Source: Rhabdaerophilum sp. SD176 (GTDB lineage: Bacteria > Pseudomonadota > Alphaproteobacteria > Rhizobiales > Beijerinckiaceae). Taken from it: DNA of 64,000 nucleotides. Under the pieces are notes generated by a model. It did not search any database. It was not told where the DNA came from and saw only the letters and a list, made by a program, of their open reading frames with translations. Of the stretch, positions 1-64,000 are shown in pieces (the first letter of the stretch is position 1; the number at the start of each line of letters is the position of its first letter). The position numbers were made by a program, and so were the translations under genes. The stretch spans positions 248,001 through 312,000 of the forward strand of contig NZ_JARJNS010000001.1 in assembly GCF_030143245.1 (NCBI RefSeq), given 5' to 3'.

Positions 1-197
1 AGGCCGGCAACATCGCCGACATGCTGCTCTGGGGCTTCGCAGCCTTCGTGGTCCAGCTGGCGGCGTATTTCGTTGTCCGCCTCATGGTTCCCGGCCTTTC
101 GGACAAGATCGCCGCAAACCAGGCTTCCGCCGGCACGCTGCTGGCCGGCTGTTCGATCGCCTGCGGGCTGATCAATGCCGCGGCCATGACGATGTAA
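1..197 (+). CDS. DUF350 (YjfL/UPF0719) membrane protein, C-terminal part
   Basis: The gene is cut by the left edge; only the last 64 residues are present, read from base 3 to the TAA at 195-197. The fragment has two hydrophobic segments (around MLLWGFAAFVVQLAAYFVV and AGTLLAGCSIACGLINAAA) separated by a short polar loop. This is the pattern of the C-terminal half of DUF350 inner-membrane proteins, which usually have four segments. It ends 10 bases before a DUF1190 gene, which is followed by a glutathionylspermidine-synthase-like gene. That trio recurs in proteobacteria (ygiB/ygiC and yjfC relatives). Its biochemical role is unknown; the family call rests on the fragment plus context. Confidence 0.75.
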   Translation, partial: AGNIADMLLWGFAAFVVQLAAYFVVRLMVPGLSDKIAANQASAGTLLAGCSIACGLINAAAMTM

Positions 198-207
198 GGC
201 CGGAGCC

Positions 208-987
208 ATGAAACGATCCCATGCGATTTTTATCGGCGCAACGGGGCTGATCTTTGCCGGCGCCTATGTCGGGCAGGTGGGCAAGACCCGTCTCGAGGAC
301 GCACCCGCAGCCGAAGCTCCCGCCGAGGCCCGGCTCTATACCTCTCTCGAGGAATGCATGCGGGCCCATCAGGGCTGGACGTCCATTCCGCCGGTGTCCG
401 GCCAGCCGGCACCGCTTTCGCCCGGGCAGGCCCAGTGCCAGCGCGACTTTGCCGATGCCAACGCATCCCATGTCCAGGCCGCGCCGAAATTCAACAACCA
501 GTCCGAATGCGAGGCACAATACGGCGCACAGCAATGCCGGCCGGCCACGTTCAACGGCAGCTCCGTCTTCGTGCCGGCCATGCTTGGCTTCATGGTCGCC
601 AACGCGCTCAACGGCCAGCGCAACAGCCAGGCCCTGCTGCCGCCGATGCGGAACGGCACGGCCTGCCCGCCCGGACAGACGCCGGAAACCATGCCGGGCT
701 GCACCGCGCCACCGCGCTCGGGCAGCAGCACAAGCGGGTCTGGCGGCGGCTGGCGTTCCTATTCCACGTCGAGCGGCCACACCGTCAGCCGGGACACGTC
801 GAAAGCCGCGTCGAGCGCAGTGACAGTGCCGGCCGGAGCGACGGGGGCACCGGCGGCGCGCAGTTCTGTCGGGGCAATTGCGGCCCGGCCATCCTCGTTC
901 TCGCGTTCAAGCACGAGCAGCCGTTCGACAACGTCGCGCAGCGGCTTCGGTTCGATCGGACGCTCCATCTCGCGCTCGGGTTCGTAA
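208..987 (+). CDS. DUF1190 (YgiB-like) envelope protein
   Basis: 259 residues. The N-terminus has a short basic segment and one hydrophobic stretch (AIFIGATGLIFAGAYVG), fitting a signal peptide or membrane anchor. Next comes a domain with the DUF1190 spacing of cysteines: YTSLEEC near 45-50, QAQC near 77, NQSEC and QQC near 110-122. The last 90 residues are a low-complexity Ser/Arg/Gly tail ending in repeated SRS, likely disordered. It lies between the DUF350 gene and the ATP-grasp ligase-like gene; the ligase ATG follows the TAA almost directly, so the genes are probably co-transcribed. No enzymatic function is known for DUF1190. The start at 208 follows a GGAG-type Shine-Dalgarno. Confidence 0.8.
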   Translation: MKRSHAIFIGATGLIFAGAYVGQVGKTRLEDAPAAEAPAEARLYTSLEECMRAHQGWTSIPPVSGQPAPLSPGQAQCQRDFADANASHVQAAPKFNNQSECEAQYGAQQCRPATFNGSSVFVPAMLGFMVANALNGQRNSQALLPPMRNGTACPPGQTPETMPGCTAPPRSGSSTSGSGGGWRSYSTSSGHTVSRDTSKAASSAVTVPAGATGAPAARSSVGAIAARPSSFSRSSTSSRSTTSRSGFGSIGRSISRSGS

Positions 988-988
988 G

Positions 989-2152
989 ATGCGGCGCCTC
1001 GAGATGGACGAGCGACCGGACTGGCGCAGCAAGGCGGAGCAGGTCGGCTTCTCGTTCCACAGTGCCGATGACCGGCCCTACTGGGACGAGACCGGTGCCT
1101 TCGGCTTCACCCTCCAGGAAATCGAGGAACAGATCGAGGCACCTTCCGCCGAGCTGGAGGAAATGGCGCTCGAATTTGTCGGCAAGGCCTGCCGCGACGA
1201 GGCCATCCTGACGCGGCTGGCGGTTCCGCGCGCCTTCTGGGGCGAGATCTGGGAGAGCTGGCAGCGCGGGGACCGCAACCTCTACGGACGGTTCGACTTC
1301 GCCTATGACGGGCAGGGCCCGGCCAAGCTGCTGGAATACAATGCTGATACGCCAACCGCCCTGCTGGAGACCGGCGTCTTCCAATGGCTCTGGCTGGAAG
1401 AGATGATCGGCAAGGGCGCGCTGCCGCGCGGCTCGGACCAGTACAACTCGGTCCATGACAAGCTGATCGGCGCCTTCCGCAACCTCCGCAACGGCCGCGC
1501 CTACCGCCTGCACCTGACCTGCCTCGATGACAGCGACGAGGACCGCGCCACGGTGGCCTATCTCGAGGAATGCGCGCAGCAGGCCGGGCTTTCGACGCAA
1601 TTCCTCTTCGTCAACGAAATCGGGCTCACCAAGGCCGGAAAATTCGTCGATCTCGACGAGGCCCCGATCGAGGTGCTGTTCAAGCTTTATCCATGGGAAT
1701 GGATGATGCGCGAGGAATTCGGCAAGGCCATTCCCGGCTGCGGCACGCAATTCCTCGAACCGATCTGGAAGTCTCTGCTCTCGAACAAGGGGCTGCTGCC
1801 CTATCTCTGGCAGATGGCACCGGGCCATCCGAACCTTGTCCCGGCCTATTTCCCCGACGAGCCGGCGCCCGATCTCGGCCCGTCCTATGTCGAGAAACCG
1901 CTTTTCTCGCGCGAAGGGGCGAATATCCGGCTGTTCGAGCGGGGCCGCGCGCTGAGCGGCAACGAAGGCCCCTATGGCGAGGAAGGCTTCATCCGCCAGC
2001 AGCGCATTCCGATTCCGGATTTCGGCCATGGCCATGTCGTGCTCGGTGCCTGGATGGTGGCGAGCGAGCCGGCGGGCATGCTTGTCCGCGAGGACAAATC
2101 CCCGATCACCGGCAATCTCGCCCGGTTCATCCCGCATTTCATCGAGCCGTGA
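989..2152 (+). CDS. Glutathionylspermidine synthase-like ATP-grasp protein (YgiC/YjfC family)
   Basis: 387 residues, close to the usual 380-390 of the stand-alone synthetase family. The C-terminal synthetase domain of E. coli Gsp forms an amide between glutathione and spermidine using ATP. The YgiC/YjfC branch shares this preATP-grasp/ATP-grasp fold, but its substrate is not settled. Family motifs visible are GRFDFAYDGQGPAKLLEYNADTPT near 100-120, WEW near 235, and a C-terminal EKPLFSREGANI with IRQQRIPIPDF that matches the ATP-grasp end. The ATG at 989 overlaps the region of the preceding stop and leaves the conserved start intact; an in-frame ATG at 1004 is the alternative. Third gene of the DUF350-DUF1190-ligase cassette. 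Confidence 0.85.
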   Translation: MRRLEMDERPDWRSKAEQVGFSFHSADDRPYWDETGAFGFTLQEIEEQIEAPSAELEEMALEFVGKACRDEAILTRLAVPRAFWGEIWESWQRGDRNLYGRFDFAYDGQGPAKLLEYNADTPTALLETGVFQWLWLEEMIGKGALPRGSDQYNSVHDKLIGAFRNLRNGRAYRLHLTCLDDSDEDRATVAYLEECAQQAGLSTQFLFVNEIGLTKAGKFVDLDEAPIEVLFKLYPWEWMMREEFGKAIPGCGTQFLEPIWKSLLSNKGLLPYLWQMAPGHPNLVPAYFPDEPAPDLGPSYVEKPLFSREGANIRLFERGRALSGNEGPYGEEGFIRQQRIPIPDFGHGHVVLGAWMVASEPAGMLVREDKSPITGNLARFIPHFIEP

Positions 2153-2229
2153 GGGAAGGGGTGACGCTGGCGGCAGCCGGTGCTAGACCCCCGATCATTC
2201 GTCGCTCCGAAAACCCGTTTGGATTATGG

Positions 2230-3108
2230 ATGTCTCGCCCTCTCGATCACCTTGTTATTGGCGTAAACGACCTTGATGCGGCAGGGAAACTGTTTGCGGA
2301 TTTGGGTTTTGTTGTTGGCCCGGTGAACCATCATCCATGGGGAACAATCAACCGCATCATTCAGTTCTCTGACCTGACCTTCCTCGAATTGATCGCTGTG
2401 GCCAAACACGATCAAATCCCTGCCCATCGGCCATGGGAATTCTCTTTCGGCGCATTCGTCCGGGACGCGATCTCGAAAGGCCCTGGCCTCTCGATGCTAG
2501 TTCTGAAGTCACTCGATGCCGCCGCTGACTCCGCAGTTTTCCGCGCAGCGGGTTGGGGCGACTTTGGACCATTCCATTTTTCGCGAAAGGCCGTCGGTCC
2601 GAAAGGCAATCAGACGGAAGTTGCGTTCAGTCTTGCCTTTGCTGTCGACCCGATGATGCCGCAATGCGGTTTCTTCACTTGCCAGCACCATTTTCCGGAA
2701 AATTTCTGGTCCAGTAAGGCGCAAAACCAATACAACCTTGCGACCGGCGTCGCCCGGGTGACGCTCGTCGCCGAGAACCCCTCGGATCATCACATCTTCC
2801 TCGCCGGATTCGTCGGCGAACGGCGCATGCGCTCGACCTCGTTCGGCATCGAGATCGAGGCCGGTCTCGGGTTGATCGACATCGTCTCGCCGGAGGGCTT
2901 TGCCTTCCGCTATGGCGAACCCGCGCCAGCCAGCGAGACGCCGGTCTTTGCCGGGATCGAGATCGGCTGTTCGCGCCTTTCCGTGGTCGAAGCCGAACTG
3001 GACGCTGCAGGCGAAACCGTCATCCGCCATGGCGGCGGGCTGACCCTGCCGCGCCGGCCCGACCTTGCCACGACGCTCCGCTTCGTCGAAAGCGGCCCCC
3101 GCGCATGA
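2230..3108 (+). CDS. VOC (glyoxalase-like) superfamily protein of mosaic composition
   Basis: 292 residues with a glyoxalase/bleomycin-resistance (VOC) fold signature. It begins RPLDHLVIGVNDLDAAGKLFA and has a second beta-alpha module near 170-265 (LVAENPSDHHIFLAGFVGE, SFGIEIEAGLGLIDIV). VOC proteins are metal-dependent dioxygenases, isomerases or binding proteins; the substrate here is unknown. H5 of the first strand and later His/Glu residues could bind metal. Base composition is split. Roughly the first 510 bases use many A/T-ending codons, while from about 2740 onward the gene returns to the G/C-ending codons of its neighbours. Its stop overlaps the next ATG by four bases, so the two are translationally coupled. 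Confidence 0.75.
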   Translation: MSRPLDHLVIGVNDLDAAGKLFADLGFVVGPVNHHPWGTINRIIQFSDLTFLELIAVAKHDQIPAHRPWEFSFGAFVRDAISKGPGLSMLVLKSLDAAADSAVFRAAGWGDFGPFHFSRKAVGPKGNQTEVAFSLAFAVDPMMPQCGFFTCQHHFPENFWSSKAQNQYNLATGVARVTLVAENPSDHHIFLAGFVGERRMRSTSFGIEIEAGLGLIDIVSPEGFAFRYGEPAPASETPVFAGIEIGCSRLSVVEAELDAAGETVIRHGGGLTLPRRPDLATTLRFVESGPRA

Positions 3109-3467
3109 AGGTGATTGTCTTCGCGCTGATCCTCGGCATTGCGGGCGCCATGGCCTGGTTCGCCTTCCGCGGCGAATGCCCGGACGGGCAGGTCTTTGCC
3201 AGTGAGCAGGCCTGCCTCGCTGCCGGGCAGCTTCCACCGGCCCTGTGCCGGCAGGGGTTCGCCGAGGCGCAGCGCGCCGCGCGGGAGGATCAGGCGCCCT
3301 TCGCGACGCAGGATGATTGCCTGCGGCAGTTTCCGCGCTGCCAGCCGCATGGGGCGGTGGTCAGCGGCTTCGTGCCGGTGCCGCGCGGCGCCTGCATCGT
3401 CGCGACCGGCAAGAGCCGGCCGGTCTACCAGCGGATCGGATCCGGCAGCGAACCACGCGGTTCGTGA
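3105..3467 (+). CDS. Small DUF1190-like exported protein
   Basis: 120 residues starting at an ATGA overlap with the VOC gene. A single N-terminal hydrophobic segment ([19 protein letters not shown]) looks like a signal peptide or anchor. It is followed by a Cys-containing domain: [43 protein letters not shown] and [10 protein letters not shown]. The Cys spacing and the F/Y-A/T-S/T-x-x-x-C pattern resemble the DUF1190 protein at the left end of the window, but without its Ser/Arg tail. I infer a distant paralogue kept near the same cassette. Function unknown; the periplasmic location is inferred. Confidence 0.6.
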
Positions 3468-3484
3468 CAACCAGGAGTGACAGG

Positions 3485-4306
3485 ATGAGCGACGTTCAGG
3501 TCGGCAACGTGATCTTCGGCAATGCGCGGCCCTTCGTGCTGATTGCCGGGCCGTGCCAGATGGAAAGCCGCGCCCATGCGCTTGATATGGCTGGCTCGCT
3601 GAAGGAGATCTGCGCCCGGCTCGGCATCGGGCTGGTCTACAAATCCTCCTTCGACAAGGCGAACCGCACCAGCGGCAAGGCCGCGCGCGGCATCGGGCTC
3701 GACAAGGCGCTGGAGGTCTTTGCCGAGATCCGGCGCGATCTCGGCCTGCCGGTGATCACCGATGTGCACGAGCCCTGGCATTGCGCCGAGGCGGCGAAGG
3801 CCGTGGACATGCTGCAGATCCCCGCTTTCCTTTGCCGCCAGACCGACCTGCTCGTGGCAGCAGCCGAAACCGGCCTCGCGATCAACGTGAAAAAGGGCCA
3901 GTTCCTCGCGCCCTGGGACATGCGAAACGTCATCCAGAAGATCCGCGATGCGGGCAATGACCGCGCCATGGCCTGCGACCGGGGCACGTCCTTCGGCTAC
4001 AACACGCTGGTGAGCGATTTCCGCGGCCTGTCGATCATGGCCGAGCAGTGCCGCTGCCCGATCATTTTCGACGCCACCCATTCCGTGCAGCAGCCGGGCG
4101 GGCAAGGCGGTTCTTCCGGTGGCCAACGTGAATTCGTGCCGGTGCTGGCCCGTGCAGCCGTGGCGGTCGGGGTGGCCGGCCTCTTCATCGAAACGCATCA
4201 GGACCCGGACGGCGCGCCCTCGGACGGGCCGAACATGGTGCCGCTGGCCGACATGCCCGCCCTGCTTGAACGGCTCAAGGCGTTCGACAGCCTCGCCAAG
4301 GCCTGA
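3485..4306 (+). CDS. kdsA: 3-deoxy-D-manno-octulosonate 8-phosphate synthase
   Basis: 273 residues, normal for KdsA. It condenses phosphoenolpyruvate with D-arabinose 5-phosphate to KDO-8-phosphate in the cytoplasm, the first committed step of the KDO core sugar of LPS. Visible motifs are VLIAGPC with Cys24, [47 protein letters not shown], and FIETHQDP...SDGPNM at the end. The Cys of IAGPC together with the later His, Glu and Asp are the ligand set of the metal-dependent class of KdsA; the metal-independent class has Asn in place of Cys. The ATG at 3485 gives the family N-terminus, with AGGAGTGACAGG upstream. A TerB-like gene follows after 14 bases. Confidence 0.95.
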
Positions 4307-4320
4307 CGGGAGAGACGGAC

Positions 4321-4869
4321 ATGCCAGTCATTCTTGCCATTCTCGGCGCGCTCTTTTCCGGCTTCATGATGTGGATGGTCTGGGGCAACGGGATGCAGGT
4401 GCTCAATGCCTGGATCGATGCCCGTTCTGCCCGTGCCAAGGAGAAGCGCGACGCGCAGGCCATCGCCGATGCCCGCGAGCGCGCTGCCCGGGCGCCCCTG
4501 CGTGCCATTCAGGACCCGCGCGAGGCGGCGCTCGTCCTCCTGTCGAAACTGGCCATGCTGCGCGGCGAGATCACCGCCGAGCAGAATGTCCTGCTGAGCC
4601 GTTTCGTGACCGAACGGTTCGGTTTCGAGGGCAAGCCCGAACATCACACGACGCTGGCCGCCTTTGCCGCCCGTGGCGCGGGTGAGGCGGATTCCGTTGT
4701 GGCGGACCTGACACCTATCCTGCATGTGGCGCTGGAAACCGAGGCGCTGGATGATCTCTTCCGCATGATGCAGGAGGTCGCGGCCCTGCATGGCGGGCCG
4801 ACCGAAGCGCAGGAGCGCATGATCGAGCGGACGAAATCCCGCCTGAACTACCGCGAGCCCGAGGCCTGA
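4321..4869 (+). CDS. Membrane-anchored TerB-like domain protein
   Basis: 182 residues. An N-terminal hydrophobic helix (VILAILGALFSGFMMWMVW) is followed by a charged Ala/Arg-rich linker. The rest is an all-helical domain of about 120 residues with EAALVLLSKLAMLRGEITAEQNVLLSRFV, typical of the TerB/DjlA-N fold (LAxxDGxxxxxExxxL pattern, here LAMLRGEITAEQ). TerB-type domains are thought to bind metal and act in membrane-associated stress complexes, but the acidic metal site is only partly present. It starts 14 bases after kdsA and is probably co-transcribed with it. No specific function can be assigned. Confidence 0.6.
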   Translation: MPVILAILGALFSGFMMWMVWGNGMQVLNAWIDARSARAKEKRDAQAIADARERAARAPLRAIQDPREAALVLLSKLAMLRGEITAEQNVLLSRFVTERFGFEGKPEHHTTLAAFAARGAGEADSVVADLTPILHVALETEALDDLFRMMQEVAALHGGPTEAQERMIERTKSRLNYREPEA

Positions 4870-4878
4870 GCCTTCCCG

Positions 4879-5454
4879 TCAGGCCGACGCGGAAGCCGCC
4901 TGGACCTCCGGCAGCAGCCGCGCGGTGACGATCTCGGGCGTCAACGCGCCGTTGATCTTGTGCTGGAACACCCCGTCCTGACGGAACACGTAGGTCGAGG
5001 GCACGCCGCGCTGCTTGAAGGCGCGGAGATAAAGCCGCTTGTGGTCGATCGAGAGGCGCTGGAACGGGTTGCCATGGCCGCGGAGATACTCGGCCACCTT
5101 GTCCTCGGTATCATCGGCCACGATCCCGAACAGGCGGATGCCCGGCCGCGCCGCAAGGGCCATCAGCTCGCCATGCTCGGACCGGCAATAGGGGCACCAG
5201 GACGCCCAGATATTGACGAGTGTAACGCCTTCGAAAAAGGCCTGCCGCTGGATCGGTGGCGCCGGCATGCCCCGGAACTCGACACCAGCCACCGGCGCAA
5301 GGTCACCCTCATCGGGCAGAACCGGCGTCAGCAGGTCGATCCGGCCGGTCTGCGCGGCAAACCCGACCAACCCGATCGCCGGCACGGACAGGAAGGCGGC
5401 CCCGACGACGAAGCGACGATCCATCAGGCCCTTGCCTTGCATTTTCTGCGTCAT
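4879..5454 (-). CDS. Thiol:disulfide interchange protein, TlpA/CcmG (DsbE)-like
   Basis: 191 residues. An N-terminal signal or anchor (RRFVVGAAFLSVPAIGLVGFA) precedes a thioredoxin-fold domain with the redox motif WCPYC (Cys87, Cys90) inside NIWASWCPYCRSEH, and the cis-Pro motif GVPSTYVFRQDG. This matches periplasmic CcmG/DsbE, which reduces apocytochrome c cysteines for haem attachment, or the related TlpA. No ccm genes flank it, so the cytochrome c role is unproven. The ATG at 5454 is preceded by GGGGAAAG; a longer reading frame upstream is out of character and was discarded. It is convergent with the TerB-like gene, with only nine bases between. Confidence 0.8.
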   Translation of the reverse strand: MTQKMQGKGLMDRRFVVGAAFLSVPAIGLVGFAAQTGRIDLLTPVLPDEGDLAPVAGVEFRGMPAPPIQRQAFFEGVTLVNIWASWCPYCRSEHGELMALAARPGIRLFGIVADDTEDKVAEYLRGHGNPFQRLSIDHKRLYLRAFKQRGVPSTYVFRQDGVFQHKINGALTPEIVTARLLPEVQAASASA

Positions 5455-5554
5455 GTCTTTCCCCTGTTCCGCGCATCCCTGCCATATCGCGTTTGGGGAA
5501 GGGTAAATCCCGGCCCGGAAAGTGCCGGACCGGTTGACGAATCCTTGCCTGGAT

Positions 5555-6010
5555 TCAGCGCCCGCGATAGGGCGGCACGCCCTGATCAGGCAGGAAGACA
5601 GTCTTTGGCAACTCGCCATGCTGGAAGAACACGTCGATCGGGATGCCGCCGCGCGGGTACCAGTAGCCACCGATCCGGAACCAGCGCGGCGCCAGCAAAT
5701 CGACCAGCGTTTTGCCGATCCCCACCGTGCAATCCTCGTGAAATGCCCCGTGATTGCGGAAAGCGCCAAGATAAAGCTTGAGCGATTTCGATTCGACGAG
5801 CCATTCCCCCGGCACGTAATCGATCACGAGGATCCCGAAATCCGGCTGACCCGTTACCGGGCAGATCGAAGTGAATTCCGGGCAGGTGAAGCGGGCGACA
5901 TACTCCGTTCCCGGATGCGGATTCGGCACGCGGTCGAGCACCGCCTCTTCCGGCGTGGCGGGCAGGGCGCTGGCCTTGCCGAGGAGCGAGGGTTCAAAGG
6001 GGGCAGCCAT
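5555..6010 (-). CDS. queF: NADPH-dependent 7-cyano-7-deazaguanine (preQ0) reductase
   Basis: 151 residues, the short monodomain QueF type. It reduces the nitrile of preQ0 to the aminomethyl of preQ1 in queuosine tRNA modification. The covalent-catalysis Cys is Cys50 in [12 protein letters not shown]. The NADPH-binding QueF motif ESKSLKLYL is at 73-81 and the catalytic His-Glu follows in AFHEDC near 90-94. It is transcribed away from eno. I see no preQ1 riboswitch-like element in the 180-base divergent spacer. No other que genes are in the window. Confidence 0.95.
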
Positions 6011-6175
6011 GGCAATTCCTTCCGATTGGCTGCGCCTTTAGCCCAGCCGGGCCGGCTTCGCTACCTCCGAGTTGCCATGCAGCACCTTCATGGGCGCCAT
6101 CCCTGCCGGCAGACAAGCTTTTATCGCTTCCCGCCTTGGGTTTCCTTCGCTATGAGGCAGCCCAGTCACCGCTGA

Positions 6176-7480
<1,305 letters not shown>

Positions 7481-7518
7481 CAGGAGGCGGAGCGGAACCG
7501 GGGCGGGGAGAGCCGGAC

Positions 7519-8415
7519 ATGACCCTCTCCCGGCGCAGCCTTGCCATCCTCGCCATGCTCGGTGCCGTGACGATCTACGGCACCAATTTTGCGATCTCGC
7601 GCCACGGCATCCAGAACGGGATGACGCCGAATGACATGACATTCGTGCGTTTTCTGGTAGCGGGGTTGATCCTGCTGCCGCTCTTTGTCCGGTCTGGCCT
7701 GCGTGACTGCGCCGGTATCGGCTGGGGCAGGGGGCTGGTGCTGACCGTCATGAGCGGCCTGCCGATGACGTTGATGATGATGCAGGGCCTCGCCTGGTCG
7801 CCGGCCGCCCATGGCGCCGCCATCGGCCCCGGCACCGTCACCGTGATCGGCGCGATCGGCGGCTGGCTGATGTTCGGCAACAAGCCGGGCTGGACCGTGA
7901 TCCTCGGCATCGGCATTGTCGTAGCGGGCCTCGCGATGATCGGCCTCGCCGCGAGCACCTCCGGCTCGCGCAATGTCCTGCTGGGCGATCTCTGCTTTTT
8001 CGGCGTCGGGCTGGTCTGGGGCGGTTATCCGCTGATGCTGCAGCTCTGGAAGGTCGATCCTTTGCGTGCCACCGCCGTGCTCTCGGTGCTGTCAGCTTTG
8101 GCTTTCTCACCCTGGTATCTGCTGGCCGGAACCGGCAACATCCTCAACGTGAACCCCTGGGTCGTGGCGTTCCATGCCTTCAATCAGGGTGTGCTCAACG
8201 TGGTGCTCGGCCTCTGGCTTTGGGGCTTCGCCGTGCGCGAGGTCGGCGCGGCGTTGTCGGGCCGGTTCCCGCCACTCATTCCTGTCATCGGCACCGTGTC
8301 GGCCATCCCCCTGCTGGGCGAGATTCCCGGCCTGCTGCAATGGATCGGCATCGCGCTGATCGTCGGTGGCCTGATGGTCACCACCATCCGCACGGGGCAG
8401 GGCCGGACAGCCTGA
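7519..8415 (+). CDS. EamA/DMT-family transporter
   Basis: 298 residues with about ten hydrophobic segments in two EamA repeats, the usual 10-TM drug/metabolite transporter. The first repeat starts LAMLGAVTIYGTNFAISRHGIQNGMTPNDMTFVRFLVAG; the second has FFGVGLVWGGYPLML near 165-185 and a closing PVIGTVSAIPLLGEIPGLLQWIGIALIVGG. Family members export amino acids, nucleobases or other small metabolites; the substrate is not predictable. The ATG at 7519 was chosen because GGGGAGAG precedes it and it starts at the first membrane helix. An unrelated DMT paralogue is found after rimO. Confidence 0.85.
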   Translation: MTLSRRSLAILAMLGAVTIYGTNFAISRHGIQNGMTPNDMTFVRFLVAGLILLPLFVRSGLRDCAGIGWGRGLVLTVMSGLPMTLMMMQGLAWSPAAHGAAIGPGTVTVIGAIGGWLMFGNKPGWTVILGIGIVVAGLAMIGLAASTSGSRNVLLGDLCFFGVGLVWGGYPLMLQLWKVDPLRATAVLSVLSALAFSPWYLLAGTGNILNVNPWVVAFHAFNQGVLNVVLGLWLWGFAVREVGAALSGRFPPLIPVIGTVSAIPLLGEIPGLLQWIGIALIVGGLMVTTIRTGQGRTA

Positions 8416-8455
8416 CCGCTACCGCTCCTTAACCACTGCATGCGATTGTCCGGGC

Positions 8456-8770
8456 ATGATCATCCGCACCCGCCGCCGTCGCATCGGTTTCCTGCTGGCT
8501 TTCCATGCCATCGCCTGGAGCGCGAGTGCCTATTTCGCGCATTCCGCCTATACGGGCGATCGCGGCCTGCTCGCCAAGCAGCAGGCCAAGGGAATGACGG
8601 CCGAGGTCGTGCGGAAGATCGGCGATGCGAGGGCCGAGCGTCAGGCCTGGGAACGCCGCGTTTCGCAGCTTTCCGGCAAGGAAATTGACCGCGACCTGCT
8701 TGATGAGCGTCAGCGGCTGATGCTGAATTCCGCTCACCGGAATGACGTGATCATCTTGCTCGACCCCTGA
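8456..8770 (+). CDS. FtsB/DivIC-type septum formation initiator
   Basis: 104 residues: a basic N-terminus (RTRRRR), a single membrane helix at about 11-27, a short helical coiled-coil region, and a C-terminal DRDLLDERQRLMLNSAHRNDVI typical of the alphaproteobacterial septum formation initiator family. FtsB forms a bitopic complex with FtsL and FtsQ in the divisome. Its place between eno and pdhA is the standard one in rhizobial genomes, which supports the call. The gene is short and divergent, so the family rather than a strict ftsB symbol is given. Confidence 0.85.
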   Translation: MIIRTRRRRIGFLLAFHAIAWSASAYFAHSAYTGDRGLLAKQQAKGMTAEVVRKIGDARAERQAWERRVSQLSGKEIDRDLLDERQRLMLNSAHRNDVIILLDP

Positions 8771-8838
8771 CCGAGCCGGCGCCCGGCAGCCCTGCGCTTT
8801 CCGCAGATCTGGCACAAAAAGTCGCAGTTTTCTGTTGT

Positions 8839-8850
8839 TGCAGCGCAGCA
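8839..8850 (+). promoter_or_regulatory. PhaR-like binding site upstream of pdhA
   Basis: TGCAGCGCAGCA lies about 160 bases before the pdhA ATG. It fits the degenerate consensus TGCRNYGCASMA that I recall for rhizobial PhaR, the regulator of polyhydroxyalkanoate and carbon flux. The identical 12-mer occurs upstream of hfq. Occupancy by PhaR is inference. Confidence 0.35.
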
Positions 8851-8913
8851 TTCGCCGACAAATCAGTCATGCCATGCGTTTTTCGCAGAAACCCATTGTC
8901 CGGCGGACAGGTT

Positions 8914-8939
8914 TTTTGCCACTGGCGTTTGTGGCAAAA
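8914..8939. promoter_or_regulatory. Perfect 9-bp inverted repeat in the pdhA leader region
   Basis: TTTTGCCAC (8914-8922) and GTGGCAAAA (8931-8939) are exact reverse complements separated by eight bases, about 75 bases before the pdhA start. The shape suits an operator for a dimeric regulator, or a short hairpin. It lacks the T-run on the 3' side expected of a plus-strand terminator. The regulator is unknown. Confidence 0.45.
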
Positions 8940-9011
8940 GACGGTAAGCCTAAAGGCGAATAAGACGCCAACGGCGCGATTTGGGTTGAAACGAACACGT
9001 GGGGAGAGGTC

Positions 9012-10109
9012 ATGGCGACCAGTGCGGCCAAGGCAAGCAGCGGTGTAGCAACGCGCGGCAAGACGACCGCATCGGCGGCGAAAGCAGAGAAACCGGCCAA
9101 AGCCGCCACCGGCAAGGTGAACGGCGCTACGAAGACCGCCGGGCCGAAGCCCTTCTCCCGTGAGGAAGATCTTGTCGCCTACCGCGAGATGCTCCTGATC
9201 CGCCGCTTCGAGGAAAAGGCCGGCCAGCTCTATGGCATGGGCCTGATCGGCGGCTTCTGCCACCTCTATATCGGCCAGGAAGCGGTCGTCGTCGGCATGC
9301 AGATGGCCACGAAGACCGGCGACCAGGTGATCACGGGCTACCGCGACCATGGCCACATGCTGGCCTGCGGCATGGATGCGAACGGCGTCATGGCCGAGCT
9401 GACCGGCCGGCGCGGCGGCTATTCGCGCGGCAAGGGCGGCTCGATGCATATGTTCAGCCGCGAGAAGCATTTCTACGGCGGCCACGGCATTGTCGGTGCG
9501 CAGGTCGCGCTCGGCACCGGCCTCGGCTTCGCCAACTGGTACCGCAGCAACGGCTCGGTCAGCCTTGCCTATTTCGGTGACGGCGCCGCCAACCAGGGCC
9601 AGGTCTACGAGAGCTTCAACATGGCCGAGCTCTGGAGCCTGCCGGTTGTCTACATCATCGAGAACAACCGCTACGCCATGGGCACCGCGGTGAGCCGCGC
9701 CTCGGCCCAGACCGATTTCTCGAAGCGCGGCGTGTCCTTCAACATCCCCGGCGAGCAGGTCGACGGCATGGATGTCCAGGCGGTCCGCGAGGCCGGTTTG
9801 CGCGCCATCGAGCATGCCCGCGCCGGCAAGGGCCCCTACATCCTCGAAATGCAGACCTACCGCTATCGCGGCCATTCCATGTCGGATCCGGCGAAATACC
9901 GCTCGAAGGACGAGGTCGAGAAGATGCGCTCCGAGCGCGATCCCATCGAGCAGGTGCGCGAGCGGCTTCTCGGCAAGCACAAGATCGCCGAGGACGAGAT
10001 CAAGAAGATCGACGCCGAAGTGCGCCGCATCGTCAACGAAAGCGCGGAATTCGCGACCGTGGATCCCGAGCCGGACGTGTCCGAGCTCTGGACCGACATC
10101 ACGCTCTGA
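9012..10109 (+). CDS. pdhA: Pyruvate dehydrogenase E1 component, alpha subunit
   Basis: 365 residues. With PdhB it forms the thiamine-diphosphate E1 heterotetramer that decarboxylates pyruvate and acetylates the lipoyl group. The TPP/Mg motif is GDGAANQGQVYE...IIENNRYAMG; the phosphorylation-loop region of the family reads YRYRGHSMSDPAKYR. The first 45 residues are an Ala/Lys-rich extension (KASSGVATRGKTTASAAKAEK) before the conserved FSREEDLVAYREMLLIRRFEEKAG; it is probably disordered. GGGGAGAGG precedes the ATG. First gene of the pdhABC operon, with a long leader holding two possible operators. Confidence 0.97.
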   Translation: MATSAAKASSGVATRGKTTASAAKAEKPAKAATGKVNGATKTAGPKPFSREEDLVAYREMLLIRRFEEKAGQLYGMGLIGGFCHLYIGQEAVVVGMQMATKTGDQVITGYRDHGHMLACGMDANGVMAELTGRRGGYSRGKGGSMHMFSREKHFYGGHGIVGAQVALGTGLGFANWYRSNGSVSLAYFGDGAANQGQVYESFNMAELWSLPVVYIIENNRYAMGTAVSRASAQTDFSKRGVSFNIPGEQVDGMDVQAVREAGLRAIEHARAGKGPYILEMQTYRYRGHSMSDPAKYRSKDEVEKMRSERDPIEQVRERLLGKHKIAEDEIKKIDAEVRRIVNESAEFATVDPEPDVSELWTDITL

Positions 10110-10141
10110 TCCCGCGCACCCCCTGATTGACGGAATTTCCC

Positions 10142-10318
10142 ATGCCCATCGATGTTCTGATGCCCGCGCTTTCGCCCACGATGGAAAGCGGCACCCTGGC
10201 CAAATGGCTCAAGAAGGAAGGCGACCGGATCAAATCCGGTGACGTGATCGCCGAGATCGAGACCGACAAGGCGACCATGGAAGTGGAAGCTGTGGATGAA
10301 GGCATTCTCGCCAAGATC
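10142..10318 (+). repeat. Direct repeat copy 1: lipoyl-domain coding segment (pdhB)
   Basis: This 177-base stretch encodes residues 1-59 of PdhB and is closely matched by the start of pdhC in the same orientation. Protein identity over the segment is about 90 percent by eye, with only a few changes (D4 vs N4, S16 vs K16, T18 vs N18, R29 vs K29). DNA differences are mainly at third positions. Confidence 0.85.
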
Positions 10319-11515
10319 CTGATCGGCGACGGCACCGAGAACGTGGCCGTGAATACCCGCATCGCCATCATTGCCGGCGAGGGCGAGGATGCCTCGGCGG
10401 CAGCCAGCGGCCCGGCCCCGGCCGTTGCTGCGGCGCCGGCTCCCGCCGCCGCGCCGGCCGCCACGGTTCCGGCCGCGCCGCGCACCGAAATTCCGGCCTA
10501 TGACGCCACCTCGGAAGTGCCCGCCGGCACCGAGATGGTGAAGATGACCGTGCGCGAGGCCCTTCGCGATGCCATGGCCGAGGAAATGCGGCGCGATGCC
10601 GATGTCTTCGTCATGGGCGAGGAAGTCGCGGAGTATCAGGGCGCCTACAAGGTCACGCAGGGCCTGCTGCAGGAATTCGGCAATCGCCGGGTGATCGACA
10701 CCCCGATCACCGAGCATGGCTTTGCCGGCGTCGGCGTCGGCGCGGCCCTGGCCGGTCTGAAGCCGATCGTCGAATTCATGACCTTCAACTTCGCCATGCA
10801 GGCGATCGACCACATCATCAACTCCGCCGCCAAGACGCTCTACATGTCCGGCGGCCAGCTTGGCTGCCCGATCGTCTTCCGCGGCCCGAACGGCGCGGCG
10901 GCCCGCGTCGCAGCGCAGCACAGCCAGGATTATGCGGCCTGGTACAGCCAGATCCCGGGCCTGAAGGTTATCCAGCCCTATACGGCTGCGGATGCGAAGG
11001 GCCTGCTCAAGGCGGCCATCCGCGATCCCAACCCGATCATCTTCCTCGAGAACGAGATCCTCTACGGCCAGAGCTTCGATGTGCCGAAGGGCGATGATTT
11101 CGTCCTCCCCATCGGCAAGGCCCGCGTCGCCCGCGTCGGCCACCATGTCACGCTCGTCTCCTTCGGCATCGGCATGACCTATGCCATGAAGGCGGCGGAA
11201 GCCTTGGCAGGCGAGGGGATCGAGGCGGAAGTCATCGACCTCCGCACCATCCGTCCGATGGATGTCGCCACCGTGGTCCGCTCGATCCAGAAGACGAACC
11301 GCTGCGTCGCCATCGAGGAAGGCTGGCCGCAAAGCGGCGTCACGGCCGAAATCGGCATGAAGATCATGGAAGAGGCGTTCGATTATCTCGACGCCCCCGT
11401 GGCCCGCGTGACCGGCAAGGACGTGCCGATGCCTTACGCCGCCAATCTCGAGAAGCTGGCTCTGCCGAATGTCGGTGAAGTCGTCGCGGCGGCGAAAGCC
11501 GTGCTGTATCGCTGA
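10142..11515 (+). CDS. pdhB: Pyruvate dehydrogenase E1 beta subunit with N-terminal lipoyl domain
   Basis: 457 residues. Residues 1-80 are a complete lipoyl domain with the attachment site [11 protein letters not shown] (Lys43). An Ala/Pro linker runs to about 120, followed by the transketolase-like E1 beta domain ([35 protein letters not shown]...) and C-terminal domain. E1 beta fused to a lipoyl domain is known from alphaproteobacteria such as Zymomonas and rhizobia. The ATG at 10142 starts the lipoyl domain exactly; an in-frame TTG 15 bases upstream is less likely. The lipoyl segment is nearly the same as that of pdhC. Confidence 0.97.
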
Positions 11516-11530
11516 GGGGAGGCTGCATCG

Positions 11531-11707
11531 ATGCCCATCAACATCCTGATGCCCGCCCTCTCGCCCACCATGGAAAAGGGCAACCTTGCCAAGTGGCTGA
11601 AAAAAGAGGGCGACAAGATCAAATCCGGCGATGTCATCGCCGAGATCGAGACCGACAAAGCCACGATGGAAGTTGAGGCTGTGGATGAAGGCATCCTCGC
11701 GAAGATC
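11531..11707 (+). repeat. Direct repeat copy 2: lipoyl-domain coding segment (pdhC)
   Basis: Counterpart of the pdhB lipoyl segment, 1389 bases downstream in the same orientation. It encodes residues 1-59 of PdhC. Recombination between the copies would delete the pdhB E1 beta domain, so sequence divergence at third positions may be tolerated or selected. Confidence 0.85.
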
Positions 11708-12841
11708 GTCGTCGAAGCCGGCGCGCAGGATGTCGCGGTCAATGCGCTGATCGGCATTATCGCGGCCGAAGGCGAGGATGTGAAGGCGGCAGCCTCGGGC
11801 GGCGGGGCGGCTCCCGCACCCGCTCCGGCAACGGCCGCAGTTCCGGCCCCTGCGGCCCCGGCCGCGGCGACAGCCCCGGCAGCCTCGGGCGGGCGCGTTT
11901 TCGCCTCGCCCCTCGCCAAGCGCATCGCGAAGGAAGCCGGCATCAACCTCGCCGCGATTGCCGGCACCGGCCCGCATGGCCGCGTCGTGATGGCCGATGT
12001 CGAGGCCGCCAAATCCGGCGGCGGCGCCAAGATCATCCCGATGCCGGGTGCGGCCGCTCCGGCGCCCGCGGCGGCACCGGCTCCGGCCGCCATGGCTTCA
12101 GGCCCCTCGGCCGATGCGGTCAAGAAGCTTTTCGCGGAAGGCTCCTACGAGGAAGTGCCGCATGACGGCATGCGCAAGACCATTGCGCGGCGCCTGCTCG
12201 AATCCAAGCAGACCGTGCCGCATTTCTACCTCACGGTGGATTGCGAGCTCGATGCCCTGCTTGCCCTGCGCGAGCAGATCAACAAGGCTGCCCCGGTGAA
12301 GGACGGCAAGCCGGCCTACAAGCTCTCGGTCAATGACATGGTTATCAAGGCCATGGCCATGGCCCTGCGCGCCGTGCCGGATGCCAATGTCAGCTGGACC
12401 GACAATGCCATGCTCAAGCACAAGCATGCCGATGTCGGCGTCGCCGTCTCGATCCCCGGCGGGCTGATCACCCCGGTCATCCGCGATGCCTGCCACAAGA
12501 CGCTCTCCACCATCTCGAACGAGATGAAGGATCTCGCGGCCCGCGCGAAGGCCCGCAAGCTGAAGCCCGAGGAATATCAGGGCGGCACCACCGCCGTGTC
12601 CAATCTCGGCATGTTCGGCGTGAAGGATTTCGCCGCCATCGTGAACCCGCCCCATGCCACCATCCTGGCGGTCGGTGCGGGCGAGCAGCGCGCCGTGGTG
12701 AAGAACGGCCAGCTGGCCGTGGCCACGGTGATGTCCGTCACGCTCTCGACCGACCACCGCGCCGTCGATGGCGCGCTCGGCGCGGAACTGATCTCGGCCT
12801 TCCGCGGCTATATCGAGAACCCGATGGGGATGCTGGTCTGA
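11531..12841 (+). CDS. pdhC: Pyruvate dehydrogenase E2, dihydrolipoamide acetyltransferase
   Basis: 436 residues. In order: a lipoyl domain (1-80, Lys43), an Ala/Pro-rich linker, the peripheral-subunit-binding domain (RVFASPLAKRIAKEAGINL...GTGPHGRVVMADVE, about 123-160), a second Ala/Pro linker, and the catalytic acyltransferase domain from about 205. The active-site STDHRAVDG is near the C-terminus. E2 transfers acetyl from lipoamide to CoA and forms the core of the complex. It begins 15 bases after pdhB and is clearly in the same operon. Confidence 0.97.
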   Translation: MPINILMPALSPTMEKGNLAKWLKKEGDKIKSGDVIAEIETDKATMEVEAVDEGILAKIVVEAGAQDVAVNALIGIIAAEGEDVKAAASGGGAAPAPAPATAAVPAPAAPAAATAPAASGGRVFASPLAKRIAKEAGINLAAIAGTGPHGRVVMADVEAAKSGGGAKIIPMPGAAAPAPAAAPAPAAMASGPSADAVKKLFAEGSYEEVPHDGMRKTIARRLLESKQTVPHFYLTVDCELDALLALREQINKAAPVKDGKPAYKLSVNDMVIKAMAMALRAVPDANVSWTDNAMLKHKHADVGVAVSIPGGLITPVIRDACHKTLSTISNEMKDLAARAKARKLKPEEYQGGTTAVSNLGMFGVKDFAAIVNPPHATILAVGAGEQRAVVKNGQLAVATVMSVTLSTDHRAVDGALGAELISAFRGYIENPMGMLV

Positions 12842-12850
12842 ACGAGAGGT

Positions 12851-13306
12851 ATGCAAGTGATCGGCGGTTTGCCCATCTGGTTCCGCATTTCGGACAGGCA
12901 GATCGCCTTTCTTCGCAGATACTGCATCAGGATCCTGATCATATGCTTCGCTGGGCTTTGTCTCTCGGACATCATCGCAAGCCGCGACGGTTACCGCTCG
13001 GCGATCTTGGCGTTCCTGTCGATTCCAATCTGCACACTGGCCGTCTTGTTGAGTTTCGTGTTTCCCACGGTCAGGTTGAGGCTATTCTGGACTCTCGCTC
13101 CATTCAGCATCGGCTGGCTGACAATGCTTTATGGCTATGCGGGGCCGGCCTCAGAAATGGCAGGCAACGGCGACCTTGTTCTAACAGGCGTTTACTTCAT
13201 TGGCGGGGTCGCGATTTACACGCTCGCCTTGATGACCATGGCCGAAGCTTCGCAACGCAAGGGTCTGCAAGTCATGTCGGCTGACTGGAAAACGGTGAAA
13301 GACTAG
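12851..13306 (+). CDS. Hypothetical four-helix membrane protein inserted in the pdh cluster
   Basis: 151 residues with four hydrophobic segments (about 28-42, 52-70, 79-98 and 110-128) and polar termini. No motif that I recognise. Codon choice is less G/C-biased than in pdhC before it and the GDSL hydrolase after it (for example tta, ttg, att, agg codons), which suggests a recent arrival. It starts nine bases after the pdhC stop with GAGAGG close to the ATG, and ends four bases before the next ATG, so it would be expressed with the operon. Function unknown. Confidence 0.6.
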   Translation: MQVIGGLPIWFRISDRQIAFLRRYCIRILIICFAGLCLSDIIASRDGYRSAILAFLSIPICTLAVLLSFVFPTVRLRLFWTLAPFSIGWLTMLYGYAGPASEMAGNGDLVLTGVYFIGGVAIYTLALMTMAEASQRKGLQVMSADWKTVKD

Positions 13307-13310
13307 GCCG

Positions 13311-13952
13311 ATGAAGACCATCCTCGCCTATGGCGACAGCATCACCTGGGGGTCGAATCCGGAAGCGGGCGGGCAACGCCATGCCCGCGAGAACCGCTGG
13401 CCAAATGTGCTTGCGGCCGGGCTCGGGCCCGGCTTCGAGGTGATCAACGAAGGCCTGCGCGGCCGGACCACCGGCTTCGACGATGTCCTCGCCGATTGTG
13501 ATCGCAACGGCGCGCGCCTGCTGCCGACATTGCTCTACACCCATGCACCGCTGGACCTCGTGATCCTGATGCTGGGCACGAATGACCTGAAGCCCATTCA
13601 GGCCGGAAGCTGGGCGGGCGCGATGCTCGGCATGAGGCGCTGCCTCGAGATCACGCGCAGCCATGCGTTCCGGCTGCCGGGCCTGCCGGCGCCGAAGGTG
13701 TTGCTGGTGGCCCCGCCGCGCATCGTGCCGACGGCGGACCCGTTCTATGCCGAGCTGTTCGACGGGGCGGTGGCTGCCTCCGAAAAGCTCGGCGAAGCCT
13801 ACCGCCTGCTGTCGATCGAGTTCGAGACCGGCTTCTTCGATGCCGGCAGCGTGGCGAAAGCCTCGCCGATCGACGGTGTCCATCTCGATGCCACGAATAC
13901 ACGGGCCATCGGGGAGGGGCTTGTACCCATCGTACGGGGCCTTCTGGCCTGA
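13311..13952 (+). CDS. SGNH/GDSL-family hydrolase (arylesterase-like)
   Basis: 213 residues. The four SGNH blocks are visible: block I YGDSITWG with nucleophile Ser10, block II Gly in NEGLRGRTTG, block III LGTNDLK, and block V DGVHLD with the catalytic Asp/His. Closest in layout to single-domain arylesterases of the TesA/multifunctional esterase type. There is no signal peptide, so it is probably cytoplasmic. A GDSL hydrolase between pdhC and lpdA is a conserved feature in rhizobial genomes, but the natural ester substrate is not known. Confidence 0.85.
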   Translation: MKTILAYGDSITWGSNPEAGGQRHARENRWPNVLAAGLGPGFEVINEGLRGRTTGFDDVLADCDRNGARLLPTLLYTHAPLDLVILMLGTNDLKPIQAGSWAGAMLGMRRCLEITRSHAFRLPGLPAPKVLLVAPPRIVPTADPFYAELFDGAVAASEKLGEAYRLLSIEFETGFFDAGSVAKASPIDGVHLDATNTRAIGEGLVPIVRGLLA

Positions 13953-14027
13953 AACTTTGACGACCATCAAGGAGGAGGGGCGAGAGGGGACTAATGTCGG
14001 TCGGGAACGGCCAGAAGGAGGAACCCC

Positions 14028-14264
14028 ATGAGCCACACGCCGAACGAACTGATTGCCGAGTTTCCGGAACATGCGTTCCGGATCACGCAACTGAAGACCA
14101 GCGAGCCGCATTTCGCCCGGCTCTACGAGGATTATCACGAGGTCAACCGCGCGATCCATCGCGCCGAGACCAATATCGAGCCCACCGATGATCTCCGCCT
14201 CGAGACGATGCGGAAGGAGCGGCTGAGGCTCAAGGACGCGCTCTACGCGATGCTGACGGGCTAG
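14028..14264 (+). CDS. DUF465 (YdcH-like) small protein
   Basis: 78 residues, highly charged and predicted helical. It matches the DUF465/YdcH layout: FPEHAFRITQLKTSEPHFARLYEDYHEVNRAIHRAE followed by a second helix ETMRKERLRLKDALYAML. These proteins form a helical hairpin; the function is unknown. GGAGGAACCCC gives a strong Shine-Dalgarno. It lies between the GDSL hydrolase and a small membrane protein in the lpdA cluster. Confidence 0.85.
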   Translation: MSHTPNELIAEFPEHAFRITQLKTSEPHFARLYEDYHEVNRAIHRAETNIEPTDDLRLETMRKERLRLKDALYAMLTG

Positions 14265-14284
14265 AGGGCCGGAAAGGGGCAACC

Positions 14285-14809
14285 ATGGGGACAACGGCGC
14301 GTTCGGGACCGGCAATCCTGCTGCGTGCGCTGTCCCTTCCGGCGCTGTCTCTCCTCATTGCCTCGCTCTCGCTGATCTCTTCGATCAGCCAGAGCTACAA
14401 TTACACGAGGAATATCGAGGCCGTGCGGCAGAACGTGCTGCGCGCCGAGAACCTCAAGACATGCCGCGACATTATCGAGGTGTTCTTCGCCTTCCGCCTC
14501 CGGGCAGAGGAGATCAACGCCCGCCATCTAGATGGCCGGATGGAAGAAACATCCCGCGCCGAGGCGCGCCGCGAGCTGAAGAGCCTCGTCTATCGTTTCG
14601 GCGCCCTCGGCACCTTCCTCGCCAATTTCACGCCCGACAAGGCCCGCGAGCGCTATTCGAAACTGTCCTGGGATCTCAATGCCCTGGCGGAAGGCGCCAT
14701 GACGATGCCGGCCGACGAATTCAACCGACGTTTCGCCGAGGCCGACAAGGTCTTCGCGACCCTCAATGAGGATTGCGCCCGTTCGGCGCAGTTCGTCCAC
14801 TTGTCCTAA
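14285..14809 (+). CDS. Hypothetical single-pass membrane protein
   Basis: 174 residues. One hydrophobic segment near the N-terminus (LLRALSLPALSLLIASLSLI) is followed by a mostly helical, charged domain exposed on the other side of the membrane. That domain contains FRLRAEEINARHLDGRMEE and a C-terminal EADKVFATLNEDCARSA. I do not recognise a family. Composition matches the neighbours and GGAAAGGGG precedes the ATG. It ends 14 bases before lpdA, so it is probably co-transcribed with it. Confidence 0.7.
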   Translation: MGTTARSGPAILLRALSLPALSLLIASLSLISSISQSYNYTRNIEAVRQNVLRAENLKTCRDIIEVFFAFRLRAEEINARHLDGRMEETSRAEARRELKSLVYRFGALGTFLANFTPDKARERYSKLSWDLNALAEGAMTMPADEFNRRFAEADKVFATLNEDCARSAQFVHLS

Positions 14810-14823
14810 AATCAGGAGTGCGC

Positions 14824-16263
14824 ATGTCCGCCTACGATATCATCATCATCGGCTCCGGCCCCGGCGGCTATGTCGCAGCCATTCGCGCGGCCCAGCTCGG
14901 CCTGAAAACCGCGATCGTCGAGCGCGAGCATCTCGGCGGCATCTGCCTCAACTGGGGCTGCATCCCGACCAAGGCCCTGCTGCGCACGGCGGAAATCTAT
15001 CATTTCGCCCAGCATGCCAAGGATTACGGCCTGAAGCTGGAAGGCACGATCACCTATGATCCGGCCGATGTCGTCAAGCGTTCGCGCGGGGTTTCCGGCC
15101 GGCTCAATGGCGGCGTCGGCTTCCTCATGAAGAAGAACAAGATCGACGTGATCTGGGGCGAAGCGAAGCTGACCAAGCCGGGCGAGATCGTCGTCGCGGC
15201 CTCGTCGAAGCCGGCTGTCCAGCCGCAGCATCCCGTCCCCAAGGGCACACTCGGTGCGGGTACCTACACGGCGAAGCACATCATCATCGCCACCGGCGCC
15301 CGCCCGCGCGCGCTGCCGGGCATCGAGCCGGATGGCAAGCTGATCTGGACCTATTTCGAGGCCATGGTGCCGCCGGCCATGCCGAAATCCCTGATCGTGA
15401 TGGGCTCCGGCGCCATCGGCATCGAATTCGCCTCGTTCTACCGGACCATGGGTGTCGAGGTCACCGTGGTCGAGGTGATGGGCCAGGTCATGCCGGTCGA
15501 GGATGCGGAAATCTCGGCCATTGCCCGCAAGAGCTTCGAGAAACAGGGCATGAAGATCCTCACCAGCACCAAGGTGACGAAGGTGGTGAAGGGCGCGAAC
15601 AGCGTCACCGCTACCCTCGAGGATGACAAGGGCAACAAGCAGGACATCACCGCCGAGCGGATGATCTCGGCCGTCGGCGTCGTCGGCAATATCGAGAATC
15701 TCGGCCTTGAGGCGCTCGGCGTGAAGACGGATCGCGGTTGCGTGGTGATCGACGGCTATGGCCGCACCAACGTGCCCGGCCTCTATGCGATCGGCGATGT
15801 CGCCGGCCCGCCCATGCTGGCCCACAAGGCCGAGCATGAGGGCGTGCTCTGCGTCGAGCATATCAAGGGCCTGCATGTCCACCCGATGGACAAGCGCAAG
15901 ATCCCGGGCTGCACCTATTGCCACCCGCAGGTGGCCAGCGTCGGCCTCACCGAGGCCAAGGCGAAGGAAGCCGGCTACAGCGTCAAGGTCGGCCGCTTCT
16001 CCTTCGGCGCCAATGGCAAGGCCATCGCGCTCGGCGAGGATAACGGCCTCGTCAAGACGGTGTTCGACGCGAAAACCGGCCAGCTTCTCGGCGCCCATAT
16101 GGTCGGGGCAGAAGTCACCGAACTCATCCAGGGCTTCGTGGTGGCGATGAATCTCGAGACCACCGAGGAAGACCTGATGCACACGATCTTCCCGCATCCG
16201 ACCCTGTCGGAGATGATGAAGGAAAGTGTACTCGACGCCTATGGCAAGGCGCTGAATGCGTGA
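14824..16263 (+). CDS. lpdA: Dihydrolipoamide dehydrogenase (E3)
   Basis: 479 residues, full-length class I flavoprotein disulfide reductase that reoxidises dihydrolipoamide with NAD+. FAD-binding IIIIGSGPGGYVAAIRAAQLG is at the start and the redox disulfide is Cys41/Cys46 in GGICLNWGCIPTK. The second nucleotide site is GSGAIGIEFASFYRTMGVEVT, the FAD-site Asp is in GLYAIGDV, and the C-terminal catalytic pair lies in HPTLSEMMKE (His-x4-Glu). There is no fused lipoyl domain. The ATG at 14824, after AGGAGTGCGC, gives the family start. It likely serves the PDH complex encoded just upstream. Confidence 0.97.
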   Translation: MSAYDIIIIGSGPGGYVAAIRAAQLGLKTAIVEREHLGGICLNWGCIPTKALLRTAEIYHFAQHAKDYGLKLEGTITYDPADVVKRSRGVSGRLNGGVGFLMKKNKIDVIWGEAKLTKPGEIVVAASSKPAVQPQHPVPKGTLGAGTYTAKHIIIATGARPRALPGIEPDGKLIWTYFEAMVPPAMPKSLIVMGSGAIGIEFASFYRTMGVEVTVVEVMGQVMPVEDAEISAIARKSFEKQGMKILTSTKVTKVVKGANSVTATLEDDKGNKQDITAERMISAVGVVGNIENLGLEALGVKTDRGCVVIDGYGRTNVPGLYAIGDVAGPPMLAHKAEHEGVLCVEHIKGLHVHPMDKRKIPGCTYCHPQVASVGLTEAKAKEAGYSVKVGRFSFGANGKAIALGEDNGLVKTVFDAKTGQLLGAHMVGAEVTELIQGFVVAMNLETTEEDLMHTIFPHPTLSEMMKESVLDAYGKALNA

Positions 16264-16272
16264 GGCGCCCCG

Positions 16273-16491
16273 ATGTACGCGAACGAACATGATCGGAAAA
16301 CGAGGATCATGGTCGGGGCAGTCGATGCCGCGGCCTTTGCTGCCCCGATCTTGACAATGATGTTCTGGACCGAAGCGAGCCCATTTACTGGTAATGTCGG
16401 AATTGACCGTGGTATCGGGGCTGCCCTTGTCCTTGTGATGGCACATCTTTTTGCTTACTGGGTGCGTAAGGCATTATATTTCAAAGATTGA
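16273..16491 (+). CDS. Hypothetical two-helix membrane protein
   Basis: 72 residues with two hydrophobic stretches (VGAVDAAAFAAPILTMMFW and IGAALVLVMAHLFAYWV) and charged ends. No recognised family. Codon use becomes A/T-richer toward the 3' end (gcattatatttcaaagat), unlike lpdA. It sits nine bases after lpdA and ten bases before the GlsB-like gene. A coding assignment is plausible from spacing and membrane pattern but is not strong. Confidence 0.5.
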   Translation: MYANEHDRKTRIMVGAVDAAAFAAPILTMMFWTEASPFTGNVGIDRGIGAALVLVMAHLFAYWVRKALYFKD

Positions 16492-16501
16492 GGTCTCCAA
16501 C

Positions 16502-16750
16502 ATGACCATTCCTCCCATCCTCGTCACCCTGATCCTCGGCGGCATTGCCGGCTGGCTGGCCAGCCTGATCGTCGGCGGCTCGGGCGGCATCATCCGCAAC
16601 ATCATTATCGGGCTGGTCGGCGCGGTGGTCGGGCACTTCGTGCTCGGCGCCTTGGGCCTGAGGCTTGGTGGGCCGTTCCTGCATTCGATGATTGCCGCCG
16701 TGCTGGGCGGCGTCATCGTGATCGTGGTCAGCCGCTTCCTGAGCCGTTGA
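16502..16750 (+). CDS. GlsB/YeaQ/YmgE-family stress-response membrane protein
   Basis: 82 residues, three hydrophobic segments with the family's Gly-rich pattern (LILGGIAGWLASLIVGG, NIIIGLVGAVVGHFVLGALG, SMIAAVLGGVIVIVVSRFL). This transglycosylase-associated (GlsB/YeaQ/YmgE) family is small, widespread and linked to stress; molecular function is unknown. GAGGTCTCCAAC precedes the ATG. The same family is often found next to lipA or lpdA in rhizobial relatives. Confidence 0.85.
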   Translation: MTIPPILVTLILGGIAGWLASLIVGGSGGIIRNIIIGLVGAVVGHFVLGALGLRLGGPFLHSMIAAVLGGVIVIVVSRFLSR

Positions 16751-16814
16751 GCCTGCCCAGAGTTCGAGTCATGGCACCCTCTCTCGGGCGCCTCAGCCTT
16801 GACATGGCCGCCAT

Positions 16815-16847
16815 GCCAAGTTGCCGCTTGATGAAAGGCGGCTTGGC
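16815..16847 (+). promoter_or_regulatory. Hairpin in the lipA leader
   Basis: GCCAA (16815-16819) pairs with TTGGC (16843-16847), and GCCGC (16823-16827) with GCGGC (16838-16842), giving a two-part stem with a three-base bulge and a ten-base loop. It ends 30 bases before the lipA ATG. There is no downstream T-run, so it is a weak terminator candidate for the GlsB-like gene, or a leader structure for lipA. Confidence 0.3.
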
Positions 16848-16877
16848 AACTAGTTGGGGGAAGAGCAAGGGAACGCC

Positions 16878-17849
16878 ATGCCGACCATCGATCTGATTGC
16901 CAACGATCCACGCCGGAAGAGCCTCTCCGGAGAGGTTCGCCACCCGGAAAAGGCCCACCGGCCGGATAACCCCATCCAGCGCAAGCCGGACTGGATCCGC
17001 GTCAAGGCGCCGGGTTCGGCGGGCTGGAAGGAAACCCACCGGATCGTCAAGGAGAATGGCCTTGTCACGGTCTGCGAGGAGGCGGGCTGCCCCAATATCG
17101 GCGAGTGCTGGGAGAAGAAGCACGCCACTTTCATGATCATGGGCGACACCTGCACGCGGGCCTGCGCCTTCTGCAATGTGAAGACCGGCATGCCCGCGCC
17201 GCTTGATCCGAACGAACCGGATTACGTCGCCACCGCCACGGCGAAGCTCGGTCTGGAGCATGTGGTCATCACCTCGGTTGATCGCGATGATCTCGAGGAT
17301 GGGGGCGCCGAGCATTTCGCGCGCACCATCCGCGCGATCCGCGCCGCCTCGCCGAAGACCACGATCGAGATCCTGACGCCGGATTTCCTGCGCAAACCCG
17401 GTGCGCTCGAAGTGGTGGTTGAGGCCCGGCCCGATGTGTTCAACCACAATCTGGAAACCGTGCCGTCGAAATATCTCAAGGTCCGGCCCGGCGCGCGTTA
17501 TTTCCATTCGATCCGGCTGTTGCAGCAGGTGAAGGAGCTTGACCCCACCATCTTCACCAAATCGGGCATCATGGTCGGCCTCGGCGAGGAGCGGAACGAG
17601 GTGCTCCAGCTGATGGACGACCTGCGCTCCGCCGATGTCGATTTCCTGACCATCGGGCAATATCTCCAGCCGACGAAGAAGCACCATGCAGTGATCCGCT
17701 TCGTCCCGCCGGACGAGTTCAAGGGCTTCGAGACCATCGCCTATACCAAAGGCTTCCTCATGGTCTCGGCCTCGCCGCTGACGCGCTCTTCGCATCATGC
17801 CGGCGAGGATTTCGCCCGCCTCAAGGCCGCCCGGGCCGCGTTGGGATAA
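16878..17849 (+). CDS. lipA: Lipoyl synthase
   Basis: 323 residues. A radical SAM enzyme that inserts two sulfurs into octanoyl groups on lipoyl domains, including those of PdhB and PdhC here. The auxiliary cluster motif is [13 protein letters not shown], the radical-SAM cluster motif is [10 protein letters not shown], and the conserved C-terminal [10 protein letters not shown] carries the Ser ligand. The ATG at 16878 with AAGGGAAC upstream is preferred over a TTG at 16854. Location after lpdA and just before the RatA-like gene is the conserved rhizobial arrangement. Confidence 0.97.
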
Positions 17850-17851
17850 CC

Positions 17852-18310
17852 ATGCCGCGTTTCGAAACCACGCGGGTGGTGCGCCATTCGCCCGAGACGA
17901 TGTTCAACCTTGTCGCGGATATCGAGCGCTATCCCGAATTCGTGCCGATGTGCGAAGCCCTGGCCATCCGCCGGCGCAGCCAAGCCGGCGAGACGCAGGT
18001 CCTGCTGGCCGATATGTCGATCGGCTACAAGATGATCCGCGAGACCTTCACCACGCGGGTCGAGCTGGACCAACCGAACCATGCCATCCGGGTCACCTAT
18101 GTCGATGGCCCGTTCAGGCATCTCGAGAACCGCTGGACCTTCGTCGCCCGCCCGGATGGCGGCACGGATGTGCGCTTCTTCATCGATTATGAATTCAAGA
18201 GCCGCACCTTCCAGATGCTGGCCGGCGCCGTGTTCGAAAAGGTGTTCCGCAAGATGGCGGAAGCCTTCGAGACGCGGGCAGATGCCCTGGCCGCGCGCGC
18301 CCGAAACTGA
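17852..18310 (+). CDS. RatA/COQ10-type ubiquinone-binding START-domain protein
   Basis: 152 residues, SRPBCC/START-like fold. It begins FETTRVVRHSPETMFNLVADIERYPEFVPMCEAL, the typical RatA/COQ10 N-terminus, with later MSIGYKMIRETFTTRVELD and FKSRTFQMLAGAVFEKVFRKMAEAFE. In mitochondria COQ10 binds coenzyme Q and supports its biosynthesis or respiration; the bacterial homologue is often annotated as RatA. It begins two bases after lipA, which argues for a housekeeping respiratory role rather than a toxin. The last gene of the plus-strand operon; it converges on cinA. Confidence 0.88.
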   Translation: MPRFETTRVVRHSPETMFNLVADIERYPEFVPMCEALAIRRRSQAGETQVLLADMSIGYKMIRETFTTRVELDQPNHAIRVTYVDGPFRHLENRWTFVARPDGGTDVRFFIDYEFKSRTFQMLAGAVFEKVFRKMAEAFETRADALAARARN

Positions 18311-18315
18311 GCCGC

Positions 18316-18831
18316 TCAGGCGCTGACCACACTTTCCTGTGCCAGATCGCGGAGCATGAGCAGGGCCTGCATGCAAGCAGCACGGCGGATGCCGGAACGA
18401 CCGAGCGCGGCGTCGAAGCGGCGCTCGATGCGGTTGACACGGCCATCGCGCGCCGCCGCCGCGAAATGCACCAGTCCGACCGGCTTTTCCACCGAACCGC
18501 CGCCGGGACCGGCAACCCCCGTGATCGACACCGCCAGCCCGGCGCCGGAAGCCCGGAGTGCGCCTTCCGCCATGGCGGCCGCCACTTCGGCGGAAACGGC
18601 GCCAACCGACGCGATCAAGGGCGCGGGCACGCCGAGCATCGCGGTCTTGGCGGCATTCGAATAGGTCACGAAGCCCCGGTCCATCACATCCGACGAACCG
18701 GCAATCGAGGTCAGCGCGGCGGCGACAAGCCCGCCCGTGCAGGATTCCGCCGTGGCGATAGTCAGCCCGCGGGCACGGGCCAGGGCAAGAACCTCGCGGG
18801 CGAGGCGGCCAGCAGAAGGCGGGCGGGGCAT
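18316..18831 (-). CDS. CinA-family nicotinamide-nucleotide amidohydrolase (PncC-like)
   Basis: 171 residues, corresponding to the C-terminal deamidase domain of CinA only. Motifs are IATAESCTGGLVAAALT (Ser nucleophile region), YSNAAKTAMLGV, and GLAVSITGVAGPGGGS...KPVGLVHFA. PncC hydrolyses nicotinamide mononucleotide to nicotinate mononucleotide, recycling pyridine nucleotides. It is three bases downstream of ispDF on the same strand and probably co-transcribed with it. Confidence 0.9.
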   Translation of the reverse strand: MPRPPSAGRLAREVLALARARGLTIATAESCTGGLVAAALTSIAGSSDVMDRGFVTYSNAAKTAMLGVPAPLIASVGAVSAEVAAAMAEGALRASGAGLAVSITGVAGPGGGSVEKPVGLVHFAAAARDGRVNRIERRFDAALGRSGIRRAACMQALLMLRDLAQESVVSA

Positions 18832-18834
18832 GGG

Positions 18835-20049
18835 TCAACCTCCTCCGAACATCACATTGGCCACAGCCATGGCGGCGATGCCCTCGCTGCGGCCGACAAA
18901 GCCGAGCTTTTCCGACGTCGTCGCCTTGATGCCGACGCGCTCCGGCGCAAGGCCGAGCACCTCACCGATCAGCGCCTGCATGGCGGCGCGATGCGGGCCG
19001 ACCTTCGGCGCTTCTGCCAGAACGGTGCAGTCCACCGAGACGATACGGCCGCCCCGTTCGGCCACCCGGCGCGCGGCATCGGCGAGGAAGAGCCGCGAAG
19101 GCGCGCCCTTCCAGCGTGGATCCGAAGGCGGGAAATGCTGGCCGATATCGCCATCGCCGATCGTGCCCAGCAGGGCATCGGTCAGCGCATGGAGCAGCGG
19201 ATCGGCATCGGAATGCCCGAGCAGCTTGCGGCCATGCGGGATCGCGACACCGCCTAGCCAGACATGGTCGCCCTCGGTAAAGGCATGGACATCATAGCCG
19301 AGGCCGGTCCGCGTCTCGGCCTGCGGGGCGAGATGGCGCTCGGCCCGCGCAAGATCCTCCTCGCGGGTGATCTTGAACAGCGCCTCATCGCCTGCGAAGG
19401 AGCCAACCCCCTGCCCATAAGCCACAGCCAGCCCGGCATCATCCGTGAAATCGGTGCGGCCCTCGGCCAGTGCCCGGCGATGCGCGGCCAGAACCGGCCC
19501 GAACCGGAAGGCCTGCGGGGTCTGCACGAGGCGGACCTTGTTCCGGTCGGGATTGCCGGCGAGATACCCGGCCTCGTCCAGAACCGCGAGCGTATCAGGC
19601 ACCTGCAGAACGGGAATGGCGGCGCCGGTACGCTGGGCCGCGAGCACGGCGCGCATCAGCACAGCCTCGCTGGAAAAGGGGCGGGCAGCATCATGGATCA
19701 GCACGATCGCCGGATCGGGCAGGCCCGCCTGTGCCAGCGCTTCGAGCCCGAGCCGGACAGAATCCTGCCGCGACGAACCGCCAGGGCAGAAGTCGATCCG
19801 CGCGCCGGCCGCTCCCAGCAGGGCGACGGCCCCGGCGAAGGCGGCGCTGTCATCCGGGTGGATCACCACAAGCACCCGGTCGAACAGGGCCGGGCGAAGG
19901 AGATGTTCAAGCGTATGCGTCAGCACGGGGCGACCGGCGACATGTCGGTATTGCTTCGGCACGGGCCCGCCAAGCCGGGTGCCCCGCCCGGCAGCGACAA
20001 CAAGGGCGGCGAGAGGGGCGGAATCAGTCATGGCAATCGGGGATCTCAT
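18835..20049 (-). CDS. ispDF: Bifunctional IspD/IspF isoprenoid enzyme
   Basis: 404 residues. Residues about 8-235 are IspD (AALVVAAGRGTRLGGPVPKQY, then IHDAARPFSSE), which makes CDP-methylerythritol. Residues about 246-404 are IspF (GLGYDVHAF with Asp/His metal ligands, LLGHSDADPLLHALTDALLG, then ATTSEKLGFVGRSEGIAAMAV), which makes the cyclodiphosphate. The fusion is characteristic of alphaproteobacteria. The start may be the ATG at 20049, preceded by GCGGAAAC, or the ATG at 20031, which begins MTDSAPLAALVV. Divergent from dusB. Confidence 0.95.
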   Translation of the reverse strand: MRSPIAMTDSAPLAALVVAAGRGTRLGGPVPKQYRHVAGRPVLTHTLEHLLRPALFDRVLVVIHPDDSAAFAGAVALLGAAGARIDFCPGGSSRQDSVRLGLEALAQAGLPDPAIVLIHDAARPFSSEAVLMRAVLAAQRTGAAIPVLQVPDTLAVLDEAGYLAGNPDRNKVRLVQTPQAFRFGPVLAAHRRALAEGRTDFTDDAGLAVAYGQGVGSFAGDEALFKITREEDLARAERHLAPQAETRTGLGYDVHAFTEGDHVWLGGVAIPHGRKLLGHSDADPLLHALTDALLGTIGDGDIGQHFPPSDPRWKGAPSRLFLADAARRVAERGGRIVSVDCTVLAEAPKVGPHRAAMQALIGEVLGLAPERVGIKATTSEKLGFVGRSEGIAAMAVANVMFGGG

Positions 20050-20050
20050 G

Positions 20051-20073
20051 TTTCCGCATGACCAAAGCGGAAA
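20051..20073 (-). promoter_or_regulatory. Hairpin covering the putative ispDF Shine-Dalgarno
   Basis: TTTCCGC (20051-20057) and GCGGAAA (20067-20073) form a perfect 7-bp inverted repeat with a nine-base loop, directly upstream of the ATG at 20049. On the ispDF transcript the 3' arm is GCGGAAA, the only Shine-Dalgarno-like stretch for that start. If that start is used, the hairpin would restrict translation initiation. Confidence 0.35.
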
Positions 20074-20232
20074 ACTCGTCTATCCGTCAATCCGGCTCGG
20101 GGGAAGAGCTGGAACGACCGGTCAACCGCCTCGCCCCCGCCGCCGGTGATCCATGCCGGCATCCGGATGCAGATTGGCGCGAATCCGCCCCCTCTGCCCA
20201 ACCGGTAGCGAAATGATGAAATTTTAGGCACA

Positions 20233-21255
20233 ATGGCGTTATCTTCGACAGGTTTCCGGATCGGAACGCACAGGATCGAGACACCCGCGCTGCTCGCGCC
20301 GATGTCCGGCGTGACCGATCATGGCATGCGGAAGGTCGCCGCCGGCTTCGGTGCCGGGCTCGTGGTGAGCGAGATGGTCGCGGCTGACCAGCTTGCCGCG
20401 GGCGACGAGGAAGCCCGCCTCAGGGCAGAGGGCGAGGGGCTGTCGCTCCATGTTGTCCAGCTTGCTGGCTGCGAGGCCGGGCCGATGGGCGAGGGGGCCC
20501 GCGTCGCCGAAGCCTCGGGCGCGGATATCATCGACATCAATATGGGCTGCCCGGCCAAGCGCGTCACCAATGGCTGGAGCGGCTCTGCTCTCATGCGCGA
20601 CCTCGACCACGCCCAGACGCTGATCGAAGCGGTCCGGAATGCGGTTTCCGTCCCGGTGACGCTGAAAATGCGGCTCGGATGGGATGAATCCCGCCTCAAC
20701 GCGCCGGAACTGGCCCGGCGGGCCGAGGATTGCGGTCTCTCGCTCGTGACGATCCACGGCCGCACGCGGCAGCAATTCTACAAGGGCCAGGCCGATTGGC
20801 AGGCCGTGCGGGCTGTCCGAGAGGCAACGACACTGCCGGTCATCGTCAATGGCGATATCGACAGCCTCGAGAAGGCCCGCGAGGCCATGGCGCTGTCCGG
20901 CGCCGACGGGGTGATGATCGGCCGCGCTGCGCTCGGGCAGCCCTGGCTCGTCGGCCAGATCGGCCATGGCCTGACGGGCCGGCCCTGGCAGGCGCCGGAT
21001 CCGGCAGAAAAAGCCGCCGCAATGATCCGGCACTACACCCACCTCCTAGAAACCATGGGGCTTCGACAGGGCGTGCGCCATGCACGCAAGCATGTCGCGG
21101 CCTTTGCCAACCACGCGAAAGCGGCCGGCATTCCGGTCCCGCAGGAGCGTTTGGCGACCATCTTGCAAACGGAAGAAGCGCGTCATGTCATCCATTTCCT
21201 CGAATCCCTCGGTGAGGCAACGGAAGGCAGGGCACCCCTCATACATGCCGCCTGA
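20233..21255 (+). CDS. dusB: tRNA-dihydrouridine synthase DusB (NifR3-like)
   Basis: 340 residues. An FMN enzyme that reduces uridine to dihydrouridine in the tRNA D-loop. The N-terminal barrel starts [31 protein letters not shown]. The catalytic Cys is in [21 protein letters not shown], and FMN-binding residues lie in [22 protein letters not shown] and [18 protein letters not shown]. The gene historically called nifR3 immediately precedes ntrB in rhizobia and Rhodobacter, as here. The ntrB start lies inside its 3' end. Confidence 0.95.
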
Positions 21256-22369
21256 GATCCTGCTTGGCGCGGCAGCCGAATATGGAACCGGTTCGTTGCG
21301 CAATCTCATCGATGCCATGCCGATGCCTGTGGTCGAGGTCGACCGCAACAATCGCATCGCCTTCGCCAATACCGCCGCGGAGCAGCTTTTTGGCGCCGGC
21401 CGCGAGCGTCTGCGCGCCCGCTATATCGCGGAAGTGCTGCCGCCCGGCTCGCCCTTGATCCAGTCGGTCGAGCATGTGCGGGAAAAGGGCGGCAGCGTCA
21501 CCGAATACGGGATCGATCTCTCGCCCAGCAAGACCGCCAAGGGCGAGCAGCTGGTCGATCTCTATGCCTCGCCGCTGGTCGACAGTGCCGGCTCGATCCT
21601 GCTGGTCATCCAGCCCCGCGCCATCATGGACAAGATGAACCGCCAGCTGACGCACCGGGATGCGGTTCGGTCGGTCAGCGCCATGGCCTCGATGCTGGCG
21701 CACGAGATCAAGAACCCGCTTTCCGGCATTCGCGGTGCGGCCCAGCTGATCGAGCATTCCCTCCCGGAGGCAGAGAAGCCGCTTTCCACGCTGATCCGCT
21801 CGGAGGTTGACCGGATCGTCCGGCTCGTCGAGCGGTTCGAGGTCTTCTCCGACGGACGTCCCATGCCGATGTCGCCGGTCAATATCCATGAAGTGCTGGA
21901 CCATGTCAGCCGGCTGGCCAGCAGCGGTTTCGCAGCGCATATCGCCTTCGAACACCGGTTCGATCCCTCGCTTCCGCCGATCCTCGCCAACCGGGACCGC
22001 CTGGTCCAGGCCATCCTGAACCTCGTCAAGAACGCCGCCGAAGCCATCGGCAGCGAGCGGCGGGCCGGGCGCATCACGCTGACGACCGCGTTCCGGCCGG
22101 GCGTCTCCATGGTGGTCCCCACGAGTGGCCGGCGCGTGGCTTTGCCCTTCGAAGTCGGGATTCTGGATAACGGCCCAGGCATCCCCGAACATCTGGTTCC
22201 GCATCTCTTCGAACCTTTCGTCACCAGCAAGGCGAGTGGAACTGGCCTCGGTCTTGCACTGGTTGCGAAAGTGGTCAGCGACCATGGCGGCGTCATCGAG
22301 TGCGAAAGGCTGAAGGGACAGACCCTGTTCCGGATCCTCCTGCCGATGCACCACCAGCGGGAACGCTGA
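21185..22369 (+). CDS. ntrB: Nitrogen regulation sensor histidine kinase NtrB (GlnL)
   Basis: 394 residues from the ATG at 21185, which has GGAAGAAG upstream and overlaps dusB by 71 bases; an ATG at 21245 would give 374. Order: PAS domain (about 35-130: [33 protein letters not shown]), HisKA dimerisation domain with the phospho-accepting His in [16 protein letters not shown], and HATPase domain with N box ([12 protein letters not shown]), G1 (DNGPGIPE) and G2 (GTGLGLALV). Cytoplasmic; there are no membrane helices. It phosphorylates NtrC under nitrogen limitation, controlled by PII proteins that are not in this window. Confidence 0.95.
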
Positions 22370-22439
22370 AAAAGAAAACCCGGGCGGCAAGGCAACGAGG
22401 CCCTGCCGGCCCGGTGACAGTGACGAGGGCCGGGAAGGC

Positions 22440-23933
<1,494 letters not shown>

Positions 23934-24094
23934 GCCCGCCGCAGATTTGTCGTAATTCAACAACAGTGTTGCGCAGATGAGTCATTCGCGCCTAAGGTTC
24001 GCGCGCGGGTGAGTCGCGGGGCATCGCTGTGGCTGGCCCTGCCGTCTGCAGCAGGATTGGCCGTGACGTCATTCAGTTTCCGAAAGCCCGGTCC

Positions 24095-26362
24095 ATGACG
24101 GACAAGGCCACGCCGGCACCGGAAGAGGCGCGTCAGCGGCTTGCCCCGCCAGCTGGAAGCGGCCTTGTGGACGAGCCCGTCGGGTCCTGGTGGGCACCGA
24201 CCATCGTCGGAGTCGCACTGGTTGCTGCCATCGGCACCTTCCTGTTCCTGCTGGGTTCCTTCGGCGTCGAACCGGATGAAACCGCCGTGCTCGTTCTGCT
24301 CGGCATCGACGTGGTGCTGATCCTTGCCCTGTTCGCGCTTGTCATCCGGCAGCTTGTCCGCCTCCGACGCGCCAATCAGGCCGGGCTGGCCGGCGCGCGC
24401 CTCCATCGCCGCGTCGTTGCCCTGTTCAGCCTTGTCGCTGCCGTTCCGACCACTCTCGTCGCAGGGGCTGGCATCATCGCGCTGGAGCGCGGCCTGACGC
24501 CGTGGTTTTCCGGCGATCTGCGCGCCCTTGTCCAGAATGCCGAGATCATCTCGCGCAATTTCCAGCAGCAGATCTGCCAGAATATCGGCCGCGAACTCCG
24601 GTTGATGGCCAACGATCTCGATCGCACCAATGCCTCGGGCTTCTTCCTTGGCAACACGGCCGGGTTCCAGGCCTTCTTCAATGCCCGGGCCGTCGCACTG
24701 GGCTTTCCCTATGCGGTCATCTTCAAGGATGACGGCACCATGGTCGAGCAGGCGAAAGTGGAGGGGCGGAAAATCGAACCGCCTACCGTCTCGCCCGAAG
24801 ACTTCCGCTATGCCGAAACCGATGAGATTCCCTGCCTTTTCACCCGCGAGGCCATCGGCGGTCTCATCAAGCTGCGGGATTTCGGCCCTGATTCCTACCT
24901 GATGGTCGCGCGCGGCATTGATCCGCGCATGCTCGAATTCCCGGTTGTCGCCCGATCGGGCGTGCTGCAATACCAGGTCCTGGAAGCCCGGCGGAACGCC
25001 ACGCAATACGGCATCGCGCTGGTCTTCGTGCTGCTGACGCTGATCGGCCTGCTCGCATCGGTGCTGCTTGGCCTCGGCTTCTCCGACCGGCTGGTTGATC
25101 CGATCCGCCGGCTGATGCAGGCGACCGACCAGGTTTCCGCAGGGAATCTCTACGTTCAGGTTCCGCTGTCCAAGATGGGGAATGACCTCAGCCAGTTGGG
25201 CGCGACCTTCAACAACATGACGACCGTCCTGCGTGAACAGCATTCCAGCCTCAGCGAGGCCAATGCGCTGATCGACCGGCGGCGCCGCTTCATGGAGGCG
25301 GTGCTTGCCGGCGTGCCGGCCGGCGTGGTCGGTCTCGACCTCGAAGGTCGGGTCAGCCTGATCAACCCGATGGCCCGCCAGATCCTCGGCATCGGCGACC
25401 GGGAGGTCCATGGCCAGCCGCTGGCAGAGGTCTTCCCGGAAATCTCCGGCTTCATCGAGGAGAGCCGGCAGGGCGGTGCACGCCTTCAGCAGGATGAGAT
25501 CCGTATCCAGCGCAAGGCACAGGAGCGCATCCTCTCGGTTCGCCTCACCGGAGATTCCGCCGGCGGGCAGGTGGTGACGCTCGATGACATCACCGAACTC
25601 GTCACCGCGCAGCGCACCTCGGCCTGGGCCGATGTCGCGCGGCGCATCGCGCACGAGATCAAGAACCCGCTCACGCCGATCCAGCTCTCCGCCGAGCGCA
25701 TCCGCCGGAAGTTCGGCAAGGTCATCGTCGAGGACCGCAACGTCTTCGACCAATGCACAGACACGATCATCCGCCAGGTGGACGACATCAAGCGGATGGT
25801 CGACGAGTTCTCCTCCTTCGCGCGGATGCCGAAGCCGCAACCGGTCGAGGATGACCTCGTGAAGACGCTGCGCGAAGTCAGCTTCATGATGCGCGTCGGC
25901 AATCCGGGCATCGCGTTTGACGAGAACCTGCCGGAGGAGAGTCTTTCTGCCCGTTTCGACCGGCGGCTCATCGCACAGGCCGTCCAGAATCTCATGAAGA
26001 ATGCCTGCGAGTCGATCGCCGAATCTCCGGCAGGCCCGGCCGGGGAGGGGCGCATCATGCTCGGCCTCTCCGCCATCACGCCGGAATGGGTGGCCATCGA
26101 CATCCGCGACAACGGCAAGGGCTTTCCCGCCGAGGGCCGTCAGCGCCTGCTCGAGCCCTACATGACCACCCGCGAGGGCGGCACCGGCCTCGGCCTGCCG
26201 ATCGTGGCGAAGATCTTCGAAGACCATGGCGGGCGGATCGAGCTGCTCGATCCCCCTGCCGAAAACGGAATCCAGCCCCCCGGCGCGCTGGTCCGTATCC
26301 ATCTGCCCCGCACTCTGGCCGCTTCCGGCCTGGCGGATCCGAAGCCGATTGAAGGAAAGTGA
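24095..26362 (+). CDS. ntrY: Nitrogen-related sensor histidine kinase NtrY
   Basis: 755 residues, normal for NtrY. Several membrane helices in the first 120 residues and another near 310 enclose a periplasmic region. Next come a HAMP domain (FSDRLVDPIRRLMQATDQVSAGNLYVQVP), a PAS domain (MEAVLAGVPAGVVGLDLEGRVSLINPMARQILG), the HisKA phosphorylation site [21 protein letters not shown], and HATPase motifs LMKNACESI, DNGKGFP and GTGLGLPIV. It partners NtrX in control of nitrogen metabolism, redox response and envelope genes. The ATG at 24095 is preferred to a GTG at 24029; a 161-base spacer after ntrC may hold its own promoter. Confidence 0.94.
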   Translation: MTDKATPAPEEARQRLAPPAGSGLVDEPVGSWWAPTIVGVALVAAIGTFLFLLGSFGVEPDETAVLVLLGIDVVLILALFALVIRQLVRLRRANQAGLAGARLHRRVVALFSLVAAVPTTLVAGAGIIALERGLTPWFSGDLRALVQNAEIISRNFQQQICQNIGRELRLMANDLDRTNASGFFLGNTAGFQAFFNARAVALGFPYAVIFKDDGTMVEQAKVEGRKIEPPTVSPEDFRYAETDEIPCLFTREAIGGLIKLRDFGPDSYLMVARGIDPRMLEFPVVARSGVLQYQVLEARRNATQYGIALVFVLLTLIGLLASVLLGLGFSDRLVDPIRRLMQATDQVSAGNLYVQVPLSKMGNDLSQLGATFNNMTTVLREQHSSLSEANALIDRRRRFMEAVLAGVPAGVVGLDLEGRVSLINPMARQILGIGDREVHGQPLAEVFPEISGFIEESRQGGARLQQDEIRIQRKAQERILSVRLTGDSAGGQVVTLDDITELVTAQRTSAWADVARRIAHEIKNPLTPIQLSAERIRRKFGKVIVEDRNVFDQCTDTIIRQVDDIKRMVDEFSSFARMPKPQPVEDDLVKTLREVSFMMRVGNPGIAFDENLPEESLSARFDRRLIAQAVQNLMKNACESIAESPAGPAGEGRIMLGLSAITPEWVAIDIRDNGKGFPAEGRQRLLEPYMTTREGGTGLGLPIVAKIFEDHGGRIELLDPPAENGIQPPGALVRIHLPRTLAASGLADPKPIEGK

Positions 26363-26363
26363 C

Positions 26364-27731
26364 ATGGCAGGCGATATTCTGATCGTCGACGACGAGGCCG
26401 ATATCCGCGATCTCGTGGCCGGCATTCTCGACGATGAAGGGTATACGACACGCACGGCCCGGCATGCGGACGAAGCGCTGGCCGCGATCGAGGCGCGCCG
26501 GCCCAACCTGATCTTCCTTGATATCTGGATCCAGGGCAGCCGGCTCGACGGGCTGCAATTGCTGGAGGTCATCAAGGAACAGCATCCGGAAATCCCGATC
26601 GTGATGATCTCCGGCCACGGCAATATCGAGACCGCAGTCGCCGCCATCAAGCAGGGCGCCTATGACTTCATCGAAAAGCCCTTCAAGGCCGATCGCCTCG
26701 TCCTCGTGGCGCGGCGGGCGCTCGAGTCGATGGCGCTCAAGCGCGAGATTCGCGACCTGAAGACCCGCTCCGGCGTGCCGGACGGGATCGTCGGCGCATC
26801 GACCGTCATCTCCCAGCTACGCCAGCAGATCGAACGCGTCGCCCCTACCAATGCCCGTGTGATGATCAGCGGTCCGCCCGGCGCCGGCAAGGAACTGGCT
26901 GCGCGCAGCCTGCACCAGATCTCGGCCCGCTCGGCCGGCCCCTTCGTCGTCATCAATGCGGCGGCGATCACCCCGGAGCGCATGGAGGAAGCGCTGTTCG
27001 GTGTCGAGGGCGGCAAGGGCAAGGCCGCTCGGCGCATCGGTGCGCTGGAGGAGGCCCATGGCGGCACGCTCTTCATCGACGAGATCGCCGATATGCCGCG
27101 CGAGACGCAGAACAAGATCCTGCGTGTGCTGGTGGACCAGAATTTCCAGCGTGTCGACGGCAATGCCCGCGTCCATGTCGATGTGCGGATCATCTCCTCC
27201 ACCAGCCGTGACCTGCAGGAGGAAATCGCCGCCGGCCGCTTCCGCGAGGATCTCTACCATCGCCTCGGCGTCGTGCCGATCCGGGTGCCGGCTCTGGCGG
27301 AACGGCGGGAGGATATCCCCGACCTGATCGACCATTTCATGCAGCAGATCGCTGTCGCTTCGGGCCTGCCCAAGCGGCGGATCGCGATGGATGCAATGGC
27401 CATCCTGCAGACGCATGACTGGCCGGGTAATGTCCGGCAGCTGCGCAACAATGTCGAACGCCTGATGATCCTCGCGGCGGGCGATCCGAGCCAGGAAGTC
27501 ACCGCCGAGATGCTGCCGCAGGATGTCGGCTCGTCGGCGCCGCCGACGCCCAGCGGGGCAGGGGGCGAACGCCTTCTGTCGATGGCTTTGCGCGAGGCAC
27601 GGGAGGTCTTCGAGCGCGAATATCTCATTGCGCAGATCAACCGCTTCGGCGGCAATATCTCGCGCACGGCCGAGTTTGTGGGCATGGAACGCTCCGCCTT
27701 GCACAGGAAACTGAAATCCCTCGGCATCTGA
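26364..27731 (+). CDS. ntrX: Response regulator NtrX lacking the GAFTGA loop
   Basis: 455 residues. Receiver domain (DDEAD near 9-13, phospho-Asp53 in FLDIWIQG, KPF), AAA+ domain with Walker A-like GPPGAGKE and Walker B GGTLFIDEIADMP, and a Fis-type C-terminal helix (FGGNISRTAEFVGMERSALHRKLKSLGI). Where NtrC has GAFTGA this protein reads VEGGKGKAARRIGALEE, so the sigma-54 contact loop is absent. This is known for alphaproteobacterial NtrX and suggests it does not activate sigma-54 in the usual way. It starts one base after the ntrY stop. Confidence 0.94.
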   Translation: MAGDILIVDDEADIRDLVAGILDDEGYTTRTARHADEALAAIEARRPNLIFLDIWIQGSRLDGLQLLEVIKEQHPEIPIVMISGHGNIETAVAAIKQGAYDFIEKPFKADRLVLVARRALESMALKREIRDLKTRSGVPDGIVGASTVISQLRQQIERVAPTNARVMISGPPGAGKELAARSLHQISARSAGPFVVINAAAITPERMEEALFGVEGGKGKAARRIGALEEAHGGTLFIDEIADMPRETQNKILRVLVDQNFQRVDGNARVHVDVRIISSTSRDLQEEIAAGRFREDLYHRLGVVPIRVPALAERREDIPDLIDHFMQQIAVASGLPKRRIAMDAMAILQTHDWPGNVRQLRNNVERLMILAAGDPSQEVTAEMLPQDVGSSAPPTPSGAGGERLLSMALREAREVFEREYLIAQINRFGGNISRTAEFVGMERSALHRKLKSLGI

Positions 27732-27834
27732 AGACAGAGCAGGAAGCCTTGTTACCTGGCGATCGGATTGTTGAAAAATACAAGGGTCGCGCTCTTGGAA
27801 TTTCGGCGAATTCATGCAGGATATAGTCAAAGGT

Positions 27835-27846
27835 TGCAGCGCAGCA
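27835..27846 (+). promoter_or_regulatory. PhaR-like binding site upstream of hfq
   Basis: TGCAGCGCAGCA, the same 12-mer as in the pdhA leader, lies 110 bases before the hfq ATG. It again fits the TGCRNYGCASMA consensus recalled for rhizobial PhaR. A role in hfq control is inference. Confidence 0.35.
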
Positions 27847-27955
27847 ATTTGAGCCAAGATCCGCGCTGCGGATACTGGCTGGGGGCAAGGCCCGAGGCTT
27901 CCGGAGGGGTGGAGCCAGGGGCCTGATCGGGCGCCGCATAAGCAGGTGAATAAGA

Positions 27956-28198
27956 ATGGCGACTGAACGTACACCGAGTCTTCAAGACAATTTTCTCAAT
28001 CATGTCCGCAAGAACAAGATTTCGGTCACGATCTTCCTGGTCAATGGCGTGAAACTTCAGGGTGCAGTGACGTGGTTTGACAATTTCTGCGTTCTGCTGA
28101 AGCGCGACGGAGTGTCGCAGCTTGTCTACAAGCACGCGATCTCGACCATCATGCCGGCTTCGCCGATCCACCTGCCTGGCCCGAACGACGAAGAGTGA
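27956..28198 (+). CDS. hfq: RNA chaperone Hfq
   Basis: 80 residues. Sm1 motif region [28 protein letters not shown] and Sm2 motif [15 protein letters not shown] are both intact, including the YKHAI that lines the proximal RNA face. It forms hexamers that pair small RNAs with mRNAs. The order ntrX-hfq-hflX is conserved in alphaproteobacteria. A 224-base leader after ntrX suggests separate initiation. Its TGA overlaps the GTG of hflX. Confidence 0.97.
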
Positions 28199-29613
28199 CG
28201 CGTTCCATCCCCCCGGATTCTGACATCCCGGTTGAACAGCCACCGGCCGTGAAGAGCCCGCGGAAGAAGGGGGCTGCCTTCGAGCCGGAAAAGGCCATCG
28301 CCACCCGCACGCGGACATTGGTGGTTGGGCCTTATCTCAACGCCAACGTGCCGGGCGCCACGCCGATGCTACGCAGCTCGGAAGCGCGCCTCGAGGAGGC
28401 GGTTGGCCTGACCATGGCCATCGATCTGAGCATTGTCGGCTCGGTCATCGTGCCGCTCCGCCAGACCCGCCCTGCCACCTATCTCGGGCAGGGCAAGGTC
28501 GAGGAACTCGCGGCGCGCATCGCGGATGAGGAGATCGGCCTCGTCATGGTCGATTGTGCACTCAGCCCGGTTCAGCAGCGCAACCTCGAACAGGCCTTCA
28601 AGGCAAAGGTGATTGACCGGACCGGCCTTATCCTTGAGATTTTCGGCCGCCGCGCATCGACGCGGGAAGGGCGCCTCCAGGTAGAACTGGCGCATCTCGC
28701 CTACCAGAAGTCGCGGCTGGTCCGCTCCTGGACCCATCTCGAGAGGCAGCGCGGCGGCTTCGGCTTCCTTGGCGGCCCCGGCGAAACCCAGATCGAAACC
28801 GACCGCCGCCTCATCCAGGAACGGATGACCCGGATCGAGCGTGACCTCGAGGATGTGAAGCGCACGCGCGGCCTGCACCGTGCCAGCCGCAGCAAGGTAC
28901 CGTATCCGACTGTCGCACTGGTTGGCTATACCAATGCCGGAAAATCGAGTCTTTTCAATCGGTTGACTGCAGCCGAAGTTCTCGCGAAGGACATGCTCTT
29001 CGCCACGCTTGACCCGACAACGCGGGCCATTGCCCTGCCACATGGCCTGAAGGTCGTGCTGTCGGATACGGTCGGGTTCATCTCCGACCTGCCGACGCAG
29101 CTGGTCGCGGCCTTCCGCGCCACGCTGGAAGACGTGATCTCGGCCGAGATCATCCTGCATGTCCGCGATATCGCGAACCCGGATACGGAAGCGCAGGAAC
29201 TCGATGTCCGGCAGGTTCTCGCCGATCTCGGCATCAGCGGTGCCGCCGAACGCCGGATCATCGAAGTCTGGAACAAGGCCGACCTGCTGCCCGCTGCCGA
29301 GGCCCAGCGGTTGGCCGGCGTAGCGGAACGCCGGGGCGAGGGGGCCCCGGTGCTGGTCTCAGCACTCACGGGGCTCGGCGTGCCGACGTTGCTGGCCGAG
29401 ATCGAACGCCGTCTCTCGGGCGGGCGTGACACCTATGCGCTCAGCCTGCCGGCCGAGGATGGCGCCGGCCTCGCCTGGCTTTACAGCCATGCCGAAGTGC
29501 TGTCCCGCCGCACCAATCGCTCCGGCACGCTGTCGCTGCGCATTCGCGTCGGCCACGAGGAAGCCGGGCGCCTGCTGCGTCGCTACCCGAAAGCCCGACT
29601 CGTTCCCGCCTGA
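28195..29613 (+). CDS. hflX: GTPase HflX
   Basis: 472 residues. N-terminal HflX domain with [11 protein letters not shown]-type motif (here [15 protein letters not shown]), ARTSTREG-like [20 protein letters not shown], and the Gly-rich linker [20 protein letters not shown]. The G domain has G1 [12 protein letters not shown]3 [10 protein letters not shown] and G4 NKAD. It rescues or splits stalled or heat-damaged ribosomes. A GTG start at 28195 overlaps the hfq stop (GTGA), so it is translationally coupled to hfq. It converges on mazG with two bases between. Confidence 0.96.
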
Positions 29614-29615
29614 TT

Positions 29616-30461
29616 TCAGACGGCGCCACCGGGCGGCCTTTCCAGCATCTTCGCTTCGTGCCAAAGCGCATCCATCTCCTCGAGGCTGGCTTCCGCCAGG
29701 CTGCTTCCGCGCGCGGCCAGCCCGGCCTCGATATGGCGGAAGCGCCGGCAGAATTTCGCATTGGCATCGCCGAGCGCCGCCTCCGGCTCGATATCGGCAT
29801 GCCGCGCGAGATTGGCGATCACGAACAGCATGTCGCCGATTTCCTCCTGTAGATGCGCCTTGTCGCCCTGATCGAGCGCCTCCTCGACCTCGGCAATCTC
29901 CTCGCGCAGTTTGGCGAGGACCGCGCGCGGATCGTTCCAGTCAAACCCGACTGTGCCGGCCTTTTTCTGGAGCTTGACCGCGCGGGTGAGGGCGGGCATC
30001 ACCCGCGGCACATCATCCAGCAGGCTCACTTCCGGTGCTCCGCTGCCCCGGCCGGCCGCAGCCTTGCGCGCCTGCTTCTCGGCACGTTCCTCGGCTTTGA
30101 TCGCTTCCCACAGCGCCTTGACCAGCCCGGGATTGCCGGCTGAACGGTCGCCGAAGACATGCGGATGGCGGCGGATCAGCTTCCGTGTGATTGCCTCGAC
30201 AACATCGGCAAAAGCGAAATGGCCGGCTTCCTCGGCCATCCGCGCATGGAACACGACCTGAAGCAGCAGGTCGCCCAGTTCGTCGCAGAGATCGACCATA
30301 TCGTTTCGGGCAATTGCATCCGCGACCTCATAGGCTTCCTCGATCGTGTAAGGCGCGATGCTCGCGAAATCCTGCTCGATATCCCAGGGGCAACCGGTCT
30401 GGCGGTCGCGAAGAGCCGCCATGATGGCGAGCAGGCCTTCGATGTTCCGGGAAGGGTTCAT
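29616..30461 (-). CDS. mazG: Nucleoside triphosphate pyrophosphohydrolase MazG
   Basis: 281 residues with two MazG domains. The first reads CPWDIEQDFASIAPYTIEEAYEVADAI followed by DLCDELGDLLLQVVFHA; the second reads KLREEIAEVEEALD followed by LQEEIGDMLFVIANLAR. The paired ExxE and ExxD motifs bind Mg and hydrolyse NTPs to NMPs. The ATG at 30461 begins the family N-terminus; the longer frame upstream is unlikely. It removes aberrant nucleotides and can lower ppGpp. Confidence 0.95.
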   Translation of the reverse strand: MNPSRNIEGLLAIMAALRDRQTGCPWDIEQDFASIAPYTIEEAYEVADAIARNDMVDLCDELGDLLLQVVFHARMAEEAGHFAFADVVEAITRKLIRRHPHVFGDRSAGNPGLVKALWEAIKAEERAEKQARKAAAGRGSGAPEVSLLDDVPRVMPALTRAVKLQKKAGTVGFDWNDPRAVLAKLREEIAEVEEALDQGDKAHLQEEIGDMLFVIANLARHADIEPEAALGDANAKFCRRFRHIEAGLAARGSSLAEASLEEMDALWHEAKMLERPPGGAV

Positions 30462-30761
30462 GGGCGCTCCAGTGGCGGCGGATCGAGGGTGCCGGCGAAG
30501 ACCGGCCATGCGCGAAACGTGTGAAGAGGAGGCCGAAGTGAGAGCCGCGTCAATCCTGATCCATGATTCGCATAAGACATATTATGGAACTTACAGGGAT
30601 GGCAAACGGGCCCGGGACGGCTGGATCTTGCGACAAATTTCCTCATTATATTCATTGTCTTCCGACGTTTTCTTCAGAGATTTTTGGCAACTCCTTCCCG
30701 TAGCCCCATTCATGCGTCCAAGGCTGACCGCGAAGGGAAACCGTCGAAAGAATTTTGCCAT
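30462..30761. other. 300-base non-coding, AT-richer spacer
   Basis: Between mazG and the MBL hydrolase, both on the minus strand. The middle (about 30560-30720) is clearly richer in A/T than the surroundings and includes a TATAAT on the minus strand near 30650. No well-placed -35 partner was found, and no open reading frame here has a convincing start. It must hold the mazG promoter and the end of the tatD/MBL transcript; no clear terminator hairpin was found. Confidence 0.5.
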
Positions 30762-31574
30762 TCAGTCCGCGCTGCGTTCGCTGAACTCGACAATCATGCC
30801 GTCATGGGCCGGACGGATATGCGGCGGCATTTCGCGGACCAGCCGCCCGTAATCGAGATCGGTATGGAGGTTCGTCAACACGGCCTTCTGCGGCCGCATC
30901 CGGCCAATCCAGTCAAGCGCCTCGCCAAGGCTGAAATGCGTGCCATGCGGCAAATCACGCAGGGCATCGATGATCCAGTGGCCGAGCCCTTCGAGATGGG
31001 GAACGCTCTCGTCCGGAATGGCGCTGACATCCGGCGTATAGGCCAGATCGCCGATCCGGAAGCCCAGCGCCTCGATTGTGCCGTGCTGAAGCGGGAATGG
31101 CTGGAAACGGATCGGGCCACCCCTTCCGTTGATTTCGAATTCTCTTTTATTATCAATTAGATGAAAAGTCAAGATCGGCGGATAATCACTTCCATCGGGC
31201 GTCTGGAAGCAATAGCCGAACCGTGCATAGAGCAAGTCCATCGTGCGTGAATCGGCATAGATCGGAATGCGCCGGCGCATCGCCAGCACCAGCGGCCGGA
31301 GATCGTCGATCCCATGGGTATGGTCGGCATGTTCATGCGTAAAAACAACCGCGTCCAGCGCATCGACACCGGCATCGATCAGCTGTTCGCGCAGATCGGG
31401 TGACGTGTCGACAAGCACCCGCGTCACGCCGTCCGGGCCGGTTCGCTCGACAAGGATCGAGCAGCGCCGGCGCCGGTTGCGCGGCTCGGACGGGTCGCAC
31501 TTGCCCCAGCCCTGCGCGACGCGCGGCACACCGCCAGAAGAACCGCAACCGAGAATGGTCACGCGCATCGCCAT
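30762..31574 (-). CDS. MBL-fold hydrolase, PhnP-like
   Basis: 270 residues. Metallo-beta-lactamase fold with THEHADHTHGIDDLRPL (the HxHxDH zinc motif), N-terminal TILGCGSSGGVPR as in PhnP, and PHGTHFSLGEAL plus NLHTDLDYGRL near the end. PhnP is a cyclic phosphodiesterase; in this gene neighbourhood (after tatD) the substrate is unknown and no phn genes are present. It begins three bases after the tatD stop. A short A/T-rich patch of codons (about 31140-31190, encoding HLIDNKREFEI) stands out within it. Confidence 0.85.
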   Translation of the reverse strand: MAMRVTILGCGSSGGVPRVAQGWGKCDPSEPRNRRRRCSILVERTGPDGVTRVLVDTSPDLREQLIDAGVDALDAVVFTHEHADHTHGIDDLRPLVLAMRRRIPIYADSRTMDLLYARFGYCFQTPDGSDYPPILTFHLIDNKREFEINGRGGPIRFQPFPLQHGTIEALGFRIGDLAYTPDVSAIPDESVPHLEGLGHWIIDALRDLPHGTHFSLGEALDWIGRMRPQKAVLTNLHTDLDYGRLVREMPPHIRPAHDGMIVEFSERSAD

Positions 31575-31577
31575 GGT

Positions 31578-32372
31578 TCAGGCGGCCTTTCCCAGCCGGT
31601 CGAACAGCCGCTCGGTATTGGCCTCGAGGATCGGCGCCAGGGCCTCCAGCGGCTTCCCGCGCACACCGGCCAGCACCGCCGCTGTATGGGCGGTGAAGGC
31701 CGGCTCGTTCCGCTTTCCGCGATGCGGCACCGGTGCGAGATAGGGCGCGTCCGTCTCGACCAGCAGTCGATCCTCCGGTGCCTCGGCGGCGATCATGCGG
31801 AGTTCCTCCGAATTGCGAAAGGTGAGAATGCCCGAAAACGACAGATAGAGCCCGAGGGCCACGCCGCGCCGCGCCAGCTCGGCCCCGGAGGAGAAGCAAT
31901 GGAGCACGGCCTTGAACCGCCCGCGCGCCATCTCCTCCTCGAGAATGGCGATCATGTCATCATCGGCCGCCCGGGCATGGATGACCAGAGGCAGGCCGGT
32001 CCGGCGCGCCGCCTCGATCTGCATCCGGAAGGAGGCCGCCTGCTGGTCACGCGGGGACTTGTCGTAATGGTAATCGAGCCCCCCTTCCCCGATCGCCACA
32101 CATTTCGGATGATCGGCGGCCTTCAGCACATCCTCCAGCGTGATGTCGGTTTCCTCGGCGGCATTATGCGGATGCGTGCCCGCCGAGAACCAGACATTCG
32201 GAAACCGCTCCGCCAGCGCGCGATAGCTCTCGATCTTGCGGATGCGCGTCGAGATCGTGATCATGCGCCTGACGCCGGCAGCGCCCGCACGAGCCACCAC
32301 CGCCTCGATCTCGGAGCTGAAATCGGGGAAATCGAGATGGCAATGCGTGTCGGTGAGAACGGGCAGCGTCAC
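31578..32372 (-). CDS. tatD: TatD-family metal-dependent DNase
   Basis: 264 residues from a GTG at 32372 that overlaps the metG stop as GTGA. TIM-barrel metal site residues are in [31 protein letters not shown] and [10 protein letters not shown]. TatD-type enzymes are 3'-5' exonucleases involved in DNA repair and degradation and possibly in RNA or D-aminoacyl-tRNA quality control. Coupled between metG and the MBL hydrolase, a usual alphaproteobacterial order. Confidence 0.94.
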
Positions 32373-33934
32373 GCCCCCTCTCCTGCCGTTTCCGGCTCGA
32401 CATAGCGCGGGAACAGGGCCATCGGCGCCGGCAGGTCGGTGCCGGGCACCAGGGCGTGCCCGGGCACGGCATGGGCGAACATCCGCCGGTCTGCCGGCAC
32501 GGCCAGCAGGTCGAGCAGCTTGCCGGCGGCAATCGGGATGAAGGGCTGTGTGACGAGCCCGATCACCCGCAGCACTTCCGCCGTCGTCCAGAGCACAGTC
32601 TCCATCCGGGCCGGGTCCGTCTTGCGGAGCGCCCATGGCGCCTGCCCGGCGAAATAGCGGTTGGTATCGCCGACGACCCGCCAGATATCGTTGAGGATGG
32701 CATGGAGCGCAAAACTGTCCATGTGCTTGCGGCCGCCACCAGCCAGAGCATAGGCGCTGGCGAGCAGCGTTTCCTCGTCGCCCGTCAGGGCATGGCATGG
32801 CGGCACCTTGGCATCGCAGTTCTTGTTGACCATGGAGAGCGAGCGCTGGGCGAGATTGCCGAGATCATTGGCGAGATCGGCATTGAGCCGGCCCACAATT
32901 GCTTCGTGGCTATAGGAACCATCGGCGCCGAAGGAGATCTCGCGCAGGAAGAAATAGCGGAACGCATCCAGCCCGTATTGCTCGCTCATCGCGATCGGAT
33001 CGAGCACATTGCCGAGAGATTTCGACATTTTCTCGCCGCGATTGGTGAGAAACCCGTGCCCGAACACGCGCTTCGGCAGCGGCAACCCGGCCGACATCAG
33101 CATGGCCGGCCAGATCACGGCATGGAACCGCACAATGTCCTTGCCGATGATATGGACGCTGGCAGGCCAGTATTTCCAGCGCGGTGCCTGCTCGTCCGGA
33201 AAGCCCGCCGCCGTGATGTAGTTGGTCAGCGCATCGACCCAGACATACATCACATGCTTGTCGTCGCCCGGGACGGGAATGCCCCAGGTGAAGGTCTTGC
33301 GGCTGATCGAGAGGTCTTCCAGCCCGCGCTCCACGAAGCTCACGACCTCGTTGCGCCGGCTTTCCGGGCCGATGAAATCCGGTTGGCCGGCATAGAGCGC
33401 CAGCAACTTGTCCTGATAGGCGGAGAGGCGGAAGAAATAGCTCTCTTCCTCCACCCATTCGACCGGCGCACCGCTCGGCGCAAAGCGCTTGCCGCCCTCG
33501 CCCGTGGTCAGTTCCTTCTCGTCGAAGAAGGCCTCGTCGCGCACGGAATACCAGCCGGAATATTTCGACAGGTAGATGTCGCCATTGGCCTCCATCCGAC
33601 GCCAGATCGCCTGGCTGGCCGCGTAGTGGCGGGGCTCCGTCGTCCGGATGAAATCGTCATTCGTGGAATCGAGCGCCGCGCCCATGGCCCGGAAGGCCGC
33701 CGCATTGCGATCGGCCAGCTGGATCGGGGTTAGCCCCTCGCGTTCGGCGGTCTGTGCCATCTTCAGCCCGTGCTCGTCCGTGCCGGTCAGGAAGAAAACG
33801 TCACGTCCATCCAGCCGCATGAACCGCGCGATCGCATCCGAGGCCATCAGCTCATAGGCATGGCCGAGATGGGGAACGCCGTTCGGATAGGAAATCGCGG
33901 TGGTAATGAAGAAACGCTCGGTCACGTGGGTCAT
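32369..33934 (-). CDS. metG: Methionyl-tRNA synthetase
   Basis: 521 residues, the short form without the C-terminal dimerisation domain. Class I signatures are the HIGH-like [10 protein letters not shown] near the N-terminus and [12 protein letters not shown]. The zinc-knuckle region ([16 protein letters not shown]) contains no Cys cluster, placing it in the subgroup without knuckle zinc. The C-terminal anticodon-binding domain includes [14 protein letters not shown]. The ATG at 33934 is the conserved start. It lies in the dacA-tmk-holB-metG-tatD run. Confidence 0.96.
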
Positions 33935-34002
33935 CCTGGCTTGCCGGCTGGCGCGACAGGCCATGCCGGAATCGGGCGCGCGGAGCGCCGTTTCTGTCTC
34001 TA

Positions 34003-35079
34003 TCAGCGGCCGCGGCCGGAAACCAGCGTCGAAAGCTCGTCAACCAGCGTGATCACGTAGGCGCGGCGGTCGAGGTTAAACGCCTCCATCTGGCCGGCTC
34101 CCTCCTGCATCCGGCTCCAGAACTCCGCGAGATCCTGCGCGCGCGCCAGATCGCCCGCGGCAATGGCGGAGCGGATGCGCCCGTGCAACCACCACTCGAT
34201 CCGCTCCAGCATGTCCGGCAAGGCCTGTTCCGCACCCCGCACCGCCTCGGCCAGCTGGTCGATCTCGCGATGGAGCCGCTTCGGCAGCGCCTGCAGGATG
34301 CCGTCGACCAGAACGAGGAAGCTGCGCAGCTTCGGATCGGCCAGCCGCAGGGCCCGCCGGACCGAACCTTCCGCCCAATCGGCCATCGCCGGATCGAGCG
34401 AGGCGCCCGGCAGGAGTTCCGGCAGCATGACCGCGAGATCGGCAGCCGGAAGCGGCTGGAACGGCAGCACCCGGCAGCGCGAGCGGATCGTCGGCAGCAG
34501 CCGTTCGGGCTGGTGGGAGACCATCAGGAACATCGCGCGCGCCGGAGGTTCCTCCAGCGTCTTGAGGATGGCATTCGCACTCGCGGAATTCAGGTCATCG
34601 ACCGAGTCGATGATGATGATCCGCCAGCCGCCGAAAGCCGCGGTCTTGGAAAAGAGACCCAGCGCGGCCCGGGTATCCTCGACGCCGATCTCGGCCGGAA
34701 TCTTCTTTTCCTTGATCTTGTAGCGCCGCTTGAGCACGACGAGATCGGGATGCGCCTCGTTGGCAATGAGCTGCGCCGTCCGGCTCGTTTCCTCCACCGC
34801 AAGATCGCGCGGCTCGCCGAACAGGCCCGAGGCACGCTCGCCCTCCGCCAGCAGGAAGCGCGCCGCGCGATAGGCAAAGGTCGCCTTGCCGATGCCCTGT
34901 GGCCCTGTCAGCAGGAAGGCATGGTGAAGCGTGCCGGCGCGGTAGAGCGAAAGGAACTCGGCCTCCGCGGCATTGTGGCCGACAAGGCCGAGCATGGCGC
35001 GGGGATGTGGCAGTTCCACGGACCGGTCGATCTCCGGATATTCCGGCGGCGGCAGGGCCAGGCGCGGCAGGCGAACCAT
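34003..35079 (-). CDS. holB: DNA polymerase III subunit delta prime
   Basis: 358 residues. A clamp-loader AAA+ protein with a P-loop-like [21 protein letters not shown], sensor region [25 protein letters not shown] and [11 protein letters not shown], the delta-prime pattern. The zinc-binding Cys set is missing. It starts at the tmk stop (TGATG overlap), so it is coupled to tmk. Role: loading of the sliding clamp at the replisome. Confidence 0.94.
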
Positions 35080-35723
35080 CAGGCGCCGGCTCCGGCGAGG
35101 TCGATCGCAGTATGCGCCACCACCAGCGCGCGGATCGAGGCAGCCACCGCCTCGGCCGGCCTGTCAGCATCGACCACATGAATGCGGTCCGGCTCGCGGC
35201 GCGCAAGCGCGAGGAACCGCGCCCGCACGCGGGCATGGAAGGCGAGGTCGGCGCGCTCGAAGGCATCGCCCGCCGTGCCGCGCTGACGCGCCCGGGCAAG
35301 GCCGGCTTCCGGAGGCAGGTCGAGGAGGAGCGTCAGGTCCGGCACCAGCCCGGATGTGCCGAGCAGGATCGTCGCCTCCAGTGCATCCTCGGCGACGGCC
35401 TCGCCCTGATAGGCGCGGGTCGAATCCGCGAAGCGATCACACAGCACGATCTGTCCCGCCCGCATGGCCGGACGGATCACCCGGCTGACATGATCAAACC
35501 GGGCGGCCGCGAAAAGCAGCGCCTGCGTCATCGCTTCCGGCGGGTCGCCGGCATTCAGGAGCAGGCCGCGGATCGCCTCGGCCAGCGGCGTGCCACCGGG
35601 CTCGCGCGTGAGGACAACCTCGTGCCCGGCTGCGCGCAGGGTCTCCGCGAGGAAGCGGATCTGCGTCGATTTGCCCGCCCCCTCGCCGCCCTCGAACGTG
35701 ATGAAGAATCCCGGATCGATCAT
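35079..35723 (-). CDS. tmk: Thymidylate kinase
   Basis: 214 residues. Phosphorylates dTMP to dTDP. P-loop FEGGEGAGKSTQIRFLAE near the N-terminus, REPGGTPLAEAIRGLLL, the DRFADSTRAYQG substrate-binding motif, and the LID region ARQRGTAGDAFE. The start overlaps the dacA stop by four bases. Confidence 0.96.
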   Translation of the reverse strand: MIDPGFFITFEGGEGAGKSTQIRFLAETLRAAGHEVVLTREPGGTPLAEAIRGLLLNAGDPPEAMTQALLFAAARFDHVSRVIRPAMRAGQIVLCDRFADSTRAYQGEAVAEDALEATILLGTSGLVPDLTLLLDLPPEAGLARARQRGTAGDAFERADLAFHARVRARFLALARREPDRIHVVDADRPAEAVAASIRALVVAHTAIDLAGAGA

Positions 35724-37000
35724 GGCGCCCGCGTTCCGGTTGAGCCGGTTGTGGCCGGCGCCTGCGCACCGGGCGGCGGCGATTCCGGCTTCTTTCGCCA
35801 GCCAAACTGCGCGACAACCCAGCCGATGCCGTTCCGCGCAACCTGCCGCGACACTTCAAGGGCCGCATCCCGGGCACGATCGACAATGCCACCCGGCCCC
35901 ACCCTTTCGGAGGAGACGAGCGGCGCGGACTGGATCAACCGCCCGTCGATCAGGATTTCCAGCCGTGCGACTTCACGGCCGGCCTCGACCGGCGCTGGCA
36001 GCGGCCCGCGATAGACGAGGCGCAGCTGCGTGCCGTCATTCGTGCCACGCAGCAGCGGAAGCCGGACATCCCTGGCGGTCTGGACCGGGACAGCACTCCG
36101 CTCGCCACCATAGACCGAGACCTCACCGATCCGCGTGCCTTCCGGAAACAGCGTCCGGATTTCGAAGCGGCGGAAACCCCATTCAAGCATCTTCCGGGCC
36201 TCGAGCGCACGTTCCTGCACACTCTCCAGCCCGGCCATGGCAACGATCAGCCGCCGGCCATCCTGCACGGCCGAGCCGATGATCGCCTGCCCCGTCTCCG
36301 GCAGGAACCCGGTCGCCAGGCCATCCGCGCCGATTTCCATCGGCAGCAGCGGGTTGCGGTTGACCTGCCGACCGCGCCCGAGCGCGAAATCACGCTGGCC
36401 GAAAATCGGATAGAGCTCGGGATAGGTATCGATCAGATGCGTCGCCAGGGTCACGAGATCGCGCAGGGTCACGACCTGCCCTTCGGCGGCATAGCCGGTG
36501 GCGTTCTGGAACACCGAGTTCCGCATGCCGAGGCTCTGCGCATAGGCATTCATCAGCTCGACGAATCGCGGCTCCTGCCCGGCAATGCCCTGCGCCAGTG
36601 TGATCGCGGCATCATTGGCCCCGCCGACGATCAGGCCGGTGAGCAATTCGCCGACCTTGATCACCCGGTTCGGCGTCAGCAGCATGTTCGGATTGCCGGA
36701 AACCGCCCCGCCGCGACGCCAGGCATCGACCGAGACGACCATGTCATCCTCGGGCTTCAGCCGGCCTTCCTTGATCTCGCGGAAGACGATGGCCACCGTC
36801 ATCAGCTTGGCGAGGCTAGCCGGCGCGATCCGGCGGTCGGCCTCGCGCTCGAACAGCACGGCCCGGCTGGAATGATCGAAGAGTAAGGCCTGTTTCGCGG
36901 CAGTTTCGAAGGGTGCAGCACGGTCCTGCGCGGCAAGCGGCGACGCAGCCGCAGCGAGCGCGGCGAGGCCGATCACCCAATTCCGAAAACGCCTGACCAT
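35720..37000 (-). CDS. D-alanyl-D-alanine carboxypeptidase family (PBP5/6-like) with altered motifs
   Basis: 426 residues. A signal peptide (residues 1-24, ending LAAQ) precedes a peptidase S11 domain and a C-terminal beta domain. The nucleophile motif SLAK is intact (Ser62, Lys65). The second motif, normally SxN, reads GAN (Gly127, Asn129), and the third, normally KTG, reads ATG (Ala229-Thr-Gly) in GADGLATGF; both codons were checked in the DNA. The usual role is trimming the terminal D-Ala of peptidoglycan stem peptides. With two of three motifs changed it may bind substrate without efficient turnover, or use a variant mechanism. Translationally coupled to tmk. Confidence 0.9.
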   Translation of the reverse strand: MVRRFRNWVIGLAALAAAASPLAAQDRAAPFETAAKQALLFDHSSRAVLFEREADRRIAPASLAKLMTVAIVFREIKEGRLKPEDDMVVSVDAWRRGGAVSGNPNMLLTPNRVIKVGELLTGLIVGGANDAAITLAQGIAGQEPRFVELMNAYAQSLGMRNSVFQNATGYAAEGQVVTLRDLVTLATHLIDTYPELYPIFGQRDFALGRGRQVNRNPLLPMEIGADGLATGFLPETGQAIIGSAVQDGRRLIVAMAGLESVQERALEARKMLEWGFRRFEIRTLFPEGTRIGEVSVYGGERSAVPVQTARDVRLPLLRGTNDGTQLRLVYRGPLPAPVEAGREVARLEILIDGRLIQSAPLVSSERVGPGGIVDRARDAALEVSRQVARNGIGWVVAQFGWRKKPESPPPGAQAPATTGSTGTRAP

Positions 37001-37081
37001 CTGCCCTTGGGGCCTCCCGCCCTCTTAATGCCCAAGCGGCGGGGCAAGGTCAAACCGTGGCAAGGGCTCAGGCGGGGAAAG

Positions 37082-38191
37082 TCAGCGCGTGCTGCCGCGC
37101 GAAGGCTGGAGCGTATCGAACCGGTCGAACTGGCTGAACGGATGCCCGGCACCGAAGCGCGAGAAGCCGCCTTCCATAGCGGTAAAGGACAGATCGGTCG
37201 GCCGGGCGGGCGGCAGCGCCGCGCCACTCGGGCGCTGCGAACCGGCCGCCGGGAGCGAACCCGGAACGACAGGGCTCGCCGCACCGCCGATCGTGTCGAG
37301 ATCGAACGGACGGGCCGGCGGCAGCGGCGCATCGACAACCGGGGTGAACCGCGTCTGCGTGATGACGGCCGGCTCCTGCGGCGCTGCGGCGCGCGTCAGC
37401 GGAACAGTACTTTCATCTTGCTGCGAGGTGAAGGACAGGAGCGACGAATTCCGCTGCGGGCGGGCCGTGGCTACCGGCTCGATCGAGGCCACCATCGTCG
37501 TCGATGTCCCGCCGGCCGGCGCCCGGGCCGGGCCATTGGTCGAGAGCGAGGCGATCAGCCTTGTATCATCAGACCCTGCCAGACCGGCCGGGCCGAGATA
37601 ATCCACCTTCACCCGCGCCGTGCCGATATGGCGGAACTGGAGAAGATTGGCCGTCTTTTCCGAGACGTCGACGACGCGGCCGGCATGATAGGGCCCGCGA
37701 TCGTTCACACGCACGATGATCGAGTGGTTGTTGTTGAGGTTGGTCACCCGCGCGTAGCTCGGCAGCGGCATGGTCGGGTGCGCTGCCGAAATGGAATTGC
37801 GGTCATAAACTTCGCCATTGGCGGTCTTGCGCCCATGGAAGGCAATGCCATACCAGCTGGCAAGACCGGAAACGCTGTAGCCCACCGGCTTCTCGCGCGG
37901 GACATAGCGCCTGCCCGCCACCGTGTAGGGTCGGCCGACCTGATAGCGTCCGCCGCCCTTCGGCGCGTCGTCATCCAGGCCCACAACCCGAGGGCTGGCC
38001 TTGCCATATTTCGGATGGGAAAACGCCCCGATTTCCTTGGACGTGTGCTGGCGGCCGGGACCGGAAGGCTGGTTCGCGCAATTGGCAGCGAGCAGGGCAA
38101 GCGCCGAGACACCCGCAATCCGCATGAAGATCGACGCCGCACGGCCATGGATGCCCGGGCTGTTCGCCCCGCCTTCGTTCCGAACCGGCAT
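37082..38191 (-). CDS. rlpA: RlpA-family septal ring lytic transglycosylase-like protein
   Basis: 369 residues from the ATG at 38191, which has a G-rich Shine-Dalgarno (GGGTGGGGGG). An ATG at 38125 begins a cleaner signal peptide MRIAGVSALALLAANC but has no Shine-Dalgarno. The RlpA double-psi barrel is clear: VGYSVSGLASWYGIAFHGRKTANGE, THPTMPLP-like AAHPTMPLPSYARVTNL, and VRVNDRGPYHAGRVVDVSEKTA. RlpA cleaves glycan strands denuded of peptides and aids septation. The usual C-terminal SPOR domain is replaced by about 170 residues of Pro/Ala/Ser-rich low-complexity sequence. Confidence 0.88.
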   Translation of the reverse strand: MPVRNEGGANSPGIHGRAASIFMRIAGVSALALLAANCANQPSGPGRQHTSKEIGAFSHPKYGKASPRVVGLDDDAPKGGGRYQVGRPYTVAGRRYVPREKPVGYSVSGLASWYGIAFHGRKTANGEVYDRNSISAAHPTMPLPSYARVTNLNNNHSIIVRVNDRGPYHAGRVVDVSEKTANLLQFRHIGTARVKVDYLGPAGLAGSDDTRLIASLSTNGPARAPAGGTSTTMVASIEPVATARPQRNSSLLSFTSQQDESTVPLTRAAAPQEPAVITQTRFTPVVDAPLPPARPFDLDTIGGAASPVVPGSLPAAGSQRPSGAALPPARPTDLSFTAMEGGFSRFGAGHPFSQFDRFDTLQPSRGSTR

Positions 38192-38342
38192 ATGCCCCCC
38201 ACCCAAACCGGGAAAGTGAAGAACACCTTCCCCCAGTCACGAGAATGTGAACCGTTGTGGCAACACAAAACCCAGAATAAGGCGGGTTAAAGGCGAGTGG
38301 CGCCCGGGTCAAGCATTGCCCCGGGCCAGACTTTCGAAATCG

Positions 38343-38732
38343 TTAATTCGGCGCCAGCCGGGCCTTGCCGCTCTCGCCATTGTCCCGGCGCCAGATCAGC
38401 TGGTTCGCCCCGACACGCTCGAGCGTGAAGCACATGCGCTGGCCCTTGTACCATTCCTGCCATTGCTGGCAGAGCTGGTTGTTGGTGATCCACCAGCGAC
38501 CCGAATCCTGTGGCTTGAAGAACCGTGCAAGACCGATCGCCTCACCCGAGGCATCCACACGCCCGCCGGGACGGTAGTTCATCGGCAACTCACCGCCCAG
38601 CGGCGTCGCCAGATAAACGCGATTCGCGGTGACGGCCTCGCGGATCTGCTCGCCGGTCATCGGACCGCGCTCGTTCGCTGTCGCCATGCCGAATGTCATC
38701 AAGCCTGCCAGACAACCCAGTACCAGCCGCAT
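38343..38732 (-). CDS. Small secreted protein of unknown function
   Basis: 129 residues. Clear signal peptide (MRLVLGCLAGLMTFGMATA). The mature part has two Cys in NQLCQQWQEWYKGQRMCFTLE and a WWITN motif, a small lipocalin-like or DUF995-like layout in which Trp and Cys residues recur (I am not certain of the family). AAGGAGG six bases before the ATG at 38732 fixes the start; the two in-frame TTGs upstream were not used. Likely periplasmic. It is adjacent to tRNA-Ser on the other strand. Confidence 0.75.
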   Translation of the reverse strand: MRLVLGCLAGLMTFGMATANERGPMTGEQIREAVTANRVYLATPLGGELPMNYRPGGRVDASGEAIGLARFFKPQDSGRWWITNNQLCQQWQEWYKGQRMCFTLERVGANQLIWRRDNGESGKARLAPN

Positions 38733-38899
38733 CAACAACCTCCTTGTTGGCCCTGACTCTGTTACGCAGGAGGGCGCGGCAGCGGTTCACCGCTAGGCGG
38801 CAATTTTTCGTGCGGCAGGCGCAGCCGGCGCTTCTTTGCCCGAAAATTCCCGCTCGCTCTCTTGCCTCCACCGGCCGAAACGGGCATTTCCTTGCGGAT

Positions 38900-38989
38900 G
38901 GATGGGTGGCCGAGTGGTTTAAGGCAGCGGTCTTGAAAACCGCCGTAGGTGCAAGCCTACCGTGAGTTCGAATCTCACCCCATCCGCCA
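38900..38989 (+). tRNA. tRNA-Ser (anticodon UGA)
   Basis: 90 bases including an encoded CCA (38987-38989). Acceptor GGATGGG pairs with CCCATCC, discriminator G. The D arm contains GCCGAGTGGTTTAAGGC. The anticodon loop CTTGAAA gives TGA at 38934-38936. A long variable arm typical of class II tRNAs is present, and the T arm reads GTGAG-TTCGAAT-CTCAC. It decodes UCA and other UCN codons. Confidence 0.97.
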
Positions 38990-39050
38990 GCATGATTATA
39001 TAAACCCGACCGGCGTTACTAAACGTTTAAAAGATCAGTTCATTTTTGCG

Positions 39051-39323
39051 ATGATCCAAGATTCTAGAAATAAAAAACTCAAAAGAAAAATATGGATTTC
39101 CCTGCTTTCATTCACAACAATAATGATAATATCTTGTGTATACATTGAATCATTTGCCTATGGCGACGCCGAAAGCGGAATTAATTCAATTTATCTTGCG
39201 ATTTCACAAAAATATCCGATCATTCTCTATGTCACGGTGTCGGCGCACCTTACACTGCCCATAACTGCAATGCTCCTTATATTGACCATCTTCGGCAAGA
39301 AACCGAAGAGGAAAGCGCAGTAA
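39051..39323 (+). CDS. AT-rich small membrane protein beside tRNA-Ser
   Basis: 90 residues: a Lys-rich N-terminus (SRNKKLKRKIW), two hydrophobic segments (ISLLSFTTIMIISCVYIE and LYVTVSAHLTLPITAMLLILTIF) and a basic tail (GKKPKRKAQ). No family recognised. Composition is strikingly A/T-rich with ata, aat, aaa and tta codons that are rare elsewhere in the window. It starts 61 bases after the tRNA 3' end. Looks horizontally acquired; expression is unproven. Confidence 0.6.
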   Translation: MIQDSRNKKLKRKIWISLLSFTTIMIISCVYIESFAYGDAESGINSIYLAISQKYPIILYVTVSAHLTLPITAMLLILTIFGKKPKRKAQ

Positions 39324-39405
39324 ATACAAAAGGATGCCAGTGAATTAATCCGCACAAGCAAGTCGGCATCCTGCCTTATCCCGCCATTTAGGCCTTCGCC
39401 TTGAT

Positions 39406-39425
39406 GCCGGGTGCGGGGACCCGGC
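39406..39425. terminator. Possible hairpin between convergent genes
   Basis: GCCGGGT (39406-39412) and ACCCGGC (39419-39425) form a perfect 7-bp stem with a six-base loop. It lies between the AT-rich plus-strand gene and the minus-strand membrane protein, which converge here. No T-run follows on either side, so termination is only a possibility. Confidence 0.3.
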
Positions 39426-39463
39426 CGCTTTCCGGCACCATTCGCCCGGCACTTTGCCTGATC

Positions 39464-39802
39464 CTACCGCCCGGCAAAGGCCACGATGGCGTAGAGGGCT
39501 GTCCAGAGATTCGCGTAACACCCGATCAGGATGGCGCGCATGGAGCGGCCGGCAGCGAACCGGGCCTTGGCTGCGGCTGTCAGAAGCAGCCAGAAAACGG
39601 CGGCCGCGGGGGCAACCCCCCAGAATCCCGTTGCGAAAAGGACGACATTGGCAGCGGTCAGCACCGCGCTGGCAGGCTCCCCGAGCAAGGCCATGCCCGG
39701 AAAGGCCGACAGGAAGGGCCAGAAGACGAGTGCCGGCAGGATGATGGCCCACCCGATGATGCGGTAAATGTCGCGGCGAAGAGTCCCGTCCGAAGCAGCC
39801 AC
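39464..39802 (-). CDS. Hypothetical membrane protein
   Basis: 112 residues from a GTG at 39802 that has AAGGGG upstream. Three hydrophobic stretches (RIIGWAIILPALVFWPFL, VLTAANVVLFATGFWGVAPAAAVFWLLLTAA, and AILIGCYANLWTALYAIVAFA). No recognised family; composition fits the host. A GTG at 39904 would add 34 residues without a good Shine-Dalgarno. It lies downstream of the Kef-type antiporter on the same strand, separated by about 150 bases. Confidence 0.55.
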   Translation of the reverse strand: MAASDGTLRRDIYRIIGWAIILPALVFWPFLSAFPGMALLGEPASAVLTAANVVLFATGFWGVAPAAAVFWLLLTAAAKARFAAGRSMRAILIGCYANLWTALYAIVAFAGR

Positions 39803-39956
39803 TCGATAACCCCTTGTTGCGCTGTGAACCTTTGCTGCGGGGTCTATGGCCGTTCCGATCGGGAAAACCGAGGCGACATAATGTCTGCTACGGCCTAACC
39901 GCACAGACGGGGCGTGCCAGCGCGCAGCACATCATGGCGGAACCGGGAGCCGGCCC

Positions 39957-41756
39957 CTACCCCGCCTTCTCGCTCTTTGCCTTGATGCCGAGCATCGCGC
40001 TGCGGCCGGCTTCCTGCGCCGCGCTCTGGATCTCGTGGCGGAATTCGTCGCGCTTTTCGTGGATCGAGGCAATCACCTTGCCGGTGGGGACGCCGAGCCA
40101 GGTCAGCGAGGCCTCCGAGAGTTGCAGGCTGGCCTCGATCGTTTCGGGCACGGCATCCGTCACGCCGATGCTGTAAAGATGCTTGGCATGGGACGCATCC
40201 CGCGCGCGGGAAATGATCGGGATATCGGGCCGCACCGCCCTGACCCGCTGGACGACGAGATCGATCGTCGCCTGCGTGTGGATGGTGATGATGACGCCCG
40301 TCGCCTCGCGAATCCCGCAACTGTCGAGGAAGGCCGGGCTCGACGCGTCACCGTAATAGACATCGACACCGGCGCGGCGGTCGCGCCCCACGGCCCCGGC
40401 ATCGCTGTCGGTGACAATGAACGGCACCTTGTGCCGCCGCAGCAGCGCGCAGACCACCTGCCCCACCCGGCCATGGCCGACGACAATGGCATGGCTGCCG
40501 GGAATGGCGGGCCGGACCTCCAGTTCGGGATCGAGCGGCTTCCGGGCATCGGCCCAGGCATCGATCCGCCGTCCGATTGCGGCAAGACCGGGCAACAGCG
40601 CCATGGTCAGCGCGGTAACTGCCAGCCAGAAACTGGCAACGCCCTGCGGCATGACCTGGCCGCTCACGGCCGTATCGATCACGACGAAAGCGAATTCACC
40701 GCCTGCGCTCAACAGGAGGGCCGCTTCCAGCGAAACCGGCCAGGACAGCGAGAACAGCCGGCAAAGGAACAGGAGGATAGCCGTCTTGATTGCGATCAAC
40801 CCGACCACCGCCACCAGCAGCATGACCGGTTCCCGGATGATCTCGCGGATATCGATCGTCATGCCGACGGTGAAGAAGAAGATGCCGAGCAGCAGGCCCT
40901 TGAACGGCGCCACGATCCCCTCGATGGCCCGGCGATACTCCGTTTCCGAGAGGAGCAGCCCGGCCACGAAGGCGCCGAGCGCCATGGACAGGCCGGCCGA
41001 GGCGGCGACCACGCCGGTCGCCACGATGACGAACAGGATGGTCGCCACGAACAGCTCGTTCGATTGCTGGCTCGCCACCATCCGGAAAAGCGGCCGCAGG
41101 AACAATCGTCCCAGGACAACGATCGCGGTCAGCGCCACCGCCGTCTGAAGCAGCGCGAGCCCGATTTTGCCGGAAAGGCTGACACTGCCATCGCTCCCCG
41201 TCGCCATGGACACGAAGAGCAGGATCGGCACCACCGCAAGATCCTGCGCAAGCAGCACCGAGAAGGTTGTGCGGCCGAGGCTGGTATTGAGGCGCCCCTG
41301 CCCGGACAGAAGTTCGATGACGATGGCCGTGGAGGACAGCGCCAGCGCCATGCCGATCACAAGGGCCGGCGTCGGCCCCGCGCCGAGCATATGTGCAAGC
41401 CAGGCAAAGATCGTTGTTGTGAGCAGCACCTGGGAAAGGCCGAGCCCGAGGACGAGCCGGCGCATTTTCGTCAGGCGCTGGAACGACATCTCCAGCCCGA
41501 TCAGGAACAGCAGGAACACGATGCCGAGATCGGCAATGGCCGAAACGTTCTTCGCATCCACCACTGTCAGCCAGTAAAGGAGCGGAACATCCTTGACGAA
41601 TGTACCCAGCCCGAGCGGCCCGAGCACCGCACCGGCGCCGAGATAGCCGAGCACCGGTGACACGCCCGACCGGCGCACAAGCGGCACGACGACACCGGCC
41701 GTGCCGAGCACGACCAGCGCATCGCTGTAGGCTGCAATATTGACGCTGCCGGCCAC
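39957..41756 (-). CDS. KefB/KefC-type monovalent cation:proton antiporter (CPA2)
   Basis: 599 residues. The first 380 form a CPA2 Na+/H+ exchanger domain with 12 or so helices. Family landmarks are GYLGAGAVLGPLGLG, LFLIGLEMSFQRL, LALSSTAIVIELL, LLLSETEYRRAIEGIVAPFKGLLLG and LLLSAGGEFAFVV. Residues about 415-530 are a RCK_N NAD-binding domain with HAIVVGHGRVGQVVCALL. It probably exports K+ in exchange for protons, protecting against electrophiles or pH change. The GTG at 41756 has GGGGCAGG upstream. No glutathione-gating partner (KefF/KefG) is adjacent. Confidence 0.9.
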   Translation of the reverse strand: MAGSVNIAAYSDALVVLGTAGVVVPLVRRSGVSPVLGYLGAGAVLGPLGLGTFVKDVPLLYWLTVVDAKNVSAIADLGIVFLLFLIGLEMSFQRLTKMRRLVLGLGLSQVLLTTTIFAWLAHMLGAGPTPALVIGMALALSSTAIVIELLSGQGRLNTSLGRTTFSVLLAQDLAVVPILLFVSMATGSDGSVSLSGKIGLALLQTAVALTAIVVLGRLFLRPLFRMVASQQSNELFVATILFVIVATGVVAASAGLSMALGAFVAGLLLSETEYRRAIEGIVAPFKGLLLGIFFFTVGMTIDIREIIREPVMLLVAVVGLIAIKTAILLFLCRLFSLSWPVSLEAALLLSAGGEFAFVVIDTAVSGQVMPQGVASFWLAVTALTMALLPGLAAIGRRIDAWADARKPLDPELEVRPAIPGSHAIVVGHGRVGQVVCALLRRHKVPFIVTDSDAGAVGRDRRAGVDVYYGDASSPAFLDSCGIREATGVIITIHTQATIDLVVQRVRAVRPDIPIISRARDASHAKHLYSIGVTDAVPETIEASLQLSEASLTWLGVPTGKVIASIHEKRDEFRHEIQSAAQEAGRSAMLGIKAKSEKAG

Positions 41757-41826
41757 CCTGCCCCGCTATTGCTCCCGGTTGACGGGCCTATCCTAGAGAT
41801 TCGCGTGGGCGCCGATACCCTTCGGC

Positions 41827-42699
41827 TCAGCTTTCGCGCCGGATCGCGCTTTCGTGCCAGCGATGGAGAAGACGGTGCGACAGGTAGCTCGTGGCGAGGA
41901 AGATCGCGATGCCGGAAATCGAGATCATCAGCAAGGCCGCAAACATCCGCGGGATCTTCAGCTGATAACCGCTTTCGAGGATCCGGTAGGCCAGGCCAGA
42001 CGCCGAGCCGCCGGTCCCGGCCACGAATTCCGCCACCACCGCGCCGATCAGCGCCAGGCCGCCGGAAATCTTCAACCCGCCGAGGAAATAGGGCAAGGCG
42101 GCCGGCAGGCGCAGGTAGCGCATCGTCTGCCAGCGGTTGGCGCCATAAAGCTGGAACAAGGCCACCAGGTTGTGGTCCGCCGAATTCAGGCCGAGAATCG
42201 TGTTTGACAGGATCGGGAAGAACGCCACCAGCCAGGCGCAGATCAGCAGCGAGAGATTGACATCGCCGACCCAGATGATGATGAGCGGCGCGATCGCGAC
42301 GACCGGCGTCACCTGCAGGATGACCGCATAGGGCAGCAGCGAGCGTTCCAGCCATTTCGACTGCGTGAAGAGGATCGCCAGCGACACGCCCACCGAGACG
42401 GCTGCGATCAGCGCGGCAAAGGTGATCCGGAGGGTCACCCAGAGCGCAATCGACAGGGTCGGCCAGTCGGTGCCGAGCGTTTTGAGGATCTCCATGGGCC
42501 CCGGCAGAATATAGGCCGGGATGCCGCGATACCGGACGATGCCCTCCCACAGACCGAGGAAGATCGCGCCCATCACCAGCGGCGCGATGATGCCCGGCCA
42601 GCGGCTCTTCGGAATGCCGAGGAACCGCTCCTCAACCGCGAAAACCGGCGTGGCATCCTGGTCGGTGCCTCTTGCAGAGGCCGGATTGGGCTCGCTCAT
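41827..42699 (-). CDS. NitT/TauT-type ABC transporter permease
   Basis: 290 residues with six hydrophobic segments and the BPD_transp_1 EAA loop near 195-225 (LVALFQLYGANRWQTMRYLRLPAALPYFLGGLKIS), of the SsuC/TauC/ThiX subfamily. The ATG at 42699 follows GAGGGGAG; an ATG at 42714 overlaps the ATPase stop. Third gene of the importer operon (substrate-binding protein, ATPase, permease). The substrate is not known; see the locus-level finding. Confidence 0.92.
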   Translation of the reverse strand: MSEPNPASARGTDQDATPVFAVEERFLGIPKSRWPGIIAPLVMGAIFLGLWEGIVRYRGIPAYILPGPMEILKTLGTDWPTLSIALWVTLRITFAALIAAVSVGVSLAILFTQSKWLERSLLPYAVILQVTPVVAIAPLIIIWVGDVNLSLLICAWLVAFFPILSNTILGLNSADHNLVALFQLYGANRWQTMRYLRLPAALPYFLGGLKISGGLALIGAVVAEFVAGTGGSASGLAYRILESGYQLKIPRMFAALLMISISGIAIFLATSYLSHRLLHRWHESAIRRES

Positions 42700-42710
42700 G
42701 GAAACTCCCC

Positions 42711-43529
42711 TCATGCCTCGATGGCAGCCTTGAGCGCCTCGGAGCCGAGGCGGCAGAGATGGGCATATTCGGCCGAGGTCCGGAAAAGGTTGTCGCGCGG
42801 GAATGGCGCATCCACCTGCAACTCGCTCATGACCCGGCCGGGCCGGGCCGCCATCACGACGATCCGCTGCGAGAGATAGACACTCTCGAAGACCGAATGC
42901 GTGACGAACACCGCCGTGAAGCGGTTGCGCTCCCAGACAGCCAGCAGGTCGTCATTGAGCTTGTGCCGCGTGATCTCGTCGAGCGCAGCGAAGGGCTCGT
43001 CCATCAACAGGACTTTCGGCTCGGTCACCAGGGCGCGGGCAATAGAGACGCGCATTTTCATTCCGCCCGACAATTCGCGCGGATAGGCCTTCTCGAACCC
43101 CTTGAGCCCCACCAGAGCCAGCATGGTCTCGGCGCGCGCGTTGGCTTCGCTTGCCGCCATGTGGCGGAGCCGGAGCGGCAGTGTCACATTGTCCAGCGTC
43201 TGCGCCCAGGGCATCAGCGTCGGCTCCTGGAAGACGAAGCCGAGGCTGTGCTCGGCCTTGCCGTAGGCATCGGCCCTGTCCGCCCCCGGCCACTCGATCC
43301 GCCCGGCACTCGGCTGGGACAGGTCGGAGATGATGCGCAACAGTGTCGACTTGCCGCAGCCGGAAGGGCCCAGCAGGCTGACGAACTCGCCCGGGAACAG
43401 ATCGAGATCGACATCCCGCAGGGCAAGCGTCCCGTTGGAGAACTTCTTCGAAAGCTTCCGGATCGAGACGAGCGGGCGTTGACCCGCCCGCCCGTGTAGA
43501 GGCGCTTCGGTCACGTCGGATACGCTCAA
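42711..43529 (-). CDS. NitT/TauT-type ABC transporter ATP-binding protein
   Basis: 272 residues. Walker A GPSGCGKSTLL, Q-loop in FQEPTLMPWAQ, signature LSGGMKMRVSIARAL, Walker B VLLMDEPFAALDE, H-loop FVTHSVFES. Typical of the SsuB/TauB/NrtD group. Its start overlaps the stop of the substrate-binding protein gene by four bases and it nearly overlaps the permease, so the three are translationally coupled. Confidence 0.94.
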   Translation of the reverse strand: MSVSDVTEAPLHGRAGQRPLVSIRKLSKKFSNGTLALRDVDLDLFPGEFVSLLGPSGCGKSTLLRIISDLSQPSAGRIEWPGADRADAYGKAEHSLGFVFQEPTLMPWAQTLDNVTLPLRLRHMAASEANARAETMLALVGLKGFEKAYPRELSGGMKMRVSIARALVTEPKVLLMDEPFAALDEITRHKLNDDLLAVWERNRFTAVFVTHSVFESVYLSQRIVVMAARPGRVMSELQVDAPFPRDNLFRTSAEYAHLCRLGSEALKAAIEA

Positions 43530-44545
43530 ACGCCGACGCCCTTGTTGATGAATTCCAGGCTGTAGGCCTTCTTGAAGTCGATCCCGGCCGGGAACACGCC
43601 CGCGCCGTTCATATCCTTGTAGAAGGTTTCCCAGCGGGCATCGGTCATTGCGCCGACGCCGAGCTTGAGCGCGTCGCCCGACATCACGATGCCGCGCTCG
43701 GTCATGACCTTGATCGCATAGGCGATCTTGTCGTCGGTCATGTCCGGGTTGTCCCGCTTGATCAGCGCATTGGCTGCCGCGTTTTCCGGCCCGTTCTTCA
43801 TATAGGCCGCCCAGCCCTCGAGGCTGGCCGTCACGAAGCGCTGCACGACATCCTTCTTCTCCTTCACCATCTTCTCGGAGATGTTGATCGTCGTGTTGTA
43901 ATTGGCGAAGCCGGCATCGGCGATGAGATGCACGAGCGGTGTCACGCCGCCTTCCTTCTGGATCGCGAAGGGCTCCGAGGAAAGGAAGCCCTGCTGGCAG
44001 ACCTTCTTGTCCGCAAGGAACGGCGCCATGTTGAAGGTGTAGGGGCGGATCTGCTCGTCCGAATAGCCGAATTTCGCCTTGAGGAACGGCCAGTACGAAG
44101 TGCGGCCGGCAGCACCGACAAGGATCGGCTTGCCCTTCAGCGCAGCGAAATCGTCATTGCCCTGCCCCGGATGACAGATGATGACCTGCGGATCCTTCTG
44201 GAAGATCGAGGCGATGCAGAGGAAGGGCAGCTTCTGCTCGACATAGCGGATCGCCTCGAACGAGTTCGACATGATCATGTCGACAGCGCCGCCCAGCAGC
44301 AGCTGCGAGGGATTCTGCTGCGGGCCGCCCATGCGGATATTGGCATCGATACCGTATTTCTTGTAGATGCCGTTGGCGACGGCGTAATAGAAGCCGCCAT
44401 GCTCGGCCTGGGCGCGCCAGTTCGTCTGGTAGCTCACCTTGTCGAGGGTCTGGGCGCTCACGCGTCCGCCGACAACCGGCGTCAGCATGGACCCGCCGAT
44501 GAGGCCAAGGGCCGCCCTGCGATCGATCCGGAATTTCGACATCAT
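43526..44545 (-). CDS. NMT1/THI5-like ABC transporter substrate-binding protein
   Basis: 339 residues. N-terminus FRIDRRAALGLIGGSMLTPVVGGRVSAQ is a probable Tat signal (DRRAALGL). The mature start VSYQTNWRAQAEHGGFYYAVANGIYKKYGIDAN is the hallmark of the NMT1/THI5-like family, whose members bind thiamine-pyrimidine precursors (ThiY), riboflavin, taurine and similar ligands. GGGPQQNPSQLLLGGAVDM-like ligand-site residues follow (GGPQQNPSQLLLGG). GGAGG precedes the ATG at 44545. First gene of the importer operon and divergent from the FAD oxidase gene. Confidence 0.9.
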   Translation of the reverse strand: MMSKFRIDRRAALGLIGGSMLTPVVGGRVSAQTLDKVSYQTNWRAQAEHGGFYYAVANGIYKKYGIDANIRMGGPQQNPSQLLLGGAVDMIMSNSFEAIRYVEQKLPFLCIASIFQKDPQVIICHPGQGNDDFAALKGKPILVGAAGRTSYWPFLKAKFGYSDEQIRPYTFNMAPFLADKKVCQQGFLSSEPFAIQKEGGVTPLVHLIADAGFANYNTTINISEKMVKEKKDVVQRFVTASLEGWAAYMKNGPENAAANALIKRDNPDMTDDKIAYAIKVMTERGIVMSGDALKLGVGAMTDARWETFYKDMNGAGVFPAGIDFKKAYSLEFINKGVGV

Positions 44546-44682
44546 GGAATTCGCCTCCGCTTGTGCTTGTCCGTGCCCTCGGCACGCTCCCCTGAAACCA
44601 AGCAACGCCTATGCCGTTTCTTCGCGACATACCGAATGCGCAGCCTGCCCTCGTTTTCAGCATTATGCCGCCAAGCTGTCAC

Positions 44683-44696
44683 GCTGCCTAGGCAGC
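44683..44696. promoter_or_regulatory. Perfect 14-bp palindrome, importer/oxidase divergent promoter region
   Basis: GCTGCCTAGGCAGC reads the same on both strands. It lies in the 253-base spacer between the substrate-binding protein gene and the FAD oxidase gene, with two further inverted repeats within the next 56 bases. Most likely an operator half of a shared control region; the regulator is not encoded nearby. Confidence 0.55.
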
Positions 44697-44702
44697 CGGC
44701 AG

Positions 44703-44714
44703 GCCAAATTTGGC
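44703..44714. promoter_or_regulatory. Perfect 12-bp palindrome GCCAAATTTGGC
   Basis: Self-complementary A/T-centred site seven bases after the 14-bp palindrome in the same divergent spacer. The spacing between centres of the two sites is 19 bases, close to two helical turns, as expected for co-operatively bound dimers. Confidence 0.5.
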
Positions 44715-44719
44715 TTGTC

Positions 44720-44752
44720 ACCAGCCTCTGCGGCAATGCGTTGCAGGCTGGT
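44720..44752. promoter_or_regulatory. Inverted repeat ACCAGCCT-N17-AGGCTGGT
   Basis: Perfect 8-bp arms (44720-44727 and 44745-44752) about 47 bases before the FAD oxidase ATG. Could be a third operator or a hairpin in the leader. Confidence 0.45.
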
Positions 44753-44798
44753 CTGACGATTGCTAGCGTGGGCGCACAGTCTGACCCCGGGGACATCC

Positions 44799-46187
44799 AT
44801 GACCGCCGCACTCGCCAAGGCCGACCTATCGGCCGCGCCTGATCTCCCGCCCGCCATCCGGGCCGTCCTCGCCGAGATCGACGGCATCGCCGTCGAGACC
44901 GAGGAAAAGGTTGTCCGGAAGCGCAGCCGCGACTTCTTCTGGTACTCGCCCATCCTCAACGAGGAACTGACAGGCAAGAGCGCCGACATCGTCGTCACGC
45001 CGAAATCCGAGGCCGAGGTCATCCGCGTCGCCGCCGCCTGTGCCCGGCACCGTGTGCCGCTCACCCCGCGCGCCGGCGCGACCGGCAATTACGGCCAGGC
45101 CGTGCCCCTCCAGCGCGGCGTGCTGATGGATATGCAGGCCCTCACGGCCATCGAATGGGTCAAGCCCGGCCATATCCGCGTCGGCGCTGGCGCGAATATG
45201 GGCAAGCTCGACGCCGAATTGCGCCCGCAGGGCTGGGAATTGCGCATGCATCCCTCGACCAAGCGCACGGCGACAATCGGCGGCTTCGTTGCCGGCGGCT
45301 CGGGCGGCGTCGGCTCCGTCACCTATGGCGGCCTGCGCGAGCCCGGCAACATCCTCGCCGCCCGGATCGTTACGGTCGAGGAAACCCCGCGCGTCATCGA
45401 ATTGCGCGGCGATGCCGCCCAGAAGATCAACCGGGCCTATGGCACGACCGGCATCATCACCGCGCTCGAAATGCCGCTCGCGCCGGCCTATCCCTGGTTT
45501 GACGTGCTGGTGACTGCCCCGGACTACGCCACGCTTCTGGCCATCGGGCAGGACGTGGCCCGCGCGGATGGCGTCATCAAGAAGCTCCTGTCGCCGATCG
45601 CCTGGCCCCTGCCCGATTATTTCGGGCAGCTGAAGCCCCATTGTCCGGAAGGCCAGCCGGTCATGGCCTGCATGATCGCCGAATCCTCGCTCGAGAGCTT
45701 CCGCGACATTGTCGGCACACGCGGGACGATCACGCTCGAAACGCCGACGCGGGAAGAGGCGGGCAGCACGCCGCTCTACGAATATACCTGGAACCACACC
45801 ACGCTGCAGATGCTGAAGGCGGATCGCTCCGTCACCTATCTGCAATGCCTGTTCCCGCAGGCGCGCTTCGTCGACAGCATCCTCGAAATGGCCGCTCTCT
45901 TCCCGGATGAAATGATCCCGCATTGCGAATTCATCCGCTTCGGTGGCCATCTCACCTGCTCGGCCCTGCCCGTCATCCGCTACACCACGAAAGAGCGCCT
46001 CTACGAGATCATCGCCGCGCATGAGGCCAGGGGGGTGATGATCGCCAACCCGCATGTCGTCAGCCTCGAGGATGGCTCGCGCCACAAGCGCGCCGATGCC
46101 GACCAGCTGGGCTTCAAGGCCGAGATCGATCCCTATGGCCTGCTCAATCCGGGCAAGATGCGGTCCTATGTGCCGGTGAAGGCGTGA
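44799..46187 (+). CDS. FAD-linked oxidase (FAD_binding_4), copy A
   Basis: 462 residues. PCMH-type FAD domain: KSRDF-like RKRSRDFFWYSPIL, IVVTPKSEAEVIRVAAACARHRVPLTPRAGATGNYGQAVP, then HPSTKRTATIGGFVAGGSGGVGSVTYGGL and AYGTTGIITALEMPL. The C-terminal part resembles FAD-linked oxidase C domains (GLLNPGKM at the end). Such flavoenzymes oxidise hydroxy acids, amines or alcohols with quinone, cytochrome or O2 as acceptor; the substrate is unknown. GGGGA precedes the ATG at 44799. The GTG of the next gene overlaps its stop. A paralogue (copy B) is in the convergent operon. Confidence 0.88.
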   Translation: MTAALAKADLSAAPDLPPAIRAVLAEIDGIAVETEEKVVRKRSRDFFWYSPILNEELTGKSADIVVTPKSEAEVIRVAAACARHRVPLTPRAGATGNYGQAVPLQRGVLMDMQALTAIEWVKPGHIRVGAGANMGKLDAELRPQGWELRMHPSTKRTATIGGFVAGGSGGVGSVTYGGLREPGNILAARIVTVEETPRVIELRGDAAQKINRAYGTTGIITALEMPLAPAYPWFDVLVTAPDYATLLAIGQDVARADGVIKKLLSPIAWPLPDYFGQLKPHCPEGQPVMACMIAESSLESFRDIVGTRGTITLETPTREEAGSTPLYEYTWNHTTLQMLKADRSVTYLQCLFPQARFVDSILEMAALFPDEMIPHCEFIRFGGHLTCSALPVIRYTTKERLYEIIAAHEARGVMIANPHVVSLEDGSRHKRADADQLGFKAEIDPYGLLNPGKMRSYVPVKA

Positions 46188-46771
46188 GAATTCTCTATCT
46201 CTACTGCCACCCGCTGGCCGAGAGCTTCCATGCTGCCATCCGCGATGCCGCGCTGGAAAGCCTCCGCGCCGCCGGGCATGAGGTCGATCTCTGCGATCTC
46301 TATGCCGAGGGCTTCGAGCCGATCCTCACCGCCGAGATGCGGCGGGAATACCACGACGTGACGCTCAACCGGAAAGGCATCGAGAGCTATGTCGAGCGCC
46401 TGCACCGCGCCGAGGCGCTGGTTGTCCAGTTCCCGACCTGGTGCTTCGGCTTCCCCGCCATGCTCAAGGGCTTTTTCGACCGGCTCTTCTCGCCGGGGAT
46501 CACCTTCGACCTGTCCGACCCCGCCCATGTGAAGCCCATGCTCGGCCATATCCGGCAGGTCATCGGCATTTCCACCTACGGCCGGGACCGCTGGCGGGCC
46601 TTCGTCGTGGGAGATCCGCCGCGAAAGATGATCACCCGCTATCTGCGCTGGTTCGTTTCGCGCCGCGCGCGCATCCGCTATCTCGCGCTCTACCACATGA
46701 ATGTCGCCACCGAGGCGCAGCGCAAGGGCTTCATTGCCCGCGTTTCCGCCGAGTTCCGCACCCTGTCCTGA
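46184..46771 (+). CDS. NAD(P)H-dependent flavodoxin-fold oxidoreductase, copy A
   Basis: 195 residues. NQO/MdaB-type flavodoxin fold: ILYLYCHPLAESFHAAIRDAALESL, DLYAEGFEPIL, FPTWCFGFPAMLKGFFDRLFSPGITF. Uses bound FMN or FAD to pass electrons from NAD(P)H to quinones or other acceptors. Its GTG at 46184 overlaps the FAD oxidase stop (GTGA). The tight coupling to a FAD oxidase, repeated in the other operon, suggests joint function. Cytoplasmic. Confidence 0.88.
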   Translation: MRILYLYCHPLAESFHAAIRDAALESLRAAGHEVDLCDLYAEGFEPILTAEMRREYHDVTLNRKGIESYVERLHRAEALVVQFPTWCFGFPAMLKGFFDRLFSPGITFDLSDPAHVKPMLGHIRQVIGISTYGRDRWRAFVVGDPPRKMITRYLRWFVSRRARIRYLALYHMNVATEAQRKGFIARVSAEFRTLS

Positions 46772-46850
46772 CGGTTCTGCTCTTGCGCGGCACACCAACC
46801 TGCCCGAACCTCGCTCCCGTTCCCCGGATTCCCTGTCGCCAGAGGCTGCC

Positions 46851-47654
46851 ATGATGACTGACCCCTCCCGCAAGACGCATTGGTTCGACCTGACCGCACG
46901 GGATTTCGCTGCCCTCGACAAGGATCGCACCATCGCCGTCCTGCCGATCGCGGCTGTCGAGCAGCACGGGCCGCATCTCTCCGTCGGAACCGATTCCCTG
47001 ATCGCGCAAGGCATGTGCGATACGGTGGCCACCCGCCTGCCGGAGAGCCTGAGCGTGCTGTTCCTGCCTGTGCAATGCGTCGGCAAGTCGAACGAGCATC
47101 TGCGCTCACCGGGCACGATCACCATGAGTGCGGAAACGCTGATCCGCGCCTGGACCGAGATCGGCGAAAGCGTGGCCCGGGCCGGCATCCGCAAACTCGT
47201 CATCGTGAATTCGCATGGCGGCAATGTCGAGATTCAGGGCATCGTCGCCCGCGAGTTGCGTGTCCGCTGCCAGATGCTGGTCGCCCAGACCGCCTGGCGC
47301 CGCCTCGGCGTGCCGGAGGGCCTCTTCTCGGATATCGAGAACGCCTATGGCATCCATGGCGGCGATTTCGAAACCTCGGTCATGCTGCATTTTGCGGCGG
47401 CACGCGTCCGCATGGACAAGGCGGAGGATTTCGTGCCGAATTCCATTCGTTATGCCAAGGAATACAAGCAGTTGCGCGTCACGGGCTTCACGTCGATGGC
47501 CTGGATCGCCGAGGATAACCACCCTGAAGGCGTGGCCGGGGAGGCCCATCTCGCCACGGCCGAAAAGGGCGCCCGCGCCGTGGATTTCCAGGTGTCCCGC
47601 TTCATCGAGCTGCTGGAGGATGTCGCGCGGTTCCCGCTGGAGCAGCTGGCGTGA
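46851..47654 (+). CDS. Creatininase-family amidohydrolase
   Basis: 267 residues. Metal-binding and active-site motifs of the family: VEQHGPHLSVGTDS (Glu37, His39, Asp48), VNSHGGN, and HGGDFETS with the second Glu. Creatininase opens the ring of creatinine; other family members (ArfB formamide hydrolases, MftE) cleave amide bonds in pyrimidine, flavin or peptide precursors. No creatine-degradation genes are in the window. The ATG at 46851 follows AGAGG; a second ATG is at 46854. Its TGA overlaps the start of the next gene. Confidence 0.9.
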   Translation: MMTDPSRKTHWFDLTARDFAALDKDRTIAVLPIAAVEQHGPHLSVGTDSLIAQGMCDTVATRLPESLSVLFLPVQCVGKSNEHLRSPGTITMSAETLIRAWTEIGESVARAGIRKLVIVNSHGGNVEIQGIVARELRVRCQMLVAQTAWRRLGVPEGLFSDIENAYGIHGGDFETSVMLHFAAARVRMDKAEDFVPNSIRYAKEYKQLRVTGFTSMAWIAEDNHPEGVAGEAHLATAEKGARAVDFQVSRFIELLEDVARFPLEQLA

Positions 47655-47977
47655 TGAACCTCCTCTTTGTGTGTTCTGCCAACAGGTTACGAAGCCCGAC
47701 AGCAGAACAGGTCTTTTCGGGTTGGCCCGGCATCGAAACGGATTCCGCCGGGCTGCTGAACACGGCCGATATCGTGCTCTCCGCGGAGCAGGTGGAATGG
47801 GCCGACATCATCTTCGTCATGGAGAAGCGCCACCGCACGAAGCTGTCGCAGAAATTCTCGCGGCATCTCAAGGGCAAGCGGGTGATCTGCCTCGACATCC
47901 CCGATGACTATGCCTTCATGCAGCCGGAGCTTGTCGCCGTGCTGGAACGCAAGGTCACGCCCTTCCTGAAGCGCTGA
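47654..47977 (+). CDS. Small LMW-phosphotyrosine-phosphatase-like protein
   Basis: 107 residues, shorter than the usual 150. The P-loop CSANRLRS (Cys7 to Arg13, Cx5RS) is at the N-terminus, followed by VFVMEKRHRTKL and the LDIPDDYAFMQPEL segment. This is the known short variant of the LMW-PTP superfamily often annotated only as a phosphatase-like protein. The general-acid DP loop is reduced to IPDDY. The ATG at 47654 overlaps the creatininase stop. Its link to the catabolic genes is unclear; it may be a passenger. Confidence 0.8.
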   Translation: MNLLFVCSANRLRSPTAEQVFSGWPGIETDSAGLLNTADIVLSAEQVEWADIIFVMEKRHRTKLSQKFSRHLKGKRVICLDIPDDYAFMQPELVAVLERKVTPFLKR

Positions 47978-48004
47978 GCGCCGCTGCGAGACAACCGTAG
48001 TTTT

Positions 48005-48595
48005 TCAGCGAAGCCCGCCGAGCACTGCCCTCACCCGATCCAGATGCGCCTTCCGCGCCTCTTCGCCGACCACGTCGATCCGGTGCAGGGCGAGCCAGAT
48101 CGTCCGGCATTTCGGATGGCACAGAACCCGGATGCCGCTGAGCAGGATCCGTTGCCCGGGCCGCCCCACCAGCCACCACCACCATTTCGGGGATCCGAGG
48201 CTGGTGACCACCGCCAGCAGCCGGATATTCTGCATCAGGCCCCGGATCGGCTGGTTGCCCTCCGGCATGGTGAAGGTCTCGTGCGGGATCAGCACCCGCT
48301 CCAGCCAGCCTTTCAGCATGGCCGGCTGGGCATACCACCAGGTCGGGTAGACAAAGACCAAGCCCTCCGCCGCCTTCACCCGGTCGAGATGCTCGGCCAC
48401 CGGTAGCCGGTTCTCGCCACGCGTGTGGTAGCCGGCCCGCTCCGCCTCGCTCATGACCGGGTTGAACCCTTCGGCATAGAGATCGAGCAGGTCGAGCTCA
48501 TGCCCGGCACCTTGCAAGGCAGCGATCGCCGTGTCGCGCACCGCCTCGGAGAAGCTGCCCTTGCAGGGGTGGCAATAGACGAGAAGTATCTTCAT
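48005..48595 (-). CDS. NAD(P)H-dependent flavodoxin-fold oxidoreductase, copy B
   Basis: 196 residues, the same family and layout as copy A: ILLVYCHPCKGSFSEAVRDTAI, DLYAEGFNPVM, YPTWWYAQPAMLKGWLERVL. By eye about 40 percent identical to copy A. It lies nine bases downstream of FAD oxidase copy B and converges on the other operon with only 27 bases between them. Confidence 0.87.
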   Translation of the reverse strand: MKILLVYCHPCKGSFSEAVRDTAIAALQGAGHELDLLDLYAEGFNPVMSEAERAGYHTRGENRLPVAEHLDRVKAAEGLVFVYPTWWYAQPAMLKGWLERVLIPHETFTMPEGNQPIRGLMQNIRLLAVVTSLGSPKWWWWLVGRPGQRILLSGIRVLCHPKCRTIWLALHRIDVVGEEARKAHLDRVRAVLGGLR

Positions 48596-48603
48596 GTGCG
48601 ATA

Positions 48604-50016
48604 TTAAATCCCAGCTTCAAGGCATTTGAACAAAAAGGTCTTTCCGCTCTTGAAATCATAGCCCGGATCCTCCCAGGCGATCATCTTGCCCGGGTTCAGC
48701 AATCCCTGCGGATCTGCCTCGCGCTTGAAGGCAAGCTGCGTCTCGTCCGTCTGCTTCATCCCGCCTTCCTCCAGCGTGTAGCGATGCGGGTTGAAGATCG
48801 GCGCCCCCATTTCCTCATGGATGGCCATGATCTCTTCCAGCCGCTCCTCGGTGGTGAATCGCACCAGCGGAAGCCCGAAGCAGGTCACCTTGCCGTCGAA
48901 CCGGACGAATTCGAGATGGCAGGGCAGCTCGTCGCCGAACCGTGCATGGATCTTCTCGACCAGTTCGACCTGGTTCGGGAAGGGATAGAGCACCTGCAGA
49001 TAGGTCCAGGCCGGATCCACCCGCAGGGCCCGCAAGGTTGTATGGTTCCAGGAGAGTTCGAAGACAGGCGGCAGGCCCTTTTTCTCGTCCTCGCCGAGCT
49101 GGTCGGATTGCATCAGCAATTCCGCTCCCTTGAACCGACGCATGAAGGCCAGCATCGGCTGCAGCGCGAAATCCGCGACCATGACCATGACCACATGCTT
49201 CTCGCGCGGCAGGAATTTCCGGTGCCGCATGAACGTATCATGCGGGATCGGTGCGGCAACGACGCCGAGCTCCTTGAGCAGCAGACCATCCTGCTCGCCG
49301 AGGAGGTTGGCAAATTCGGTTGCCCGACGCAGATCGTCGAAGCCGATCAGCACATCCACCCAGGGATAGGCGGTCGCCAGCGGCACTTCACATTCCGTGA
49401 TGATGCCGTTGGTGCCATAGGCATGCGCCACCTTGAGCAGATCATCGCCGGATAATTCGAGAATCCGGGGGCTTGCTTCCATCGTAGCCACCTTGAGGCG
49501 GATAATATTGCCGTAATCGCGGAGCCCACCCCACCGGATCGAGCCGACTCCGCCCGATCCGCCCGCAATGAAACCACCAAGTGTCGCGGTGTGGTAGGTT
49601 GACGGGTGCAACCGCAGTTCCTGGCCGGACTTCGCCCGCGTTTCGTGGTCGATCTCCGACAGGATCGCACCCGGGCCGGTGACGACCCGGCCTGGCCCGA
49701 TCGATTGCACGGCCTTCATCGCCGAGAGATCGAGAACGACGCCCCCTGACAACGGCATCGCCTGGCCATAGTTTCCGGTGCCTGTGCCCCGCGGAGTAAC
49801 GGGAATGCCAAGACGATGGCATTCCGACAACACCACGACCAGTTCGTCCTCGTTGGCTGGCTGGACAATGATGTCCCCGACCACCGAGTCGAGCTGCCGC
49901 TTCAGGGGGGGCGAGTACCAGTAGAAGTCTCGGCTCTTCTGCTTGAGGATTGCAGGGTTCTCGTCGATCCGGATGGCGCCCAGCCGGGTCTTGAGGGTGG
50001 CGATGTCGTAGCGCAT
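48604..50016 (-). CDS. FAD-linked oxidase (FAD_binding_4), copy B
   Basis: 470 residues. Same architecture as copy A: KSRDFYWYSPPL, IPVTPRGTGTGNYGQAMPL, HPSTYHTATLGGFIAGGSGGVGSIRWGGL, AYGTNGIITECEVPL, ELSWNHTTLRALR and GLLNPGKM. The shared SRDFxWYSP and SWNHTTL/TWNHTTL motifs set this pair apart from ordinary D-lactate dehydrogenases. AAGGACC precedes the ATG at 50016. It is 21 bases downstream of the amidohydrolase and begins the second half of that operon. Confidence 0.88.
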   Translation of the reverse strand: MRYDIATLKTRLGAIRIDENPAILKQKSRDFYWYSPPLKRQLDSVVGDIIVQPANEDELVVVLSECHRLGIPVTPRGTGTGNYGQAMPLSGGVVLDLSAMKAVQSIGPGRVVTGPGAILSEIDHETRAKSGQELRLHPSTYHTATLGGFIAGGSGGVGSIRWGGLRDYGNIIRLKVATMEASPRILELSGDDLLKVAHAYGTNGIITECEVPLATAYPWVDVLIGFDDLRRATEFANLLGEQDGLLLKELGVVAAPIPHDTFMRHRKFLPREKHVVMVMVADFALQPMLAFMRRFKGAELLMQSDQLGEDEKKGLPPVFELSWNHTTLRALRVDPAWTYLQVLYPFPNQVELVEKIHARFGDELPCHLEFVRFDGKVTCFGLPLVRFTTEERLEEIMAIHEEMGAPIFNPHRYTLEEGGMKQTDETQLAFKREADPQGLLNPGKMIAWEDPGYDFKSGKTFLFKCLEAGI

Positions 50017-50037
50017 GGCTGGTCCTTTGTCTGACGG

Positions 50038-51366
50038 TCAGACCGAGAGAGAGTCGAGCTCGGAATAGGCGGGCGGCCTCTCGGCGAGAAGCTTGCCGTT
50101 CCGGATGACGCGTCTGTCGGCCTGGGGCCGGCAGAGCCATTCGTTCAGCGTTCGCGCCTCGAACAGGACCAGGTCTGCCGCCTGCCCCTCTGAAAAGATA
50201 CCCAAACTGTCGAGACGCATCTGCGCTGCCGGTCGCGTGGTGATTGCCTCGAGCCAGGGCCGAGAGGCATGGTCGAAATGCAGGATCCTTGTCGCTTCAC
50301 GGAAGACCTCGACAGCATCCAGATCACCATAGGCGTAGAAGGGATCGCGCGTGTTGTCGGAAGAAACCATGGTCGAGACACCCGCCGCATCCAGTTCATG
50401 CAGGGGCGCCACACCCCGCCAGCGTGGCGTACGGCCCGATTGCCTGTCCTGGAGATAGAGATTGCACATCGGCAAGGAGACCACGTTCAGGCCGGCCTCG
50501 CCCAGCTTCCCGATCACCCGGGCGCGATCTCCATCGTCCATCAGGGCCAGCGAGCAGCAATGCCCAGCCAGCGCCCGGCCCGTGAAGCGATGGCGGATCA
50601 GCGCATCCGCAATACGCTCGAGGCTTCGAGCATCAGGCGAAGCGCTCTCGTCGACATGGAAATCGAGATCGAACCCCTCTGCCTTTGCCACCTCGATCAT
50701 ACGGTCGAGCGCCGCATCCAGTCTGGCATCGGGCCTCTCGCCGAGGAATGTCACGGCTCCGAGGATGCCGCCAAAACGGCGGATCTGGCGCAGGACGGCC
50801 TCGAATTCGTCAGGAACATCAATGACCGACACGATCGGCATGAGGCAGACCGCCTGGAGCTCGATCCGGCCCCGCCACTCGGCACGGACCTCATCGAAAA
50901 CCGGCCAGGAAATGCCGATCTGCTTGCCGATGGAATCGAGATGGGTGCGGATCGCCCCCGTCCCATGGGCATAGGCGGCCCGCAGCGCGAAGGACATCCG
51001 CGCACGGACATCCCCGGCATCCCAACGCGTCTCGCGATCATGCCCCACCGTTTCGCGGGCCCCGAAGAACGTGCCATCCGGGTTGGGCGAGCGGGCAAAG
51101 ATATGCCCCTTGTCGAGATGCGTATGAATGTCGACAAAAAGCGGCATTGCGAGACGCTGCCCGGCATCGACATGCAGCCGCCCGTCGGCGGGCGCCCGCC
51201 CTTCGACAATGCGCGCGATCTTCCCGCCCTGCAGCAACAGGGCATACGCCTTGAGCCGGTCATCCGGCGCCTGCCCTTCCGGCCTGCCGGCATGAACCAG
51301 GCGCTCCGGCAAGGACAGGTTGTCGAGCCAGAACTCATCCGCCCTTGGCGGCCATTGAAACGTCAC
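50038..51366 (-). CDS. CodA-like amidohydrolase (cytosine/creatinine deaminase superfamily)
   Basis: 442 residues. Metal ligands and signatures: PLFVDIHTHLDKG (His81, His83), FDLDFHVDES, ALAGHCCSLALM and VSSDNTRDPFYAYGDLD, the pattern of cytosine deaminase and N-isopropylammelide amidohydrolases. HVDE is the substrate-binding His-x-x-Glu. It probably deaminates or opens a nitrogen heterocycle; exact substrate unknown. The start is a GTG at 51366. First gene of the minus-strand operon with FAD oxidase B and oxidoreductase B. Confidence 0.9.
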   Translation of the reverse strand: MTFQWPPRADEFWLDNLSLPERLVHAGRPEGQAPDDRLKAYALLLQGGKIARIVEGRAPADGRLHVDAGQRLAMPLFVDIHTHLDKGHIFARSPNPDGTFFGARETVGHDRETRWDAGDVRARMSFALRAAYAHGTGAIRTHLDSIGKQIGISWPVFDEVRAEWRGRIELQAVCLMPIVSVIDVPDEFEAVLRQIRRFGGILGAVTFLGERPDARLDAALDRMIEVAKAEGFDLDFHVDESASPDARSLERIADALIRHRFTGRALAGHCCSLALMDDGDRARVIGKLGEAGLNVVSLPMCNLYLQDRQSGRTPRWRGVAPLHELDAAGVSTMVSSDNTRDPFYAYGDLDAVEVFREATRILHFDHASRPWLEAITTRPAAQMRLDSLGIFSEGQAADLVLFEARTLNEWLCRPQADRRVIRNGKLLAERPPAYSELDSLSV

Positions 51367-51931
51367 GTCAGCACCCCAGCCCTTGATTGACCTCGCCTGT
51401 CTAGCAAAGTCGATTCCAGCGCCTCAGCATATAGCGCATCGACGGATCCAGAGAACGGGTGCATTGGACCGGCCCGTGAAGGCTTGGCCCACCACTCGGC
51501 CCAAGGGCCAGTTTCATTCGTTCAAACAGCGCCGAGATCCGACATTTTGCCGGTATCAGGAGAATTCAGCATGTCGGAGCCATCACAACCAGCCTTTGAC
51601 GGAGCACGGACATGCCAGGGAGCAACTGGCATGAACTGACTTCGACATAGCGTAGCGCGACAACCAGTGCCGGCACCGCAGGAGGTAACGGCACCACCAG
51701 CCCGAGCCACCGGACCGTGCCTTCCCGATCCCACAACAGCGCGACAGTGTCAAGGACAAAATTCCCTTTACAGGTATTTTTTCTTATTCTAGGCTTTGCA
51801 TTGCATCCAGAGCCGCGATCAACTCGCCAACCGTTTCGTCCCGTGGCATGACCCGATCGATCCACCTGACCATGTCTCTCGATGCTCGTCTGATGCGCCG
51901 GGAGTGAACCTGCCCAAGCACGGAAGCCGCC
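51367..51931. other. 565-base spacer between amidohydrolase and Rid gene
   Basis: Large divergent non-coding region. It holds a 22-codon reading frame at 51571-51639 with AGGAGA eight bases upstream, an 8-bp inverted repeat CATGCCAG-N7-CTGGCATG (51611-51633), a GTGCCGGCAC palindrome (51667-51676), and an A/T-rich stretch near 51770-51800. A 49-codon minus-strand frame at 51784-51933 is considered below. No recognisable full gene. Confidence 0.6.
51611..51633. promoter_or_regulatory. 8-bp inverted repeat in the amidohydrolase/Rid spacer
   Basis: CATGCCAG (51611-51618) and CTGGCATG (51626-51633) are exact reverse complements with a seven-base spacer. Candidate operator for the amidohydrolase operon or the Rid gene; the sequence differs from the palindromes of the importer/oxidase spacer. 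Confidence 0.4.
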
Positions 51932-52318
51932 ATGAACCGCAGCCCTGTCAATCCGCCCTCCATCCGCGAGCCCTTTGCCCGATACAGCCACGGCCTGCTG
52001 GTCGAAGCCCCGCAGCGCATGCTCTTCGCCTCGGGGCAGTTGGGGATCGGACCGGATGATACGATCCCTGAGGATGTCGAAGCGCAGGCTGTTCTCTGTT
52101 TCGAGAATATCCGGGCCATTCTCGCTGCCGCAGCGATGGATTTCTCGCATGTTGTCCGCTTTACGGGATTTGTCACGGACAGGGCGCATTTTCCCGTTTA
52201 TGGAGCCGTCAGAAGCCGCTATGTGAGCGGCAACGCCTATGCTTCGACGCTTGTCATCGTCTCCGGCTTCACGCGGCCTGAATTCAAGGTCGAAGTCGAG
52301 GTGACAGCCATCGTCTGA
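51932..52318 (+). CDS. Rid-family (YjgF/YER057c) protein without the catalytic Arg
   Basis: 128 residues. Typical Rid fold: [52 protein letters not shown] and a C-terminal [11 protein letters not shown]. RidA deaminates reactive enamine/imine intermediates and needs Arg105 (E. coli numbering). The aligned residue here is Ser105 in AYASTLVIV, so it belongs to a Rid subgroup without that activity. Its position beside amine- or heterocycle-oxidising genes is notable. GGAAGCCGCC lies before the ATG, a weak Shine-Dalgarno. rimO follows 14 bases downstream. Confidence 0.85.
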
Positions 52319-52332
52319 CCATCCGGATCCCG

Positions 52333-53655
52333 ATGCCCGAAACCGCTGCCCCCAAGATCTCCTTCGTCTCGCTTGGCTGCCCCAAGGCCCTCGTTGACAG
52401 CGAGCGCATCATCACGAGGTTGCGGGCAGAGGGCTACGAGCTGACCAAGACGCATGCGGGAGCGGATCTCGTCATCGTCAATACATGTGGCTTTCTCGAC
52501 AGTGCAAAGGCCGAAAGCCTCGAAGCCATCGGCAAGGGCCTGTCGGAAAACGGCAAGGTCATCGTGACGGGCTGCATGGGCGCGGAGCCGGAGCAGATCC
52601 GCGAGACATTTCCGGGCGTTGCGGCGATTACTGGCCCCCAGGCCTATGAAAGCGTCATGCAGGCGGTGCATGATGTCGTGCCGCCGCAGCACAATCCCTT
52701 CCTGGATCTCGTCCCCGAACAGGGCATCCGGCTGACGCCCCGCCATTTCGCCTATCTGAAGATTTCGGAAGGCTGCAACAACCGCTGCACCTTCTGCATC
52801 ATCCCCAAGCTGCGCGGCGATCTCGTCTCCCGCCCGCTGGCCGACGTGATGCGCGAGGCCGAGAAGCTGGTGAAGGCCGGCGTGAAGGAAATCCTGGTGA
52901 TCAGCCAGGATACCAGCGCCTATGGAATCGACCTGAAATATGCGCCAAGTCTCTGGCAGGACACGGAATATCGGACCCGTTTTCTCGACTTGGCCAAGGC
53001 GCTCTCGACGCTCGGCGTCTGGGTGCGGATGCACTATGTCTATCCCTATCCGCATGTCGACGAGGTGATCCCGCTGATGGCGGAGGGGCTGATCCTGCCG
53101 TATCTCGACATTCCCTTCCAGCATTCCGCTCCGAATGTCCTGAAGGCGATGCGACGGCCGGCGCATCAGGAAAAGACATTGGCGCGCATCGAGAAATGGC
53201 GCGAGATCTGCCCGGACCTGGCCATCCGCTCGACCTTCATCGTCGGTTTCCCAGGTGAGACCGAGGAGGATTTCGAGGATCTGCTGGCCTTCCTGTCCAA
53301 AGCAAAGCTCGAACGGGTGGGTGCGTTCAAATACGAACCGGTTCGGGGGGCCACGGCCAATGATCTGGGCCTTCCCATGATCGAACCGGAGGTTCAGCAG
53401 CGGCGCTATGACCGGTTCATGGCCCATCAGCAGCCGATTTCGGCGAAGTTGCTGCAGCGTCGTGTCGGCAAGCGGATCAAGGTGATCATCGACGAGGTCG
53501 GCCCCAGTGTTGCGCGCGGTCGCTCGCAATGGGACGCGCCGGATATCGATGGCGCCGTCTACGTTTCGGCGCGTCGGCCGCTCCGCGCCGGCGAGATTGT
53601 GACGGTGAAGATCGAGCGTGCCGATGCCTATGACCTGCACGGGGTCGCGACGTGA
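52333..53655 (+). CDS. rimO: Ribosomal protein S12 methylthiotransferase RimO
   Basis: 440 residues. UPF0004 domain ([44 protein letters not shown]), radical SAM motif [17 protein letters not shown] with the CxxxCxxC cluster, then [21 protein letters not shown] and a C-terminal TRAM domain ([13 protein letters not shown]). It methylthiolates an Asp of ribosomal protein S12. SLGCPKA and RGDLVSRP separate RimO from MiaB. The stop overlaps the next GTG by four bases. Confidence 0.96.
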
Positions 53656-54581
53656 CAGAGGGCCGCGGGGCGGGCGATGCCACCCGCCTGCGTCCGGAAT
53701 GGGTGCTTCTGGCCCTTCTCACCGCAGGCTTTTTCTGGGGTCTCGGCTTCCCGCTCATGAAAATGGTCAGCGCGGATTTCTCCGCCGTGGCACTCGCCTC
53801 GCTGCGCGGGTTGCTCGGCGGCTCCACGCTCATGCTGTGGTTCTTTCTGATGCGGCAGGGCATCCTGCCACGCAGCCGTCAGGAAACGATCGACTGGCTG
53901 GTCCTGGGCGCGCTGAACGGCTGGATCCCGAATGTCCTGACCGCCTTTGCCACGCAATCCCTGCCGGGCGGACAGGCGGCGATGATCCAGGCCTGCGGCC
54001 CGCTGATCACGGCGCTGATGGCGAGCCGGATGTTTTCCGACGAAAGGCTGACACCGTGGCGCCTGGCCGGCATCCTGATCGGCTTCGCAGGGGTCGGGTT
54101 GCTCATCGGCCCTCGGCTCGCCGGCAGCGGCGGTACGCCAGCAGCCGCGCTGGCGATGCTCGGTGTGGCCTGCTGCTATGCCTCCGGGAATGTCTATGTC
54201 CGCCGTTTGCCCGTAGCGGATCCGCGTAGACTGGCGCTTGGCCAGCAGGTCATCTCCGGCATCGCCGCCACGCTGATCGCGATGGTCCTGGTGGGGCCTT
54301 CGGGCTACGCGCCCTTCACGCAGCACGCGGCCCCTGTTCTCGCGCTCGGCATTCTCTGCACCGCCGTGCCGATCGTCATCTTCATGTTCATCCTGCGCGC
54401 CGCGGGCCCCACAAAGGCGGCCCTGACCGGCTATGTCATGCCGGTCTGGGCGGTGACCCTGTCGGCGTTGCTGCTGGGCGAGGCGATCGGCCTGCGCGAG
54501 GCCGTGGCCGGGATCGTCATTCTCGCCGGCGTGTGGATCGTGGCCCGGGCGCGCACCGCGAATCGCCGGTCCGCTGGCTGA
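53652..54581 (+). CDS. EamA/DMT-family transporter
   Basis: 309 residues with ten hydrophobic segments in two EamA repeats ([20 protein letters not shown] at the start, [30 protein letters not shown] in the second). The GTG start at 53652 overlaps the rimO stop (GTGA). Substrate not predictable. Only distantly similar to the exporter downstream of eno. Confidence 0.85.
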
Positions 54582-54621
54582 CCGGGCCAATCCGACGGCT
54601 TCTGCGCCTGCATGGCAGGCC

Positions 54622-54680
54622 GGCCGGGCCCCGGGTGATACCGTCTGGCGGCACCCGGGCAGGCCCGATCCGGCCCGGCC
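54622..54680. terminator. Nested GC-rich stems between convergent genes
   Basis: GGCCGGGCC (54622-54630) pairs with GGCCCGGCC (54672-54680), and CCCGGGTG (54630-54637) pairs with CACCCGGG (54652-54659). The two stems nest in the gap between the DMT exporter and ohr, which converge. Very stable structure, probably a bidirectional terminator, though no T-run follows. Confidence 0.5.
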
Positions 54681-54688
54681 AGCAGAGG

Positions 54689-55111
54689 TCAGACGATGCT
54701 GAGGCGCACGTCGAGACTGCCCTTGGTGGCGTGGCTGTAGGGGCAGACGACATGCGCCTTGGCGACAAGGTCTTCCGCGACGGCGCGCTCGACCCCCGGG
54801 ATCGCAACGGCCAGCCCCACATCGATGCCGAAGCCCTGCCCGTCATCCCTTGGGCCGATACCGACAGTGGCGGTCACTGCGGTGTCCGGCGAGATTGCGA
54901 CCTTTTCTTTCCCGGCGACGAATTTCAACGCACCGAGAAAGCAGGCGGAATAGCCCGCCGCGAAAAGCTGCTCCGGATTCGTGCCCGGCGCGCCATCGCC
55001 ACCAAGCGCCTTCGGCGTGGTCAGCGTCACAGCCAGAGCGCCATCTTCGCTGCGGGCAGACCCGGAACGACCGCCGGTTGCAGTGGCGCGGGTGGTGTAG
55101 AGGATGTTCAT
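54689..55111 (-). CDS. ohr: Organic hydroperoxide resistance protein Ohr
   Basis: 140 residues. Thiol peroxidase of the Ohr/OsmC family with the two catalytic cysteines in GYSACFLGALKF (Cys57) and VVCPYSHATKGSLDV (Cys123), plus the early Arg/Gly motif GRSGSARSEDGALAV. Reduces organic and lipid hydroperoxides using dihydrolipoamide. AGGAG precedes the ATG at 55111. Divergent from its repressor ohrR. Confidence 0.95.
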   Translation of the reverse strand: MNILYTTRATATGGRSGSARSEDGALAVTLTTPKALGGDGAPGTNPEQLFAAGYSACFLGALKFVAGKEKVAISPDTAVTATVGIGPRDDGQGFGIDVGLAVAIPGVERAVAEDLVAKAHVVCPYSHATKGSLDVRLSIV

Positions 55112-55155
55112 GGATGATCTCCTGGGTTGATGATCCGGGTGTAGCGGATATTTAA

Positions 55156-55183
55156 ATTGTGCACAATCTAATTGAGCGCAATT
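55156..55183. promoter_or_regulatory. Putative OhrR operator, two adjacent dyads
   Basis: ATTGTGCACAAT (55156-55167) is a perfect palindrome and AATTGAGCGCAATT (55170-55183) an imperfect one, placed side by side in the ohr/ohrR divergent promoter. A/T-flanked ATTG-type dyads are the recognised shape of OhrR boxes in proteobacteria. Confidence 0.75.
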
Positions 55184-55253
55184 GACTTCACAACCCTGTG
55201 AAGAAGCCATCCGGTGTTTGACAAGCGCCCTTCCGGGCAGAGAGGGTAGTCCG

Positions 55254-55706
55254 ATGACGGCTTCCGACGATCCACTCGCCCTCGACAACCAGCTCTGCTT
55301 CGCGGTCTATTCCACGGCGCATGCCTTCAACCGCCTCTATCGGCAGCAGCTGGCCGCACTCGGGCTGACCTATCCGCAATATCTTGTCCTGCTTGTCCTC
55401 TGGGAAAACGCTCCGGTGCCGGTCAAGGCGATCGGGGAGCGGCTGATGCTCGATTCCGGCACGCTGACGCCGCTGCTCAAACGCATGGAGACCATGGGTC
55501 TGATCCGCCGCGAACGGGCAACCCGCGACGAGAGGCAGGTGCTGGTCCGCCCCAGTGCAGCGGGCCTCGCCCTGAAGGAAAAGGCAAAGGCTCTGCCGCC
55601 GGCGGTCGCCTGTGCCAGCGGCCTCGATCGCGAAACCCTCGGGCGGATGGCGGAGGGCCTGCGTTTGCTGCGCGGCCAACTCCTTGCGGCCACGCTGCCG
55701 GAATGA
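55254..55706 (+). CDS. ohrR: OhrR, MarR-family organic peroxide sensor
   Basis: 150 residues. Winged-helix MarR fold. The N-terminal sensing Cys is Cys15 in LDNQLCFAVYSTAHAF. The recognition helix region reads VKAIGERLMLDSGTLTPLLKRMETMGLI and the wing RRERATRDERQVLV. It represses ohr until the Cys is oxidised by organic peroxides. AGAGGG precedes the ATG at 55254; the upstream ATG at 55182 lies inside the operator and is unlikely. Confidence 0.94.
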   Translation: MTASDDPLALDNQLCFAVYSTAHAFNRLYRQQLAALGLTYPQYLVLLVLWENAPVPVKAIGERLMLDSGTLTPLLKRMETMGLIRRERATRDERQVLVRPSAAGLALKEKAKALPPAVACASGLDRETLGRMAEGLRLLRGQLLAATLPE

Positions 55707-55775
55707 GCTGCCAAACCCGGCAAGGCAGAGCCAACAACCGCAGAACCGGCTCCCTTCAAAAGGTCCGGTCATGAA

Positions 55776-55800
55776 AAAGCCGGCGCGACGCGCCGGCTTT
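55776..55800 (-). terminator. Intrinsic terminator of the BMP transporter operon
   Basis: AAAGCCGGCGC (55776-55786), loop GAC, GCGCCGGCTTT (55790-55800): perfect 11-bp stem. On the minus strand it is followed by five T residues, fitting a rho-independent terminator after the substrate-binding protein gene at 55829. It may also stop ohrR transcripts from the other side. Confidence 0.85.
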
Positions 55801-55828
55801 CCATATTCAACCTGATGGTCCGGAACGC

Positions 55829-56896
55829 TTATTTCGGGATCGTGCCTTCGATGCCCTGCACGTAGAAATTCATGCCGACAACCTGCGCGTCCGTCAGCCG
55901 GTCGCCACCCTTGCACTCGACTGTCTTGCCGTCCTGGGCGACGATGGGGCACATGAACGCGTCGATCTTGCCCGATTTCAGCCCGGCCTCGGTTTCCTCG
56001 GCCAGCTGCTTCACATCCTCGGGCATGTTGACATAGGGGCCCATCTTGACCTTGCCCTTGGCGAGGCCGTCGAACACGTCCTGGCTCTGCCACTTGCCCT
56101 CGAGCACGGCACGGGTGCGCTCGACATAATAGGGCGCCCAGTCATCGATGATCGAGGTCAGAATGTGATTCGGCGCGAAGCGCGTCATGTCCGAGGCCTG
56201 GCCGAAGGCCAGCTTGCCCCGGGCCGAAGCCTGCTGCAGCGGCGCCGGGCTGTCCGTATGCTGGGTGATGATATCCGCACCCTGGTCGAGCAACGCCTTG
56301 GCCGCGTCACCTTCCTTGCCCGGATCGAACCAGGCATTCGCCCAGGCGATCTTGATCTTGACGTTCGGATTGACCGATTTCGCCCCGAGATAGAAGGCAT
56401 TGATGCCGGCGATGACTTCCGGAATCGGCATCGCGCCGACATAGCCGAGCGTATTGGTCTTTGTCATCTTGCCGGCAATCTTGCCGATGATGAACCGACC
56501 CTCATGGAACTTGGCCGAATAGGTGGCAACGTTCTTGTCCCGCTTGAACCCGGTGGCATGCTCGAACATGACATTCGGATATTTCTTCGCCACCTTGAGC
56601 GTCGGCTCCATATAGCCGAACGAGGTGGTGAAGATCAGCTTGTGGCCAGTCCGGGCCAGCTGCTCGATGGAGCGCTCGCTGTCGGCTTCCGGAACGCTTT
56701 CGATGAAGGTCGTCTCGACCCGGCCCGGAAAGGCCTTCTCGATGGCCTTGCGGCCCTCGTCATGCTGGTAGGACCAGCCGAAATCGCCCACCGGACCAAC
56801 ATAGATGAAGCCGACCTTCAGCTTTTCCTGCGCGAATGCCGGCGCGGCAACGCCCAGCGACAGCGCCACAGCCGCCAAAAACCCTGTTCTCGACAT
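55829..56896 (-). CDS. BMP-family ABC transporter substrate-binding lipoprotein-like protein
   Basis: 355 residues. Signal peptide MSRTGFLAAVALSLGVAAPAFAQ, then the BMP (PnrA/Med) fold: VGFIYVGPVGDFGWSYQHDEGR, IFTTSFGYMEPTLKVAKKYPNVMFEHATG, YVGAMPIPEVIAGINAFYLGAK and NAWFDPGKEGDAAKALLDQGADIITQHTDSPAP. BMP proteins bind purine or pyrimidine nucleosides. There is no lipobox Cys, so it is periplasmic. GGGGGTAG precedes the ATG at 56896. Last gene of the operon qor-ATPase-permease-permease-BMP. Confidence 0.92.
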   Translation of the reverse strand: MSRTGFLAAVALSLGVAAPAFAQEKLKVGFIYVGPVGDFGWSYQHDEGRKAIEKAFPGRVETTFIESVPEADSERSIEQLARTGHKLIFTTSFGYMEPTLKVAKKYPNVMFEHATGFKRDKNVATYSAKFHEGRFIIGKIAGKMTKTNTLGYVGAMPIPEVIAGINAFYLGAKSVNPNVKIKIAWANAWFDPGKEGDAAKALLDQGADIITQHTDSPAPLQQASARGKLAFGQASDMTRFAPNHILTSIIDDWAPYYVERTRAVLEGKWQSQDVFDGLAKGKVKMGPYVNMPEDVKQLAEETEAGLKSGKIDAFMCPIVAQDGKTVECKGGDRLTDAQVVGMNFYVQGIEGTIPK

Positions 56897-56964
56897 GACT
56901 ACCCCCAGATACGCGATGCCCAACGTCTTCCGCCTGGCCGGCATCGCCGCGGCCAGGCTTGAAT

Positions 56965-57882
56965 CTATCGTTCCGGAACAAAAGGCTGGCCGAGCGATCC
57001 TGCCGCGCCGGCGCCCTTGCGCCCGGAGATCGAGAGGAAGAGTAGCGCAGCGATGGTCATCAGGTAAGGCAGCGCCGACAGGAATTGCGACGGCAACCCG
57101 ATGGCGCCCGCCTGCGCATGCAGTTGCGCAACGGTGATCCCTCCGAAGAGATAGGCGCCCAGCACCAGCCGCCAGACATGCCCGGCGGCAAAAACCACGA
57201 GCGCCAGCGCGATCCAGCCTCGCCCGGCACTCATCCCGGGCGACCAGAACCGCGTGTAGATCAGCGAGAGATAGGCCCCGGCGAGGCCCGCCAGAAGCCC
57301 GCCGAACAGGATCGCGACCAGCCGGATCCGCTTGACCGGCAGGCCGAGCGCATGGGCAGAGCCATGGCTTTCACCCACCGCCCGCAACAGCAGGCCGAAC
57401 CGGCTGCGGTTCAGCCCCCAGGCCACGAAGCCGATCAGCGCCAGCGAGAGGAAGAACACGAAATCACCGGTGAAGATCGCCTTGCCGAGCACCGGGATCT
57501 CGCTCAGCAGCGGGATCTTCACCGGCGGGATGGCCGCGCGGGGCTGGCCGACAAAGCCCTGCCCGATCAGCCCGGCCAGCCCGAGCCCCATGATGGTCAG
57601 GGCAAGCCCGGTCGCGACCTGGTTCGTCGCGAAGACCAGGACCATGAGCGCGAAGACCGCCGAAAGCGCCATCCCGGCCAAGGCGCCGGCGAGGATGCCG
57701 AGAACACTCGAATCCGTCAGGACCGCCGCCGCGAAACCGGTGGCCGCGCCGACAATCATCATGCCCTCGACACCGAGATTGAGCACGCCCGCCCGCTCGG
57801 TAACATGCTCGCCAAGTGCAGCGATCAGCAGCGGCGTGGCAGCGGTGAATACCGTAGCGAGGATGAAGGGCAGCATCTCCAT
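56965..57882 (-). CDS. Nucleoside-type ABC transporter permease (second subunit)
   Basis: 305 residues with about nine hydrophobic segments, BPD_transp_2 family (RbsC/NupQ type): LGEHVTERAGVLNLGVEGMMIVGAATGF, TNQVATGLALTIMGLGLAGLIGQG, AGAYLSLIY. The GERAGVLNLGVEG-type motif is diagnostic for the second nucleoside permease. It starts at the stop of the preceding permease (TGATG). Confidence 0.92.
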   Translation of the reverse strand: MEMLPFILATVFTAATPLLIAALGEHVTERAGVLNLGVEGMMIVGAATGFAAAVLTDSSVLGILAGALAGMALSAVFALMVLVFATNQVATGLALTIMGLGLAGLIGQGFVGQPRAAIPPVKIPLLSEIPVLGKAIFTGDFVFFLSLALIGFVAWGLNRSRFGLLLRAVGESHGSAHALGLPVKRIRLVAILFGGLLAGLAGAYLSLIYTRFWSPGMSAGRGWIALALVVFAAGHVWRLVLGAYLFGGITVAQLHAQAGAIGLPSQFLSALPYLMTIAALLFLSISGRKGAGAAGSLGQPFVPER

Positions 57883-58951
57883 CAGGCCGTTTCCTTCCGG
57901 AATTCAAGGCGATAGCGGTTGAGACTCTCGCCCGCGAGCACGCAGAGCAACAGCATGCCCATGAAGAAGCGGGTCAGATCGAAGGGCAGCTTCAGCGAAA
58001 CCTGCGCGCTCTCCGCCCCGATCAGCAGCACGGCGATGACCAACGAGGACAACATGGCGCCGACAGGCGAGAGCCGGCCGAGAAAGGCGACGATGATCGC
58101 CGTGAAGCCAAGCCCCTGCCCGAAGCCAGGCCGGAGCTGGCCGACCTGCCCGGACACTTCGATCATGCCGGCAAGGCCCGCAAGCCCGCCCGAGATCAGG
58201 AAGACAACCAGCGTAATCCGCATCTCGTTGAACCCGGCGAAATTGGCTGCGCGCGGTGCCTCGCCGCTGGCCTTGACGGCAAAGCCGAACAGCGACCGCC
58301 GGAAAACGAGGATGGCCACCAGCACGACCAGCAGCGCCAGCGCGAAACCGGCATGGAGGCGGCCACCCTCGAAGAGCGGCTGCAGCTGCGCCGCATCGGT
58401 GAAGGGCACGCTCTGCGGGAAATTGAACCCCTTCGGATCACGCCACGGCCCGCGCACGAGATAATCGAGCAGCAATTCCGCCACATAGACCAGCATCAGG
58501 CTGGTCAGGATCTCGCTGATGCCGAAGCGATTCCGCAGAACGGCGGGAATGGCGGCATAAAGCATACCGCCTGCCACGCCGGCCAGCATCATCAGCGGCA
58601 GGATCCACGGCCCGGCAAGGCCATGCGTGGCGATGGCAACCCCGCCGCCGAAAATACCGCCGAGCAGGAACTGCCCCTCCGCCCCGATATTCCAGCGATT
58701 GGCGCGGAAGCAGAAGATCAGCCCGATCGAGATCAGCATCAGCGGGGTGGATTTGAGCAGCACCTCCTGCAAGGCCCAGGGGTCGGTCAACGGCTCGCGC
58801 AGGAAGACATCGAAGGCCTTGGCCGGCGAGCGGCCCATCAGCCAGACGATGAGCCCGCCGATCAGCAGGGCTACGACCAGCGCGAGAACCGGCGTCAGGA
58901 CCTGCCGGATGAGCGAGACCTCCCGCCTCGGCACGAGGGCGAGGTTGAAGC

Positions 58952-58955
<4 letters not shown>
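57882..58955 (-). CDS. Nucleoside-type ABC transporter permease (first subunit)
   Basis: 357 residues, about nine hydrophobic segments, BPD_transp_2 family (NupP/YufP type): LLKSTPLMLISIGLIFCFRANRWNIGAEGQFLLGG, LTSLMLVYVAELLLDYLVRG, GQGLGFTAIIVAFLGRLSPVGAMLSSLVIA. FRANRWNIGAEGQ is the family's signature loop. Its start overlaps the ATPase stop by four bases and the two permeases are coupled. Confidence 0.92.
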
Positions 58956-60471
<1,516 letters not shown>

Positions 60472-60472
<1 letters not shown>

Positions 60473-61446
60473 CAGGGGATCAGAACGGTCGAGCCGGTGG
60501 TCTTGCGGCCCTCGAGCGCCCGATGCGCATCGGCAACCTTGGCCAGCGGGAAACGCTGGTCGATCGGCACCGTCAGCGTGCCCTTCGCCACCGCGCCAAA
60601 CAGCCGCCTTGCCATGGCGGCATAGGTCTGCGGATTGCCGATATGGGTGAACAGCGTCGGTCGCGTTGCGTAGAGGCTGCCCTTTTTGGCGAGAAGCCCG
60701 ATATCGAAAGCCTCCACCGAGCCCGAGGCATTGCCGAAGCTCACGAAGGTGCCGAACGGCTTCAGGCAATCCAGCGAGGCCGGGAACGTGGCCTTGCCGA
60801 CGCCGTCATAGACGACATCGCAGAGCCCGCCCTTGGTGATCTCCTTCACGCGGGCAGCAAAATCCTCGGAATTGTAGTTGATGACGTGATGCGCGCCGTA
60901 TTTCTTCGCGAGCTTCGCCTTGTCCGGCGAGCCGACCGTGCCGATCACGGTGGCGCCGAGGGATTTCGCCCATTGCACCAGCAGGGTGCCGGTGCCGCCG
61001 GCAGCCGCATGGATCAGCACCGTATGGCCCTTCTTCACCTTGAAGGTACGGAACAGCAGATATTCCGCCGTCAGGCCCTTGAGCATCATCGCCGCGGCGG
61101 TCTCGAAACTCACCTTGGCCGGGATCTTCACCAGTGCGCTGGCGGGAATGTTGCGGATCTCCGCATAGGCGCCGAGCGTGCCGACATAGGCCACCCGGTC
61201 ACCCGGCTTCAGCCCCGTCACGGCGCTGCCGATAGCCCGGACAATGCCTGCCCCCTCGTTGCCGGGCGTGAACGGCATGGACGGCGCCGGATACAGCCCC
61301 GTGCGGAAATAGGTGTCGATATAGTTGAGGCCGATCGCCTTGTGCTCGATCGTCACCTCATTGGCGCCCGGCGCCGGCACTGCGACATCTTCGAGTGTCA
61401 GAACGTCCGGTCCGCCATGGGCGGCCACGCGTACAACCTTGGCCAT
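60472..61446 (-). CDS. Quinone oxidoreductase (zeta-crystallin type MDR)
   Basis: 324 residues. Zinc-free medium-chain reductase: AHGGPDVLTLEDVAVPAPGANEV, GLNYIDTYFRTGLYPAPSMPFTPGNEGAGIV, NADPH motif IHAAAGGTGTLLVQWAKSLGATVIGTV and YNSEDFAARVKEIT. One-electron reduction of quinones with NADPH is the usual activity. The ATG at 61446 is the conserved start. Lead gene of the nucleoside transporter operon, to which it is fused by a stop/start overlap; the functional link is unclear. Confidence 0.92.
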
Positions 61447-61658
61447 TGAATTCTCCGTCCCTGTGCGACGGCCTTGCAGCCGCCTATCCATGCCTCATCC
61501 GTGCATCAAACAGGAATGATTTCAAGCGCCAACCGGGGATGGCGGGTGCGAAGGCTGGGAACAAGGCCGAAGGTCGAATCCATGGGGCGGCCACAAGGCT
61601 TGAAGGACCGGCCAAGCGGGCGCATGGTGCGCCCGCATCCGGGTTGGAGGCTGGAGAC

Positions 61659-62843
61659 ATGTCAAGAAGCGATGTCACGATTGTCGGTGGCGGCGCGGCC
61701 GGGCTGAGCGCTGGGCTCGGGTTGGCGCAGGCGGGCCTGAGCGTCAATCTGCTCGGCGCCCCGACAGCAATCCGCGATGATGGCCGTTCGGCCGCGCTCT
61801 TCCAGACCAGCCTCGATTTCCTCGCCGGGCTCGGCATCGGCCCGGCCTTGCAGGAAAAGGCGGCCGCCTTACGGGCCATCCGCATTGTCGACCTGACCGG
61901 CGGGCTTGTCCGCGCGCCCACCACCACCTTCCGCGCCCTCGAGATCGGGCAGGAGGCCTTCGGCTGGAATATCGCCAATGCCGATATCCTCGCGGTGATG
62001 ATGGAGGCCGCGCGGCAGACGCCAGGTCTGACCTTGTCCGACGCGCAGTTCCGAAGCTTCCAGGCCTCCGAAGACGGCGTGGTCATCGAGATGGAGGACG
62101 GCTCGAGCCATGAAAGCCGCCTGCTTGTCGGCGCGGATGGCCAGAATTCGAAGACGCGCGAGGCAGCCGGCATGGCCTTCCGCACCAAGGATTACCCGCA
62201 GACCGCCCTCACCTGCCGGCTGCGGCATCCGAAGGATCACGAGGATATCTCCACCGAATTCCACACCCGCGAGGGGCCGTTCACCTTCGTCCCTTCCGGC
62301 GACGGTGTCTCGGCCCTCGTCTGGATCATGCGGCCCGACAAGGCCGAGAACATGCTCGCCCTGTCGCGCGAGCGGCTGGCAGAGATCATCACCCGCCGGT
62401 CCTCGTCCTTCCTCGGCCCGGTGGAGATCATCAGCGCCATCGGCGCGGTGCCGATGCGCAAACGCGTGGCCGAGAGGCTCGTGTCCGGCCGCGTGGCGTT
62501 GATCGGCGAGGCTGCGCATGCTTTCCCGCCCATCGGCGCGCAGGGGCTCAATCTCGGCCTGAAGGATGTGGAATCGCTCGTCCGGCGCCTGGTCGCCGCG
62601 CATCGCGAGGGTGACGACCTTGCGGCAGCCCTGCCGCTCTACGCGCAGGATCGCAAGCTGGACATGGATATGCGGGCCACCGGCGTCGACCTGATGAACA
62701 GCGCCCTGATTGCCGATTTCCTGCCGCTGGACATCACCCGGGCGCTGGCCCTGACCGCGCTGAAGCAGGTCGCCCCGCTTCGCCAGCTCGCCATGCGGAT
62801 CGGCAGCTGGACGCCGCCCTTCAGCCAGAAGCGCAGCGCCTGA
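61659..62843 (+). CDS. UbiH/UbiF/VisC-type FAD-dependent monooxygenase
   Basis: 394 residues. FAD fingerprint VTIVGGGAAGLSAGLGLAQAGLSVNLLG, mid motif LLVGADGQNSKTREAAG, and the second FAD site RVALIGEAAHAFPPIGAQGLNLGLKDVESL. Family members hydroxylate the ubiquinone ring. Which carbon it modifies cannot be told here. GGAGGCTGGAG precedes the ATG at 61659; longer frames upstream are not conserved-looking. Divergent from the quinone oxidoreductase. Confidence 0.9.
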   Translation: MSRSDVTIVGGGAAGLSAGLGLAQAGLSVNLLGAPTAIRDDGRSAALFQTSLDFLAGLGIGPALQEKAAALRAIRIVDLTGGLVRAPTTTFRALEIGQEAFGWNIANADILAVMMEAARQTPGLTLSDAQFRSFQASEDGVVIEMEDGSSHESRLLVGADGQNSKTREAAGMAFRTKDYPQTALTCRLRHPKDHEDISTEFHTREGPFTFVPSGDGVSALVWIMRPDKAENMLALSRERLAEIITRRSSSFLGPVEIISAIGAVPMRKRVAERLVSGRVALIGEAAHAFPPIGAQGLNLGLKDVESLVRRLVAAHREGDDLAAALPLYAQDRKLDMDMRATGVDLMNSALIADFLPLDITRALALTALKQVAPLRQLAMRIGSWTPPFSQKRSA

Positions 62844-62846
62844 CGT

Positions 62847-63800
62847 TCAGAGCACCGGCAGGCGGTTCTCGGCGATCAGCCAGAGCAGCCCCGTCACCGT
62901 GACGATCGAGACAAGCGTGCCTACCAGCACGCCCGACGAAGCGCGCTCGACATAGGTTTCGTATTGCCGCGCCATGACGAAGACGTTGAGCGCCGGCGGC
63001 AGGGCGGCCATCAGCGTGGCGGTGAGGATCCAGACGCGGTCGAACCCGCCGATCAGGCTCAGCACCACGAAAACAAGGGTCGGATGCAGGATCAGCTTGA
63101 CGAAAAGATGCGCCGGCATTTCCCGCGGGATCGTGGTGAGCGGGCGCAACGCTACCGTCACCCCGAGCGCGAACAGCGCGACCGGCGCCGCCGCGCCCTT
63201 GAGCAGGACCAGCATCGTATCGACGGCCTGCGGCGGCTGCCATTTGAAATAGGCGGCGATCACGCCCGCAAAAGTGGCGACATTGAACGGATGGGTGAAA
63301 ATCCGGATCGCGATCAGCCGCGTCGTCGCCCAGAAGCGGATCTTCTCGCCACCGCCAAGCGCCATCAGGAATGGCACGATCGTGAAAAGCAGCATCGAAT
63401 CGAACACGAAGATCAGCGCCGTCGGCACCGAGGAGCCGGGCCCCAAAGCGGCAAGCGTCAGGCCCGGACCCATATAGCCGACATTCGAATAGGCGCCGAA
63501 CACGCCCTGGATGGTCGATTCGCGGATATTCCCGCGTGAAGCAAAGATCCCGATCCCGAAGGACAGGAAAAACGCGAGATAGGTGCAGAAGGTCGTCGTC
63601 GCGATAAAGCGCCAGTTCGTCAGCTGCTCGAACGGCGTCGCGCCGATCAGCTTGAAGAAAAGCGGCGGCAGCGCGATATAGACAATGAAGAAATTCATCC
63701 AGGCCAGCCCGCTTTCCGCGATCTTCATGAACCGGCCACAGGCAAAGCCGAGCAGGATCAGGCCGAAGAACGGGAAGGCAAGGGAAACGACGGGGCTCAT
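62847..63800 (-). CDS. AEC (auxin efflux carrier) family transporter
   Basis: 317 residues with about ten hydrophobic segments in two five-helix halves. Features: FFGLILLGFACGRFMKI, NFFIVYIALPPLFFKLIG, GVFGAYSNVGYMGPGLTLAALG, and KLILHPTLVFVVLSLIGGF. The NVGYMGPGL crossover motif is typical for AEC permeases of malonate, malate or auxin. Substrate unknown. It converges on the UbiH-type gene. Confidence 0.88.
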   Translation of the reverse strand: MSPVVSLAFPFFGLILLGFACGRFMKIAESGLAWMNFFIVYIALPPLFFKLIGATPFEQLTNWRFIATTTFCTYLAFFLSFGIGIFASRGNIRESTIQGVFGAYSNVGYMGPGLTLAALGPGSSVPTALIFVFDSMLLFTIVPFLMALGGGEKIRFWATTRLIAIRIFTHPFNVATFAGVIAAYFKWQPPQAVDTMLVLLKGAAAPVALFALGVTVALRPLTTIPREMPAHLFVKLILHPTLVFVVLSLIGGFDRVWILTATLMAALPPALNVFVMARQYETYVERASSGVLVGTLVSIVTVTGLLWLIAENRLPVL

Positions 63801-63958
63801 GCGGGAGGGCGAGACCTTGGGTCCTTGACGATCAGGGACGGTTCCGGGAAGAAGCCCTCGATAGCACCTTCATCCCCGCTGTCCAATCCTCCGGATGGCC
63901 AACCGGCCCGTGATCAGGAACCCCGTTGACGACACCTCCACTCCCCCCCGCCCGCGCG

Positions 63959-64000
63959 ATGCGGTTCCGGCTCGAGGCCCTCGGCTTCCGGGCGATGGCC
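63959..64000 (+). CDS. Start of a further gene, cut by the window edge
   Basis: Only 14 codons: ATG at 63959 gives MRFRLEALGFRAMA. A TTG at 63926 in the same frame is the alternative. The sequence resembles the N-terminus of LPS lauroyl/lysophospholipid acyltransferases (RLEALGxRA), but 14 residues are too few to be sure. It is divergent from the AEC transporter with a 158-base spacer. Confidence 0.3.
   Translation, partial: MRFRLEALGFRAMA

Follow-up and report, generated by a model that had tools for sequence, protein, structure and literature searches.

A conserved deaminase and flavin oxygenase gene cluster in Rhabdaerophilum with a probable role in pteridine catabolism

Which compound would call for an ABC importer, two flavoproteins with a reductase each, two amidohydrolases and a Rid-family protein encoded side by side? 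Eleven such genes lie at positions 41827-52318 of the 64-kb window (the whole stretch of DNA analysed here, positions 248001-312000) of a 3.96-Mb genome. From the gene families, the original prediction proposed uptake of a nitrogen heterocycle, its deamination or ring opening, and flavin-dependent oxidation. Our results support this idea and narrow it to pteridines. The cluster probably imports pterins and lumazines arising from folate decay and breaks them down oxidatively, as a source of nitrogen and perhaps of carbon. All eleven reading frames proved to be open and in place, and the families first assigned to them agree with Pfam (BPD_transp_1, ABC_tran, NMT1, FAD_binding_4 twice, Flavodoxin_2 twice, Creatininase, LMWPc, Amidohydro_3/1 and Ribonuc_L-PSP). 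The genes are as follows:

41827..42714, minus strand: permease of a NitT/TauT-type ABC importer (Pfam BPD_transp_1, E 1.6e-27)
42711..43529, minus strand: ATPase of the ABC importer (Pfam ABC_tran, E 1.5e-35)
43526..44545, minus strand: periplasmic binding protein (SBP) of the NMT1/THI5 type (Pfam NMT1, E 3e-23)
44799..46187, plus strand: FAD1, FAD_binding_4 flavoprotein, likely a second flavin oxygenase (Pfam, E 7e-27)
46184..46771, plus strand: RED1, flavodoxin-fold NAD(P)H oxidoreductase (Pfam Flavodoxin_2, E 5.2e-28)
46851..47654 (start at 46851 or 46854), plus strand: creatininase-family amidohydrolase (Pfam, E 1.5e-69)
47651..47977, plus strand: LMW-PTP-like small protein, with a CX5R motif found by eye (Pfam LMWPc, E 1.2e-5)
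48005..48595, minus strand: RED2, flavodoxin-fold NAD(P)H oxidoreductase (Pfam Flavodoxin_2, E 7.3e-30)
48604..50016, minus strand: FAD2, flavin oxygenase, predicted ortholog of PDB 6V42 (phmmer, E 9.6e-211)
50038..51366, minus strand: CodA-like amidohydrolase, proposed pterin deaminase (NF005759, 554.9 bits)
51932..52318, plus strand: Rid-family protein without the RidA arginine (Pfam Ribonuc_L-PSP, E 9e-22)

By strand and spacing, these genes fall into four runs. The permease, ATPase and binding protein genes form the first, on the minus strand. The second, on the plus strand, comprises FAD1, RED1 and the creatininase-family and LMW-PTP-like genes, with 4-nt overlaps between FAD1 and RED1 and between the last two. 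CodA, FAD2 and RED2 make up the third, again on the minus strand, and the Rid gene stands alone on the plus strand, with rimO 14 nt beyond it. Of note, an upstream TTG at 44605 is an alternative start of the binding protein. For the homology queries, the start of FAD1 was taken as 44760 or 44802 and that of the creatininase-family gene as 46845. An Rfam scan of the region from 37 to 57 kb revealed no folate or purine riboswitch; all it returned was a tRNA and a single sub-threshold match lying over that tRNA. The lack of a riboswitch counts against the pterin reading. Promoter and terminator scans gave no more matches than shuffled sequences, and a search of the window for the MarR- and LysR-type regulators of related loci (E 1e-3) found neither.

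We found that the eleven genes are a real cluster, most of which is common to many bacteria. Scanning named genomes with a FAD2 alignment yielded 576 confirmed relatives, and gene neighbourhoods were counted around the best 80 of them, that is, the nearest ones. After leaving out 14 loci with too short a flank, 66 remained, many of them from Mesorhizobium, Ancylobacter and Bosea and hence not independent. A CodA-type deaminase adjoins FAD2 in 66/66 of these loci and a flavodoxin-fold reductase in 65/66. Within 8 kb of FAD2 we also found the binding protein (54/66), the ATPase and the permease (53/66 each), a Rid gene (51/66) and a creatininase-family gene (44/66); the corresponding values for the control neighbours rimO and eamA were 2/66 and 0/66. 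Where the binding protein is absent (12/66), an EamA-type permease lies downstream instead in 10 loci, one of which was confirmed by Pfam. Of 17 genomes of the window genus, 13 carry both FAD2 and CodA and 4 carry neither. The binding protein and the creatininase-family gene are each present in 15/17, and in two species of this genus without FAD2 (L014 and L025) this pair is all that is kept of the cluster. Moreover, FAD2, CodA, SBP, permease and Rid have correlated protein distances (r 0.74-0.89) over the 66 loci that hold all five, a different set of 66 from that of the neighbourhood count, left from 67 by a length filter. The FAD-SBP correlation was 0.768, and a value as high appeared in 0/1000 label shuffles. 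Common descent of the host genomes would by itself account for part of this correlation.

Independent scattering of these genes among relatives had been named as evidence that would speak against a common pathway. The core is not scattered, but a looser picture emerges from the side of the importer. Starting from binding protein similarity (43-50% SBP identity), we took 11 loci of about 16-20 kb each from outside the genus and found CodA in only 4/11 (L016, L018, L019 and L026), a FAD gene in 5/11, a Rid gene in 4/11 and a creatininase-family gene in 7/11; in the stretch fetched, CodA is missing from 7/11 and any FAD gene from 6/11. Importer homologues therefore occur without the oxidative core, which counts against the pterin reading. 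Together with the 12 FAD2 loci that have no binding protein, this result suggests that in other loci the importer and the creatininase-family gene may be used for different compounds.

Two observations lead to pterins and lumazines as the likely substrate: the title of the structure that FAD2 resembles and the genes downstream of Variovorax pterin deaminases. FAD2 is 66.5% identical to PDB 6V42 over 463 residues, and its AF2 model (pLDDT 73.6) has 6v42_A as the top Foldseek match (TM 0.87). This entry bears the title 'Crystal structure of the flavin oxygenase with cofactor bound involved in folate catabolism'. In a tree of 95 rows (133 before thinning), FAD2 falls within a 51-row clade with 6V42, with FAD1 outside (support 0.815). 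Judged by sequence, FAD2 is thus an ortholog of the deposited folate-catabolism flavin oxygenase. The nearest relative of 6V42 that we fetched (85.7% identity), from a Hoeflea MAG (L104), lies in the same operon type, with genes for a creatininase-family protein, Rid, SBP, ATPase, permease, CodA, FAD2, RED1 and RED2. Against the pterin reading, it must be noted that what ties FAD2 to folate is the title of a PDB entry, and we found no paper naming 6V42 or 6V43 in the searchable open literature.

The window genus differs from the 6V42/6V43 system in the addition of FAD1, a putative second oxygenase from another subfamily. FAD1 is 48% identical to 6V42 and about 42-47% identical to FAD2, and it groups with proteins of L131, L132, L116, L117, L133 and L134 (support 0.947), in a subfamily that occurs in Klebsiella, Pantoea and one family outside the window's class. 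Loci with two FAD genes occur in the window genus, L035, L046 and L053. L026 and L089 are separate cases, in which the extra copy belongs to another part of the tree and is 7-12 kb away from FAD2. This pattern suggests that the two-FAD arrangement arose by at least two joinings, and the window genus, with two predicted oxygenases from two subfamilies, appears as a variant of the cluster. The family assignment of the 'FAD oxidases' held, but oxygenase seems the better name, with electrons supplied by the partner reductases. A reductase beside FAD2 in nearly every locus fits such a role, as does the PDR/VanB-type reductase that replaces the flavodoxin-fold enzyme in Klebsiella and Pantoea. The best PDB matches of RED2 are NAD(P)H quinone reductases.

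The presence of two old FAD subfamilies, each beside its own reductase, could also mean that the locus holds two side-by-side systems with their own substrates, one formed by SBP, FAD1, RED1 and the creatininase-family protein, and the other by CodA, FAD2 and RED2. In line with this, most related loci have one FAD copy (a second was seen in 5/66 loci from the best 80 of 576 relatives). Nevertheless, the locus has a single importer, FAD1 is present in each of the 13 genus genomes that have FAD2, and both FAD subfamilies keep similar partners elsewhere, so we regard two separate systems as rather unlikely.

With regard to the CodA-like deaminase, its catalytic residues bear out the first annotation and its pocket does not. 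We aligned the window protein, its relatives and the Pantoea protein counted twice, leaving out one of 110 hits for an X. The metal ligands and catalytic Glu/His (H61, H63, H214, E217, H246 and D313) are kept in 111/111 rows. Compared with E. coli CodA, D314N and W319F are found in 111/111 rows and Q156 in 0/111, the window protein having P, N and F at positions 156, 314 and 319. Q156, D314 and W319 are substrate residues of E. coli CodA. A cytosine deaminase of the E. coli type was therefore rejected, despite a score above the cut-off of NF005759, a model named cytosine deaminase, and we counted the changed pocket in favour of pterins. Known pterin deaminases, namely Arad3529 and the PDA of Variovorax sp. 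F1, belong to the same broad amidohydrolase class as the window protein. Arad3529 was reportedly proposed, in a 2013 abstract, as the start of an undescribed pterin degradation pathway.

According to the Variovorax study, the cloned 399-aa pterin deaminase (PDA) of strain F1 deaminates folate and pteroate. In V. paradoxus, genes predicted to encode PDA are followed downstream by conserved endoribonuclease genes, and a primer placed in the latter served to clone the F1 enzyme (PMC9513972). As the Pfam name of the Rid domain is Endoribonuclease L-PSP, these genes are taken to be Rid genes. Their order would then resemble the deaminase-Rid order of L132, L175-L177, L193, Klebsiella and Pantoea, and the Pantoea deaminase also has 399 aa and is followed by a Rid gene. 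The likeness between the Variovorax PDA and the Pantoea deaminase is one of length and gene order only. Unlike in V. paradoxus, the window Rid gene is not downstream of the deaminase. Against the pterin reading, the Pantoea-type deaminase is only 29% identical to the window protein. The statement that no described pathway has this gene set needs a partial correction. Among the matches listed from searchable open papers on bacterial pterin, lumazine and folate degradation, the Variovorax study appeared but a complete pathway did not. Two enzyme types, represented by the 6V42 deposit and the assayed Variovorax deaminase, already have public records on folate breakdown.

Some related loci hold a further deaminase gene. 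We detected an 8-oxoguanine-deaminase-like gene in 10/125 loci (two from one genome), with one example scoring 646.1 bits against a cut-off of 532. Members of this family act on isocytosine, which has a 2-amino-4-oxo ring, and on 8-oxoguanine (PMC6186785). We counted this gene for the pterin reading, and its rarity near FAD2 and absence from the window against it. The same gene and its family's activities would also suit a different heterocycle of the 2-amino-4-oxo kind, be it 8-oxoguanine, isocytosine, a modified guanine or a deazapurine, with the folate of 6V42 as one of several substrates. That substrate seems quite improbable, since the gene lies within 8 kb of FAD2 in only 3/66 loci and was not detected in the window (E 1e-3), and folate and pterins are the only substrates that we found named for related proteins. 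A pADP-1 amidohydrolase with 45% identity to the Pantoea deaminase was also considered and set aside; it belongs to a cyanuric-acid region, and the annotated stretch around it lists none of the remaining enzymes of the cluster.

The binding protein had been likened to ThiY/RibY, and at the level of fold this likeness persists. The best Foldseek matches of its AF2 model (pLDDT 88.4) are the ThiY-type 3ix1 and the thiamin-bound 4nmy, but at 17-19% identity. Its resemblance to aminopyrimidine and thiamin binders was counted in favour of a pterin ligand. The NMT1/THI5 fold, shared with the ThiXYZ aminopyrimidine importer, and the match to ThiY, a binder of N-formyl-aminopyrimidine, might also point to salvage or catabolism of the thiamine pyrimidine or of thiamine breakdown products. 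Such a locus is very unlikely, given the low identity to the solved members, the absence of any thiamine-salvage enzyme family among the eleven genes, and the absence of such an enzyme from the (incomplete) gene table of nine annotated plasmid loci.

The Rid protein keeps its family assignment and lacks the imine-deaminase arginine. In 88/88 cluster Rid rows (the window protein, the Pantoea protein counted twice, and hits with at least 45% identity to a query), the position of Arg105 is Ser, and Arg is found only in RidA and RutC. By this residue, the window Rid was not assigned to the RidA/RutC imine deaminases. Hydrolysis of imines is reported to require the Arg, but Ser is found in about 10% of RidA proteins (PMC4433059), so that the cluster Rid may still have this activity. 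The whole set of genes recalls the E. coli Rut pathway, which also combines a flavin oxygenase and reductase, an amidohydrolase, a Rid protein and an importer. The window differs in its FAD_binding_4 oxygenase, its ABC importer instead of a symporter, and the missing RutC/RidA arginine. The Rut uracil pathway itself was discarded, as no RutA-type monooxygenase is present among the eleven genes.

As for the creatininase-family hydrolase, the Pfam family stands and the creatininase model does not. The protein scores 90.2 bits against TIGR04448 (cut-off 235) and has Gly at the position equivalent to E122 in a HMMER alignment, E122 being a metal ligand of creatininase. A true creatininase at 46851..47654 was rejected on these grounds. 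Degradation of creatinine or hydantoin, with the creatininase-family and CodA-like enzymes opening and deaminating the ring, draws on these family names and on one Nitratireductor copy adjoining hydantoinase B and ureidoglycolate lyase genes, but it is extremely unlikely in view of that score and residue and of the absence of creatinase and sarcosine oxidase genes among the eleven. The LMW-PTP-like gene, originally included in the set, was removed from it. This gene was found in 4/125 loci, all from the window genus and two from one genome, and is best seen as an incidental genus-level passenger.

Beyond the nearest relatives, a FAD2 search of plasmid records returned 141 records, 109 of them from Rhizobium. 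In nine annotated plasmid regions (from Rhizobium, Agrobacterium, Klebsiella, Pantoea, Mameliella, Paroceanicella and Nitratireductor), a CodA-type deaminase is present in 8/9 and Rid and creatininase-family genes in 9/9, in differing gene orders. In a sample of the phylum, 32/398 genomes have a FAD homologue (E 1e-60, Pantoea protein as query), and a deaminase is present in 12/15 of the loci fetched. Against the pterin reading, a FAD gene stands without a deaminase in L133, L134 and L144 of this sample and in the plasmid locus L118. In one family outside the window's class, the L132-type deaminase occurs in 22/200 genomes (E 1e-60). Twenty further loci of this family, chosen by deaminase similarity and two of them from one genome, have a cluster-type FAD gene in 18/20 and a creatininase-family gene in 17/20, and in 6/20 the first recognised gene after that of the deaminase encodes a Rid protein. 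Altogether, the deaminase-oxygenase-reductase core is conserved, and the parts of the cluster are co-inherited and repeatedly reordered. Genes for nitrogen release beside single copies of the cluster were also counted for pterins. Urea carboxylase and allophanate hydrolase genes adjoin one plasmid copy, in addition to the ureide genes of Nitratireductor. Such neighbours are exceptional, which counts against pterins. In no locus other than their source did urea carboxylase, allophanate hydrolase or ureidoglycolate lyase exceed the cut-off, and hydantoinase B did so in one more; none of the urea/ureide genes was seen less than 8 kb from FAD2 in any of the 66 loci.

From these data we infer the following substrate and order of steps for pteridine catabolism. 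The NMT1-type ABC importer would take up a pterin, and the CodA-like enzyme would strip its 2-amino group to give a lumazine. FAD2, and in the window genus also FAD1, would then oxygenate the pteridine ring with electrons from RED1 and RED2. A lactam ring could be opened by the creatininase-family amidohydrolase, and the arginine-less Rid may aid the hydrolysis of an unstable intermediate. Finally, the products might yield ammonia via ordinary urea/ureide metabolism.

The Variovorax study raises the question of whether and how bacteria break down deaminated folate products (PMC9513972). The cluster described here is a candidate gene set for this further fate and is present in culturable rhizobia. 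It also points to two protein types, the arginine-less Rid proteins and the creatininase-family proteins that are not creatininases. More tentatively, the cluster could represent the missing lower pathway of pterin and folate mineralisation in Proteobacteria, in which a deaminase, one or two FAD_binding_4 flavin oxygenases and their reductases, a creatininase-fold lactam hydrolase and an arginine-less Rid protein with a new activity would jointly open the pteridine ring, and of which the window genus would hold a two-oxygenase version.

Two members of the genus, which lack the flavoprotein FAD2 and the CodA-like deaminase, retain only the creatininase-family gene and the importer's binding protein gene of the cluster, in divergent orientation:

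L014, 7770-9758: creatininase-family gene and divergent binding protein gene
L025, 8297-10331: the same divergent pair

Near the latter pair lies an IS66-like transposase-type ORF (11965-13659; family assigned by eye).

Spacing between codA and rid is 565 bp in the window (51367-51931), about 515 bp in the related locus L027 and about 240 bp in L013. An Rfam scan of 37-57 kb gave no RNA family match in the window's gap. Regulator genes occur in the clusters of relatives, for example:

L043, 12025-12576: MarR-type regulator
L115, 6794-7744: LysR-type regulator

The MarR type was found in 27 of the 66 loci with enough flank among the best 80 of 576 FAD2 relatives, and the LysR type in Rhizobium and others; at E 1e-3, the window holds no match to either.

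An 8-oxoguanine-deaminase-like amidohydrolase gene is present in ten fetched stretches (L016, L018, L026, L057, L096, L110, L112, L116, L133 and L141), L026 and L057 being from the same genome. The L026 copy (10961-12304) scores 646 bits against a cut-off of 532; those of L116 and L133 show just 35-36% identity.

Additional oxidative genes lie in or near relatives' clusters, the 2OG-Fe(II) oxygenase genes being within the cluster or at its edge:

L120 (Paroceanicella), 11587-12504: 2OG-Fe(II) oxygenase
L137 (a genome from the window's class), at about 7.0 kb: 2OG-Fe(II) oxygenase
L118 (Agrobacterium plasmid), 13040-14035: 2OG-Fe(II) oxygenase
L114 (Agrobacterium plasmid), 17202-21006: genes for a molybdenum aldehyde oxidoreductase of the PaoABC type, separated from the cluster by about 3 kb

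Speculatively, this last enzyme could catalyse the oxidation of a pterin aldehyde.
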